Position numbers and translations under genes: made by a program
Notes under the pieces: generated by a model
What the model was told of the DNA's origin: nothing
Database searches by the model: none
Seen by the model: only the letters and a program-made list of their open reading frames with translations
In this document: in pieces, positions 1 through 64,000 of the stretch
Numbering within the stretch: the first letter of the stretch is position 1
Layout of the letters: the number at the start of each line of letters is the position of its first letter
NCBI GenBank assembly: GCA_021234155.1
Contig: JAJEKV010000011.1
Location: 14,175,255-14,239,254, forward strand
Source: Isoetes taiwanensis
Taxonomy: Eukaryota; Streptophyta; Lycopodiopsida; Isoetales; Isoetaceae
Direction of reading: 5' to 3'
DNA length: 64,000 nt

Positions 1-510
1 GGGAGACGGAGGGCGAAGAAGTTGCAAAAACTTTTAAGCCGCACGGCGGTTAAACAAGATTTTTATAGGCAACTTCAGAAATGGAATCTGAATCGTTGAT
101 AGTGCCAGATGGCAGCAGAGATGAAAGAAGCTTCCAGAATGCAAAAATTTTGGTCAAGTCCGAGAAAGCAACTAAGAGTGAACCAAACATGGAGATGAAC
201 TGAAATGAAGGGTCTGATGGGACGTCATGGTGAGGTACAAATAATGATTTTCGATTGTCTTGGTGTTTAGTGAGCATAACAAAGATGGGCAACTCAAGAG
301 TCGGACGTTTTAAAAAAAGGTGGTGGTAGAGACATCAGCGCAGGGAGAGAGTATCTCGATTGGGTTTGCGGCAAGATAGCAGAATCTTGGATTAGAATGT
401 ACGTATGCCGACACGTCAGCAGAAGTTTGATTGGGCCACGATGGCAGCCCACAGGTTGTAGGACTATCTAAGGCAAGCAAGGTTCGAGAGGAGAGCACCA
501 ATTTGCGACG

Positions 511-750
511 ATGGATATGCCAAACACCATGCCGAAGAACTGCTACGAGTGCATCACTTGTAAGATAAACGATCTTGATCTTTGAAAAATGAAGAATTGG
601 GGCATTCCCATGGACGGATGGCTGAACGGGTCCGTTGACAATCCGGACCCCATGTCAAATTACTAGGATATTATCCTGTATCTTCGCTATGACCAGGATC
701 ATGCCAAGTACATGATCTTGCGGGCCTGTGCTGCTCCGAATCTGGAGTAG
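511..750 (+). pseudogene. Conserved antisense small ORF in element A
   Basis: This plus-strand ORF lies opposite to gag-pol, just past the integrase end. From an ATG at 511 (or the in-frame ATG at 529) it reads MPKNCYECITCKIN, closely like MPTNCQEWITCKMN in the same place of element B (15201). Downstream, after a stop at 583, similarity to B continues (MDGWLN..., D-x-x-LYLR..., ending near 750). A GATTGG box (inverted CCAAT) precedes it near 430, and a decayed TATA-like stretch (ctatctaag) lies near 470. Conservation in two diverged copies argues for a real protein of roughly 75-100 residues. The family is not recognised. The two CxxC-spaced cysteines of this copy are not all kept in B. Confidence 0.5.
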
Positions 751-867
751 CCAGGTTTATTAAATTAGGATTTTGTATATAGGGCTGAGCTCGTAGCGAT
801 TAAGTAAGGGCGAGGCCCAAATTTTGTTGTAATCCTGGGCTTTTTTAATATAAGTAAGTGTTTGGAC

Positions 868-2100
868 TCACTCATGCATCTCTGTTTCTAGAAATGTGTC
901 TATTTTGCCTGTGTGAAAAAGTTTAAGGCGAAAGCCATTAACCAGACTGGGTAATGGAGTGCCATCTAACTCTGCCAGTTGAAACGCACTTGGTTGGACC
1001 ATTTTAAGAATTTGATAAGGGACAAGCCACTGAAATTTCAGCTTTCCTGGAAAATCTTTATATCTGGAATCATAAAGAAGAACTAAATCTCCTTCCTTGA
1101 ATGTTTTTTCTTTGATGAGTTTGTCATGCCAGGACTTTCTTGACTTTTGTCCAGCAAGAACTCGAAGATAAACATCTCTGCGAAACTCATCTAACTGTTG
1201 TAATTGATAAACATGCTCCTGTAGAGTAACAAGTGGATGATGCACAGTAGCAAGTTGGAAACGAAGGGATGGAAGAACATACTCAAAAGGCATGAAAGCT
1301 TCTTGACCATATACCAATTTAAATGGTGTTTGTCCTGTAGCAATTATGAAAATGGTGTTGTAAGCCCACAAAATAGTAGGTAATTTTTCCTACCAATCAG
1401 TTCTGGAAGCGTCACAAATTTTCTTTCAAAATGTTGATGAATGCCTTGTTTGTGCTTTCTGCAAGGCCATTTCCTTGTGGATAATAAGGAATACTCTTCC
1501 TGTGAGGAATATGCAAATAGTCCGTCAATTCTTTGATCGTCTGGTTTACAAAATGAACATCTCGGTCACTGACAAGTTCCGTGGGACAGCCGAAGCATGT
1601 GATGACATGCGTACCTTAGCCGTGCTGGCAGCAGTATCAGAAAGTGCACAGGCCTCTGCCCACTTAGTGGCATAATCTGTGAGAACCAGTATATAGCGAG
1701 CACGGGAGTGCCGCGCTGGTGGATCTATGGGCCCAATAAAATCCATTCCCCATTTGTTGAAGGGTAACGGCGTGGCAACTGGTGTTAAAGTAATAGCGTC
1801 ACGGGCCATGGGTCGATCCACACGCTGATTGCGCGCATGAGCGTGGGCATCCTTGAAGAGCGTGGGCCAGAAATAGCCATCTAGAAGAATTTTGCATACC
1901 GTGGTGTCAACACTAAAATGTCTTCCACTAAGACCTTCATGGGCTTGGCGAACAATCTCTGTAACTTCATGAGGAAGAACACACCGACGCAAAACCATAT
2001 CCTTGCCACGCTTATAGAGATATCCCGCAACCATGGTATAGTCACGGACTTCACGAAGGAACTGTTGACGGCGTGACCGGAGCTTCTCATGAGAGAACGT
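868..2100 (-). pseudogene. Integrase of gypsy element A (broken)
   Basis: Two ORF blocks encode the integrase. 1546-2034 has the HHCC zinc region (QAHEGLSGRHF... but the downstream CxxC is deleted) and the core (WGMDFIGPIDPP, VLTDYATKWAEA). 868-1371 has the core end and C-terminal region (TPFKLVYGQEAFMPFEY, later FKEGDLVLLYDSRYKDFPGKL). Integrase inserts the cDNA copy into the host genome. Loss of the CxxC pair and at least one frameshift between the blocks make this copy non-functional. No chromodomain is visible after the C-terminal domain. Confidence 0.85.
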
Positions 2101-3070
2101 GGGGTCTTCCGATGGGAATGCACCAGAGAGCAGATACTGCTGATAGTCATGAAACCAATGGGACAGAACATTTGGACACAGAAAATAAGTCCAAGCGCTT
2201 CACATTTTGTGGCAGAATAATTCTTCTCAGCAGGATTAAGTTTTCTGCTAGTATAGGGAATAGGCTTGTCAGTGTGAAAATCATATTCTTGAGAAAGACC
2301 GACGCCTATGGCAAAGGCTGAGACATCAACATGAACAAGAAAAGGTTTGTCCCATTGAGGTGAAACGAGAACATGAGCTTGAGTGGGCAGGACTTTTAAT
2401 TTCTGAAACGCTGCATCCGCCTGGGAATTCCAAGCCCAAGAGGATTCATCACCCGTGAGTTTATGAATGGGACCTGCAATGGCAGCGGGCCCTGGAATGA
2501 AGGTTGCATGATAATTTACCTTGCCATGAGCATGTCTCCTTGATGTTGGAAGGTGTTTGAGCTTTGAGCACACAACTGATTTTTACAGGGTTCGTGGTAA
2601 TGCCATCTTTGTTTACAATGTGGCCAAGAAGGACGCCTGGAGTGACACAAAAAGTGCACTTTTCTGGATTTAAACTGATGCCAGATTCATCGCATTTTTG
2701 AAAAACTAATTCTAGTTTGTCAAGATGATCATCCATAGAGCTATAAGCAGAAAAGCTATCCTGGAAAACTTGCAGAAAGGCATTGTCTTTCATGTAATCT
2801 TAAAAAACAGAAAGCATAATGTGTTGAAAAGTATAGGGAGAGTTGGAGAATCCAAAAGGCACCACTTTGTAGGTAAAAGTGCCCCACGGCGTAGTGAATA
2901 TAGTTTTCAATTGATGGAGATTTGATTATAGCCAGAGAAACCATCCATGAAGGAATACATCTCATGGCCTGCTACTTCTTCAAGAATTTGATCTGTGAAG
3001 GGTAGCGAAAAACGATCACGTTCCGTGGCCATATTGAGCTTTTGATAGTCCACCGATCAGTAGCCCAGTA
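1881..3070 (-). pseudogene. Reverse transcriptase-RNase H of gypsy element A (broken)
   Basis: The RT thumb end reads LDKLELVFQKCDESGISLNP followed by EKCTFCVTPGVLLGHIVNKDGITTNP (2461-2793). This is the typical Ty3/gypsy segment where KC..F...V..LGH follows the catalytic palm. RNase H-like reading (SRKLNPAEKNYSATKCEALGL) follows in 1881-2573. Upstream palm sequence is visible but frame-shifted (2756-2965). The order relative to protease and integrase fits Ty3/gypsy, not copia. Confidence 0.85.
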
Positions 3071-3100
3071 ATAAATGCTTTTAGCTTGGCGGAGAAAGGG

Positions 3101-3420
3101 TCATCCAACCAGCATTTCATAATCGCTCGGAGCTTCACCAGCTTTCCAAACGCCAAATTCCAAGGGCAATTTCAGATCGCCAATACTGATATGGAGAAGA
3201 GAAGTGACGCCTTGAGGCCGTGTGATGTGGCCATTGGCGAGCTTAATGTCATAAGGGGCACGATAAAGTTGAGTGATGCCCAGTTGTCTTTGAAGTTTGT
3301 CCGTGATGAGGTTAACATCACTACCGCCATGAATCTGCACATGATTGATTTATTGATTACCAACAGTAGCGTGTACCGTGGGAGTAGAAGTGGCTACCGC
3401 TCCAACCAGAACCGTGGGTA
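3101..3420 (-). pseudogene. Retroviral-type aspartic protease region of element A
   Basis: The ORF at 3101-3340 carries QIHGGSDVNLITDKL, where plant gypsy proteases usually show an I-D-G-G-S-x-VN-type active site. Here the catalytic Asp position reads His, so this copy would be inactive. It continues with ANGHITRPQGV and ends ...DYEMLVG, the second conserved protease block (L-G/V-G type). The linker joining it to gag overlaps at 3350-3420. Element B has the same block at 18686-19141. Confidence 0.6.
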
Positions 3421-4044
3421 GTGGCAACTGTTCCTTGAGTGCAGGACACAACTTGAGAATGGTAGCAAGGCTCAAGTGGAATCTTAATTTTTGCAAGCTG
3501 CTTTTGTAGTTCCAAGGGAACATGAGAAAAAGGATCAGCAGGATCCAACAGTGCAGGAGTCTGAGGCATTGACACAGAGACTTCCTTGAGGAGTTCAACT
3601 TCGGTAGCAATGTTTGAATACTGTTGAGTGTGTGGGGGGGGGGTTTTGACATCGAAGGTGTTTCTGGACATTGTTGGGTGCGCGTGGTGGCATGAACATA
3701 GCAAGCGTGCGTTCTTCAGCAGCTTGCACAAGTTTGAGAATACTTTGGCGTACTTTAGGCATTACATGATGCATAAGCTTGTCAAGATCAGGGTCAAAAT
3801 GGACCATCTTGTGTCCATGGCGAAAGCAAGTTGCGTGTCGTGAGGAATGATCATCAAGGGGCGTGAGCCCTGGTTCTGGCGTGAGACCAGACCAACCCAA
3901 TTTGATTGTTGAACCGGAGGATTGAGAGCTTGATAGATTTCTTCTTGGGTTTGTTGATTGAAAGCTACAGAGGGAGTGGCCTGTTGAGGTCGCTGTTGTT
4001 GAGATGGCCTAGGCGGTTTCTTCAAAACCAGTCATGAGCTCTGT

Positions 4045-5904
4045 TTACCATTGGTGACCCATAGTTGATAAGCAGTGAGACGAACTGAGGCAGTTTGATT
4101 TGTGCCCGGGAGCTGAACCTGGACCTGAGAAAGTTGAGGCAAGCCATGGTGGTGTGACCCCATTCTTGACAATGATAATACTGGAATTTGGAGGGATCAA
4201 AAGGAGTGCGTGAACTTTGACCCCTAGATTATTGAGGTTGCTGAGATTGTTGATATTGTTGTTGCTGATATGGTTGTTGCTGTGGGTATTGTTGAGGTGT
4301 CGTTTGAACCTAAAAGACCATTTTTTGCCTGAAGGGTGTAGGATGAGCACGTGTACATTCTTCAGTGGAGTGATTACACATGTTGCAGCATTTACAGTGA
4401 GGAGGACCATTGGTAGAATTACATTCATTGGTGATGTGGCACCAAATTTGACTACGTTGAGGTGGAGCAGATTGATGAGGTTGTACAGTATTTTGAGGAA
4501 CCATGATGGGGGCATGAAGGGAAGCTCTGCGAGGGGAATGCCACGGGAAGACACATTGATGGAATGGTTAACTAACTCAATCGCTTGATCTAATGTCTTG
4601 GGGCGCAAATACTCTGTCATAAGACGAATAGCAGGAAAAAGACCTTGCAGAAATCAAACTAGAATCTGACTCTGCGTGAGATACTCTTTAAGCTTGCTCA
4701 CAAGAATATGGAAACGATCCGAAAAGTCGCGGCTAGACTCCATGGGTTGTTGTTGGAGATCGTTAAGCTGCTTCAGGAGTTGTTGATCGTCATCTGTGCT
4801 TCCGTAATGAGAGAGAAAGGCAGTCTTCATCTCTTGCCAATTTTGTTTCCAGTTACTTTTATTTGCCATGAGCCACTGATGAGGAGCACCACGCAGCGTG
4901 GTGGAAAAGATATGGAACTTAAGTTGGGGCCGGGAATGGCCATTCAAAATAGCCAAGGCTTCAAATTCTTCCATGTGGGCTTGAGCACTTTGATCAAGGG
5001 GCTTCCCCTTGGCATTCCTAAAAATCGGGTATGTGAGCTTGAGATTGTGAGCAGGTGATGGAACTTGAACTTGCGTATAAAATGGTGGAGCATAAGTAGG
5101 AACATAGCCTTGAGACACAACCATGAGCTGAGAACAAGGTGGTTGCGTGGGGACCATGAAACCAGGAGGTCCTGAGAGAGGGGCGTCAGCAGGCAATGTG
5201 TCATGGGTGTTATCCTCATTTAATTTGAGATTAGTAATGTTGTAAACTGGAACTGAACTACAAGGGATCGTCGCCGTTCAATGACGTCGAGGCGTCGTTA
5301 AACGACGTTTCGATTGCGACAAGTATTTCGACGTCACGACGTCGTTCAACTATGTCACGATATCGTTCAACTATGTCACGACGTCGTTCAACAATGTCTA
5401 GATGTCGTTAAACTACATCGCAATAACGACATTATTAACGACGTCAATACATCGTTTAACGACGCCTCGACATCGTTGAACAACGATGATCCCCTGTAGT
5501 GAGGGTGAAGACTGAAATTCCTGAACATGAGGAGGGCCAAAAGAGACCTGAGGATAGCCCATACCATGCTGAGGAGAAGATGGCTAGGAAGGCAAGGGGT
5601 TGTGTCAAGAAGGGATGTAAATGTAAGCGATGTATGGAGTTTGAAAATAATGAGTGGGATGCACAGAGGTATGCTGTCGCGACTGTGGGTGAGAACAATG
5701 TTTACAGGTAGGGGGAGACCCCGGCCTGGAACTAACACGAGGGGTAGGCGGTGCCGACTGAGCACGTGAGCAGACACGGCCTCCGTCAATGTTATGGTCA
5801 GGATCATACATGTCACGAGCAATGTCCCTACGCTGATGGCGTTCCACTCCGGCCGCAGTTTGGTGAGGAGTTCCTCTGGAGTGAAGGCACGAGCAGACAT
5901 CTTT
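4045..5904 (-). pseudogene. Gag polyprotein of element A, interrupted by a MITE-like insert
   Basis: The capsid-like domain is at 4654-5196 (AHMEEFEALAILNGH, TTLRGAPHQWLM, MKTAFLSHYG), matching gag of element B residue by residue. CCHC knuckle residues occur at 4310-4504 (HCKCCNMCNHSTEEC). The S/P-rich N-terminal region reads through 5605-5900, with a candidate start ATG at 5900. A 244-bp inverted-repeat element (5257-5500) splits the gene. Gag forms the particle in which the RNA is copied. Several frameshifts are present. Confidence 0.8.
5257..5500. mobile_element. 244-bp MITE-like element with internal 21-bp repeats
   Basis: The ends are inverted repeats: ACTACAAGGGATCGTCG on the left and ACTACAGGGGATCATCG read inward from the right. 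The similarity continues for about 45-50 bp (GTCGAGGCGTCGTTAAACGA in both arms). The middle is built from a 21-bp period (cacgacgtcgttcaactatgt and variants, 4 or more units, about 5335-5420). Comparison with uninterrupted gag of element B near 21075-21100 supports an insertion here. A GA dinucleotide flanks both ends, so the target duplication may be only 2 bp. It encodes no protein; the superfamily is not determined (the ends resemble CACTA-type termini). Confidence 0.75.
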
Positions 5905-5944
5905 GAGGGAAGAAAAAAGAACTAGGACCCGGCAGCAGCGACAG

Positions 5945-6514
5945 TATTTTGGGTCTAGGTTCGGGATCACCTGCTAGACAGCCCTCTGTGAGGACCTTTG
6001 GATCAAGCAGGGAAATCCTAGCTGAGTGTCACGTGGGATTTTGCAAAGGGAACAGAAAGAAAGAAAGAGAAAAAATAGAACTAAAAGAGACAATATGCAG
6101 AAATGGAGCTTTCAGAATACATGAACTCTCGTCAAACGAGCGGAATAAAGCGAGACAAGGCTAAAATCTCGTCTAAAAACTCAAATTCTATCTCTACGGA
6201 TATATATAGTACAATGGCCTCGGGCCTAAAATAGGTAGATGACAGATCTCGGTTACCAACTCCTGGATCAGCGCATGATTTCAGAAAATCTGGCAGTGCC
6301 TTCATTAGTGCCTGGAATCCTGCTAAATTAGGGCTGCACTCCTCGGAGGCTGTCATTTGGCCGTTTTGGCTCTCTTCTTTGACTGGGACGTGGACTTCTG
6401 CGTGGCTTTTGGCAGGGGCGTGGGTCTGCTACCTGATGTTTAACCTATTCCCTTGTTTCTGTCCTGTTGTGTGGTCTTTAAGAATAGTCCTATGCCTGGT
6501 GGTACAGGACTCTG
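5945..6514 (-). repeat. 5' LTR of element A
   Basis: This is similar along its length to the LTRs of element B (11066-11653, 21558-22147): shared blocks include gacagccctctgtgaggacc, atatatagtacaatggcct and the outer ggtacaggact. Terminal TG/CA dinucleotides have decayed (inner end TATTTTGGG against TGTTTGGGG in B; outer end ggactctga against ggactaaca). Greater decay than in B suggests an older insertion. Confidence 0.85.
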
Positions 6515-7074
6515 ACTAGTCCTTCTGGCTCCTCCTCCTCCCCGTTGCCGCCTTCTTCTTCCACCTCTTCCTCCTCATCCTCCTCGTCGTCTTGCTCATG
6601 ACGGGGTTTCTCAATGTGAATAGTCCCTCGGGGCCGGTCTTGGTCCCTTTTGGAGCTTTTCTCCCTTCTTCGGTCCTCCTTCTCCCACTCCCTCTTCTTC
6701 CTGGCCACTCGATTTTCCGGCCATTCTGCCACCTTTTCCTTCCCCGTCTTCTTACTGAGGCTAACGTGCGCTTGATGGTGCTCCTCTTGCTGGTCACCCC
6801 CTGTTGCTCCTTCTCCTCTTGGCTCGGCGAAAGTGTGTCGAGCTCAATCGTCTCATTCGTTCTCTGGGTATCCCTAACGAGCTATTGGACGCCACCTCAT
6901 GGGTGGTGTGGAAGGTTTCGTCCATGGAACTGGACGAAACGTTACGCTCCTCCTCCTCCCTCCCGGGCTTGAGGTGCTCCGGGATCTTCTTGCCGCTACC
7001 TGCTGCCCCTGCGCCATGGAAGGAGTCTGCCTTGGGCTCTCGAACTTTCTTGTTGGGCATTTGGTTCTAGCCAT
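6515..7074 (-). pseudogene. Histone H3-like retroelement ORF, N-terminal fragment (copy C1)
   Basis: It starts MARTKCPTRKF at 7074, like MARTKCTARKY in C3 (50780), with the same upstream context (ccgtaagatATGGC against accgtaagatATGGC). After a frameshift it continues GKKIPEHLKPGRE, then a basic block (KKREWEKEDRRREK), DQDRPRGTIHIEKP and an acidic run of Glu/Asp. These match C3 in order. The ORF breaks off at EPEGL, where element A is inserted, so no histone fold is visible here. K4 and K9 positions of an H3 tail are kept and position 5 is Cys in both copies. Internal frameshifts show it is dead. Confidence 0.7.
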
Positions 7075-7614
7075 ATCTTACGGTTAAGAAAATAAATTAG
7101 CTTAAGCTGGAGATCAAAAAAGAGAGGTTTGGAGTGAGTTGGGGAGAGTGGGACCCAAGAATGGTATTTAAAAAGAAAAGATGCTCTTAGGGCTAGGAAT
7201 ATTGTCTCACCATTAATAGCCTTATTAATTAGCCCCCAATTAAATCTCTGTACTGTATATATATCTATCTTTAAAATTCGAATTTCTACTAATGATTTGA
7301 TGTGTTAATTATGGATTTGTGCCATTTTTCACCAGGGTCTCAGATTGGGATGATTCTTCGGCCCATTTTGGGTGAAATTTGATGTTCATGCATAATGTCC
7401 ACTTCAATCTTACTAAAATGTTAATTTGAATCATCCTTTTTCCCATGCATCTATAATTTATCCTAACTTTATGACCCTACTACTTGAGAGAAAAAAAAAA
7501 TTCTCCATTTTCGAGGTTCACTGCTGGAATTTCTATCCTATGCTCTATTAGGCCGTTTAGACTAGTAGGTCAGGGATATGGTCAGTGCTAGTTCTTGGTC
7601 AACCAAGAACATGA

Positions 7615-7625
7615 CTCTGATACCA
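7615..7625 (-). other. Primer binding site of C1 (tRNA-iMet type)
   Basis: On the minus strand the bases read TGGTATCAGAG, one base after the LTR end CATCACA. This is the standard plant initiator-Met tRNA primer site, identical to the PBS of C3 at 50237. Confidence 0.85.
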
Positions 7626-7626
7626 T

Positions 7627-8232
7627 TGTGATGCTCCCTACTAAATATACGATGCCCGGTCATATATCTCGTAGGAAATCCCCCATTCAGCCCTCTGGCC
7701 GCATGGGCCCTCCATCTATCCCGCACACAAGATACTCCTAGTGCGTGAAGGGGACACTGAGGTGCCTTGACGCCCTTCCCCTATGGGCTACTATACAACG
7801 GAAGCACAATATAACATCAGCATTAACAACAATTATACATCTAGCTACCTCGAAGGGTAGCACATACCTACATCCATAGATCCAACAAAGATATCAACAT
7901 GCCATAAAACATGGGAGCTCCTACCCAGACTCGTAAGGAAGTAGACTGATGGCTAGGCTACAAGATAGAGCAGACCGAGATATAACAATGGCGGGGCTGG
8001 CTATAGACAACGGCTAAGATTGACCACTCCATCCGCCCCTCCCGTGCATACTTTGCAGACTAGCTAGATTGGGTGCTGGCATGACTATAACCTGCCGGAT
8101 ACGTAGTCTCATGGTATCACCCATCGAGACTACTCCGGGTTGCATCTCCCGAGTCCGATGAGGTAGGAAGAGTTCCATCTCCCCTTCCTGAGGTCTAGTG
8201 GTTCCATGGGCGGCTAGAGAATCGTGGCGACA
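7627..8232 (-). repeat. Partial 5' LTR of C1
   Basis: Reverse-complement match to the last ~620 bp of the C3 LTRs (for example gtgtgtcgccacgattctct, gatgcaacccttcct-type block, gccagccccgccattgtta). The LTR 3' terminus CATCACA is at 7627. Similarity ends at about 8232, so the U3 side is missing. Confidence 0.85.
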
Positions 8233-9435
8233 CAATTGCCTACATGGCGCAGGTATAAAACATAAGTGTGATGCTAATGGGACTCCGCTCTAAGCAAAAC
8301 CTTCATCCCAACACTCGTTTGAACCCAACGCTCCAAACCTAAAATCAAACCGAAAGACAGTCTCATGAATCCCATCGCTACAAAACAAGGCAAATCCTAG
8401 AATAATACAAACTCAGGTGCTTTTTGGATGTAGAAGATCAATAAATAACAAAGCATTACTTTAGACTCAGGTTAGGAACCTCAATACCTCCATGGGATTA
8501 CTATATATATCACATTAATAGAGGTTTTTTACTCGTGGGCAACTATTTAAGTGTATGTATGGAGGTATAAATTGGCCGACATAGGGATGCAGTAGGTATT
8601 TGAACTGGACTAATTCAGTGGAGTGTCGAAGATCAGTCTACCAGTTTGCACTCGTCTACTTGAATTAGACTAATTCGGTGGAGTGTCAAGGATCAGTCTA
8701 TCGGTTTACACTCATTTACGGGTTTGCATCGCCCTGCCAGTTTGCACTCGCTATCTACTGATTTGCACTCGTCCTACAGGCTTTTGAAGATAGATAGAAA
8801 TAGATAAATATTTTAACGTCCACAGAGACCACACATGACCATAGGAAGAAACGATATATTGTGCGACTCTTGATGGTCTTGAACTCAAAACATAAATGTG
8901 ATAGGGCTAGTTGTTAACTAGAAGAATATAACTACAAGACACAATCAAATTCACTTTGAAAATTAGTAAGAATAATTTCTTTAGCTAGACAATTTAATTT
9001 CTATGAATTAAGCCAAATGATGTTAAATCATAGAAAATATGTCGAAATACATTGGAGCATTTCATCGTAGCAATGGGATTGATCCATTCATTATTCATTT
9101 GTTGATTAAACATGAAAGCATCCATGACTTACTGCTCAAATTTTATCACAAATTGAACATGCAAGTACACAGATCTTTTAACTTATGTCTGAAATAATCT
9201 GTTAAAATCGATTGATGAAGGCACCGAGCTTTTCAAATAACTTTTAGGATGAAATCATTCGTCTAAGTGATAACCTTGAAAGGGTAGCAATGTTCGTTTT
9301 AAAAGTGAACCTATATGGTGTCAATGATATATCATAAATAATGTTATTTCTATATTGCCCCTTCCTTAGCCTCTTCAGGTTATAATTCTATACCTCTGTA
9401 GTTTGTTTCACTAGATGCACTCTTTTTTTTGTATT
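8233..9435. other. AT-rich spacer with a retroposon-like tail
   Basis: No credible coding sequence. Short direct repeats at 8600-8770 (tggactaattcagtggagtgtc and ttagactaattcggtggagtgtc; gtttgcactcg several times) form a small irregular tandem array. A microsatellite followed by tttaacgtccacagagacc (8789-8830) matches the tail motif seen at 37207-37260 and 38660-38700. Confidence 0.6.
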
Positions 9436-10075
9436 AGGAATTGACTCTGAGTCTTGAACTATGTTGCTTACACCATTCATTTAAGGAATGCAAACTTTAC
9501 ATGTGATAATGCTTTAGTGCAAATGTTTGTAGTTTGACTGTGTGTACCAATGTGCTCAACTCTAATGTATTGTTTCACCGCCATGTCTCTAGTAGAATGT
9601 GTGTGCAATTCTATATATTTAGTCCTCTAATGCATCATATGATCGTTAATGATAGCAATACAACTTAGGCCTTCACATAACAATACAATTGGAGCATGCT
9701 GCTTGAATTTAAGTTCATTTAGTAGCCTTTTAGTCCAGACTATTTTTTTAGCAGCAAAAGGTTTAGCAGGATATTCTACTTCAACTAAAAACAAGACTAT
9801 TTTGTTGCTTTTTAAGCTGATGTTGCACCTCCTAACATGATTTAAAAAATGGATGTGGATTTCTCGTTGTCCAAGGATGTTGTCTAATCTACATCATAAT
9901 AAGCCTTAAGTGTGAGATCACTGTTAGAGTAGGTTATACTTCCATTTGCAGATCTTTTGAGAAATTTTAAAACTAAGTTAGCAACTGAACAATGCTCTCT
10001 CCTTGGATTATTAGAGTATTTGCTAGTAGACTTATAAAAAATGCAATATCTGCTCTTGTGCAATTGCAGAGCCTA
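9436..10075 (-). pseudogene. Ty1/copia RNase H relic
   Basis: Minus-strand translation, with many stops and shifts, follows the copia RNase H C-terminal region. From the right it reads TRADIAF..SLLA, then SDLTLKAYYDVD, LDNEKSTS, EVEYPAKPF, then ...HMMH.RTKYIELHTHS, VEHIGTHSQTTNICTKALS. These correspond to the family's usual KSTSG, EAEY, RTKHI-HFxR and ADIFTK blocks in the right order. No LTRs were recognised around it. It is a fossil only. Confidence 0.7.
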
Positions 10076-10089
10076 GCCTTCTCTATCAT

Positions 10090-11065
10090 TTCGCCCTCTA
10101 ATAGCGGAAGCATAACATAATGCCAGCACTAACAGTAACAATACATCCAACTACCTCGAAGGGTAGCACATGCATAGATACATTAAAGATATCAATATAT
10201 CGAGCTCCTACCCAGGCTCAGACTCGTAAGGGAAGTAGACTGACGGCTAGGCCTCAAGATAGAGCAGGCCGAGATATAACAATGGAGGGGCTGGCTATAG
10301 ACAATGGCTAGAGTTGACCACTCCATCCACCCCTCCTATGCATACTTTGCAGACGGGCTAAATCGGGCTCTGGCATGACTATAACCTGTCGGAGACGTAA
10401 TCATATGGTATCACCCATTGGGACTACTCCGGGTCGCATCTCCCCGATTTGATGAGGTAGGAAGGGTTGCATCTCCCTTTCCCGAGGTCTAGTGGCTCGC
10501 TAGAAGATCGTGGCGACACACGATTTGTATCCTATTGAACCCCCCAAAACAAGAGCCAGTTGTCACCTGCAACTCTTGAGAGGCAGGGCGATACCATTGC
10601 CCCAGGAGGTGTCGGACCCATACCTGGCCCACACGAAGTGACCGACTAAAGGCCTAGCCCACTATGGGTCCCCAGTAGCCGCGCTCAGCAGGGACCTCCC
10701 TCCACATTGCCACAAGCCTTGTTGTACGGTGCTAAGTCACTCCATAGCCCCCTCAGCCAGGTGGGTTCCTATGCACAAGCCGCATCTAATAGGAACTAAG
10801 GGGTCTAAACTAGGAGCATCATCTAAATAATGGCTACTAGGTCTCTATCCCCCTTCCCAATACAAGAGGAGCAAACATGATCAACCAACATCATATCTAA
10901 CATGATAAATAATGCGAATAACATCTAATCCTAATCACATGCATCTAACTTACAGTTAGGGTTCATTGATTAGGGTTCAAAATCTAGACCGTGGGTTCTA
11001 GAATGGATCTATTAAGATGGTCTACAAAGGACTCTAACCCGAAGCCATGTTTCCGAGGAACTCCC
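10090..11065 (-). repeat. C-family LTR C2, distal half (split by element B)
   Basis: Reverse-complement similarity to the C3 LTR (59279-60235), including ctacctcgaagggtagcac, ggtatcacccattgggacta and the gttagggttcattgattagg block. It lacks the last ~150 bp of U5. It joins the other half at 22148-22571 if element B and one CTCCC are removed: the flank ...cgaggaa-CTCCC continues as CTCCC-tcctgctcccagcg, as in the uninterrupted LTR near 59170 (read on the minus strand). Confidence 0.8.
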
Positions 11066-11653
11066 TGTTTGGGGTCTGGGTTCGGGAACTCCTGGAAGAC
11101 AGCCCTCTGTGAGGACCCGTGGATCTAACAGGAGAGTCCGGGGGACTATGTCACGCGGGATTTGCAAGAAGAGAACAAGAAGAAGGAAAACGAACAAAAA
11201 GAACAATGAGAGGAAAATGATAAGCTTCCTTGATATCAATGATGAACATACATGAGCTCTCGCAATAGAGAGAAAAATGAAAGGAGACAAGACTCAAAAC
11301 TCATCTAGAACTCATGTGCGAGCTCTAGTCATATATATAGTACAATGGCCTTTGGCCCAATATAGACACTCTGACTGATCTCGGTGCCGACCCCTGGAAG
11401 GAGGCCTGATTTGCAGGAATGTGGGCGGTGCCTCTTGAAGTGCCTAGAATCATGCTGACGCCGACGCTGGGCGTGACAGTGCCGCCACTTGTTCGAGCGG
11501 CTTCTTAAGGCGGAGGCTTTGGCTGCGTGGGTCCGCCGCTTGGTCTTCTCACGAGCCTTTGATGGCTGACCCGTGGCTGACTGAGGATCCTTGAGCTTGA
11601 CCTGGTCTGTCGTATGCATGAATAGTCCTGTACCAGGAGGCACAGGACTAACA
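11066..11653 (-). repeat. 3' LTR of element B
   Basis: 588 bp, nearly collinear with 21558-22147. Coding-strand ends are TGTTAGTCCTGTGCC... and ...AGACCCCAAACA. It contains a TATA-like atatatatagtac block (read on the plus strand at 11332-11344). Confidence 0.92.
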
Positions 11654-11666
11654 CTCCCCCCCACCA
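11654..11666 (-). other. Polypurine tract of element B
   Basis: On the coding strand GGTGGGGGGGAG directly precedes the LTR start TGTTAG. This is the expected position and composition for the plus-strand DNA primer. Confidence 0.75.
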
Positions 11667-12072
11667 AACGACACTCTGAGTGAAGAAAAGGAGGAACTGC
11701 TTCGAGGGCGGAAGCCATCTGTTCGAAAGTGATCCTCACGGAGTGAGGATGGGCACCATTATGGTATCGCCAATGAGATCCCCGGGCGTGTTTGAAGAGC
11801 AGAGGAGTGTTGTGGCCAAGGGCGTGATCTGATCAATAAGAAATCGAGATCGCACCATGTCTTCAAGGGCAAAGATGGGCGCCTCAAGAAATGAACCGAC
11901 ATTCCATGAGGAGGCAGGTCCGAGGCCGAAGGCACCCACAATCGCATTCGGATTGCAAAGGAAAAATGGGACGCCGATTTAAGGAGCCGAGCAAGATGCA
12001 TTTGAGAGCAGCACAAAAACTTGCTTGAAGATGGATCAAGGATCGTGAGGTGGTGGCATTCGCAAGAAGGTG

Positions 12073-14621
12073 TCAAGACCATGAAGCGCATCGGCCGCGC
12101 GTTGCCAACCACGCCATTAGCAATATAGATCCAATTCGTGGTGGTATCAAGAGTGGCACCCTCTTCCCAATGTGAGCGGGCGAACAAAACGTGGATCCCA
12201 CCGAGATCCGGCGAGATCCGAGGTGGAGTCCATCCGCATGACCATCCATGACCTTGGTCCAAAAGGGGAGGCGCCAATCGAAGTCGAAACCCGGGGCGGG
12301 AGGTACTCCCTGGGAAGCATAGGGAGAAGGAACCATGCCCGTGGGCGGGTTGGTTCCGAGCTTGCTCCCCAATGCACCGACAAGATCCGGATCAAGAGCT
12401 TGACACCAACGATCCCAAAGAGAAGCAGAGTTGAGAGTTGACAGGAGGGCTATCCCATCCCGTGGGGACCGCCTTGCTATCCAACAGAGCCCGTAATTGA
12501 TTATAGCCCCCGCGAGGTGCCGCATATAAACTTGTGCATAGGGAAGATCCTGGGATGTCCCGATACTTCCTTATTCATTCGCGGCCTTCCGCTTACCCGA
12601 GAGGTAAATGATTGGCAAGCTTCGGGCATGTACTCGATGAAGAGTGTGGATCTGAGCATGATCAGCAAGATATGGATTGTTATCCCGAAGCAACCATTGC
12701 ACAAAGGGGTCACCACGAAAGAGTCGGGCGTGGCCCATCTCTCGAAGTTTTCCCGTATCACCCAGATAGAAATCATGAAATATGTAAGCCATGGGCTGAA
12801 CAACTCTGAAGGTGATAAAGTCCGGATCGGCACAGTGTATGAGATCAAAGACCAAAAGGGCACAGCATAACCCTTTGTCTTCAATGGAGAGTTCTGGCCA
12901 AATCCGAAGAAAATCTGCAGTGCGCAGGGGAATATCCACAGGTCCATCTGCCGCATGCCACTTCAAAAGGAAGAGGTGGCGGCGAGCAACCACATAATCG
13001 TGATAGCAGGAAGGAACTGGGAAGTCAAAAGGCAGTCTGGTAACAATGGTGTTATGGCCGTCAAGTTTTGCTTGAGCCTCATCAGCAGACTGAATAGCTT
13101 GCTGCAGCTGTTGTTCAAGGTCACGGATCCGGTTGTCCTTTTCTAGCAGCAGGCGTGATTGGTCACGGACCCTTTTCTGAGAAGTGTTGACCTGGGAGGA
13201 GGATTGCCCCGGAGTATTGAGACGAAGCACGGCAATCTCCGCGTCATCAAGAATCTTCTCTGCTTACGCACCTCGTAAGTTTCCATCTTGAAGAGAGGTG
13301 AGTGAGAGGTCCGTAGAAAGCCGAGCCGCCAAGGAGGCAATTTGAGCGTCCCGCTCTGTAAGGTTTTGAACTTGAGTGCTGTAATTGTCACAAAGCTCGG
13401 AGTACAAGGCGTTGAGCTTAGCAATATATGTGTCCTTGGCACCCAGGAGAGTGTCTTTGGACTTGTTGTGCTCCAATAAATTCTGAATTTCTGATTGGAG
13501 CTGAGCCTGTTGATCTGCAAGTTGGCTGACCTGATCCTGTGCACTTTTGAGATCCATGAGCCCATAAGAGAGCTCCGTGCTTGTCTTGAAGTTTGGCCTC
13601 CAAAGTTGCAACTTGGGCAGTGGCAGCTTAAAGGTCCCGGTGTACCGCATCAGAGGCCTCTAGTGCCATTTGAACCCCGTTCATAAGAGCGTCTTGGGAT
13701 TCTTGTAACTTTAGAACAGCAGCTTGAGCATCCTGCTGATACTGATACAACAGCTGACGAGGGTGTTGTGGTGGTGGAGCCGGCTGTTGCCTGGTTTGTG
13801 ATGTTTGGGAGATATGGTGTGAACTGGATGGTGTAGCCGAGGAGGAGACAAAGGACATGGGAGTGCGATTTTGGACATGACCAAAGGAAGAAGGGCGTGA
13901 AGTGCCAACTTCGGTTAGTCCGGGAAGGGACCGCTGAGTGGAATTATGAGAATTTTTGGTGGTGTGGGAGGAAAGTAATGACGGATGAGGGCTTGAAGGT
14001 GGCCTCCCACGTAAACTTCGAAATGGAAGTGGCAACCCGGCGGTCCACTTCTTGGAGAAGACGATAGAACATCAATTGGGGCCAATCAATGTGGTGGTTG
14101 GAGTGTGTAGCAATGAGCACCATATTATAGAAAGGCTTATTGATATGGGTGTTCTTGATAGAATACCCAAGGAACTTGGCGCCACGTAAACTTAACAAAG
14201 GTTTCGTGGAGGCTTGTCGATATTGGTCGGCGATGCACATTGGCATGATAAGGAGGTGCACCAAACTCGCGACATCCATATCCCGTATGGCGCACCATGA
14301 TAAACAAGGGGTTTGCAAGGGAATATGAAATACCTCGAAAATCAAATGTTGAGTCAACAAAATGGTGGTGCCATCGACCACGCGGTGTATCCATCCGCGC
14401 GTCTGTTAACGATATTGGCGATGAACCGCCTGGTTGGTCGATTTGGAGCCGGAAGTTCCATTTGAGAGAATTCAGAAAGCTTTTGGCGCTCAAAGGACTT
14501 CTCGATTTGGGCCAACAAGGGCTTCACGGAAAAAGGGAAGGCCAAGAAGGATACAGACTCAAAAAGAGCCGGATCCTTGGGAGCAAAGAGTTTGAAGTGT
14601 AGAAAATCTTGGTGCAGCCAT
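12073..14621 (-). pseudogene. Extra 3' ORF of element B with central coiled coil (unknown family)
   Basis: The minus-strand coding region lies between the antisense ORF and the polypurine tract, where env-like or extra ORFs sit in some plant gypsy elements. A start ATG at 14621 shifts frame quickly to ...FAPKDPALFESVSFLAFPF and SFERQKLSEFSQMELPAPN. An N-terminal domain (13944-14493) is followed by an S/P/Q-rich linker (13628-14035), then a heptad-rich stretch at 13264-13650 (SAQDQVSQLADQQAQLQSE) and 13100-13230. A C-terminal part (12571-12980, and 12073-12525 after a shift) ends before 11740. No transmembrane segment is convincing, so an envelope role is not supported. At least four frameshifts are needed. 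I do not recognise the domain. Confidence 0.55.
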
Positions 14622-15080
14622 GGTAAAGATTTGCGTAAAAGAACCGGATTAAAAATGGAAGACGAAAAGCCAAGAACGGAGGACTAAGGCGCAGAGGAAC
14701 TAAAAGGTTTAGGGGCTTAATAACCGAGGGCTAAGAGGTATGATGAGGGCTTAAACCGAGCCGCTTGATGGTGCCAGTGTCGAAAGATGCCAAGGAGTGT
14801 ATTGAGAGGCAAAAATTTGGCTGAATCCCCGAAGAACGTAAGTGAGAAGCAATGAACGGTGAGGATGAGACGTGAGAGAAAGACCGGATGTGACAGGTGG
14901 CCAAAGGACACATATTAATTTTGACGGGTATGAAAAGAAGCAATGGCATTTAATGCCGGGTAACTCGGTGGGATATCATGAAAACGAATGTGTCGAGAGT
15001 ACCCGGCTAGATATGCTGGCGGAGAAAAGATTCTCGGTTTAGAAAGAGCCTTGCATTGCAAACACGCTTGGCGAATTTCT

Positions 15081-15125
15081 GATTGGTCCACGCCGACTAG
15101 CGCCTTCCTCGGTTGGCTATATAAG
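15081..15125 (+). promoter_or_regulatory. CCAAT and TATA boxes of the antisense ORF in element B
   Basis: GATTGG (inverted CCAAT) is at 15081-15086 and TATATAAG at 15118-15125. The ATG of the antisense ORF lies 76 bp after the TATA box. The GATTGG box is also kept in element A (about 430), where the TATA position has decayed. Confidence 0.55.
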
Positions 15126-15200
15126 ACGAACCGAGGGAAGCGAAGACATCCGATGGCGCCGCATGGCATGGCTGCTGCTGGTTTGAACGAAAACTGCACT

Positions 15201-15450
15201 ATGCCCACCAATTGTCAGGAGTGGATCACCTGTAAAATGAACTGCTCGGATCTCGCGCCGCCACAACCGTGGGCGTGTGAATGGATGGCTGGTGCTCCGG
15301 GATGGTCAACATCCCGACCTCTATGACCAACGGATGGAGGTGGTTCTGCACCTTCGCCGGGACCCCGAAAGCGTAACCTCTATCACCTCCTCCGCAAGAT
15401 ACCTCTGCCCAACCCGGGTAGAGGGTTTTTCCTCGTAGGTTTTAGTAGAT
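15201..15450 (+). pseudogene. Conserved antisense small ORF in element B
   Basis: A plus-strand ORF begins MPTNCQEWITCKMNCSD at 15201 and stops at 15326 in this frame. In the next frame, similarity to element A resumes (GWLVLRDGQHPDLYDQ, then LHLRRDPESV, ending LCPTRVE near 15440), so one frameshift has split it. Its orientation is opposite to gag-pol and it has an upstream TATA/CCAAT pair. Extra ORFs, some antisense, are known in plant Ty3/gypsy elements, but this protein matches no family I know. The first 41 residues are Cys/Trp-rich. Confidence 0.55.
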
Positions 15451-15639
15451 AGGGCTCGAGCCCGTTTTTGTATATAGGGCGCGTGCCCATAGCGGAAGTA
15501 GCCGGGCCGCGGCCCGCATTTTGTAAAAAAAATTCCACTTATAATATAATATGCCTTTGTTTAGTCACTATCATTTGTGTGTGCGTCTTGAACTGTATCT
15601 GTTTGTTGATTTTCGCTTTCTGGTGTGATGAAATGTTTT

Positions 15640-16870
15640 GAGGCGAAAGCCATTAACCAGTGTAGGTAATGGAGTGCCATCTAACTCAGCCAGTTGGAAA
15701 ACACTGGGTCGAACCACTTGAACAATCTGATAGGGGCCAAGCCAACGAAACTTAAGTTTTCCTAAAATTTTTGTACCTAGAATCGTAAAGAAGAACCAAA
15801 TCGCCTTCTTTGAATGTTTTTGTCTTCAAACGCTTGTCATGTAAAGACTTTTGCAATCATTGTCCATGAAGAACACCTAATATAAGCATCCCTTCGAAGT
15901 TCATCCAACCGTTCTAATTGATAGACCCTTTCTTTAAGTCGTGCAGTGGATTATGAGCGTGAGCCGGTTGAAAACGGAGTGTTGGAAGGATGTATTCAAA
16001 CGGCATGAGAGCTTCCCGACCATAAACCAACTTGAAAGGAGTGTGACTGTAGCAATTTTTTTTTGAACAAGTATTGTAGGCCCAAAGAACAAAGAGGGAA
16101 GTTTTGTTTGCCGGTCACATTGCATGAAGCGCCACAAATTTTCTTGAGAATGGTGACCGAGTTTTGTTGGTGCTTTCGCCAAACCATTACCTTGAGGATA
16201 GTAAGGTGTGCTCTTGTGATGATGTATCGAGAGATAATCCGTCAGCTCCGTGATAGTATGATTGATGAAATGGACACCACGATCACCGACCAGCTCAGGT
16301 GGGGCGTTTTAATCGCGTGATGATTTGTTGATAAAGGACCCCGGCGTGCTTGCTGCAGCGTTGTCGGGGAAGTGCGCAAGCTTCCGCCCATTTGGTAGCG
16401 TGGTCGGTGAGAACCAGAATGTAGCAGACGCACGTGTGCCGCGGCGGGGAGGATCTATGGGTCCCACAAAGTCCATTCCCCATTTGCTAAAGGGAAGTGG
16501 CGTGGCGACCGGCGTCAAGGGAAGAGCGTCATGGGCCGTGGGTCGTCCCACCCGCTGGCAAGCATCACACGTGCGGGCGTGGGCGTGAGCGTCTTTGAAG
16601 AGCGTGGGCCAAAAATACCCAGCTAGAAGGATTTTGCGGGCCGTGGTGTCACCATGAAAATGACCACCACCTAGCCCTTGATGAGCTTCTCGAACAATAT
16701 CTGGAACTTCATGAGGTAGAACACAGCGTCGAAGGATGGTATCCTTACCCTTTTTGTAGAGATGCCCGGCAACCATGGTGTAGTCATGGACCTCGCGGAG
16801 AAATTGATGTCGACGGGATTGCCGCTTGGCAGGAGAGAGCGTCGTATCCTCTGGTGGAAGGGCACCTGTG
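15640..16870 (-). pseudogene. Integrase of gypsy element B
   Basis: The HHCC zinc finger is intact (EAHQGLGGGHFHGDTT ... CDACQRVGRP) at about 16540-16690. The catalytic core follows (WGMDFVGPIDPP near 16470). Frame breaks occur near 16400 and 16200. The C-terminal part is read in pieces to about 15640 (TPFKLVYG, MPFEYILPTL, LQ-rich segments). It matches element A through its whole length, and A lacks the CxxC. It inserts element cDNA into chromosomes; this copy is broken. Confidence 0.85.
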
Positions 16871-16899
16871 AGGAGGTACTGCTGAAAATCATGGAACCA

Positions 16900-18121
16900 A
16901 TGTGGTGTGGCCGTGACTAAAAAGAGTTGAGCGTCAGGAAAGGCATCTGAGACTCCAGTTGAGGGATCGTCTGTGTGGATGCGTGAAAGATAATCCGGGA
17001 CCACATGAGATTTGCCGGCCTTGTGAACAATTTCAAAAGGGGCAAATTCTTGCAGAAGCAGGACCCAACGAGCAATGCGGCCCGTGGGCGTGGATTTGTT
17101 GATCAAATAAAGGAGTGCTTGGTGGTCCACAAAGAACTTGATTTGACTGCCCAAAAGGTAGTGACGGGCGTTGGACCGTAAAATGAGACCCAAAGCTTCA
17201 CGCCTGCGTGGCGAGAATAGTTGCGCCGCAAGAATTGAGTTTTCTACCGGCGTGTCGATTTGGTTTGTCGGTGTCGCGATCATATTCTTGAGAAAGAAAC
17301 AGCTCCAATAGCAAACGCCGAGACATCGACATGAACATGAAAGGGCTTGTCCCATTGAGGAGGAACAAGAACCGGGCCTGAGTAAGCAAAAGCTTCAAGC
17401 ATTTGGAAAGCGGCATCCGCCGGGAATTCCAAGCCCGTGTGGATTCATCACCCGTGAGTTTATGAATGGGATCTGCAATGGTCGCTAGTCCAGGAATGAA
17501 GGTGGAGTAATAATTGACCTTACCCAGGAAAGAGCGTGTCTCCTTGATATTGGCTGGGGCTTGAGCCTTGAGCACACAACTGATTTTGGCAGGATCGGTG
17601 GTGATACCTGCTTTGCTGACTACGTGGCCTAACAGAACACCAGAGGTGACACAAAAGGTGCATTTCTCAGGATTGAGACTAATGCCGGACTCATCACATT
17701 TCGGAAGACGAAGTTCCAACTTATCCAAGTGGTCAGCCATGGAACCAGAGGGCGAAGAAGTCATCTTGAAAAATTTGTAAGAAGGGATTTTCCTTCATGA
17801 AATCATGAAAAACTGAGAGCATGATGCGTTGAAACATTGAGGGTGAGTTTGATAATCCAAAAGGAACCACTTTGTAGGCAAAAGTGCCCCACGGGGTAGT
17901 GAAAGTAGTCTTGAGTTGATCAGATTCTTTGATTGAGATCCGATTGTAGCCGAAAAACCATCCATGAAGGAGTACATCTCATGTCCACCACCTCTTCCAT
18001 TACCTGTGCGTGCGGAAGGAAGTGGAAAATGATCACGCCCGGGGCCCGATTGAGTTTTCGGTAGTCCACACGCACGCCGGATCTTACCATTGTGTTTGAG
18101 GGCAATGACGATGGGGCTCAC
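16900..18121 (-). pseudogene. Reverse transcriptase and RNase H of element B
   Basis: The RT palm start VDYRKLNRAPG is at 17920-18105. The thumb LDKLELRLPKCDESGISLNP and SFLGKVNYYSTFIPGLATIA lie in 17198-17764. RNase H residues EALGLILRSNARHYLLGSQIKF, then DHQALLYLINK lie in 16900-17200. This is the standard Ty3/gypsy order and motifs. Frameshifts near 17770 and 17230 separate the blocks, and the F/YxDD palm core lies in a shifted stretch. Confidence 0.85.
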
Positions 18122-18685
18122 CCATTCGAATGTTTGACCTCATAGATCAATCCCGCAGTAAGGAGAGTTTGTCAATTTACGCCTTGACGCGATCCGCGGT
18201 AATTAGGGTTGAGCCGCATGCGCCGTTGCTAAACTGGTCGCGTGCATCGATTTGGTAGGAATGGTGAGTTCCCCAAGCTTTTGTTGATTCCCCTCAAGAT
18301 CTCGGTAACTCCAGGTAAAAATGTGTTTGAATTTTTGAATGCGGCTTGACGGCCCCGATAAGGGGCCTAAAGATTTGCGCAATGCGACAGCCGATTGTTT
18401 CCCACGCCCACGATCTCAACTTCGTGAGTCCGAATATGAGGTATCACTTCGTGTCCTCGACAATATGAGAGCGGCGGTTGAAGCATGACAGATGCGTGGC
18501 ACTCTGCGTGGTGAAAAAGAGAGGTTCTTGAGTTTCATCCAGCAGGGTTGCTTCATGACAAATAAGTGTGTACATCAACAGAGTTGCGGGAGGTTCCGCG
18601 ATCCGAAAAATGATCAACACGTTGGATTCTATTGCACGGAGCCGTAAGGGTCAAGCAAAGCGAGCCACCTGGTCCCGATCAAGAG

Positions 18686-19141
18686 TCATTTCTCCCCAAG
18701 GATCGAGATATTCGGTAGGATGACGAGGCGTACTTCGCAGTGGAGCCCGAACTTGATAAATATTCGAGCTTCTTCAATGCGGTAATGCGAGAGAGGGTTC
18801 CGCATGTTCAATGAAATGATCCGCCTGTTTCCAAGTCCATGGTGGCATTGAGGTGACCATCGGTGATGACTAACCGATCCGCGGGCCCAATAATGGATAC
18901 TCTTGGCCCGGCGGAGAAAAGGTCTGCCGACCAACATTTCATAGTCACCGGATCTTCGCCCGACCTTCCAAACTCCAAATTCCATGGGGAATCGAAGATC
19001 ACCTATGTTGATGTGAAGAAGAGGCGTCACCTTGAGGTTCCGTGATATGGCCATTGGCCAATTTGATGTCATATGGGGCACGAAAAAAGTTGTTTGATGC
19101 CCATTTGTTTGGCGGAGTTTATCCGTGATGAGATTGATCAA
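18686..19141 (-). pseudogene. Aspartic protease region of element B
   Basis: The ORF continues after the gag stop (QIGRGSA) and reads INLITDKL...GHQTTFFVPH, then LRFPMEFGVWKVG and DYEMLVGRPF. It aligns with element A at 3101-3340. The D-T/G-G-S active-site motif is degraded to GRGS just before the break, so no functional catalytic Asp is visible. Confidence 0.55.
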
Positions 19142-21508
19142 GCGCTACCCCGGCCAATTTGAACATGATTGACTTGTTGATTGCCCACCGTGGCATGGAC
19201 CGTGGGTGTAGAGGTAGCAACAGCCCCAACTAGAAACAAATGGAGTGATAACCGGTCCTTGAGAGCGGGACGAGTTTCAAAATGGTTGCCAAGCTTAAAG
19301 GAATCTTGATCTTGGCGAGCTCCTCTTGGAGTTCCAGAGGCACATGAGAAAAAAGGATCTGCTGGTTCCACGGGTGCTGGAGTGCGTGGTAATGAAGCAG
19401 CAACTTCTTTGAGTAAGTCAACCTCTGCAGCAATATTGGGATATGTCTGAGAGCGTGGAGGTTGAGATGTGGAAGGTGTATCTTGGCGTTGTTGAGCTCT
19501 GGTGGTGGCATGAACATTTGCCAAGGTGCGGCCTTCAGCAGCTTGCATGAGGTTCAAAATGCTTTGGCGAACTTTTGGCATGACATGTGGCATGAGTTTC
19601 TCCAAGTCAGGGGCAAAGTGAACCTTTTTGTCTTCGTCATGAGGAATGGTGTCGACTGCAAAGGCAGGTTGCGTGCCCTGAGGAATAATGGTTAAGGGGC
19701 GTGACGCCCTGGTCTGGCGTGAAACCAAACCAACCCAATTTGATGGCTGAACTGGAGGATTGAGTGCCTGAAAAATTTCTTCCTGTGCTTGTTGATCCAG
19801 CTGAGGTTGATTGGCTGGAGCGGGTTGATAACGTGATTGCTGAGGCGCTCTTGGTGGCTTCTTAAGAACTGGTCGCGGGCCTTGTTTGCCATTAGCAATC
19901 CAGAGTTGGTAAGCCGTGAGGCGGACCGATGTGGTCTGATTAGTGCCAGGAAGCTGTACCTGAACTTGTGGAAGTTGAGGACACGCCGTGGTGGTGTGAC
20001 CCCATTCTTGACAGTGATAACACTGAGCTTTAGAAGGATCAAAAGGAGGACGTGTGTTGGGTCCCCGTTGTTGCTCTTGTTGCTGATAGAGTTGAGTGGG
20101 GTGCGCCTGAAGTGGTGGTTGCTGATAATGGGATTGTTGCTGAGGTGTTGTTTGTACTTGATAAACAAGTTTGTTGCGGAACGGTGTAGGATAAGTGCGA
20201 GTGCATTCTTCCGTGGCATGATTGCACATGTTGCATCTTTTGCAATGAGGGGGGCCATTGGTGGAGTTGCACTCATTTGCCAAATGTCCTTGGTATTTGC
20301 ATATATGGCACCAGATTTGATCAAGGCTTCTGGATTGGCGTGTTGAGGCCGGGATGATACCGTGGGAACCATGACGAGTGGAATGAAAGGGAGCTCTTGA
20401 AGAGCCACGCCACGGGAGGAGACATTGACTGAGTGATTGACAAGGTCGATAGCCTGCTCCAAAGTCTTGGGACGCAGGTACTCAGTCATGAGTCGAATAG
20501 CTGGAGGAAGTCCTTGGAGAAACCGCACCAGAATCCGCTCGTGGTCGCACTCCTTGAGTTTACTTGGCGCAGAATGTGAAGTCGATCCATAAAAATCCCC
20601 TGGCGGAGACTCCGTGGGCTCTTGTTGAAGTTCATTGAGTTGCTTGAGATGAAGTTGATCATCATCCGTGGTCCCGTAGTGAGACAGAAAAGCAGTTCGC
20701 ATTTCGGACCAATCTTGTTTCCAGTGGCTTTTGTTGGACATGAGCCATTGATGAGGAGAGCCACGCAGAGTGGTGGAAAAGATGTGGAATTTCAGTTGAG
20801 GTTGCGCATGACCATTTAGGACAGCTAGAGCCTCAAATTCTTCCATGTGGGCCTGAGCACTTTGGTCTAAGGGTTTGCCTTTCGTGTTGCCAAAGGTGGG
20901 ATAAGTCGGTTCGTAGTCCGAAAAGGTAGATGTGAAAGTGCTGGGCTGGACAGGAACAGTGTAGTGAGGATATTGAGGTTGAGTTGGAGGTGGCATGGTG
21001 CCTGAAGGACCCTGATGAAGGGGTGACTGTGGTTGAGGAAGTGAAGGTGCCTGAGCATTGGTTTTGAGATCTGTAAGGTTGTAAACAGGAAGTGCAGTGG
21101 GAAAGGTATGGAAAGGAAATTCCTGGGTAGGCGCAAAAGAGACTTGTGGATATCCCTGCCCACCCGGGGGAGATGATGGTTGTGAAGGAAGGGGCGTATG
21201 GCCTGAAGAGTGATGGATGTAGGTGTGTTCAGGGGTATGAAAGTAAGGTTGAGAAGGTTGAGCCTGATAGGGCTCCTGATAGTGATGAGGGGACTGAGGT
21301 TGTGAGCAATGTTTGCATGCTTGGGGCGGGGAACTGGGACGAGACAGGACACGAGGGGTGGGTGGCGCCGACTGAGCCCTAGACCGAAGATGGCCTCCCT
21401 CAATGTCATAAGCAGATCCATACATGTCGCTGACGCTTCCGACGCCGATGACGCCCAACGTGATGCCGCCCGAGAAAGGAGTTCTTCTTCGCGTGAAGTT
21501 TCCGGCAC
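19138..21508 (-). pseudogene. Gag of element B
   Basis: A P/Q/H-rich N-terminal half is followed by a capsid domain (AHMEEFEALAVLNGH, TTLRGSPHQWLM, LTEYLRPKTL-type block) at about 20450-20900. After a frameshift near 20280 two zinc knuckles follow: HCKRCNMCNHATEEC and CYHCQEWGHTTTAC. A long C-terminal linker (HVMPKVRQSILNLMQAAEG) leads into the protease. Two overlapping starts exist: a short upstream frame from ATG 21508 (MPETSREEELLSRA) and the main gag frame whose first in-frame Met is MYGSAYDIEGG near 21427. The same overlap is present in element A. Confidence 0.82.
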
Positions 21509-21557
21509 ATGGCGGCGGAAAGAAAGTAGGATTGAATCGCACCCCCAGCGGCGGCGG

Positions 21558-22147
21558 TGTTTGGGGTCCGGGTTCGAACTCTGGAAGACAGCCCTCCTCT
21601 GGAGGACCCGTGGATCTAACAGAGAGTCCGGGGACTATGTCACGCCGGATTTGCAAGAAGAGAACAAGAAGAAGGAAAAGCGAACAAAAAGAACAATGAG
21701 AGGAAAATGATAAGCTTCCTTGATATCAATGATGAACATACATGAGCTCTCGTAATAGAGAGAAAAATGAAAGGAGACAAGACTCAAAACTCATCTAGAA
21801 CTCATGTGCGAGCTCTAGTCATATATATAGTACAATGGCCTTTGGCCCAATATAGACACTCCGGACCGATCTCTGTGCCGACTCACGGAAGGAGGCCTGA
21901 TTCTGTGAATGTGGGCGGTGCCTCTTGAAGTGCCTAGAATCATCTTGTGACGCCGACGCTGGCGGTGACAGCCGTCACTTGTCACGAGCGCGCCTCTTAA
22001 GCGCGAGGCTTTGGCTGCATGGTCTGCCGCTTGGTCTTCTGTGAGCCTTTGATGGCTGACCCGTGGGTGGACCGAGGATCCTTGAGCTTGACACAGTGCA
22101 TGTCAGATGCATGAATAGTCCCATGCCGGGGAGGCACAGGACTAACA
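21558..22147 (-). repeat. 5' LTR of element B
   Basis: 590 bp, collinear with 11066-11653. It ends TGTTTGGGGTC (inner, plus strand) and GGACTAACA (outer), giving TG...CA on both strands. It is followed by target duplication CTCCC at 22148-22152. Confidence 0.92.
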
Positions 22148-22571
22148 CTCCCTCCTGCTCCCAGCGTCTCCATGGCCTTCAAGGGATTCGAAGTCGCTCC
22201 CACTCCTACCGATGCGTGCATGCTCCAAGGGTTGCCGTGCCATGCTATGCCACAGCAGACGGTTCTCTAAATGAAGTTTCGAGCGCGAACAAGGTTCTAA
22301 GACTGTTGGAGCCAGAAAAATGGCCTAGGATTAGGGTTTGACCATTTATAGGTTAGAGTTCCATGTCACTGCTACGTGGCTCCAATGGGGTGCTTCCATG
22401 TGGCAGGTGCCCAATAGGGTGAGGCCATATAGAAATGGCCCTATGCCTAAGGTTGGCCAAGTTATATGAATAACTTAGTGTACAAGGCTATTAAGATAGA
22501 CTTATACAGTGATGTGACTCAGAAATATACGTATTTATATCATATATTTCAGGGGAATGTCACATTCTCTC
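22148..22571 (-). repeat. C-family LTR C2, proximal half
   Basis: On the minus strand it starts TGTGACATTCCCCTGAAATATATG, equivalent to the C3 LTR start at 38936 (TGTGACGTTCCAGGGAAATA). It runs to the block ccatggagacgctgggagcaggagggag, where element B is inserted. Just outside the start, on the minus strand, AAAGGGAGAGAA is a plausible polypurine tract, so this is a 3' LTR; the internal region right of 22580 is not recognisable. Confidence 0.8.
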
Positions 22572-23022
22572 CCTTTAGGATAATGTTGTCCTCAGCATTA
22601 TGCTAAGGTGACGAACCTGCAACAACCATGCAAACTCACAACATGAATATAGTTGAAAAGGTCAACTTTCCATTAATTACTTATTACATAATTATAAGGC
22701 CATATTTATAACACATATAAAATTATATAGCCGTAACAAGTATTATTACAAAATTTTGCACACATAATATTATCACAACGAATTTAGGAGTTCATAGTTA
22801 AGTCTAAAATCTATGACTCTTGTCTTCTCGTAATGTGCTCCCTTTTCCATGCTCCCCTTCAGTGGCCTGCACAAGTAGCACATTACGTTAGTTTAGTTAA
22901 TAAGTTTGTGGTTTTAGGGGACCATCCCCCTAATTACCTCCTTGAGCCGAACTACTAGCTCAAGGTTATCCCTACTACCTTGCACTCGATCATGGCCCAA
23001 AGGATTTGAGCTTGAGGACCGT
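22572..23022. other. Spacer, decayed 3' internal region of C2
   Basis: The first 45 bp (minus: gaggacaacattatcctaaa then the purine tract) look like the usual end of a gypsy internal region. Beyond that it is AT-rich with nothing assignable. Confidence 0.5.
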
Positions 23023-23297
23023 TTAAGATGATTCTATCATTGCCCATGATCGATTGCTACCTTGTACAAGATCCGAAGTGAAATAGGTCGCTGGAGTACG
23101 AATGGAGGGCAAAAAATTCCCCGACATGAGAGAAAAATATGCCAGTGTTGATGCATGCAAATAGTAGAGGGCGAGCACCATGCTCTGCAGAAGTGTCTGA
23201 CAGATACACATATCCGTGTGGCACATGCTGATCTTAGATGTTTTGAGACACCGCTGCATCACTTGCTGGCATCGCCGATGGTTTCACATCTCGCGTC

Positions 23298-23720
23298 CTA
23301 CATTTTGCAAGTCTCCACCATCAGAGTATCCCTTATAGGCCAGGGGATCTGAGAGCCTATTACCAGGGTTTTTCCTCCCACAGGGGGATTTTTCATCCCA
23401 GTAGTAGGGATACATTGTATAGTAGCATTTGTATTTTTGATGTGGTTTTTATCTGCTTTGTGTATTGCATGTACCATCTCATAGGTCGGTTTGGCCTTCA
23501 CAGACGTTAAACTATACTTCTTTCCTTCCTTCCTTCCTTCCTTCTTAACCCATAGTTCATGTTCTTTGTTTATTCCTTTCATATGTTTCCAGGTGGCATA
23601 TGTAACAAGTTTTATAATGTGATAGATGCATGAATCACCATGTAAAGGTATGTTCTCATAGCAACGTGTTATATCTTCTATAAACACTTCATTGATACAA
23701 CCTGGTAAATCAATGTGCAT
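23298..23720 (-). pseudogene. Possible reverse-transcriptase fragment, unassigned
   Basis: The minus-strand ORF begins MHIDLPGCINEVFIEDITRCYENIPLHG at its N terminus, here split for length: VFIEDITRCYENIPL is the telling part. A D-I/V-T-R-C-[YF]-E-x-IPL block is one I associate with an RT group found in seed-free plants and algae, where the first Asp is part of the RT palm. The rest of the ORF includes a GGAA microsatellite (read as KKEGRKEGKK) and loses similarity. No second Asp block is visible downstream (23023-23262 is open but not convincing). It could be chance. Confidence 0.3.
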
Positions 23721-24070
23721 ATCTTATCACACATGGTTTTAGTTACCTCTGGCCATAACTCAATAATGTTGTTGAGTTCAGCTATGATGATCTTGGAAAC
23801 TTCAGTAAATATAGTGCCGTGAGCATTTGTAATTCATCTATAGTCATGCTTATGGGCTTTGTAAACTCCAAGTAGATAGGATAGACTGTCTGATTCAACG
23901 TATATTACCTAACAGACTTAGGATGTCATACTATATTTTGGACTTAACTTCTCCACAAGAACTGTTAATCTCAAGGAAATCCGTATTGTCCAACATTTGC
24001 TTGGCCACAAACCTAATATGAGAAGGAAAAATGAATGGGTTAGTAGTGGTTTTATCTATTCCAGCTGTGT

Positions 24071-25880
24071 AGAAGTTTTTTCAACTGCTGCCGAAACAGG
24101 AGACAACTTCACAACTGGACCAGAATTAACAACAACAGATAATGAACTAACATTTTGAACACACTGATCAACAAGACTGATCGCCTTACCACCAAAAACA
24201 TGACTCTCATCAATTATCTTGAGCTCGTCCTACAACACAGAATCATATGTTCTTCTATCCCCCACTTTCGTCAAATGCATTCTCAACCAAAGACATTGTA
24301 CATTTGGCTTGAAGTGCAACAGTCTTATCCTACATGCATACACAAAAATTTATAAATAAACAAAAAGAAACCAAATAAGAAAAATTATAGAATGAAATTA
24401 TAGAATTACCTGTTGTAGGCTCCACCTGTCTGCTCTCTAGTTCTTGCCTATATCTATGGGAACCCCTGCCCTAGACATGCGAGTAATCACGGTAGAACGA
24501 CCTGATTTACCAGAATATTTGTCTTCAATGCCAACAATAACTAGCATATACTTCAGACATTCATAAAGCTTTCTAGCACTCACCCTATTCACAGAATTAT
24601 ACCATTGATTACTTTTCGGATCCTAATTTGGCTGCATAAAACAGAATCTAAAGGAGCTCCCATCCTTATCTGTTTTTGGCTCAATCAAATGCCTGTCCAT
24701 TTGTCTAAAAGTCGGTACAACATCTGCTTGTTGATATTTTAAAGCCATTTTAAGCTGTTCTTCTTGATAATGACTCATATCGACGTCAAAATTCTTGCTC
24801 AACCTTTCATTGTACTCAAGATATTTTGCTCCATTCTCTGAACCAACAATGAAATCTGACATAACTAGCTTATGAAGCTTGTTCATTCCACAAATAGCAA
24901 ATCTAGCAACACAATAATAGAGAAATCTCCTCTGCAAATCCTTAGCGTGATGAATCTGGTGGTCTACATCAACTAACAATGCCTTCTCATATGTATACGC
25001 TATCTCATCTATGCTTTTGCGCTTCTGACACACACCTAGAGTTCTCCTAGATCGTCTCATAGACGCAATGTAGGGTAGGCGGGCCTCGCTCAAATATCAG
25101 ACAACTTTGATATAAAAAATAGATTCTGGCACTCCAGAGTTTGCAATTATGACATCCTGGCATCTTCAAATAATTGCACCAAACTTAACGAAACAAATCC
25201 CGTAATCTGTATACAAATTGATACAAGACTCATTAGGTATAACTGATCAAAATATGCTTTCTTTGACTTTCCCTTCGTATCTCCCACAACAGAATGCAGA
25301 ATCTTCGTGATCTCTGCAAGAACAAAATATGCAGAAGCTTAAGACAATAAAAAATCGAAAACAAACTGTAAAAACAAAATATACCTTTCTTTGGAGTGTC
25401 TTCTTTAAGAAGATGTACATTCTTGACCACCTTACCATTTTTTGCAACATTACTTGACAAAGGATTAAAATTTTCAACAGAACACACGTCATTATAACTA
25501 TGTATATCCATAACCTGCTCAATGATCAAAGAAACAACTGTTTTTTGTATTATGAACTACAGAACCTTGACAAGGATTATTGATATCCTTCAGAACTTCC
25601 GATTCACTGTCTTCAAGAATGTCCAGCTTAAAACTAGGAGCCAGATCCATGCCTAAACACTTCAACTCACCGTAACTCAGAATCACACTGAGATTGAAAC
25701 AGAAAACAACTAAAAACCAAAGCAATCTTTGTCTGCTTGCCATCGCAACTACCGAAAAACAAAGATCCATTACCTGATACACAAAAATAGACAAATCCGT
25801 AACATGCAGCAATTTTAGTATGATGTAGCACCTCGGATTTAACCTTCAAATCTGTCAATGCCACCGCATGACATCAAAGC
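24071..25880 (-). pseudogene. Crypton-like tyrosine recombinase gene (several exons, decayed)
   Basis: The main block, 24623-25093, reads KSIDEIAYTYEKALLVD, then LQRRFLYYCVARFAICGMNK, FIVGSENGAKYLEYNERLSK and SSFRFCFMQPN. It continues past a stop into WYNSVNRVSARKLYECLKYM and SGKSGRSTVITRMSRAGVP (24430-24620). The order fits the DUF3504/Crypton tyrosine recombinase region: a first Arg block, an LEY-ERLSK block, FYLQP-like and GRxT...GVP blocks. Expected catalytic Arg and His positions look altered (His, Lys/Ser), so activity is doubtful. Upstream exons at 25247-25860 and a downstream exon (24071-24325) have plausible GT/AG borders. Downstream frames have stops. Confidence 0.5.
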
Positions 25881-26230
25881 GCCATCGATGAAGATGAAGC
25901 CGCTCGTCAAACTTGCAGAAGGAAGGAGAAAATTAGATGTTGATGCTTTAGTCCACATCGACGGCATATCAAACAAGGTGCTACGCACGGAGGGTTGCCC
26001 TCCATTTTAATGAGGGTGAAGTGGTTTAAATCAATCCGTAAAGTCATGTTTTCACAATCAATATTTAAATCTACAAGAAATTTATCGCGATGGCCAAGAC
26101 CATCGCGAATATTTCTTTGTTTCGGCCCAGTGCAAAGGCACTCGTGTATATAATACTTGGTGCAAAAGTTATCGGGTGTTGAAGATACACAGTGAAAAGA
26201 ACAAATATGTTTCTATCAGGCTGTCTTCAC

Positions 26231-26309
26231 ATGCAGGATATATCCTACAGCATGATGATCTACTTCAACATGCAGGATATATCCTACGGCATGATGATCT
26301 ACTTCAACA
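26231..26309 (+). repeat. Two-copy 39-bp tandem repeat
   Basis: The unit acatgcaggatatatcctac...gatgatctacttca occurs twice head-to-tail with one difference (acagcatg against acggcatg). Each unit contains the palindrome ggatatatcc. Confidence 0.85.
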
Positions 26310-27420
26310 AATCGATCAAAACACTACCTTTCTAAGTGTACATAACATAGGTTTCGGAGATAGCAAGTAGAGATGTCCAACTGCCATTGCCAATTTTTTG
26401 TCAATCTGAAACATTTCAAGATTGAACCTAGTATGAACGTCCATAGTTGAGAATGCAACTACATTTTGTGGGTGGTTCTAAAGTTGGCAATCATGAGTTG
26501 TCTTTTTTGTCATAATAGGAATGTAATGGATGGCTAAATTCGAGTTCCTTCCGCTAAAGTGGTTCTGACATGCAAAGACTATGTGAAGGAATTGAACCCT
26601 TGATCACATGCCTTGGAGCTTGCCCCTTAACCATGCCCCACTACGAAGAAGAGAGGGCTACAAGATAGGTACAAAGGAACAAGGCTAGATAAGAGCCTCC
26701 ACCAAACAAAAGAAACACATCACACTTTGGGGACTCTTAGCTCCACTAAGCGAATAATCATATATAAAGGGATTGAACCTAGGATCACTAGCCTAGAGGC
26801 AAGCCCCTAAGCTAAGCACCATAACCACCAAGGCAAGGCAACAAGAAAAAGGAAAAAAGAGATAAAACAATCATGGGGGGAACTCGTACCACCACCATGG
26901 ACAAAGGGGTACAAAAAATTACAATTAAGGTTAACCACCCACCAAGGGGGGACCCAATACCTCACGAGGGATCAAACCACTAACTTGAAGTCCCTGAATG
27001 TAGGAATTGATCCCCTTAACCCAACAAGGCAAGAAAGATTTTTAACAACACAGTAACCACTAGGGAAGGAAATTGGAAAAAATGGCTAGGGGGCTCATAC
27101 CTCCACCTTGCCAAAAGAATACATGTCAGCAACCCTAAGCTCAAAAACATACTTCACTTTATATGGAAACCTAACCTTGTTTCAAACGGAAGCCTTACCT
27201 TAAAAGGTTATCACCACAATAAACGGTTATGACAAGGGCTTCTTCAACGGGAAAAAAGGGTAGGTAGACACAAGTCTTGCCAGATTGTCAGATTGCACCT
27301 ATCTCTGTCTGACCATACGAAAAACATAACGGGCTGAATCTACCACTAAACTGTTCTATTCCGACAGTCTGGGTAATGATCGATTCTGGGCCTTAAGCAT
27401 TTTTCTTACGCCTTAGCTGA
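26310..27420. other. Non-coding spacer with dispersed low-grade repeats
   Basis: Variants of ggattgaacc..ggatcac, followed by caagcccctaa and aaggcaagg, recur at about 26590, 26770 and 26965. They resemble a T-arm complement (gggattcgaacc), so a tRNA-derived SINE is possible but not shown. No coding potential. Confidence 0.4.
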
Positions 27421-27504
27421 AGCGCCATAGCCATGGCGACCAGGCCCACTCCTGTGCAATCCAAGCCGAAGCTCCAGCTATGGCGCTGTCTTCCGATTAC
27501 CCAT

Positions 27505-28500
27505 CCCCTCCATGCAACTGCATGTCTTCGATCTTGCATGACTATTCTGGCCATTTGCATGTCTAAATGCATGCCTTACTTCGCTATAAATCTGCGGCTC
27601 CATATCTGCTTGATTTTCCAACAGAGATCATTGACTATGGGCGAGGAGTTCGGCGCTTACTCAGAAGGTAGATTTGCTCTTCTATTAGTCTTTTCATATG
27701 AAGTGATAAAGATCTTTTCATTTGCTTGGTTTACCTGGTATTTGGATTACCAAGCAAAATATTGCCGATAAAGCCTTTTGTCATGCTTCTTCTTGAGCAA
27801 TATCGCGATGGAGTCGGCGCTCTCAAAAAGGTAGATTCACGCTTCAAGAACTCTTGTTGCATGGATATCCCCGATGAGACTCTTACGTTTTACCCGTATA
27901 GGCGCCTTTATTACTTGCATTTCTTTGAAGAAAGTCATGTCTTGAGCATTTGTTGGTTATGGCGATTCAAGTTTACGGCTATATGCGCTATCTCTCGAAT
28001 GCCATTCCGCTCCATGCATCTGCATTTGTTGGATCTTTGCATGTACGCTCGGCTCTTTGCATGTCTTCATGCATGAACGACTTCCTTATAAATCTGAATC
28101 TTTGTATCCGAAGCAAGGTTAAACGACGAGCTCTAGACCTAAGGGGCGATGGAGTCCGTGCTTGCAAATAAGGTATATTTCTGCTTCTACTCATCTCATT
28201 AACCTTCTTGACCAAGAGATCTCGACTCACCCCTTCTATTATTTAGATCCTTAGCTATGGGGCTTAAAAACTCGGCATTAACACAAAAGCTTTGATCATT
28301 GTCAAAAGAGTCGCATTTGTAGGCGTGTAAGGCGTCGGAAATCAAGCGGGGCGGAAATGATCTTTGTAGGCGAGCCCGAGAATCTTCCCCTTTTTCCCCA
28401 ATGTGGCTGGAGCTATCCACGAGATTTGTGTTAAACATATCTACTCCGGCACATTACTTCTACCCGTGTAATGGGCGATGGAGTCTGACTTTGTATAGGC
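27505..28500 (+). repeat. Duplicated promoter/first-exon modules
   Basis: Two modules about 500 bp apart share a CATG-rich block (ctccatgcaNctgcat, tttgcatgtct, atgcatg), a TATAAATCTG box (27585, 28087) and then, 52-62 bp later, an ATG followed by a short open stretch and a GT. Start contexts are 27637 atgggcgaggagttcggcgc and 28149 atggagtccgtgcttgcaaa. Two further copies of the ATG segment alone occur at 27808 (atggagtcggcgctctcaaa) and 28478. CATGCATG is an RY-type element in seed plants; its role here is unknown. No long downstream exon could be joined, so the gene product is not identified. Confidence 0.5.
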
Positions 28501-28940
28501 ACGAGAATACTCGTAAAAAATCAAGAGACTTGCCCCCGATCTTCCGATGAGAGAAGAGTGGATTAAACTTCTGCAGTAGGAAAACAACTGCTTAGGAAGG
28601 CATGTCCGAATGCATTATCGTACAAGGTTTCTTTGAATCAAGGATTATTCCGTTATGTTCACCATGAAACAAGGGCTTTGTGATTATTACTTTGCTTCTA
28701 AATTATCCCTTTACGATGCGTGTTATTTGCATTTAGATATGTTCAAAAATGCTCTTCCAACCGACGGCGCAAAGGATTCCTTTATAGCTGGAGTGAACAT
28801 CGATCTTCTCTGATGATGCGGTGGGATCACCGCACACCACCGCATCTATCGGACCAAATAAGCCCGTGGGCCCGCCAGTTACGGTTAGAGCATCACGCCA
28901 TCTACAAGGAAGGTGACACGGCATTTACACGACTAACGAT

Positions 28941-29008
28941 GGGTTTTAGGTCATCCTGAAGATATTCTAGGTATATTCCAGTATATACCTAGGATATGCC
29001 AAAAACCC
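28941..29008. repeat. Fold-back sequence
   Basis: gggttttagg...attctaggtatat pairs with gtatatacctaggatat...aaaaaccc around a short loop at about 28978-28981. A second hairpin, gggtttgccccc / ggggcaaccc, follows at 29019-29043. Confidence 0.6.
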
Positions 29009-29074
29009 ACATAAACAAGGGTTTGCCCCCTTAGGGGCAACCCAAAAATGGTTAGGCAACATTCGCATTGCACG

Positions 29075-29179
29075 ATTGTCACTTTAGGTGACATTGTGGG
29101 GAGTCAAAAGTTCCTTCGCCTAAAGGTGCCGGCACTTTTTCCTCCCCGGAATGTCATCGATGCCATCTAAAGTGACATT
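29075..29179. repeat. Small inverted-repeat element (about 105 bp)
   Basis: The ends attgtcactttaggtgacat and (read from the right) aatgtcactttagatggcat pair, and the inner ggggag / ctcccc also pair. The size and terminal pairing suggest a MITE relic. No target duplication was confirmed. Confidence 0.5.
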
Positions 29180-29796
29180 CTTGTATACAGAGCAGCAAAC
29201 GCCCAAGAAGATTTGAGATAGCTGGTTTAGATATATAGGAGAACTGGAAGCCAGTTTGAATATGCCCTAAACGACAAACTCCAGGGCAATTTCAGTTTTT
29301 CAGATGCAGTGATGATGCATCTGAAAACTCTACCGGATGTAGTGCCATGTCATCCAGATTGAGTTCTAGTGGAAGCAAGCAATGGGAATAGCAAATCATG
29401 GAGCCAGGAGTGCCATATGGCACAGTATTTCCGGTAGAAGATCCTAATGGAGATGGACCCTTAGGGCGCATCTCCTTTAGGTGGTCCTTTCGATTCCCTT
29501 ACTTCACCATGTCATAAAAACAAAGGCAGAATCAATCAGGCCACCATTCTATTACACTACTGAAAAAGCACACCACCAAGAAACGACTCAATATTTGATT
29601 AAAATAGGACAAGCAAAAACACATTGTCTCACTTTGCTATGGGGCACAGGATCAACCATTTCCTTTGCACAAAAGAACAAGCAAAAAAACATAGGTACAG
29701 GCTGAACAGTTATGATGTTGCCACCTAATCAATCCATTTAAGAAGACGATCTGACCGTCCATTTTTAAACAGGTAATTTCCCCCCTTTTTATTATA

Positions 29797-29807
29797 GGGC
29801 TCTATAA
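29797..29807 (+). promoter_or_regulatory. TATA box of histone H3
   Basis: The tctataaaaat stretch lies about 90 bp before the H3 ATG at 29893. That leaves a short, unspliced leader ending aatctgcagct before the ATG. Confidence 0.55.
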
Positions 29808-29883
29808 AAATTGCTGCTACGGCGTCTCGTTCAGGTAATCCAGCTTCTATCTGCAAATTTTTCGCCAAGTTTTTCTCTGTTAA

Positions 29884-30303
<420 letters not shown>

Positions 30304-33300
30304 GCTTTCGCAGTCCCTTGTCTAATGGTGTATTTTTACACCACCAATTTGCTAATTTTTATCTTCTTGGGATAAGACAGTTAGCATATTTTTTTGTGTG
30401 ATTGTAGAACCCTAGGACTAGTTTCGTTAGACAATTTTGAGGTTTTGCTCTGGCAGCTTGTTTCTGTTTAGATTATGCATTATTGTGTCGATTTGCTGTT
30501 GCTACTTTGAAACAGGGAAGCATTTATATTGTTATTTATACTATGTTAGAAAAAAGGGGTAAAAAAGGGAACTATACATAAGCAAAAACAGGAAAAGCAA
30601 AACTCATTTGCATTTGTGAGAGGATTTAAAGCCATTAGCGTATCATGTTTATATAGATAGGACTAAGCCTTAAGATTGAGTTTTTTGGATAAGCAAAAAT
30701 ACAAATGTGTTTCTTATGAGCTAATTATTTGTGGATATATGGACCTTCAAAAGTAAAACTATCAGAGCATGATCTACCATGCTCGATGTTGGAAGAGTAG
30801 GGGGATTTACCTCCGGACTTGGCTTATCGGATGGTGCATGATTGCACATTGTCTGAGGGGAAATGCAGGTATTTTCCCCTCAGACAAATTCACGCTTGTC
30901 TCTCTTGAGAGCTTGCATTGCAATAGCTTGCCCAGCATACAGTTATTTCCAATCTGACATTGTTGTGGAGAATTCTTTGATTAATATGTGACAAATGTGG
31001 GAACTGAGAAGAAGGAATATGCAATAATTGCTGGCTTCTTGTACATTTACCTTTTGGAAATACTGCTCACATGTCATTCTTTCTGAACGTTATCTGTATT
31101 TGATATCTGAATGAAAGCTTATGCGGGATTTTTTTTAAGAGCCAAAGATTTAATCAGAAAGGGTGCCTATTACCTACTTGTCCTGCCAATGTGGTTGGTA
31201 TGATGTACTAACTAATAGATTATTAAGTAACCAATTGGATTGTCATATTATTGCACGTGCCTTTATGGAATTGTAATAGTATTTGAAGCGTAAATATGCT
31301 CTTCTGCCCTAAGTTCATTAGCTTATGATCGAAATGCATTGAAATGACTTCTCTAGATGGAACTTAGTTCTGTTGTTTCAATCTTTAAAGACCACTAAAT
31401 GTGGAACTTGATTCTGTTGTTACAATTCTTAAAAGACAACTGTGTTCATTTGTGTTGAATTTACAGCTTGATTTGGTTTTCCTTATGCAATGCATCCATC
31501 CTTAGCTTAAACATCGTCTATCTTCTCTCTGAATTTATACTTCAGAAGAACAATTTGGTCCCTTCCATTTAGACTTTTGAGGTGGCACTGCAAGGAGAGT
31601 TTTGGATTTAGCTTGCATTTCAACTACATGAATAGCCATTTGTAATTCCTTGAAGGATGCTCCCAATGCTCAATACCCATGCTAAGAAACACATTTATAT
31701 ACCAAAAAATTGTAAGGATGTACAGTAATAATTTTAGTGAAGAATATTATAGTTCTTAAAGTAAGATATTGTGTAGCAAATTCCGAGCTGCTATGAAGAC
31801 CCGAAGCTTCTTGAAGGACTTCTCTTTCAATTCCAACTCCATTTTCCCGTCAATCTTATTATCCCAGACTGTTCTCTATGACAAGTCTCTCTTTCAAATG
31901 GGTTTCCTGCAAACTAAAATCAAGACAAAAGACCACCCAAAACAAAGAAACTTGGTGGCATGCTTGTGTGCTAACATGGATCTGACCAAATCTTAATGTC
32001 TTAATAGTAGTCTAAGCATTGATTAGTAAGGGCAATGTAATCGCGTAGATGACAAAATCGCGGAAATAAAGAATTTCAAGCAACTTCAAACTTTCAACTA
32101 GTTCAAGAAACATATCAGTTACCAAAAATGTATGATGTTTTTTGGAAGTATTCTTTGATGTAGGAACTTACAGAGCATTATATCTTCTTACTTTTGACAT
32201 TCACTGGCTTAAATTCCATTGAAATTGATACTTATTACAGCAGAGTAAGACATATGCAGTGGAACATTAATAACTGATTGATTTGCAGTGCTTTGCAAAA
32301 AGGAATTAAGACCGATAAATACCTAACCTCAAACTCAAATTGATTCTGTGAGCTTGGTTGTACCATTTATCTGGAAAGATCTTGCACTTCTACCCTGTAT
32401 ATTCGACGCCTGCAGCAAGATGGTCCTATTTTGAACATGAAAATGGGAAAGGCATTGCTAAGCCCTTCATTTGTAGCCAGGTTTACCTTGTGTCTCGCGG
32501 CTCTGGTCTATCGTGTCAGTTTAATCCACTGCAGCTACAGGATTGCTTCTCAAAAGTTAACTTCCTCCTGCAAAAATCAACTATGATAATTAGAAACTAC
32601 TTGTTGAAACTATATGCAATTCATTAACTGAATAAGGAACCATCTATGCGACCCATTGACCATCAATAGATGAAACATATGCCCATGAAGATAAGACGCA
32701 TACGACAATCAAATGTAATTTCTAAAATGGGCTAAAATGTCCGAATTTATCATATCAAACAAAATAACCTGATTACAGTGACTGTGTTCCTAATAGTACA
32801 GCCCACACAGTCATAGATACTAATATGACAAAGGAACATACAACTTGCAGCGATGGTACCAACCCTCAGTTGCAACCGTAGAGAGCAGCTTGTAATCGTT
32901 CCATGTTCATGTAAAGTTGACAACGTGTGATACAATTTTCAAACATAAAAAGGACTCTAAAGGCACAAGGAGCCACCAAAAATATTGAGAGATTGCAGGT
33001 TAGCTTTATTGCCTGTTCATGTTGTAACTTCCATCATAAAGTCGAGTTGGGCTTGTAATAGTCTGGAAGACCACAGAATCGGCCATTTCTCCCTGACCCT
33101 GTAATACCAAGTACTGATCAACAAATAGGAAAACGACGAATTTTCTATTAAGAAAACGTGAAAACTAGAAAAATGAGGTCTACCAAAAACGCAATTTGCC
33201 CCTCCATCATAAACTATAAGCCCTGAAAAATAACGATATTCTCAGATCTTTTTATGCAGTATATACTCTTATCAATTAGACCCTTACCGAGAGTGAATAT

Positions 33301-33521
33301 GATATTTACTTTGCTTCTTCAGCATTTTTTATCCATTCACATCACAACTGATGCTGGTCATTTGGTCAGGCTTTGCCTTGCTGATGCTCGTCCAAAACTT
33401 GTAATGAACATACCTATGTTCTCCTGGAATTCCATTGTAGATCTAAAGCAACCTTTGCACTTTCACCCATGTTTGATGAGAAATTTGGCAGGATAAATGA
33501 CCATAAAAGACTATGCATCCA
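30304..33521. other. AT-rich intergenic region between H3 and PPR genes
   Basis: It contains the H3 3' UTR (first 200-300 bp) and probably the PPR 3' UTR on its right side. Short ORFs have no recognisable domains. Nothing repetitive or RNA-gene-like is evident. Confidence 0.6.
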
Positions 33522-36464
33522 CTATGTCCACAGATGACCTTTCTTCATTTTTAAAATATCATACGCTTCTTTATACATATGTGCATCAGAAAGAATGTTT
33601 GACAAGAGAACATATGCACCACCACAGGCAGGATCCAGAAAAACAATATGGTAAAAGTAGCGCCTTCCTAATTCGATGTCCCCATGCAGTCTGCAAGCAG
33701 TAAGCAATGACATCCATCCTTCAATATTTTCTTGGTTAGCAGTCCAGAGTAAATCTTCAGCCTCTATGATAGAACCTGCACGACCCAGAAGATCAACTAT
33801 GCAAGCATAGTGTGAAGTATTTGGTACGATACCATGGCATTTTCTCATAGATCTAAAATACCAACGGCCTTCATCCAAGAGGCCAGCACGACTGCATGCA
33901 ATGAGGACACTAGTGAATGATACCTCGTCTGGCGCTATACCATCCTGGAGCATGCGTTCAAAGAACACAAGGGCAAGAAAGCCTTCACCATGGTGCGCAT
34001 ACCCTGTAATCATTGCATTCCAGGACACTATATTGCGATAAGGCAATATGCCAAACACTTTACACGCCTCCTCCAGGCTCCCACTCTTGGCATACATATC
34101 AACCACTGTGTTCCAGACGACAATATCTAGCGTAAGTCCAGTTTTGACAAGATGTTCGTGAAACAGCCTACCCTGATCAATTGCTCCAATGCAAGCATTC
34201 ATAACAATTGAATACGTGACATTATCTGGCTTCACACCTTCTTGCTGCATCTTTTCTAAGTGTTTTAAAGCAAGAAGGCCTTCACCATGCTGGGCATATC
34301 CTGCCATCATTGCATTCCATGAAACTACATCTCGAGTTGGCAATTTGCTAAATACCTGACTTGCCTCCTTATAACACCTGCATTTGGCATACATATCAAT
34401 CAAACTGTTTGCAAGAGAAATATCTGATTGGAGACCGAGCTTAATTATTTGCTCATGGACGATCCTACCTTGATTTTCTAAACCCATGGTTGCACATACT
34501 TTTAAAATGCTAAAAAATGTTACATTGATTGGGATTATGCCATTCAGCTGCATCTTTTCGAATAATTCTAACACTAAAAGATTGCCTTCAAAGTGGATGC
34601 ATCCTGCCATCATTGCACTCCATGTCACTACATCTTTGTCAGGCAATGTCTCAAAGACATTATAAGCCTCCTCTAGCCTTCCACATGTGGCATACATATT
34701 AATCAATGCGCTTCCCATTAGCGAACTTAATTTCATACCATTTCTAAGCATCTGATCGTGAACGACTCTGCCTTTGGTTGTGTTTTTCATGTCCGCACAT
34801 ACTTTTAGAAGCACCACATATATCACTTGATCAGCCTCTATGCCCCTATCTTGCATAATTTCAAAATACTCCAGAGCCAAATGACAATCTCCACTATGGG
34901 CATATGCTGCAATTATTGCACCCCAAGATACCACATCTTGATTTGGAAACTCTTCAAAAACTTTGCTGGCTTCCTGTAATTCCCCACACTTTGCATACAT
35001 GTCAATAAGCGTACTTCCCAGCACAGCATCCATCTTAAGTCCACTATTAAGGATCTGATCATGGATGGCCCTTCCCCGTGTTTTAGCCCCTATTGCAGTG
35101 CATGCTTTTAAAACTGCTAAAAAGGTCACTTTATCAGGTGTTATGCCCTGTTCTTGCATCCTCTGAAAATATTCTAAAGCTTTAAGGCCATCATCATGCT
35201 GGGCATATGCTGCAATGATTGTAGCCCATGATATCACGTTCTTACATTGTAACTTATCGAAGACCATACATGCCTCTACTAAGCTCCCATACTTTGCGTA
35301 AAAATCAACCAGGGCACTTCCAACCACAACATCCGATTGGAAACCCCTTTCAATAATTTGATCATGGAGAATCCTACCTTTCTCTAGCATGTTCACATCT
35401 GCACATGATTTCAAGGCAACACAAAAGGTTGCCCGATCTGGTTGTATATCACGCTGCTGCATCATTTCAAAACATTCCAGAGCCAGATAACTAATTCCAG
35501 AATAAGCGTAACCTGCTATTATTGCATTCCATGATACCACATTTTGATTCGGTAACCCATGCAAAACTTGGCTTGCTTCGTCCAGACTCTTGCACTTGCT
35601 GTACAGATCAACCAGGGCACATCCTATGACAACCTCATGCTCAAATCCACATCCTATGATTTTTTCATGGATGATCCTACCATGATGTATTGCCCCTATG
35701 TGAGCACATGCTTTCAATATCATTGAGAATGTAATTTGATCTGGACTTATGCATTGTTGCTGCATCTTCTCAAAACAGGCTACTGCTAAAGATCCCTCAC
35801 CATACTGGACGTACGCAGAGATCATTGAATTCCAAGCAACAGCGTCCCTACTTTTTAGCTTCTGAAACATGTTGCCAGCTTCCTCTAGATCACCACATTT
35901 GGCATACATGTTAACTAGGCTGCTCCCTACAACAACACTACATTGCAATCCATTCTGAATGATCTGATTATGGATATATTTTCCATGTAAAAGATCCTTT
36001 GACAGTGTGCATGCGTTAAGGACAGCAACATAAACAAAATTATTAATCTCCATACCTGATTCTTGTATCTTATCATATAATGCAAGCGCCATATCCTCCT
36101 GCCCAAGTTTAGCATTTGTCAATATGATTGCAGCCCAACTATGAGTACTTGGGATTGCAACATTGTTATATATCTGATTGGCTTCTAAAGTGCTTGCATT
36201 ATGGTGGAACAAACGAATAAGATGATCGCCCAAAACAGCCAAGGAATCAATACCACTTTGGATCATAAGAGACTGCAAACGCCTGGTACAATCCAAATCC
36301 TTTCTTTCTTGGCAAGCTTGCAGAAGGTAGTAAGCATCATTTCTGGTGATACTTATGCCCTGCTGCTTCATAATTTCTGCAGTTTGAAGAGCCTCCAGAA
36401 GGTGTCTCTGGCCGGAGAATTTGGTTAAACCCTTGCATGCTCCTGCTGTGGCAGGCCATAACAT
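33522..36464 (-). CDS. PLS-type pentatricopeptide repeat protein, E-domain truncated
   Basis: A single-exon, 980-residue ORF. At least eight ~100-residue P-L-S modules are visible, each with a W-x-x-[IM]-x-A/G-Y block (SWAAII, AWNSMI, SWNAII, SWATII, SWGAII, TWSAMM, SWNAMM, SWNAMI), followed by L[IV]DMYAKCG-like and GRxIHxQII-like helices. It ends with an E-like segment (LTACRLHGDIELGRRYF, YVLLSNILSDAHMY) and stops at KMKKGHLWT, before any E+ or DYW deaminase. Such proteins bind organellar RNA; PLS members usually specify C-to-U editing sites, with the deaminase supplied in trans when DYW is missing. The first ~30 residues lack acidic residues until position 26 and could be a transit peptide. 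The start ATG 36464 is the first in frame. No damage is seen, so it is probably expressed. Confidence 0.95.
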   Translation of the reverse strand: MLWPATAGACKGLTKFSGQRHLLEALQTAEIMKQQGISITRNDAYYLLQACQERKDLDCTRRLQSLMIQSGIDSLAVLGDHLIRLFHHNASTLEANQIYNNVAIPSTHSWAAIILTNAKLGQEDMALALYDKIQESGMEINNFVYVAVLNACTLSKDLLHGKYIHNQIIQNGLQCSVVVGSSLVNMYAKCGDLEEAGNMFQKLKSRDAVAWNSMISAYVQYGEGSLAVACFEKMQQQCISPDQITFSMILKACAHIGAIHHGRIIHEKIIGCGFEHEVVIGCALVDLYSKCKSLDEASQVLHGLPNQNVVSWNAIIAGYAYSGISYLALECFEMMQQRDIQPDRATFCVALKSCADVNMLEKGRILHDQIIERGFQSDVVVGSALVDFYAKYGSLVEACMVFDKLQCKNVISWATIIAAYAQHDDGLKALEYFQRMQEQGITPDKVTFLAVLKACTAIGAKTRGRAIHDQILNSGLKMDAVLGSTLIDMYAKCGELQEASKVFEEFPNQDVVSWGAIIAAYAHSGDCHLALEYFEIMQDRGIEADQVIYVVLLKVCADMKNTTKGRVVHDQMLRNGMKLSSLMGSALINMYATCGRLEEAYNVFETLPDKDVVTWSAMMAGCIHFEGNLLVLELFEKMQLNGIIPINVTFFSILKVCATMGLENQGRIVHEQIIKLGLQSDISLANSLIDMYAKCRCYKEASQVFSKLPTRDVVSWNAMMAGYAQHGEGLLALKHLEKMQQEGVKPDNVTYSIVMNACIGAIDQGRLFHEHLVKTGLTLDIVVWNTVVDMYAKSGSLEEACKVFGILPYRNIVSWNAMITGYAHHGEGFLALVFFERMLQDGIAPDEVSFTSVLIACSRAGLLDEGRWYFRSMRKCHGIVPNTSHYACIVDLLGRAGSIIEAEDLLWTANQENIEGWMSLLTACRLHGDIELGRRYFYHIVFLDPACGGAYVLLSNILSDAHMYKEAYDILKMKKGHLWT

Positions 36465-36884
36465 AGGGCCAAGAGAATAGAACTGGCTTTCGATTGTACT
36501 CGATACTACGAAGTATAATTTTCTTATTGCCCAGATCCATCACCTGTTGTTCGGGGGACTACATAAGGTATGTTTTCCACCTGGCACTCATTGATTGGCA
36601 TAAACCAACTCAAAACATTGAATAAGAAAAAACTCGATCAAAGCACTACCTTACCTACTTTGCATAGGAATCTGATTGTTTTGGAAATATTTTTTATTAA
36701 AGATGATCCAAACTTATAAAAGTTTGCACTGGCTACTTTTGCTCTAGCCACATTACATGTTCTTGCAGAAATATAGAAATATATTGGAAGATCTTATGTG
36801 TTGTTGTGGAAATATAAAGAGATTTAATGAAGTCAATCGGTCTCAAACATAAAGAAATGGTCGTGCCAAATTTTGCTCTTTAGT

Positions 36885-37064
36885 CGTAAAGTTCGGGGGG
36901 AGGATATTTCGCCATATTTCAGGCCTAGATTAAAACAGATAATCGCTTCCTCTCCTCGGATGTTCGCTTCATCTCTTCCGATGCTGGCTGATAACGGAGT
37001 AATCAAACTTTTGTGGCTACGATGGCGCCACGTGGCAAGAAATATCCTCCCCCCGAACTTTACG
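36885..37064. mobile_element. 180-bp MITE with 25-bp perfect terminal inverted repeats
   Basis: The left end CGTAAAGTTCGGGGGGAGGA is repeated, continuing through TATTT, as an exact reverse complement at the right end (37040-37064). The interior has no coding capacity. The sequences flanking the repeats are ctttagt and tgagga; no clear target duplication was found. Confidence 0.75.
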
Positions 37065-37066
37065 TG

Positions 37067-37133
37067 AGGAAATGTTCGCCCGCAGGCCCTTACGCGGGGT
37101 GCGGATAAGGGCCTACGGGCGAACATTACCTCT
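37067..37133. repeat. Strong hairpin next to the MITE
   Basis: aatgttcgcccg-c-aggccctta pairs with taagggcct-a-cgggcgaacatt around a 13-nt loop (cgcggggtgcgga). The stem is about 25 bp with two mismatches. It may be a second fold-back element or part of a compound MITE with 36885-37064. Confidence 0.7.
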
Positions 37134-37206
37134 ACCAAAAAGTGCCACCTCTATTTTTATGGCCCAAATGACATTTGAGTCATTAGAAACTTCTCTTCAT
37201 TTCAAA

Positions 37207-37345
37207 GAATAGAATAGAATAGAATAGTTTTTTTAACATCCACGGAGACCAATAGGTCATGGGACCCATACAAAACAAGAGTTTAGATGGAAATCAATAT
37301 TGCACACCTCATTCATTGAATGTTTATTAATTAGATGAAATTGTG
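37207..37345 (-). repeat. Retroposon-like repeat with microsatellite tail (copy 1)
   Basis: Minus-strand order: body, then ggtctccgtggatgttaaaa, then a (TATTC)n run at 37207-37226. Copies with other tails are at 8789-8905 and 38660-38930. The conserved 3' end with variable microsatellite tails suggests a SINE or LINE 3' end. Confidence 0.5.
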
Positions 37346-38659
37346 TTAACTAGGATCACAGAAATAACTACCAAGCCATGAATCAAAATCTTAAAAAATA
37401 ATAAGCAACAACTCTAAATGGTGGATTGAGAAAGGTAGATTTCTATAAAACACAGTCTTGCCATTGATAACACATGATGCAACAACAAGTGCAATAATAA
37501 AATAAATAAGAGTAGAAAATAGACATCTGGAAAGTGCAGGTTAAAACAGAAAGAAATTCTAAAGAATTGAAGATCCAGAGAATTAGGAGAACTAAATATC
37601 GTACCATTCCTAAGACAAGAAAGACATTTGAATAAGGGAATTTGTTCCCCTCAAGACATGATATTTCGAAATTAGAAAATATTAGACTAAGATATCAATT
37701 CTTTGAAGCAATGGAGTGGGATTCAATTTAGAAGAGGACCTAGGATAGAAAAATGTGGCAGACAAGAGGCCAACGGGCAATGAAACCCTACAGTGAAGAT
37801 GCATCTGCGCAATTAAAACATTCTGCTGGAAAATGGGGCAACATAACAGATTGACTGCGACTTGAATGCTCTTCATATACATGAAAAATCTGGCTTGCTC
37901 TGTAGGAACTAGATATAAACTATAAGCAGTAAGCAACAACCATATGTCCTCTGATAAGATTGCAGAAGACTCTGTTAATTAATGGATACCTTCCCTGTTA
38001 ATGGCAGTCTGAAGGATTGTTACTAGCAACCAAAAGCAAATGTTATGTGAAAAATCCCCTAGTATCAAAAGTATGGATGAGCTACCACATCCTGACTATA
38101 AGATCTCCCCCGCTCTTATAACCAACTTCTAATTTCTCTAATTTTTGTGTCCATAGATGTAATCAAACAGCTAAAACATCATCCACCTGCTAAAAAAACC
38201 CAGCTGGCAGCAACGTGGATAGCCTTAGAATGCTCGAAACCCTACTCAACAACTAAATCTTTTACTGGCCTTAAAGAAGCATTAACGATAAACAAACAAC
38301 CACCCACCCCAATGGTTATCTACTAAGAGGTTATCATTTGGCTGTTATCATGATGTAGAACATGGCAAAATGTGATATGTGATGTGAATTGTAGAACTTC
38401 TTAACCCTAATGCTGCAATTCAGTTGAAAAAAGAATGCATGGCTACAACCTAGCTGCATGACTCCACAAAAATATGCGTTTTTTGTAGCGCAAAATCACG
38501 AATATGAAATCATGGTATCATAACTGGCATGTTTGCTTAAACATAAATGAGAATTTTAATGCATTCACATTAAATACTTACTATGTTTCATCTATGTGTC
38601 TAAATTTTCTCATAAACAACATTCTTTGTGATTGTTATGCATGGCGTTACGAAATAAAT

Positions 38660-38935
38660 AAGAAAGAAAGAAAGAATGATTTTTATCATCGATGGAGACC
38701 AATCGACCTATGGGACCTAATAGGAGCGTAACAAACTTAAAATACAACTAGTATATGTGTGTTCGACATTGCACACATAAGTCCGGGCTTTGTATACGAT
38801 GTTGGGTGTCCTAACATTATTAACCAAATAGCATTATCATGTGATCTTGCCAAATGAACTTCAAAAGATATTGGGAGTTCAACCATTTTTAGTCATAGCA
38901 ATGATCTTGCCAAACGAATTTCGAAACATACTGGG
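38660..38935 (-). repeat. Retroposon-like repeat (copy 2), target of C3
   Basis: It shares ggtctccatcgatgataaaa followed by a CTTT-type run on the minus strand with copies at 37207 and 8789. Its body continues to 38935, where retrotransposon C3 is inserted, and resumes at 60378 (agttcaaccattattatcatag), resembling the earlier unit agttcaaccatttttagtca at 38875. Confidence 0.5.
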
Positions 38936-39478
38936 TGTGACGTTCCAGGGAAATATATGCTATAAATACGTATATTTTCGGGTCTGTCACTATACAAGTC
39001 TACGTTGTAGCCTTGTATACCTTAGGAAGTGGCATGGGTGTATATCTAAGTTATGTATATAACTTAAATAACCTTAGGATAAGATCTATATTCCACATGG
39101 CCTTACCCTATTGGGCAACCGCCACATGGCCATATCCCATTAGAGCCACGTGTCATCCCATGTGGACCCTAAACTATATTAACCTAAACCCTAACCCTAG
39201 GCCCCTTTTCCTGGCCCTATCACCCTGGGAATCTTCTTTGCACTCGAAACCCCGTTTCGAGCGTCGTTTGCTGTGGCATAGCTTAATGCAGCAGCCCCCA
39301 GAGTGTGTGCAAGATCGTGGAGTGAGCGCGGCTTTGACCACTTCAAGGACCATGGAGACGCCAGGAATGGGAGGGAGCACTTCGAGAGCATGTATTTGGA
39401 GTAGTGTTCATAGTAATTCATTTGGAAGTTAGCACTCCAGATGAATCAATATTTCGTATCTAGAGTAGAGCCATCCTA
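38936..39478 (+). repeat. 5' LTR of C3, first part
   Basis: It starts TGTGACGTTCCAGGG, equivalent to the C2 LTR start (22571, minus strand). It ends at the CCTA target duplication of the DNA transposon. The last 175 bp match the 3' LTR at 59102-59278. Confidence 0.85.
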
Positions 39479-39764
39479 GGGTGGATTCATGATATGGTGT
39501 CTCAATTCTGCTCATTTTTGCACCACAAAAATAGTCCAAAACATAGTTCAAGATTGTGGTTTGTACACACAAAAATTCAAATCATTTAGCATTTATGATA
39601 GTGCAAAAATAAAATTCCCTCTTTTTGGCATGATATCTTTCTCGAGAATAGGACCTTTTGAATTTGACACACAAGCCAAATGCCATGGAGACCAAAATGA
39701 CGTGGACTGCCAAAAAATAACCAAAAACACCAAAAAGACCTAAATAGAGACCGGCGAAGAATAG

Positions 39765-40090
39765 CCAGATCTTGTGGATCGTAGCTTGTGGATCATAGCC
39801 AAACAGATCTTGTGGATCATAGCCACCAAATGGAGATTGGCGGATCATAGCTTGCCGAATCATGGGAAAAGCTTTTGGGAAAAGCTTTTGCTATATGCAG
39901 TGCCGATTTTGTTTCCATTGATTTTTGACCTTGTGAAAAGACCTAAACAGAGATTGCGGAAGCATAGCCAGATCTTGTGGATCATAGCTTGTGGATCATA
40001 GCACAAAGATTGTCGGATCATAGCTTGCGGCAAAGCTTTTGTTGTATGTAGTGCCGATTTTGTTTCGATTGATTTTTGACCTTGTGGAGT
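39765..40090 (+). repeat. Subterminal repeats of the DNA transposon
   Basis: cttgtggatcatagc or close variants occur at least five times (39771-39830, 39975-40025). A ~55-bp block (gcttttgYtRtatgYagtgc then cgattttgttt) is duplicated at 39888-39941 and 40034-40088. Clustered subterminal repeats are typical transposase-binding regions. No matching cluster was seen at the other end. Confidence 0.65.
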
Positions 40091-40126
40091 TGGTTCAATC
40101 CTCTCTTAAATTTCATGGTTGTAGAA

Positions 40127-42115
40127 ATGGAAAAAATTGTCTTGAATGATAGTGGATTATCATACATGGATTTGTTAAAGCATGAGGAAAAGTTTGTGGA
40201 TCCATTAGAGATGCGCAAGTATTGGGGACCAAAGGTGGAGAATAAACAATCCTATAGATTGAGGGCTCTGAAAAAAGAAAAGAAAGAGGCTTTTCTGAGC
40301 ATTTATAGGGCAATCTATGAGGAAAGGAGTCATGTTCAAAATGGGCAGGTTAGTCAAGTTATGGCTGTAGCATGGTTTTTGCATGATGTTAAAGGTAAGG
40401 ATATAGATTGGTTGAGTTTTTATAAGCATGCTTCAGAAAAGAGGTCTTCAATGCTAGAAGAAGATAATATACCCATCGAAGAAGATAGTGGGACTAGAAA
40501 AACACTAAAACCTATACAAGATTCAGGCATCACTGAACCACGATTGGCTTCATCATATTCTAAAACTGTGGAGTCCAAGAGACAGAAATATGGTAATATA
40601 AATTGTAGTTTTTATTTTGTTTAATTTGCATTTTGTCTGTAAATGAGCTTACGCAACATAATGTGGGTGGTTTCAACAAAGTTGGAGATGCAAAAAGGAG
40701 ATTTTACCTTTGGACATTCTGATAGTAAGTACTTTTGATAAACATTGTTCTCTTTTAATTTTTGGATTAGAATGTGGATTATATGATTTCTTAAAGGATT
40801 ATAGAGTCTTGATAATCATTGGTTTATTCATAGCCTAACCTTTGTAGTTATTGTGGTCATAGTTTTTGTGATAGTTTTTGTGGTTTTAGTCAGCAGATCT
40901 TAAATTGTAGTTCTTTAGTAGAATTGTGGTTTGGAGTTGTGAATTTATATTGTTTGTGGTATATAATTATGATTTAGATTTTGTGAATTTAGATTGTAGT
41001 TTATATATTTGGATTTGTTGTTTGTGGTTTATGATTTGTGGGTTGGGGTTAATGGATTTGGTTTATGACTTGGTTTGTGGATTGAATTTTATATTGTGTT
41101 CTGTAGTTTGTGGTTTGTGGTTGCATGTTTTGGTTTGTGGATTGGGGGAATTTTATATTGTATTGGTTTGTGGTTTTGCATTTATGACGGTTAAATTGTG
41201 GTTAAGGATTTATATTTTGTGCTTTGTGGATTATATTTTATAGATTGGACCTGACTTATAGTGAGTGGAATATAGATTGTGGATTGAGCCTTTAATAAAG
41301 TTTCTTTAGATTGTGGAATATACTTTGTATCCCTGTAACCAATTTACTGAATTGTTTCATTACAGATTCCTTACGGATGATGGCAAAATGGAAGGAGTCC
41401 ACTAAATTGAAGGTGAAAGAGGTTGATTGCAGGCTACAACAGTCATATAACAAATGGAAAGAGTTGAAGAAAACCTTCAAATCATTGAGGGAGAAAAAGG
41501 AGCATTATATGCAAGAAATTGTAGACATCAAATGCTTGATGCAAGGAATGACAAAGGAAGCAGCTGCAGGTGTGCAACCGATGGTAGATATGAAGGAAGC
41601 CGAGGTAGTTAAAGTTGTGGCATCATTGGTTGTTGTAGAGGAAGATCTTGATGCTATTGAGAAGAGGAGGCAAGAGGACAATGACGAGATTGCAAAACTC
41701 AGACCTTGTCTTGAAAGGCTTATTGAAGGCTGCAATGTCCTTGAGAACGGGATTAAACTAGATCCTTATCTACCCGAGTCTATAGAAGCAAATTTCCTAT
41801 CAGACTCACCTGAACGTGTATGTCCCTATTGTAGAAGATTCTTGGAATTGATGGGAAGCCACTGCCCTTTGTTACTACAGAGTGTAACCATCTTTACCAT
41901 ATTCAATGTTTGGCCTCATTATTAAGGTATGAGCAATAGTAAATTTTGATCTTAACAATAGTTATATTTTGATCATTAAGCTCTTTAAATTGATATGTAT
42001 AATTTCTTGTTTTCAGTTATAGGGATAAGTGTTGTAGCCCAGATTGTGACCAAATCATATCTGCCACTTGGATTGCTGCATTTGGCGTGAAGAAAGTTGT
42101 ATACTCATATGATAT
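40127..42115 (+). pseudogene. Coiled-coil/RING-like gene in the DNA transposon
   Basis: The first exon (ATG 40127, MEKIVLNDSGLSYMDLL...) ends at a GT near 40594. After a TTTGTGG-rich intron, an exon from about 41367 encodes a long charged coiled coil (KWKESTKLKVKEVDCRLQQ ... DLDAIEKRRQEDNDEIAKL). It ends with CPYC (41821-41832). After a one-base shift a C-x-H-x2-H-x2-C block follows (ECNHLYHIQC, 41880-41910) and, beyond an intron, KCCSPDC. The spacing resembles a RING finger, suggesting a ubiquitin or SUMO ligase. It is followed closely by the Ulp1 exons and may belong to the same transcript. The frameshift inside the RING makes this copy defective. Confidence 0.45.
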
Positions 42116-42416
42116 ATATATAAGTGGTTAAGCAATCAACTTCTTAACATCATTTAATCTTGATGGTTTTGTTGGTTGTCCTTTTAGATGTCCATATGAA
42201 TCCCACATATGCAAGCACAAGTAGAGATAAGGGATATCTATTCTCACAGATAGAAGAGCAAAAGATCCAAGTGGAGAATGCAACACAACCTGAAATTGAG
42301 AAAGAGGAGCACACTGGACAATCAGAAAGTGGGAAACAAGGTAATGTAAAAGTTAATAGTTTGTATTAGAATAACTTATGTTATTTTTCATTCTTCTTGT
42401 ATCTTCCTGCATGCAG

Positions 42417-44442
42417 GCTTCAAATTGCAGTCAAATCTAAATGAAGAGTCAAGTGCAGCATATGCTGATGCTTCCAAATTTACGTCAAGTGCAGTAGATG
42501 CCTCCAAAAGCTACAATGAACCTTCTCTATTTGGAGCTCCTAGCCCTTCTAGCTTTACCAAGCAGGAAGTTTCCATCGCATCTGAAAACCCACTTTCTAG
42601 CTTCAACAAGGAGGATAAGCTCAATAAACCCTCTAGCTCTACCAAGCAAGCGGAGTCCACCGCATCTGAAAAACCGCTTTCTAGCTTCGGCATGAGGAAA
42701 AGTTCGTTGCATTAAAAAAACCACTTTTTGTAGTAGAAGTCAAAGATTTCATATCTGGTTGGTTTAAGATACTAATTTTATTATTCCTTTAATAGTTCTA
42801 ATATTATTCATACTGAAGCTATAGTTTCTTTATGTATAGATACAAGTAGCAAATTGGAAATCGAAACCAAAAATGTCGAAGAGATATCTACTAGAAAAAG
42901 CAAAGGTATTCTTCCTTCACTTTTGTTCCATTACAGTTAGTAAATTAGTGTATTAATTCTCTAAATATGTAGCAACTCTCTTGGCTCAAGAAATACAATT
43001 TGATGATGACAATGTAATGTCAAATAGCATTTTAGCTCAACCACCATCCACAAAACAACCAAGTAAGATACTTGTATTGATTGAGTTAAAAGTTTTCATT
43101 TTTTTCCTAGAAGTGTACAATCACAAACCTCTTGCAGGATCATATAAAGTGGTCAATACACTCTTGGTTGATGACCATCTGTACAAAGGTTACAAAAATG
43201 CCCGACACACTATAGTCACTCCTATCACCTTCAATCCCGAGCAAGGTGATCGAGACTATTTTACCAAAGTTTTGAAGCCATGGTTGTTGGGCCTTTCTTC
43301 TGCTGATAGTATTGCTACATATGTACAACATCATCCAATAGAAAATTGGTTGGATGATATCGCTGAAAAATTTATTGTGGCTATGAAGAAGAAGAACAAG
43401 ATTTGATTATTACTAGAATCTATAAACTATTTTAGATCTAATTTGTTACAAAACATTGTGTAAGATATCTGAAATCTACTTTGAAATCTAAATGTGTTAA
43501 AACTACATTTCCCTTTGTGAATTTTGCATTTGTTTCCTTGGATTGTATTATTTACCTTAATAACAGACTGAGGAAGAGGAGCAGATCCCTAGTAGAATTG
43601 CTGGACAACTTTCTACCCATGGTGTATTGCGCCGAGTCCAATCCAATCACTATAACGAGCACAGAAGTAGACATTCTGGACAATGAGACACGGTGGCTTA
43701 ATAATACGATCATTGATCTGTTCATAAGGTAAATTGTTGCATACCCATGATTGTACTTTCTATTGTGACCTTTTTATAGCATGGTGTGTTTTGCTTAGAA
43801 ATGAGTGGCTACATTTGAATGAGGAACGAAGAAAATAAGTATACATATGTCATGCACTAACATATGGATATATAAAAATGAAAAAAAAACTTGTTATATC
43901 CAAATTGTTGCTGGAATTCGATATGGACCATTGTGCATATTTGATTATTCCTATGTGCCATACGAATCATTGGACTGCAGCTGTGATATTGGGTCTTTTA
44001 GCCCCTAGCAATTACACTTATCTAGTTATATTGCACTTTGATAGCCTTGGCTGTCAAAGGTATGATTGGACACCTATAAGCAGGCAAGTGGTCAATTTGT
44101 GAATTCAAATGTAAACTTATTTTGATTATGTAGGAATTGACTTTCCTCTCTTATAACAGGCTAATAGAAGCTTTGGCCAAGCTTTCCCCACGAGCAGCCC
44201 AATTCAAAGAGAATTTGCGGTGGTGCCATCTTAGCCCTCATCCTCTCCAATCAGATGGTTATTCATGTGGATTGTATATTTGTATGTTTGCTAAAATCAT
44301 CATGGAGGAAGATGCTGCCATACAGAATTGGTTACAGTATTCAAACCGATGTTTTACACCACAGGTTGTGTCTAGTATAAGGGATTACTTGATTATTTGT
44401 ATATGTAATCAAGTTTTTAGAGATCATGGACATAACTTGTAA
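42417..44442 (+). pseudogene. Ulp1-type (C48) cysteine protease gene in the DNA transposon
   Basis: Ser-rich repeats come first (SSFTKQE, SSFNKED, SSSTKQAEST, SSFGMRK; 42425-42715), then short exons. The protease domain begins ITITSTEVDILDNETRWLNN (43650-43732). The catalytic His is in HTNHWTAA (codon 43968), Asp in LHFDSLG (44040) and Cys in QSDGYSCGLY (44266), with stop at 44440-44442. Ulp1 proteases cleave SUMO or related proteins from targets. All three catalytic residues are present in correct order across two or three exons. GT/AG borders are plausible (after FIR at 43730; before 44137). Ulp1 genes are carried by several plant DNA transposon groups; finding one next to this transposase type is less usual. 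Whether it is intact cannot be decided by eye. Confidence 0.65.
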
Positions 44443-45618
44443 TAGCTATGAGATTACTTGCTTATTCAGCTTTTGAATACATTGTAAACACAAACTTGGA
44501 GTTGAATTGGCAGTTTGCGTTTATGTACTAACAAGCCACAAACAACAAAGAGAATTGGAGTTTAAGTTTTTGTATTGTAATAGACATGACTTGCTTATTC
44601 AGATTTGAATATATTGTAAACACAAAGTTAGAGTTGAATTGGAAGTTTGAGTTTATGTAGTAACAAGCCACAACGAGAATTGAAGTTTTAGTTTGTGGAG
44701 TTTGTGTTTGTGTAGTAACAAGTCACAAAAGAATTGGAGTTTGAGTTTGTGGAGTTTGAGTTTATGTAGTAACAAGCCACAAAGGGAAATGGAGTTTTGA
44801 GTTTGTGGCTGGAGTTCATTTTCTTAAGGACACTTTATTAAGGACCTCTCTAAGGACTTAGTCTAATGCTGCAAAGTCCCTCAACGACGATGGGGGAAGC
44901 GCCCCCACCTCACTCATCCTCACCGTTCGAGGGGAAGCGCCCCCACCTCACTCATCCTGCTCGAGGGGAAGCGCCCCACCTCACTCATCGACCTCAATCT
45001 CGAGAGAAAAGCGCCCCCATCTCACTACTACCTCACTCACTCACTTTCTTTTTTCTTTTTAGTTGTTGTTTGGGGTTTTGTTGTAGGGCATCCCCTACGC
45101 GCACCACAGGTCCATCCCCCTTGGATGTCTCCAAAGGTTCGTCAACAAGGCCCAATCACATGATACTTAATCACTTCTAGGTGCATCTTATATTACTTTT
45201 GCTTCTTTGGCATGTGGGATTTTGATAGGTTTAGGGTTTTTGTATTGGACTACTCTACCATGTAAGACATAGATCCAAAATTATTTTAACATTCATGAAT
45301 ACAAAATTCAAACTTAACATCCTTAGATTTGAACCTAACACCTATTCATTCAATATCTATCAAATGAATAAACCAACACACCTTTTAAACATATGTTAGT
45401 TATTGATGAAACATTAATAACATAAAGTCTAAACAATAACATTATCATACAAGCACAGAAAACATAAGTAGAAGAATACAAGATATATCAACTCATCATC
45501 ATCATCATCATTATCTATTAAAACATCAATACATGAAAATCATCATCATGACAACCCAGATGGCAAGTGGCTTTGATCTGTTCATCATCATCATCTGCTC
45601 ACAACAACAAGTGTTCAC

Positions 45619-45693
<75 letters not shown>

Positions 45694-45811
45694 ACACAGG
45701 TAGTAAGTTGGCTCTGATCTGTTCTTCATCCTTAGGATCTAGAAGGTGAAATACAGGATGTCCTTTGATAGCATAATTTTCTTTATTTAGTGGGATTCTA
45801 ACACCACATAC
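44443..45811. other. Intergenic region between the convergent transposon genes
   Basis: At 44500-44820 a degenerate repeat (aacaagccacaaa..gagaattggagttt) recurs four or more times. 44888-45050 has three copies of gaggggaagcgccccacctc-type units. 45480-45700 has AT-rich sequence and a (TCA)n tract. No gene is supported. Confidence 0.6.
45617..45693 (+). repeat. (TCA)n microsatellite
   Basis: An almost uninterrupted tract of about 25 TCA units. It lies in the gap between the two convergent gene ends of the DNA transposon. Confidence 0.95.
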
Positions 45812-48800
45812 TTATGTAGAGTAAACCTTTGCAGCTCCTTCTTGAGAACATAATTCATAACCTCTCTTTGAACTTGGAATTTTTTTGAAGTAAGTTCCTT
45901 CTAATATACTTTCACCTTTTAAGAACCACATTCCATTATCTGTGAAGTCTTTTTCCACTAATACTTCTCCCTTGTACATGCAAGCAACCAAAAGTCATCC
46001 CCTTCAGGGTTGTTTTTTGGTGCTGCCGCTGCAAAGTAATCTCCACATTTAACCCGGTCAGCAATATTAACACCTGAATATAAGGGCCTTTGTAACTTCC
46101 TAACCTCAATTGCATCACAAGTAGATGAAGAAGCAGGTTCAATTTCCACCAGTTCCCACCTATTCACATATGCCGTATTCTCGCATCTATCCCAATGTTC
46201 ATCTAAACAAAAACTACAAAAGCATGAGAATCTTGAACACAGAATTGAGTTGTTGATCCCAAGCTGAATGCAAGTACACTATGAATTTTTTGAGTATCCT
46301 TCACCGTATGTGCTCCCCATTCCTTACGCCTATCGACTTCTCCTGCTTTAACTTCCCAAAAAAATCTTTTAATATCTTTCTTTTTTGTTTTTGGTTCCTC
46401 TTTAGAAGAAACTGTACCAGAAAATAACTCCTTGGCAGTCTCCACAATATCATGTGCATTCTCTATCTTAGTATCAGGATATAGGAGTTGGACCATTCTG
46501 ATCCATCTCTTTAATTCAGCAATTTTTGCCATCATGTTCTCCCTTTCCGTGGTTTGAACCAAAGTAATTCCACATCATATGAATTAGAGTCTGATAAGAG
46601 TATCTAGCAATAAAATAAAATGGCCTTGCAGCTTTGAATTGTGATGCAGCACCATCAGAAAAAATCCAGTGCCTACGTGGTTTCAGTCCTTGCTCTTCCA
46701 TATAATTGAAGTGCATATTAAAGCAATGTTGCACGAATAAGGTATCATGTTTACGGTCATCTGATATGTAATAATGTGTTTCTTTTACTACTTCACCATT
46801 CTCAGCCACATGATAAGTAATGTGGACAAGAATGGTCACTTGCACGCTTGTCCAGTATACCTATGTTCTCTCTTTCAATGTGTAATTTTCCGCAAAATCC
46901 ACCACTGACACTATGACATCTGAAGGGAGATTATCGAGCATTTCACAAAACTGTTTATCTTGCCATTTGTATTTGAAATTGTGGAGGGGAAATTTTTCCA
47001 ACCTGTCTTTGAGTTTGCTTATTAGCACTGCTGGTGTGGTCTCTTTGTATTGGTGTTTCAAAACTTTCTTAGGCTCTCCACGTTTATCCACACCTCCATT
47101 TTCATAGTCGACGTACTCCCATTTCACAACCTCCTCACTCTCTAATTCCTTGGGGCAGATTGCAAACTTCTTTATCCCACACTCACCACAAGTACCGTCA
47201 AGGCAATTCTTACTATAGAATTCATCAATCTCACCCTTCTGGCAAACAATACATTTCCAAAGATACTGATGTCTGTAAAAATCTTGCACTCACAAGTACA
47301 TGACTTTGAGTGCTTCTTCCTGAATTTAATTAAACCATCCAACAGCATTTGTAACCTGACATGATGTATGCAACAACAAATGTTATACTCTGCTAGCTTC
47401 ACTACAAACCACAGCTTCAAATTTTGAAAAGCTGAAGCTCCAACTTTGACATTTGGATGTTTTGCTTTGAAAGCTTTATAGAGTTGCATCTAAGAACAAA
47501 ACAATGGTTGATTATCAATCTCAAACCCCAAACCCCAAACATGAACCTCAAACTATAATAATGAAATTCCAAACCACAAAATAAAACAATATCCATTAGA
47601 AACCTTAAAATCACAATCTAACCTAAAACCACAATCCATCAAACCATAATCTAGACCCGCAATGTAATCCACAACCACAATCACAAGCAAATTGAAACCA
47701 AAAACCACATTCCAATCCAAAACCACAATCTAATCAAAACCATAATCTAGAACCACAATGTAATCCACAACCACAAGTTTAAACCACAATGCAACGAATT
47801 ACAATATGACTTGAACCACAGTCTAATCTAACTAATACAATCCAAGCCAATGGAATTGAAACCACAATGTAATCCAAAACCCAATCTATTCCAATCATAA
47901 TGCAGTCCGTCTTGGATCTAAAACTATAATATACTATTTACAATACACAATCTATAATCTGTTACAGAGGATCTAGAGAAAACTGTGATCAAATCAAGCT
48001 TGAAAGAGTAGATAGATAATAGAGTAGTAACTAACTTGGCTTTGCTCGAAGTAATGTGTAGCATGCTCTTCTCTGATATTTCTTTCAAGTCTCCTAGATT
48101 TCACATCCTTTGTATTTGGAGAGACCCTAGTATTAGAAATCCAAAAATCCTGTACAAGAGCAATGACAGAATCAGAAATGGAATCACATCTTCTTCCCCT
48201 TCTATAGTACACCCATTTTCCTGAATTGCAATTTATCTCAAATTTGTCTCTCTTTGCAGCAGTCAAATTTCTTGGGTGAACATCAAGAACTTTACCCATT
48301 TTTCTGTAGCTGCTTTTCTGTTCATTGCCTATTGCCATTGCTAAACAAGATTTTTTTGCAGCCATACAACTAGACTAGTTGATTGCTTCATGATTTGAAT
48401 TGAAACTCTAATATTATCTATTATGGTTGTTTTTGCTTCCAGATTCTTCAAGAGATGATCCCCAACTATCTCTTCCATAGCTTTATGTTCTAGTACATCA
48501 ATCAATATTTCTCGTTTAATTTGGAGATTCATTGTTTTTGTTTGCCTCAAGAATGAATTGACGGTGTTTAACACTACTCTCCTTTTTGTTGCACCACCTT
48601 TATCCAACCCATCTTGACCTCCAATCTTCACCAATGCCTCATTAGCTTCTTTTTGTCTTTTTCTCTGCCTTTGTTTCTTCAAACGTTCTTGCTCTGTATC
48701 TCTCTTTTTTCTCTTCTTGATATTCTTTATAGTATTGTCCACAATAGTAGGATCATGACCGATTGTCTTATTATCATCTGCATTCTCAAGATTGACACTA

Positions 48801-48955
48801 GAAATAGTTGCATGTTCTAAACCACAATCTAAAACTTCCCCAGATTGAATTTCTTTCAACAACGATCTCAAACTCACCCTAAAAAATGGATCTTCATTCT
48901 GGATGTTCTGGATTTCTTCATCTGCCATATCTAAGAATATATCTTTCTTCTCCAT
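45812..48955 (-). pseudogene. Transposase of the DNA transposon (DDD type, Sola-like)
   Basis: The N-terminal exon (48955-48341) has a basic region (KNIKKRKKRDTEQERLKKQR). A one-base shift leads into a DNA-binding-like segment (YRKMGKVLDVHPRNLTAAKR; 47994-48365). After an intron rich in ccacaat, an exon from 47489 carries a Cys cluster (CTCEC, CIVCQKG, CGECG). The catalytic residues read DFAENY (Asp near 46899), FSDGAASQFK (Asp near 46656) and NHGKGEHDG (Asp near 46533). The end (46203-45812) has a GDYFAAAAPKNNPEGDDFW block. Breaks: a TAG just after ENYTLKERT (46861-46863), one-base shifts near 48355, 47300 and 46525. This family of H-G-K-G-x-x-D-G proteins is widespread in eukaryotes; I assign it to Sola from the DDD pattern plus the 4-bp duplication. 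Confidence 0.65.
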
Positions 48956-49277
48956 TTTTCAGAAATGTGCTTCACACTGTATTACCAAAATAATACTGAG
49001 CAAAAGAATGAGGAACAAACTCCCTCTACATGTTTCCACCGCTTGAGCATTTGAAAAGATTCCCTCCAGCATTAATGAAGTGGTTGGTTATTATTAGAAT
49101 TACTCATCGGTTACTGGAAAAGGCATCAACGTAATCAATGTTATACAATTTCTCAAACCACAAGTGCATTTCTTAAATCACAAATACAAGCTATACTTTT
49201 AAGCTATTTGGGGGTGGGGAGGGGGGGAAACATGGGGACACCAAAACTGATCCACTATAGCGTGAATCCACCCCCTA

Positions 49278-50235
49278 GAACCCTTAATCAACATCTCGAA
49301 CCCTAATCAAGGAACTCTAGCTGTAAGTTAGATATGTATGATTAGGTTAGATGTTATTCTGATGATTATCATGATATGCTGTTATGTGATGATGGTTGAT
49401 CATGTTTGCTCCTCTTGTATTGGGAAGAGGGATAGAGACCTAGTAGCCTTACTTAGTAATGCTCCTAGTTAGACCCTTTAGTTCCTATTATTATGTGGCC
49501 TGGGCACAGGATGCTGAGCGTGGCTACTGGGGACCCCATAGCAGGCTAGGCTTATGGCCGGTCACTTCGTGTGGGCTGGGCATGGCTCCGACACCTCCTA
49601 GGGCAATGGTGTTGCCCTGCCTCTCAAAAGTTGTAGGTGTTGGACTGGCTCTTGTTTTGGGGGGTAAGTCGGGGACGAATCGTGTGTCGCCATGATTCTC
49701 TAGCCGCCCGTGGAACTCTCTAGATCCTGGGAAGGGGAGATGCAACCCTTCCTGCCTCGAAGGACCAGGGAGATGCAACCTGGAGTAGTCCCGATGGGTG
49801 ATACCATGGGATTGCATATCCGGAAGGCTAGAGTCATGCCAGAGCCTGATCTAGCCCATATGCAAAGTATGCACAGGAGGGGCGAATTGAGTGGTCAACC
49901 CCAGCCATTGTCTATAGCCAGCCCCGCCATTGTTATCTTGAGGCCTAGCCATCAGTCTACCTCCGCATGAGTCTGAGCCTTGGGTAGGAGCTCTCATGAT
50001 TATCTCTGTTGTAGCTATGGATATGTGGATGTTGTAGTTCTGACATTGTTTCCGCTTCCGCTGTGATAGGAGCCTATAGGGGAAGGGTGCGTAAGACACA
50101 TTCGTGTCTCCTTCCCACACTAGGGATACCATGGAGTGCGGGATAGACGGCGGGCCCATGCGGTCGAAGGACCGGATGGGGGATTTCCTACGGAGTGTAC
50201 GACGGGGCGCCGTATATTTTGTAGGGAGCGTCAGA
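49278..50235 (+). repeat. 5' LTR of C3, second part
   Basis: It continues the LTR after the transposon: gaacccttaatcaacatctc matches 59279 onwards. It ends gtagggagcgtcaga (CGTCACA with one change). Relative to the 3' LTR it lacks a ~90-bp block (59500-59600 region). Confidence 0.88.
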
Positions 50236-50236
50236 A

Positions 50237-50248
50237 TGGTATCAGAGC
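50237..50248 (+). other. Primer binding site of C3
   Basis: TGGTATCAGAGC starts one base after the LTR end. It is the common plant PBS complementary to initiator methionine tRNA. Confidence 0.92.
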
Positions 50249-50779
50249 GATGTTCTTGGTTGACCAGGAACTAGCACTGACCATGTCCCTAGTAAGTAGT
50301 CTAACAAGCCTAATAGGGTGTGAAATGAAAATTTCCACCATGGAACCTCGAAAATAGAGGAATTTTTTTTCTCCTAGGTAGTGGGTCCATAAGAATAGGC
50401 TAAATTATTAGATGGGGAAAAAGAATGAGTCAAATTAACATTCTAGTAAAATTGGAGTGAAAATTATGCACCAGCATCAGATTTCACCCAAAATGGGTCG
50501 AAGAATCATTCCAATCCGAGACCTGGGTGAAAAATGGTGCAAATTCATAATTAACACTTCAAACCATTAGAAAAAATTCGAATTTCATAGTATAATACAA
50601 CATTAACCATATACTAATAAATGGGTATACTGGGTTAATTAATAAGGGGGGCTAATTAATAGGGCTATAGCATCTTCCCTTTTAAATATCTTCTTGCCAC
50701 CCCATTTTCTCCCTAACCTTGCCTAAATCTCCTCCTTTGTTAATCAGCTTAATGTAACCAGTTTGATTAACCGTAAGAT

Positions 50780-53657
50780 ATGGCGAGGACCAAATGCACT
50801 GCAAGGAAGTATAGCCCAAGGTGCACACCCTCAATAGCGGAAGCAGCAGCAGGCCCAGGAAAGAAGATCCCCGAGCACCTTCGACCGGGGAGGGAGGGGG
50901 AGTCGTCCAGCTCTACGGACGAGACTTTCCATGCCTCTCAGGAGGAGGCACAAAGTAGCTCCTCCGTCGAGACGCAGCAAACCGACGAGACCCTTCACTT
51001 CGGCTCTCTGTCCGACCAGGAGGGGGAGCAGGAGGAACAACACGAGCAACACGAGCAGCAGCAGCAACAACAGGAGCAGCAACAGCAGCAGCAACAACAG
51101 CCCCACCAGGAGGAGGTTGGCACCTCCAAAAAGAAGAAGGGGAAGGAGAAGGTGGCGGAGTGGCCAGAGGAGAAGGCAACAAGGAAGAAGAGGGAGAGAG
51201 AAAAAGGAGCAAGAAGAAGGGAGAAGAGGTCCAAAAGGGACCAGGACCACCCAAGGGGGACGGTCCACATAGTACGATAATGATTGGAAGTGTCTTTGCT
51301 AAAATCCTAGGGAGATTGCTTGAAAGTAAATTAAGTAGCTGGGCTGAACGAGAAGGCAAGCGAGCCAAGGGTCAAGCTGGCTTCAGAGTTAACCATAGTA
51401 CACTTGATCATCTGCTAACACTTTGTTCTCTAAGGGAGCAGGCTAAGAGGCCAGGAAAGGCTTTATACATTGCATACATAGATGTTTCTAAAGCTTTTGA
51501 CACAGTGCCACATCTAGGACTGGACATTAGAATGGAGAAGCTGGGAGTTCCGTCTTCATTGAGAGGTGCAGTGGCCAGGCTTTATGAAGAGGTCAGAGCA
51601 TGCTTATCTAAAGATACGGAAATTTTGAGTACGATTGGAGTGAAGCAGGGCTGCCCGCTGTCACCGACACTATTTGGGCTCTTTATTGACGAGCTCGAAG
51701 AGTGGTTGAGCACTTACGGGTATGCAGGGACTCGCTTGGGACACTTTCTGATCCAAATATTACTATATGCAGACGATGTAGTTTTGTTATCTGACACACA
51801 AGAGGGATTACAACAACATTTAAGTAACTTAGCCTCGTTTTGTGATATGCGAGGCATGAAGGTGAACATGGAAAAGACTAAATGTATGGTGTTTGGTACA
51901 GTCCAGAGACCTTATTTTGAATATAAGGGGGATCAGATTGAGCTTGTGAAGAGTTATAAGTATCTTGGCTTAGAAATCTGCTCTAATTACATATGGAAGG
52001 AATGTGTAAACAAGAGAGTTACAGGAGGTAAAAATGCATTGTATAGCATGTGGACAAGATGTCATAGGATCTCCCTTCAGAATTGGAGCCTACGGCGAAT
52101 GCTTTTTAGAACACTAGTCCAAACTGTGGTTTTATACGGTGTTCAAATATGGGGGCCGTCAATCTCGCCTTCTCTATGGCTAAAAGTAGAAAGTGTTTTG
52201 AAGATGTTTTTACAGGAAGAACTTGGGGTAAAGAAACAAATTCCATTTGCTATTCTATTAGCTGAAACAGGTATGCTCCCGCTTGAAGCTGAGGGATTGT
52301 GTCAAACTCTTACCTACATCACCCGAGTCAGAACACTTGACATGTCCAGGCTGCCAGTAGTAGCTACTGAAATAACTCAAGATAATGGCTGGATGCGAGA
52401 AGTTATTCAGTGGTTCCAACGATGGGGGATTGAAGAACAGGATTGGCCAGATACAGATGAAGGGATTAGGGATCTAGTCCAAGGGAAAGTTATGGAGAGG
52501 CTTTGGGGGACGAAGGGGTCAAGGATGGAATTTTATAAGCGAGAGGTAAGTCCCATGCTTATATTTGCTGATCAGGATTACCTGTGTAAGTCGCATTCAT
52601 TATGGATAAGAAGGACAATAGCAAGGTATAGAACAAGCTCACATCGCCTACATGTGGAGGTTGGTCGTTGGAATGGTACTCCTAGACTGGAACGTTTATG
52701 CACATTATGTGATGAACATCAAGTTGAAGATGAAGCACATACCTTCTTAAGATGCCCGAGATATTCAAAAATTTGGGATAGATATCAGATAGATACTTCA
52801 GATTTCTATACACTTTTACAGATAGATCCAAATTCGTTAGAAGTTGAACAACATAGATCCTTGTTGTTAAAATGTTATGTGTGATGTATTGATTTTCCTT
52901 TTGGAAAACATCTGTAATTGCTGCTTCTTGCCCTTAAGGGCTTCATGAAGCATGATTTAATATATTATTATTATTCTAATATTATAGAAGAACCTCGTCG
53001 GGACCCCACCGACGAGGAGGAGGAAGAAGAGAAAGAGGAGGAGACTGAAGGAGCCGGGCAGACTGAAGAAGAGCCCAAAGGAGACGCCAAGGAACCCTCA
53101 TACCCCGACGCTCGCCCACCATACCCGAAGTGGCCTAAGCCACCAAAGGTCATCAAGAAGCAGAAGGTGGGCGAGCAGGAATTCATGTTGAAGCAAAACC
53201 GTGAATTCCAGCGTCGTAAGAAAGTGTACCAGTCCGCCGATGGAAGAGGTACAATGATTGGTACTGTAAACAAAACATACAAAAGTACGTTAAGGGTGGG
53301 CGGCCGAAGAACCAGCCTAAGCCGCCACCACCAAGACCGGAGCTGCCGAAGAAGGTCCACCATGGACCTAATTCCAGGCATGCCCGAGTTTTTCGGGAGA
53401 TTAGGCACTTCCAGCAGTGCACTAATCTCTTAATCAGGAAGGAGCCGTTCGAGTGGCTCCTTCGCGAGATCATGCAGGAGTTCAGGACGGACTATAGGGT
53501 CACACTCCTAACCGTCCGGACACTGCAGGAGGCAGCAGAGGCAGAGGCGACACAACTTTTTGAAGAAGGGAACCTCTGCGCGATCCACGCCAAGCGGGTA
53601 ACAGTCATGCCGAAGGACCTGCACCTGGCAAGGAGGATTCGCAAGGAGAAGCCCTGA
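50780..53657 (+). pseudogene. Histone H3-like gene of retrotransposon C3 (interrupted by a LINE)
   Basis: It begins MARTKCTARKY, an H3-type tail with K4 and K9 positions kept, Gln5 to Cys and Ser10 to Tyr. About 165 residues of Ser/Glu/Gln-rich and then basic sequence follow (QQQQQ tracts; KKKKGKEKVAEWPEEKATRK). A LINE splits the gene after ...RGTVHI (51271). After 52984 the frame resumes EEPRRDPTDEEEEEEKEEE, then PKWPKPPKVIKKQKV. One frameshift near 53235 leads to the C-terminal histone fold (53352-53657): [77 protein letters not shown]. By hand about 56 of 87 fold residues equal the cellular H3 at 29893. Loop 1 has canonical H3 length, unlike typical CENH3. Its role is unknown; nucleosome incorporation or chromatin targeting of the element is speculation. 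Confidence 0.85.
51272..52983 (+). mobile_element. 5'-truncated LINE retrotransposon
   Basis: The coding frame starts inside the RT fingers (GSVFAKILGRLLESKL). It continues with GQAGFRVNHSTLDHL, YIDVSKAFDTVPH, GVKQGCPLSPTLFGLF, the YADD catalytic box at 51766-51777 and GMKVNMEKTKCMVF, and ends with a C-terminal zinc-type segment (CTLCDEHQVEDEAHTFLRC). The stop is at 52882-52884. The 3' end is AT-rich (ttaatatattattattattc) before the host sequence returns at about 52984. The endonuclease and ORF1 are absent, as expected for 5' truncation. The RT frame is open over 530 codons, so the insertion is relatively recent. Confidence 0.88.
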
Positions 53658-53892
53658 AGGCCTCTAATTTTATAAAACTGTATAAAATAAGTTTTCATGT
53701 ATATTTCTACTTACTCTCTATAAAAAGTTCTTTTCCTGTAAATTAACCCCTTATTAGCATAAAAGTGTATTTATATGGATTGAATTGTAAAACAATCTTT
53801 TGCATCATAGTTAGAATTTCCCTAATTGCTTAACCTCTATAAAAATTTCCTTAAAAAAAAAAAAAAAATCAAAAATTAGGTCAAAATCGACC
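53658..53892. other. AT-rich spacer after the H3-like ORF
   Basis: It contains likely 3' UTR-like sequence and a 16-base A tract (53855-53870). No coding features were seen. Confidence 0.6.
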
Positions 53893-54365
53893 CACTCCAG
53901 TCACTCCACGCCAAACGCCTCTGCGTTCGCGACGCAGGTCCCTTTCGTGCGAAGTGACCCGAGTCACTTGATTTGAAGTAAAAATGATCCAATTTTTGTA
54001 CTAAAAGATGTTAGAATGCTTAGAATTCGTCTAGAAATGCATTGTAGTACTTAATTTCTGCTAGAAATACCCAAAATACCAAAGATCAACCCACTTCCGT
54101 CACTCCGCGCCAAACGCCTCTGCTTCGCGACGCAGACCCCTTTCGCGCGAAGTGACCTGAGTCGGCCTAAATCACACTTTTAGACGTCCATTTAGCATGA
54201 AACAAGTTGCTAACTAGTCTAGAATCGATTCAAATAGGCATTTTAGTATCTTACAACCCTTAGAAATGTTTGTTTTACATAGAAATCAGCCCACTCCGGT
54301 CACTCCGCGCCAATCGCCTCTGCGTTCGCGACGCAGACCCCTTTCACGTGAAGTGACCCGAGTCG
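53893..54365 (+). repeat. Three structured GC-rich repeats in the C3 leader
   Basis: A ~73-bp motif occurs at 53893-53965, 54091-54163 and 54291-54364, with a period of about 200 bp and AT-rich sequence between. Each copy has an outer pairing (GTCACTCCGCG with CGCGAAGTGAC or variants) and an inner hairpin (CTGCGT-tcgcg-ACGCAG, shortened in copy 2). The separating sequences are much less similar. The position, between the H3-like gene and the next ORF, would suit an RNA control element. Confidence 0.75.
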
Positions 54366-54655
54366 ACTTAGTTTGACCATAAGTTGTCCAAAATTGATCC
54401 AACAAATTGCCATATAGTGTTTCTTGACTTGTTTTGCTTAAATTTGCACTTCATGTTACCTTAATTGGAGATCCATAGAAAACAAAGGCCTGTTCGATAA
54501 AGAACCCTTGTGCACGGAAACCTAGGCAGCCTTAGCCTATATAAGGGGACCTCATTTGCCATTTCCTCTCCACCAAAATTGCTCTCACTGCCTTAGGCGA
54601 TTTTCCAAGCTGTTGCCAATTTTTCCAAGCCATCTTCTACACCTATCTCTGCTCA

Positions 54656-56180
54656 ATGGCGCCCACGAACTTTGTTCAATGGTACAACAGTGCCAACCAC
54701 ATCCGTGAATTCCCTGCTGAAGAGGCCTTCCATGTGTTTGATCATCTCTTCGACCTCCATGCAACCCTGACTAGGACCCCTTACTACACTAATATAGTTT
54801 GCCAGTATGACCAGCAGATATTACCCTGGGAAGTTAGCCTTCCACCTAGGGGAGGGAAGTGGGTATCCTTAGAGTCACCGAGTCAAGCCATTGGGGGGGG
54901 GGGGATCTAGAGTCAAAGGGCAGCTGTGGGACAGGACAAAGAATATGCCAGCTTACATGAGTTGCAAGGCATGCATGCATAGATATGTTTCAGCACATGT
55001 GGTCCTCTCCTTATTTATGCAGTACAGGGCTGTCAACAGGGTGGGGGAACCCTCGATCTAGCCTTTGGACCTAGCACCACTCAACACAAGGATGGAGCAA
55101 GGCCAGATCCATGAGATCGAATCAGCAGAGTACGAGTACCATGGCACGGCATCAGGAACATTCCAGATTGAGCAGGATTATGAGCAGCTAGAAAAGGAAA
55201 ACCCAGATTGGGAGAGCAGGGAGGCGGAAAGAATGGAGAGGCGGATAGCAAGGCACGATGACGACATCAGGCGGGCCAATGAACCACCTATCGACATCAC
55301 AGCTCTATCGCCGATAGTAATTGAAGGGGAAGAATACACCTTGGCAAACGACATCCTCAACCTCCTATACTGCCAAGAAGAAGGGCTTAGAATCGACGAG
55401 CTTCTAGGCCTGATTGCAAAGGAGCAGCAGAGCGACTTCATCGATTACTCCTATCAGGAAATCCCAAGGGAAGTAGCAGAGCGACACTCCTACGCCGGCG
55501 AGACAATGTCCGACATCGCCGCCTACGAACAAATAAGGGAGTTGTACCATCGACAGCAGCCAATCATCCCAGAGGAGGAATTTCAAGAAATCCAAAACAG
55601 GTTGTACAAACCAGGGAGGGGCCCGAGCTCTAGCCGAACGGTTCGATCAAGGAGCATGCGGGAAGCATCCAGCGGCATCAACTTGGAGAGTGCAACCAGC
55701 ATGTGGAGGGATCACGAAGATCTCCTAGCATTGGACGTCTACGGTGGAGCGGCGCAAAGAAAGGGCACCGGTACTCAGACCATAGGAAGGGGAAAGGCGC
55801 TCCGATACTATCTTCCAGTCCTCAGTCAGGGGCAGATGATAGTCTTCCACAAGGAGTTCAGCCCGCGAGGGGAAGAATCTGTGGCACTCCTCATAGCGCT
55901 TTTGGGGTTTGGACAACACGCCAAGCTGAGCAGCAACACGGATCAAATCATCCTTTTCAAGAGATCCGTGGCCCTCTACAACCTTGACTTCGCAAGGGGT
56001 CACTTAAGAGACGCACCAATGATGGTCGTTGCAGCAACAGCACCCCCACTCCCTCCACCTCAAATGGCTCGAGCTCTCGAAGGAGGATCCTCCAGGAACA
56101 TCTTGCGGAATATCGGCAAGGGCCTTCGACTCAAGGATGTGAAGAACTTCTTCAGCTCAAGGAAGGGCTCTTGCCGATGA
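54656..56180 (+). pseudogene. Unrecognised ORF upstream of gag in C3
   Basis: It starts MAPTNFVQWYNSANHIREFP at 54656, breaks at a run of Gs near 54893-54903, then continues in other frames (CKACMHRYVSAHVVLSLFMQ). From 55065 a 371-codon ORF runs to 56180. It has acidic/basic helical segments (EKENPDWESREAERMERRIA) and a middle region LANDILNLLYCQEEGLRIDE. Its C-terminal domain (LRYYLPVLSQGQMIVFHKEF, LLIALLGFGQHAKLSSN) ends basic (KNFFSSRKGSCR). I do not recognise any family. A TATA-like ctatataag lies at 54536-54544, about 110 bp upstream, so it might be transcribed separately or spliced to gag. Confidence 0.5.
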
Positions 56181-56409
56181 ATAACTCTTGCATCCATGTA
56201 TTATTAAAATTATATCTTGAGATTTTTATGTACTATTACTTTTCCCTATAATGTACAAGCTTAATACATTAATCATCGTAACTCATTGTTAACTTATAAG
56301 TTGAAGTTTGACATGATTTCTTTTATACCTAACAACAATTGACTTGTATATAAGATTGAATAACATATAACCTAAGTAACAACATTGATGACCAATACTT
56401 GCAGCCAGG

Positions 56410-57712
56410 AACACCGGTTCAGGGTCTCAAGGCCAAGGCCGACAACACCAGTGGCAACCTAGGAATTTGTTCGGCCGGGAACACGACGACGAACAAGACA
56501 TGACAATTGAGACAGTGAATGCAAGATTGGCCCAGATGCGGAATCAGATGCAGCAATTACTACAGTGGGCAATACCACTAATGCATGCTCAAGAGTATGG
56601 ACCGCCTCCACCACCTCCACCACCTGTGGGAGATATTGACGAAGCACCTCAGCCGGAAAGAGAGGAAAATCAGGCGCCCGAGAAGGAAAGGGAGAAGAAG
56701 AGGCAGGAGGAGCTCATCTCGTTCCAGCTCTACCAGATCAGAGACCTCAGACAGTGGATCCGGCAGTAGCTCCGACAGTGAGTCAGACACGTCACAAGGC
56801 AGGAACAAGAACAGAAGGACAGACGACTACCAAAAGAAGGTAGACAGTGCAATGAGTAATGTCTGGAAGACAAGAAAGTTGGGACAGTTCTCAGGGAAGG
56901 ATAGGTCAGGTATGGAGGCAGAAGCATGGCTTGATGAGATGGAAGAATTCGGGAACCCTTATAATATGAAGGATAAGGACATAGGTAAAGTGGCAACGGC
57001 AAATTTGATAGGACCAGCCAGAATATGGTGGAAAGGATATGCAAAGTTCAATAAGCTGAGAAGGAACAATTGCAAGTTCAGGACTTTCAGCAAGGCATTC
57101 CGCAAGCACTACGTGCCGAGATCCCACACAAGCAGGCAGATACAGCAGTTTTACAGGCTGGACCAGGGCAACTTATCCGTAGCCAAGTACACCGAAGACT
57201 TTATGAGGCTGAGACTCAATGTACCTAGAATCACGGAAAGGCAAGCAGTGGATGGATACATTGAAGGGCTGAACAGCAATATTAAGAGGTTGGTTCGGGC
57301 AATCAACCCAAGGACAGTCGGGGAGGCCGAGGATAAGGCCTTGAGTGTAGAGAAGGCACCAATAACTCCAGGGCAGAAACAACTATCATTCAAAGGGAAG
57401 ACAACAGGGCAGTATCAAACTAGGCAGGCGGCCTCTACACCAGCAGGGAGCCAGTACCAAGGTACGGCTCAAGGGAAGTCTTTTGGGGACCGTAAGCCAC
57501 AGGAAGGATCCAAAGGCAAGTCAATTAAGTTTCTCCTAGATAGCATCCCAAAGGAGAAAAGACAGGAATGCATAGAAAAGAAATTGTATTTCTGGTGCTT
57601 CCAGCCAGGGCACCGAATGCACAATTGTCCCTTCGTCATGCAGGCGGCTCTAGCTGAACTTGCCGATTGGGAATCACCAGCCGAGGGAGATGAAGAAGAA
57701 GGTGACCAATAG
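56410..57712 (+). pseudogene. Gag of C3
   Basis: An N-terminal acidic/proline block (DDEQDMTIETVNARLAQM, PPPPPPPPVGDIDEAP; 56467-56769) shifts frame near 56690 into a Ser/Arg run and the capsid domain (AEAWLDEMEEFGNPYNMKDK, ANLIGPARIWWKGYAKF, LSVAKYTEDFMRLRLNV). The zinc knuckle WCFQPGHRMHNC keeps three of the four metal ligands: the first Cys is Tyr (LYFWC). It ends GDQ, then an in-frame TAG (57710-57712) before pol. Confidence 0.8.
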
Positions 57713-59101
57713 GAAGCCCAAGACTTCATAGAAGGTGAGAGTAAAATTTGTGCAGCTATTGAGTCAGGGGATGTTAAGAATCAGTCTACAGTAATCTCGG
57801 CGGAAGGAATTATAGATAGCAAGCCATATATAGTCTTGATAGATACAGGTAGTTCCCACAACTTTGCCTCTCCAAGGCTTGCTGCTCTCACGAAGAATAA
57901 GATCTTGAAGTCCAAGCCAAGGCCAGTTAGCATGGCAAGCGGCGCCATTCGTCACATTAAGGAGAGGAGGATCAGTTTTGACATAGATCTTAGTGGAAGC
58001 AAGTGGCCGATGGCGCCGAAGTGATGGACATTGGGAAATATGACCTCATAGTAGGAATGGAGTTCTTAAGGCTAGCAAAAGCTATGATAGATTGCGACCG
58101 CAGCGAAACCTCCATGACGGCACCGGACGACAATCGATACGTAGTAAAAGGTAAGAAGGTAACTTCAGTTATGCAATGTATCTCTATGAAGCAGTTGAGG
58201 AAAAGCATAATAAGAAATAGGGTGGATTACATCTTGAGGCTAGAGGCAGTTGACCCAAGTAAAGCAAAGGAAAGTGAGTCAAGTGAAAATCAGTTGCCTA
58301 GGCCGATAGCAAGGCTCATTAAGGAGTTTCAAGATGTATTCACGGATGAAATCTGCCAGCTACCACCTTATAGGGGTGTAGAGTGTGAAATCACATTAGC
58401 TCCAGACGCTAAGCCGACCAGCAAGGCACCCTATAGGATGAGCACTCCAGAGCTGGTAGAGCTCAAGAAGCAGTTGCAAGAATTGCTTGAGCTCGGATTC
58501 ATAAGAGCAAGCGTGTCTCCTTTCGGAGCACCCATCCTTTTCGTCAAGAAGAAAGACGGAAGTCTAAGGATGTGCATCGATTATCGTCAGCTTAACAAGC
58601 AAACGATAAAGAATAAGTATGCTCTGCCAAGGGCAGATGACTTGATGGACCAGCTCCAGGGAGCAAAAGTCTTCTCCAAGATTGACCTAAGATCGGGCTA
58701 CCATCAAATAAGAATCAAGGAGGAAGATATACATAAAACCGCCTTCAGAATGCGGTATGGGCACTATGAGTTTAAGTAATGCCCTTTGGCTTATCCAATG
58801 CCCCGGCAACCTTCATGCGCCTAATGAATAATATCTTCCGCGAATTCTTAGATGAATTTGTCATCGTATTCTTCGACGACATCCTAGTCTACAGCAAGAC
58901 CATGGAAGAACATTGTCGGCACTTGAGAAGAGTTTTGGAGAAGCTAAGGCGGCATCGATTGTATGGCAAGCTTTCTAAGTGCCACTTCGCAACAGGCTGA
59001 GTGGAATATTTGGGTCATGTGGTGTCATCTGAAGGGATCTCCACTAATCCGGCAAAGACAGAAGCCATAGTAGATTGGCCGGCACCAAGAAATGTGCGCG
59101 A
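57713..59101 (+). pseudogene. Protease-reverse transcriptase of C3 (truncated pol)
   Basis: The frame continues directly after the gag TAG. The protease active site is VLIDTGSSHNFASPRL (57830-57880). After a shift near 58005 come [16 protein letters not shown] and the [37 protein letters not shown] base is lost at 58777 (EFK then TAATG), followed by [20 protein letters not shown] and [10 protein letters not shown] (catalytic FxDD near 58873). TGA at 58998 precedes VEYLGHVVSSEGI. Coding ends at WPAPRNVREV, fused to LTR sequence. RNase H and integrase are missing. The motifs are typical Ty3/gypsy, close to chromovirus RT by eye. Confidence 0.85.
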
Positions 59102-60377
59102 AGTGTGTGCAAGATTGTGGAGTGAGCACGGCTTCGACCACTTCAAGGACCATGGAGACGCCAGGAATGGGAGGGAGCGCTTTGGGAGCAGGTATTAGGA
59201 GTAGTGTTCATAGTAATTCATCTGGAAGTTAGCACTCCAGATGAATCAATATTTCGTATCTAGAGTAGAGCCATCCTAGAACCCTTAATCAACATCTCGA
59301 ACCCTAATCAAGGAACCCTAACTGTAAGTTAGATATGTATGATTAGGTTAGATGTTATTCTAATGATTATCATGATATGATGTTATGTGATGATGGTTGA
59401 TCGTGTTTGCTCCTCTTGTATTGGGAAGGGGGGTAGAGACCTAGTAGCCTTACTTAGTAATGCTCCTAGTTAGATCCTTTAGTTCCTATTATTATACGGC
59501 CTGTTCATAGGAACCCACCGGGCTAAGGGGGCTATGACGTGACTCAGCACTACATAATGGGGCTAGAGGAGATACGGAGGGAGGGTCTCTACTGAGCGTG
59601 GCTACTGGGGACCCCATAGCGGGCTAGGCTTATGGCCGGTCACTTCGTGTGGGCCGGGCATGGGTCCGACACCTCCTGGGGCAATGGTGTTGCCCTGCCT
59701 CTCAAGAGTTGCAGGTGTTGGCCTAGCTCTTGTTTTGGGGGGTAAATCGGGGACGAATCGTGTGTCGCCACGATTCTCTAGCCGCCCGTGGAACCTCTAG
59801 ATCCTAGAAAGGGGAGATGCAACCCTTCCTGCCTCGACGGACCAGGGAGATGCAACCTGGAGTAGTCCCAATGGGTGATACCATGGGATTGCATATCCGG
59901 AAGGCTAGAGTCATGCCAGAGCCTGATCTAGCCCATCTGCAAAGTATGCACAGGAGGGGCGGATGGAGTGGTCAACCCCAGTCATTGTCTATAGCCAGCC
60001 CCGCCATTGTTATGACTCGGTCTGCTCTATCTTGAGGCCTAGCCGTCAGTCTACCTCCCCATGAGTCTGAGCCTTGGGTAGAAGCTCTCATGTTTTATGG
60101 CATATGATTATCTCTGTTGTAGCTATGGATACGTGGATGCGCTACCCTTCCGAATAGTATGATGTATTGTTATTGCTAGTTCTGACATTGTTTCCGCTTC
60201 CGCTATGATAGGAGCCTATAGCGGAAGGGCGCGCAAGTCACATTCGTGTCCCCTTCCCGCACTAGGGATACCCTGGAGTGCGGGATAGACGGAGGGCCTA
60301 TGCAGTCGAAGGACCGGATGGGGGATTTCCTACGGAGTGTACGGCGGGGCGCCGTATATTTTGTAGGGAGCGTCACA
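59102..60377 (+). repeat. 3' LTR of C3 (lacks first ~366 bp)
   Basis: From agtgtgtgcaag it follows 39302-39478 and then, without interruption, 49278-50235. It ends CGTCACA at 60377. The uninterrupted stretch gagccatcctagaacccttaatc (59269-59291) is the empty site for the DNA transposon. Confidence 0.9.
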
Positions 60378-62204
60378 CTAGGAGTTCAACCATTATTATC
60401 ATAGTAGTATGAAGATGTGATTTTATGGATGTTCGACTATAAAATTGGCATCGTGTGATTTTGGTGAAATTAAGGTGCTAACAATGCTTTAAAAAGATTT
60501 GACAATCGCTTCATAAACATTTTGTTAAGCAGGTATAGAGATACATGATGTGTTCTAAGGGAGACTGTCCCCTTAAAATGCAATATATGGGAACAACGTT
60601 CCCATTAGGATCTCTCGTTGTTGCGGCATAGTAAAAGTATCCGATGAAAGGACAAGCCTATAGATCAATCCAATAGAGGCAAAGTTGGACAAACATCATT
60701 CGTTGTTAGTATTTGAAGACACATCATCTAAAAACCATGCACCATAATTTACTGTAGCCAAAAAGTTGTATTTCTAAGTGTAACAATCAAATTGAAACAA
60801 AATCATTCTTGCCATCCAGCCTAGAAACGCGTCGTGCATCCCTTTGGTGGAAATTCTCAATAACTCGCTATTGCAAGAACAATGATTCCATTGTCTCAAG
60901 GCCTTATGTTGCATTAATTTTCCTCTGTCAAGCTGAGTCCTTCTAATATGGGTGCAAACGAAATAGGTCATTATTATAACCTCATCCCTTCTACATAGGT
61001 TAGGAAGAACATATATCAATCTTTGTAAGTACAGCTAGGGATTTAAAATGTTCTAACTAGAGCATTTTCAGGTACTGAAAGGCCCATTGATTCAAGTACT
61101 AATAAGCTTGAACATATTAAATACTTAAGTGCTGATGCTTAAGTAAAACTCAAGTACTAATATGCTTGAGTGGCTGTTGTTTTGGACAGCATGCCTTCTG
61201 TCATCATTAGGGATTGCATACAGGTTACTTCAAAAGCAGGTTCTCAAGACAAAGATCACGTACTTGTTTATTTTTCCTACTTCATCATGTGTTGTTACAT
61301 GTTACAGGAGTAATCTGGTATGTAAATTTTCTATTTGTCTCATTAGGAGACTGAATAAGCATGCCAGGGGGAGATGAAGAAGTTGAGATGTGAGCTCCTG
61401 TAGTAATCTCCTTCAGAGTTGCATGTACTTTTATTACAAAAATTAAAAAGTGGCACTTCCTTTTCTCCAAAAAAAAAAAAAAAAAAAAAAAAAATTTTGT
61501 AAGTAGGCGAAGAAAAGCATCATTGTTTGTGTGGGGAATCAAACAAAGCAAACTTACTTTAATAAAATGGAAGCCTTATGGACAACTATGGCAATGTTTT
61601 ACTATAAGCCTGTAATAAACACATCTCTAAATGCATTACTTCTAAGCTGAAATTGGTAGCAAGGTATTGAAAAAATTTCACATTTGCAGAATTTTGATTG
61701 AAAATAGCGCTCATTTACCTGTCTAGAAGGGTTGAGCCCAACATGCTCTTGCTAAATGAAACATAAAACTATTGTCAATGTCAACTCCTCCTGCACAAAA
61801 AGACCAATGTCATTCCTAGGATGGGTCCTATGATAGGCATATACTGGGAGCTTTGTAAAACATTGAGTACAAATGGATCCCTCACTAGGGATAGATAAAT
61901 TTGGAAATATGAACTTTAAATGCTCCGAAACTAGACAATGCATCGAGAGCACGATGAAACTGAAGAATACAACATAAAAAATGGTTTAATCTGCCACTTG
62001 GTCGATGCAAAGGTGAGAAGACCCGGTGACTGCTCCTCATCGGGAAGAAGAACCACGCCTTCTTAGGTTTTTGAGGAAACCCAAGCAAAGAGTTGAAGCA
62101 TGACCCCACGCACTATGGCAACCACAAAGCCTTAAATAATCCTGCAGAATCAAGGCTGAAAGAAAAATAACCCGTCAATGAGTCAGATGCCATAGGCAAG
62201 AAGA
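60378..62204. other. AT-rich spacer without supported genes
   Basis: It contains a 28-base A tract at 61469-61496, which could be a retroposon tail. A 37-bp segment, cattcctaggatgggtccta and onward (61811-61847), is repeated exactly at 62762-62798. Short ORFs show no domain. Confidence 0.6.
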
Positions 62205-62521
62205 CTCGGAGGCTCCAGGGCCACGCCGAGAAAGAAACAACAGCCGACCAATCGGGAACCGTCCGCGGAATGACCATCGCGGGAAAAAACAACCGATTAG
62301 TGCTGCCTCGGAGGCTACAGCGCCACGCCGAGAAAAAACAATAAATATGATCTCGGAGGCAACAGCGCCATGCCGAGAGAAAACATGAATAATAAATATT
62401 GACTCAGAGGCTACAAAGCCACACCGAGAGAAAACATGAATGAATAAATAAAATACTAGTGCCATGCCGAGAAAGAGTAAACCAATAAGTATGCCTCAAA
62501 AGGCTACAGAGCCACACTGAG
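62205..62521 (+). repeat. Family of dispersed 26-bp hairpin repeats
   Basis: Units ctcggaggctNcagNgccac then gccgag lie at 62205-62230, 62307-62332, 62352-62377, 62403-62428 and 62495-62521, with a half unit at 62461-62471. Each can fold: CTCGG with CCGAG outside, GGC with GCC inside. In the last unit the stem changes on both sides (CTCA with TGAG). The units are separated by A-rich linkers (gagaaaacatgaataataaa). Confidence 0.75.
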
Positions 62522-62714
62522 GAAATCAAGAATGTAAATTTAAAGAACATGGAAAAAGAAATAACGAACACGATCAAATGAAAAAACCATCAAGGGAGGG
62601 AGGGTGAGGGAAACTGATAGGATAGAGAAGAAGGAGAAATATAGCTCAAGAGAACGCCGATGATAGAACAATGAAGAGAGGCTGAATAAATAGGAGGAGT
62701 GACAAAGGGACGTC

Positions 62715-62776
62715 CCCATCCAAGGAATGTCGGTTCTATTGCTGTCGCAATAGAACCGTGGCATTCCTAGGATGGG
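62715..62776 (+). repeat. Compact fold-back, miRNA-precursor-like or micro-MITE
   Basis: cccatccaaggaatgtcggttctattgc (5' arm, 28 nt; split CCCATCCAAGGAATG and CGGTTCTATTGC) pairs with the 3' arm across a 4-nt loop (tgtc), with one mismatch and a small bulge. The 3' arm runs into a 37-bp segment duplicated at 61811-61847. The loop is shorter than usual for plant miRNA precursors. Confidence 0.55.
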
Positions 62777-64000
62777 TCCTATGATAGGCATATACTGGCC
62801 GATAGAAGAGGAACAAACTCAAAAAACTACTCAGCATGGAAACTGAAAGGAAGAGAAGCTAAGGAGAAATATAGTATAAAGAAAGAGAGAAACGAGTCTA
62901 CAAGGTCACTGGAAAAGAGTGGATAGATAAGGCTGGCGGCAATCAGAGTAAAAATAAAGGAAGAGAAAACTAAGAAAAAATGGAGGAAAAAGGAGATAAA
63001 GAGAAGACAAAGACAAAGGAACAATGAAGAAGCAGAAAGAGCAAGTAATGCCGGAATGTAAACAATGGAATAAATAAAAATGAAGGAGAACACGATGGAG
63101 GAATGCTATGAGAGATGGAAACGGGAACATAAGAATGAAAAAGACAATGGAAAAATGAAGTAAGAGATGAGGGAAGGAACTTATGGGACAACACCAGACA
63201 GAGCCACGAACATGATGTCATCATCAAAGTAACGATCTCAAATGACTAATGTCCAAATTACACTAACAAAGATACTATAAAAGCAAACTATCCTAACTAG
63301 CAATAGAAAAAGAGCAAGAAGACAAAGAACCAAAGAAGGAACCAATGTGACTAATATAGTAATAATGTCACTAGAGTTAAACGAAACAATAAGCGAAAGA
63401 AAATAAATTAAGGAAACAATGCAAACACAACCAAAAAAGAGAAATGATATCAAAATGGAGCTACCGAGATAATGAGGAGTGTATACCAAATGGAGTGCAA
63501 CAAACCCATAATGTAGAAAATAAAAGCGATTGAAAATGTAGAATAAAGAAAGGAAACAAACACCCAAGTGACCCAAGTGACCCAATATAAAACACCTAGA
63601 AACAAACAAATCGACTGATAGACCGGAACAAATGGAGAAAAAAGGCACCAAGTACTGGGAAAAAGGGAAAATATGGAAAAGAGATGAGCAAAGGAGGGAA
63701 AAACGCACATTTAGATAATGAAGCAATGGCAAATGGACGGATTAGAATAGCAAAAACATGTCCAAGAAATACATAATAACTGGAATGATGATATCAAGAA
63801 AAGAAATAGAACCTAGAGCAAAAAGGACTAAAAATAAAAGAAAAGAAATATAGCCCTGGTAGATACCCCTATTCCAAGTCTAACATGTACCAATCCACAA
63901 AGACAAAAGATGAACAATTGCGGACATCCAAATCAAGCACACTCAACAAGAAAAAATGCAAGAACATGTCAACTAATCATCAAGAGTGCCAGAGTGGAAA
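62777..64000. other. Purine-rich low-complexity spacer
   Basis: The plus strand is strongly A/G biased from about 62820 to 63850 (aagaaagagagaaa, ggaagagaaaacta and similar). Open frames on the minus strand are long Ser/Phe/Leu strings caused by this bias and are not genes. Confidence 0.7.

Follow-up and report, generated by a model that had tools for sequence, protein, structure and literature searches.

A Ty3/gypsy retrotransposon lineage of Isoetes taiwanensis with an apparent histone H3 variant as its first gene

On sequence evidence, a lineage of Ty3/gypsy retrotransposons in Isoetes taiwanensis has, fixed as its first gene, a histone H3 variant of its own, and this gene is not an accidental capture. 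We base this reading on the many copies that carry the histone fold, on the selection seen in variants shared between copies, and on a second family whose genes are arranged in the same way. The order in the lineage would be primer binding site (PBS), long-tailed H3, ORFA, ORFB, gag, and pol. The element was found in a stretch of 64,000 nucleotides, which we call the window and to which the coordinates below refer. An initial annotation had proposed that a Ty3/gypsy element here carries a captured and remodelled H3, and the recurrence of the fold and the purifying selection on it support this.

Layout of the window element

All the features of the element are on the plus strand. The 5′ LTR (49274 to 50233) forms a direct repeat with the 3′ LTR (approximately 59275 to 60375), with 94 to 96% identity in pieces. 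The two LTRs are about 5% diverged (51 differences over 960 aligned positions; K2P, 0.055), and we did not see a clear direct repeat (target-site duplication) at their outer ends. We read the PBS TGGTATCAGAGC at 50237 to 50248 and take this motif to be of the plant initiator-Met tRNA type. Pfam identified a Ty3 capsid gag at 56467 to 57712 (PF19259, E 2e-15; PF03732, E 3e-15). It is followed by a pol remnant (57713 to 59103) that extends up to part of the reverse transcriptase (RT) (RVT_1, E 2e-12) and is short by approximately 3.4 to 3.6 kb relative to copies L032 and L036. The histone-like gene, here called gene 1, had been placed between a PBS and a Ty3 gag, and both landmarks were borne out.

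We found that gene 1 starts with the tail MARTKCTARKY at 50780 and that the H3 fold terminates at 53657, as initially annotated. It had been read as a single ORF, but a LINE fragment splits it and the frame shifts near 53245. The first part (50780 to 51272) is an ORF encoding the H3-like N terminus MARTKCTARK and a Gln-rich, charged linker; its ATG is in register in 27 of 29 loci of the window's family (family A). An acidic and proline/lysine-rich linker follows at 52986 to 53245 in a frame that differs from that of the fold, and three-frame reading places the shift downstream of the acidic stretch and upstream of the fold. The gene ends with the fold and a stop (53244 to 53657). This is a true H3 fold, as had been claimed (PF00125; 92 bits against a cutoff of 26.4 bits; E 4.3e-26).

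The 1.7-kb middle of the gene (approximately 51270 to 52985) was considered as a part of the protein and rejected. It is the 3′ end of a 5′-truncated LINE with a TTA-rich tail (RVT_1, E 1.7e-32; a zf-RVT match at E 0.006 is under its cutoff), and it is private to the window copy: none of 10 other copies read outwards carries it, and the uninterrupted gene 1 junction was read in 6 copies. A clear target-site duplication was not seen around the insertion (51270 to 52985). The insert of about 350 residues described between tail and fold was therefore a mixture. The charged linker is real and is about 280 residues long in four open copies; the rest is foreign LINE sequence.

Two ORFs with no assigned function, ORFA (54656 to 54910) and ORFB (55065 to 56180; 371 amino acids), lie between gene 1 and gag. 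A Pfam profile search gave no match for either, and a single-sequence structure model of ORFB was unusable (pLDDT, 37). Three direct repeats lie at 53883 to 54391, in the interval between the histone gene and ORFA, with a spacing of about 200 bp and pieces that are 79 to 89% alike; similar self-matches are present in some other family A copies. Elsewhere in the window, a host H3 gene is present at 29893, where the initial annotation had put a cellular H3. There is also a minus-strand ORF of 980 residues at 33522 to 36464 that by eye is like pentatricopeptide-repeat (PPR) proteins, and two further retroelement stretches, at 868 to 5900 and 16309 to 21656 on the minus strand, contain ORFs that by eye resemble RNase H, integrase, and gag. 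No Rfam families or tRNA genes were found within the 64-kb window.

Recurrence of gene 1, selection, and a second family

The initial annotation had proposed looking for the fold in other copies. Our search covered the I. taiwanensis genome (1,658,258,908 bases in 1110 contigs). With the fold as a DNA query, all 40 scored candidates matched, namely the window copy plus 39 more that are 85 to 91% identical; with the fold as a protein query, all 150 matched, namely the window copy plus 149 more that are 83 to 92% identical. These matches were scored from 1728 and 10,021 first-look candidates, respectively, numbers that are not copy numbers. By hand count, 23 of the 150 scored copies are in stop-free frames of at least 380 codons, one of which (L017) shifts frame upstream of the fold. 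Intact copies had also been sought, and four family A copies, picked for their long open frames, are open from the ATG through the end of the fold.

We read 10 loci outwards. Similarity to the window LTR was found upstream in 8 of them and gag downstream in 5, with one of these gag matches spanning just 107 bp. Four loci have a match to pol, and in 2 of the 10 a 3′ LTR follows it; the order LTR, H3, gag, pol was found in 4. The PBS motif TGGTATCAGAGC, with at most one mismatch, lies upstream of the H3 ORF in 18 of 29 family A loci. In L036, pol encodes, in order, a protease (weak, barely above the cutoff), RT, RNase H, an integrase zinc-binding domain, and an integrase C-terminal domain. The integrase core of L036 had no Pfam match, owing to a break in the frame where the two ORFs meet. 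A chromodomain lies at the integrase C terminus of this family A copy (PF00385, E 1.4e-10) and is deleted from the window copy. These pol domains, together with the chromodomain, make family A a chromovirus. By eye, the L036 chromodomain apparently lacks two of the three cage aromatics (as defined in an excerpt of PMC6317226), and the gag of L032 has the zinc-knuckle motif CX2CX4HX4C.

Some gag copies have no histone fold nearby. Among 40 scored gag copies, 15 (that of the window included) have a listed same-strand fold match no more than 10 kb away, as paired by hand-matched coordinates. We examined the upstream stretch of 12 others, a sample chosen for lacking a listed fold match, and found a broken fold in 2; in the other 10, no clear fold was visible where one was expected. 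One of these 10 has a junction of LTR to post-histone region, one has the post-histone region alone, one is shifted, and one stretch begins just downstream of the expected fold position. The remaining six have no similarity to the upstream part of the element, although one of them (L057) has a weak histone-like match of 39 residues (E 1e-6). In the gag copy L060 (C919), the LTR is joined straight to the post-histone region, which makes it a deletion derivative that lacks the histone gene. Thus, copies that are deletion derivatives or have been displaced are common.

We compared variants among 30 family A copies, namely the window and 29 copies taken by DNA identity rank, a ranking that does not favor synonymous change. 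Variants common to at least three copies comprised 109 synonymous and 28 nonsynonymous changes and no stops; singletons comprised 38 synonymous and 96 nonsynonymous changes and 4 stops. The neutral expectation for the nonsynonymous-to-synonymous ratio is 2.2 to 3.2, depending on the transition weight. Shared variants differed from singletons (Fisher P of 8.5e-18) and from the neutral expectation (P of 1.5e-33), and singletons did not differ from it (P of 0.70); these values take variants as independent and are rough. Pairwise dN/dS was 0.086 over 137 codons, 0.058 in the linker just before the fold, and 0.099 in the fold. We concluded that gene 1 of family A is, to judge from these patterns, selected while the element is mobile and decays neutrally after insertion.

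A second family, family B, emerged among matches to the host H3. A host H3 query found 15 loci at 99 to 100% and 135 others at 72 to 89%, and many of the 135 are in frames of at least 400 codons (longest, 567). Four family B loci are 79 to 81% identical to host H3, and their surroundings include 71 to 78% similarity to the window LTR. All four have a gag ORF (by eye), and three have the exact PBS TGGTATCAGAGC. Gene 1 of the family B locus L065 encodes 420 residues (MANIKSAPDPSTL...) with a C-terminal, near-canonical H3 fold (PF00125, E 1.7e-40) and is followed by ORFA and ORFB (together at 2708 to 4956 of L065) and then gag. Between this family and that of the window, ORFA is 22% identical (E 7e-5), ORFB 24% (E 8e-7), and gag 57% (E 2e-66). 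Since all three are homologous, the gene order is older than the split of families A and B. By parsimony, the histone gene would be older than this split as well. In a tree of the folds, family A forms one clade and family B another, which is compatible with one capture or two.

A PF00125 search of the genome gave 150 scored matches, all above the cutoff, with the host H3 loci as the top 15. Among the other matches, we found two further types (MPRFKLTV... and METPKQVY...), whose N-terminal parts seem by eye to be related to those of family B. Across 20 family B-type copies, which were chosen on the fold alone and ranked by protein score (a ranking that leans to low dN), the fold dN/dS was 0.023 at a mean dS of 0.86. 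Shared variants there were 74 synonymous and 7 nonsynonymous, and singletons were 40 and 12. A dN/dS below 1 in the fold had been proposed as a check, and the values of 0.099 in family A and 0.023 in family B contradict neutral evolution. Gene 1 is almost certainly a selected gene of the element.

This selection bears on the idea that gene 1 was captured by accident and spread without function by hitchhiking, which we consider very improbable. LTR elements do transduce host genes (PMC7264820, in excerpt), and gene 1 is broken in all 27 copies nearest the window that have a recognizable start (the in-register ATG noted above). Nonetheless, the depletion of nonsynonymous changes among shared variants, the dN/dS of about 0.02 in a second family, and the 23 long stop-free frames (with L017 shifting upstream) all argue against it. 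We rejected a single accidental capture on the presence of the fold in many copies and on purifying selection. Least probable of all is an assembly chimera or a host histone gene inserted as a nested piece: many contigs show the same junctions, and the linkers and fold residues are element specific, even though the window copy does contain a nested LINE.

The encoded protein and long-tailed H3s in public sequences

The four open family A copies encode M-A[R/Q]TKQTARK (H3 residues 1 to 9), a linker of about 280 residues, and then the fold. Residues 1 to 9 are kept in all four, with R2Q in one, and F replaces S10. One of the four has the N terminus MAQTKQTARKFG; the other three are alike among themselves. 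Across family A N termini, K4 is present in 32 of 32, K9 in 31 of 32, and S10 in 1 of 32. Between K9 and the fold, the linker has many charged residues and Gln. Gene 1 derives from an H3 of which family A kept the tail start, with K4 and K9, and the fold, with the long linker between them and serine 10 lost.

The best solved relatives of the window fold are H3.1, H3.2, and H3.3 (E of about 1e-29), and the fold is 62% identical to chain 8kcb_F (H3.1/H3.2) over 89 columns. A structure model of modest confidence (mean pLDDT, 65; pTM, 0.39) places helices at 45 to 59, 66 to 79, 88 to 114, and 123 to 132, the αN-α1-α2-α3 layout. The best Foldseek rows for this model are nucleosome entries, with TM scores of 0.52 to 0.68 by target in the rows listed, 0.45 to 0.47 by query, and root mean square deviations of 5 to 15 Å. 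Scoring above the Pfam cutoff and modeled with the H3 helix layout, the gene 1 domain is, as predicted, an H3 histone fold.

Residue comparisons rest on our own alignment and on conventional H3 numbering. On this numbering, most family A copies keep R63, R69, R72, R83, C110, H113, R116, D123, and L126, the last five of which are presumably residues of the H3-H3′ bundle; the window copy has W at 69. In family A, RYRPG of the αN region is lost and residues 56 and 84 are Q and V, so that any nucleosome it forms would be expected to be loose. Most family B copies keep RYRPG, K56, and F84. CenH3 proteins have a longer loop 1. We rejected a CenH3 identity: the window fold aligns to H3.1 with no gap or insertion in loop 1.

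The tails differ between families. By eye, a lysine at position 4 is retained in the four family B loci (MANTKSAP... and similar starts) and in the two further types, whereas the context of K9 is not. L091, of another type, has STGGK before the fold as a possible tail remnant. In a test for tail remnants, family B and L091 gave z of about 6, mostly from the KPHRYRPG end, and family A was at chance in three of four.

We also searched public protein databases. The fold query gave 27 long H3-fold proteins among 203 candidates, and none of these was close to family A (best identity, 62%). P0004, P0006, P0008, P0010 to P0012, P0014, P0015, and many of P0029 to P0105 are proteins of about 339 residues, from unannotated public contigs, that form a large multicopy family. 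The P0004/P0011 design is RTKQTARK, a nonserine at position 10, a linker of 200 to 300 residues, and an H3 fold. We took the best 120 of 6913 P0011 relatives, from 7947 scored candidates; some clusters from this search have up to 41 members at 90% identity, which suggests repeats. Among proteins fetched or listed, the pattern M.RTK.[TIM].RK, which includes K4 and K9, fits 65, of which 34 have serine 10 and a canonical tail and 31 do not. Position 10 in the 31 is Q in 24, E in 3, R in 3, and N in 1, many of them close relatives of each other. A query with the family B N terminus found none among 4881 candidate public proteins, and a search of viral contigs gave no match for P0011 or P0004. The P0011-type proteins, which have unrelated linkers, suggest that further genomes may contain retroelement histones.

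Possible roles of the variant and relation to known systems

The element shares its LTRs, Met-tRNA-type PBS, Ty3 capsid gag, protease, RT, RNase H, integrase parts, and (in family A) chromodomain with the plant chromoviruses (the Tcn1, Galadriel, Tekay, Reina, and CRM clades). It differs from them in having three extra genes between the PBS and gag, the first of which is the H3 variant. Mobile genomes that encode their own core histones include marseilleviruses, with histone doublets, and bracoviruses, with an H4. Those are DNA viruses, whereas here a retrotransposon encodes a lone H3 with a linker inside its tail. Host H3.1/H3.3 and CenH3 have the same fold, but the element H3 has a rebuilt tail and is encoded in dispersed LTR elements.

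Selaginella elements are described, in the excerpted text of PMC3350952, as having gag-pol, followed in one of them by two short ORFs; that excerpt mentions no histone. Orchid Ty3 elements carry an AlkB-type demethylase as an additional ORF (PMC9289625, in part). As here, a captured host domain was fixed as an extra gene, for which an antisurveillance role is proposed; there it is an RNA demethylase, whereas here it is a core histone in a gene order common to two families. Searches of the open-license literature showed no retrotransposon-encoded histone. By term search, the word "histone" is absent from PMC7264820, PMC10541799 (Isoetes sinensis), and PMC8566536, appears twice in PMC9289625, for marks and demethylation, and appears once in PMC6317226. 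The I. taiwanensis genome paper removed repeats with a BLASTX match to plant proteins from the repeat library (PMC8566536, in excerpt). Such filtering would tend to drop these elements, and their H3 ORFs would then pass as host genes.

We propose that the variant, encoded 5′-most on the element RNA, would pair with H4, use host H3 chaperones, and enter nucleosomes. Deposition would probably be at the element's own DNA, at new integration sites, or at host heterochromatin. There, the long charged arm would replace the normal H3 tail, most normal tail marks would be impossible, and the S10 phospho-switch would be absent. The outcome would be that silencing is blunted or redirected. We assign this entire series of steps, ending with deposition that works against silencing, a probability of roughly 0.45. 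Within it, the variant most likely joins H4 in chromatin. The strong constraint on the fold in both families, near canonical in family B, argues for H4 pairing and deposition rather than for a free tail. The tail arm, together with the absence of S10 and of the majority of modifiable tail residues, argues for altered reading or writing by the silencing machinery. Since the K9 context is absent from family B and from the two further types, a K9-based role would not be general. The apparent lack of two cage aromatics in the L036 chromodomain does not favor a loop in which the element's integrase reads the element's own methylated H3. A more tentative version of our proposal is that the elements operate a chromatin of their own. 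The variant, supplied by hundreds of copies or more, would build element-specific nucleosomes that keep the K4/K9 peptide (in family A) and remove the S10 switch along with the majority of the other tail marks, so that heterochromatin is escaped or rewired.

Two other roles, each unlikely in our estimate, were weighed against deposition. The free protein could act as a histone-mimic decoy whose long, flexible ARTKQTARK arm soaks up H3K4/K9 writers and readers, with the fold as a stabilizer or chaperone binder. This would fit the retention of residues 1 to 9 while those from 10 on are replaced and the absence of S10 from all 31 noncanonical, pattern-fitting long-tailed H3s; it sits poorly with the strong constraint on the fold and with the missing K9 motif in the family B loci and the two further types. 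Alternatively, the variant and host H4 could coat the cDNA or RNA of the element, whether inside particles or within the nucleus, or could tether the preintegration complex to chromatin. The position as first gene of the RNA, the charged linkers, the two further conserved genes ahead of gag, and the chromodomain at the integrase end are all consistent with such packaging or targeting, but gag already has a zinc-knuckle motif of its own in L032.

For annotators, the finding is a warning that element H3 ORFs could be mistaken for host genes. If the variant is deposited, these elements would add a possible new origin for host H3 variants, and they would offer a natural test of which H3 residues (tail 10 to 36, S10, and K56) are needed for silencing. 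Transposons would then supply a building block of silencing chromatin and would not be only its targets.
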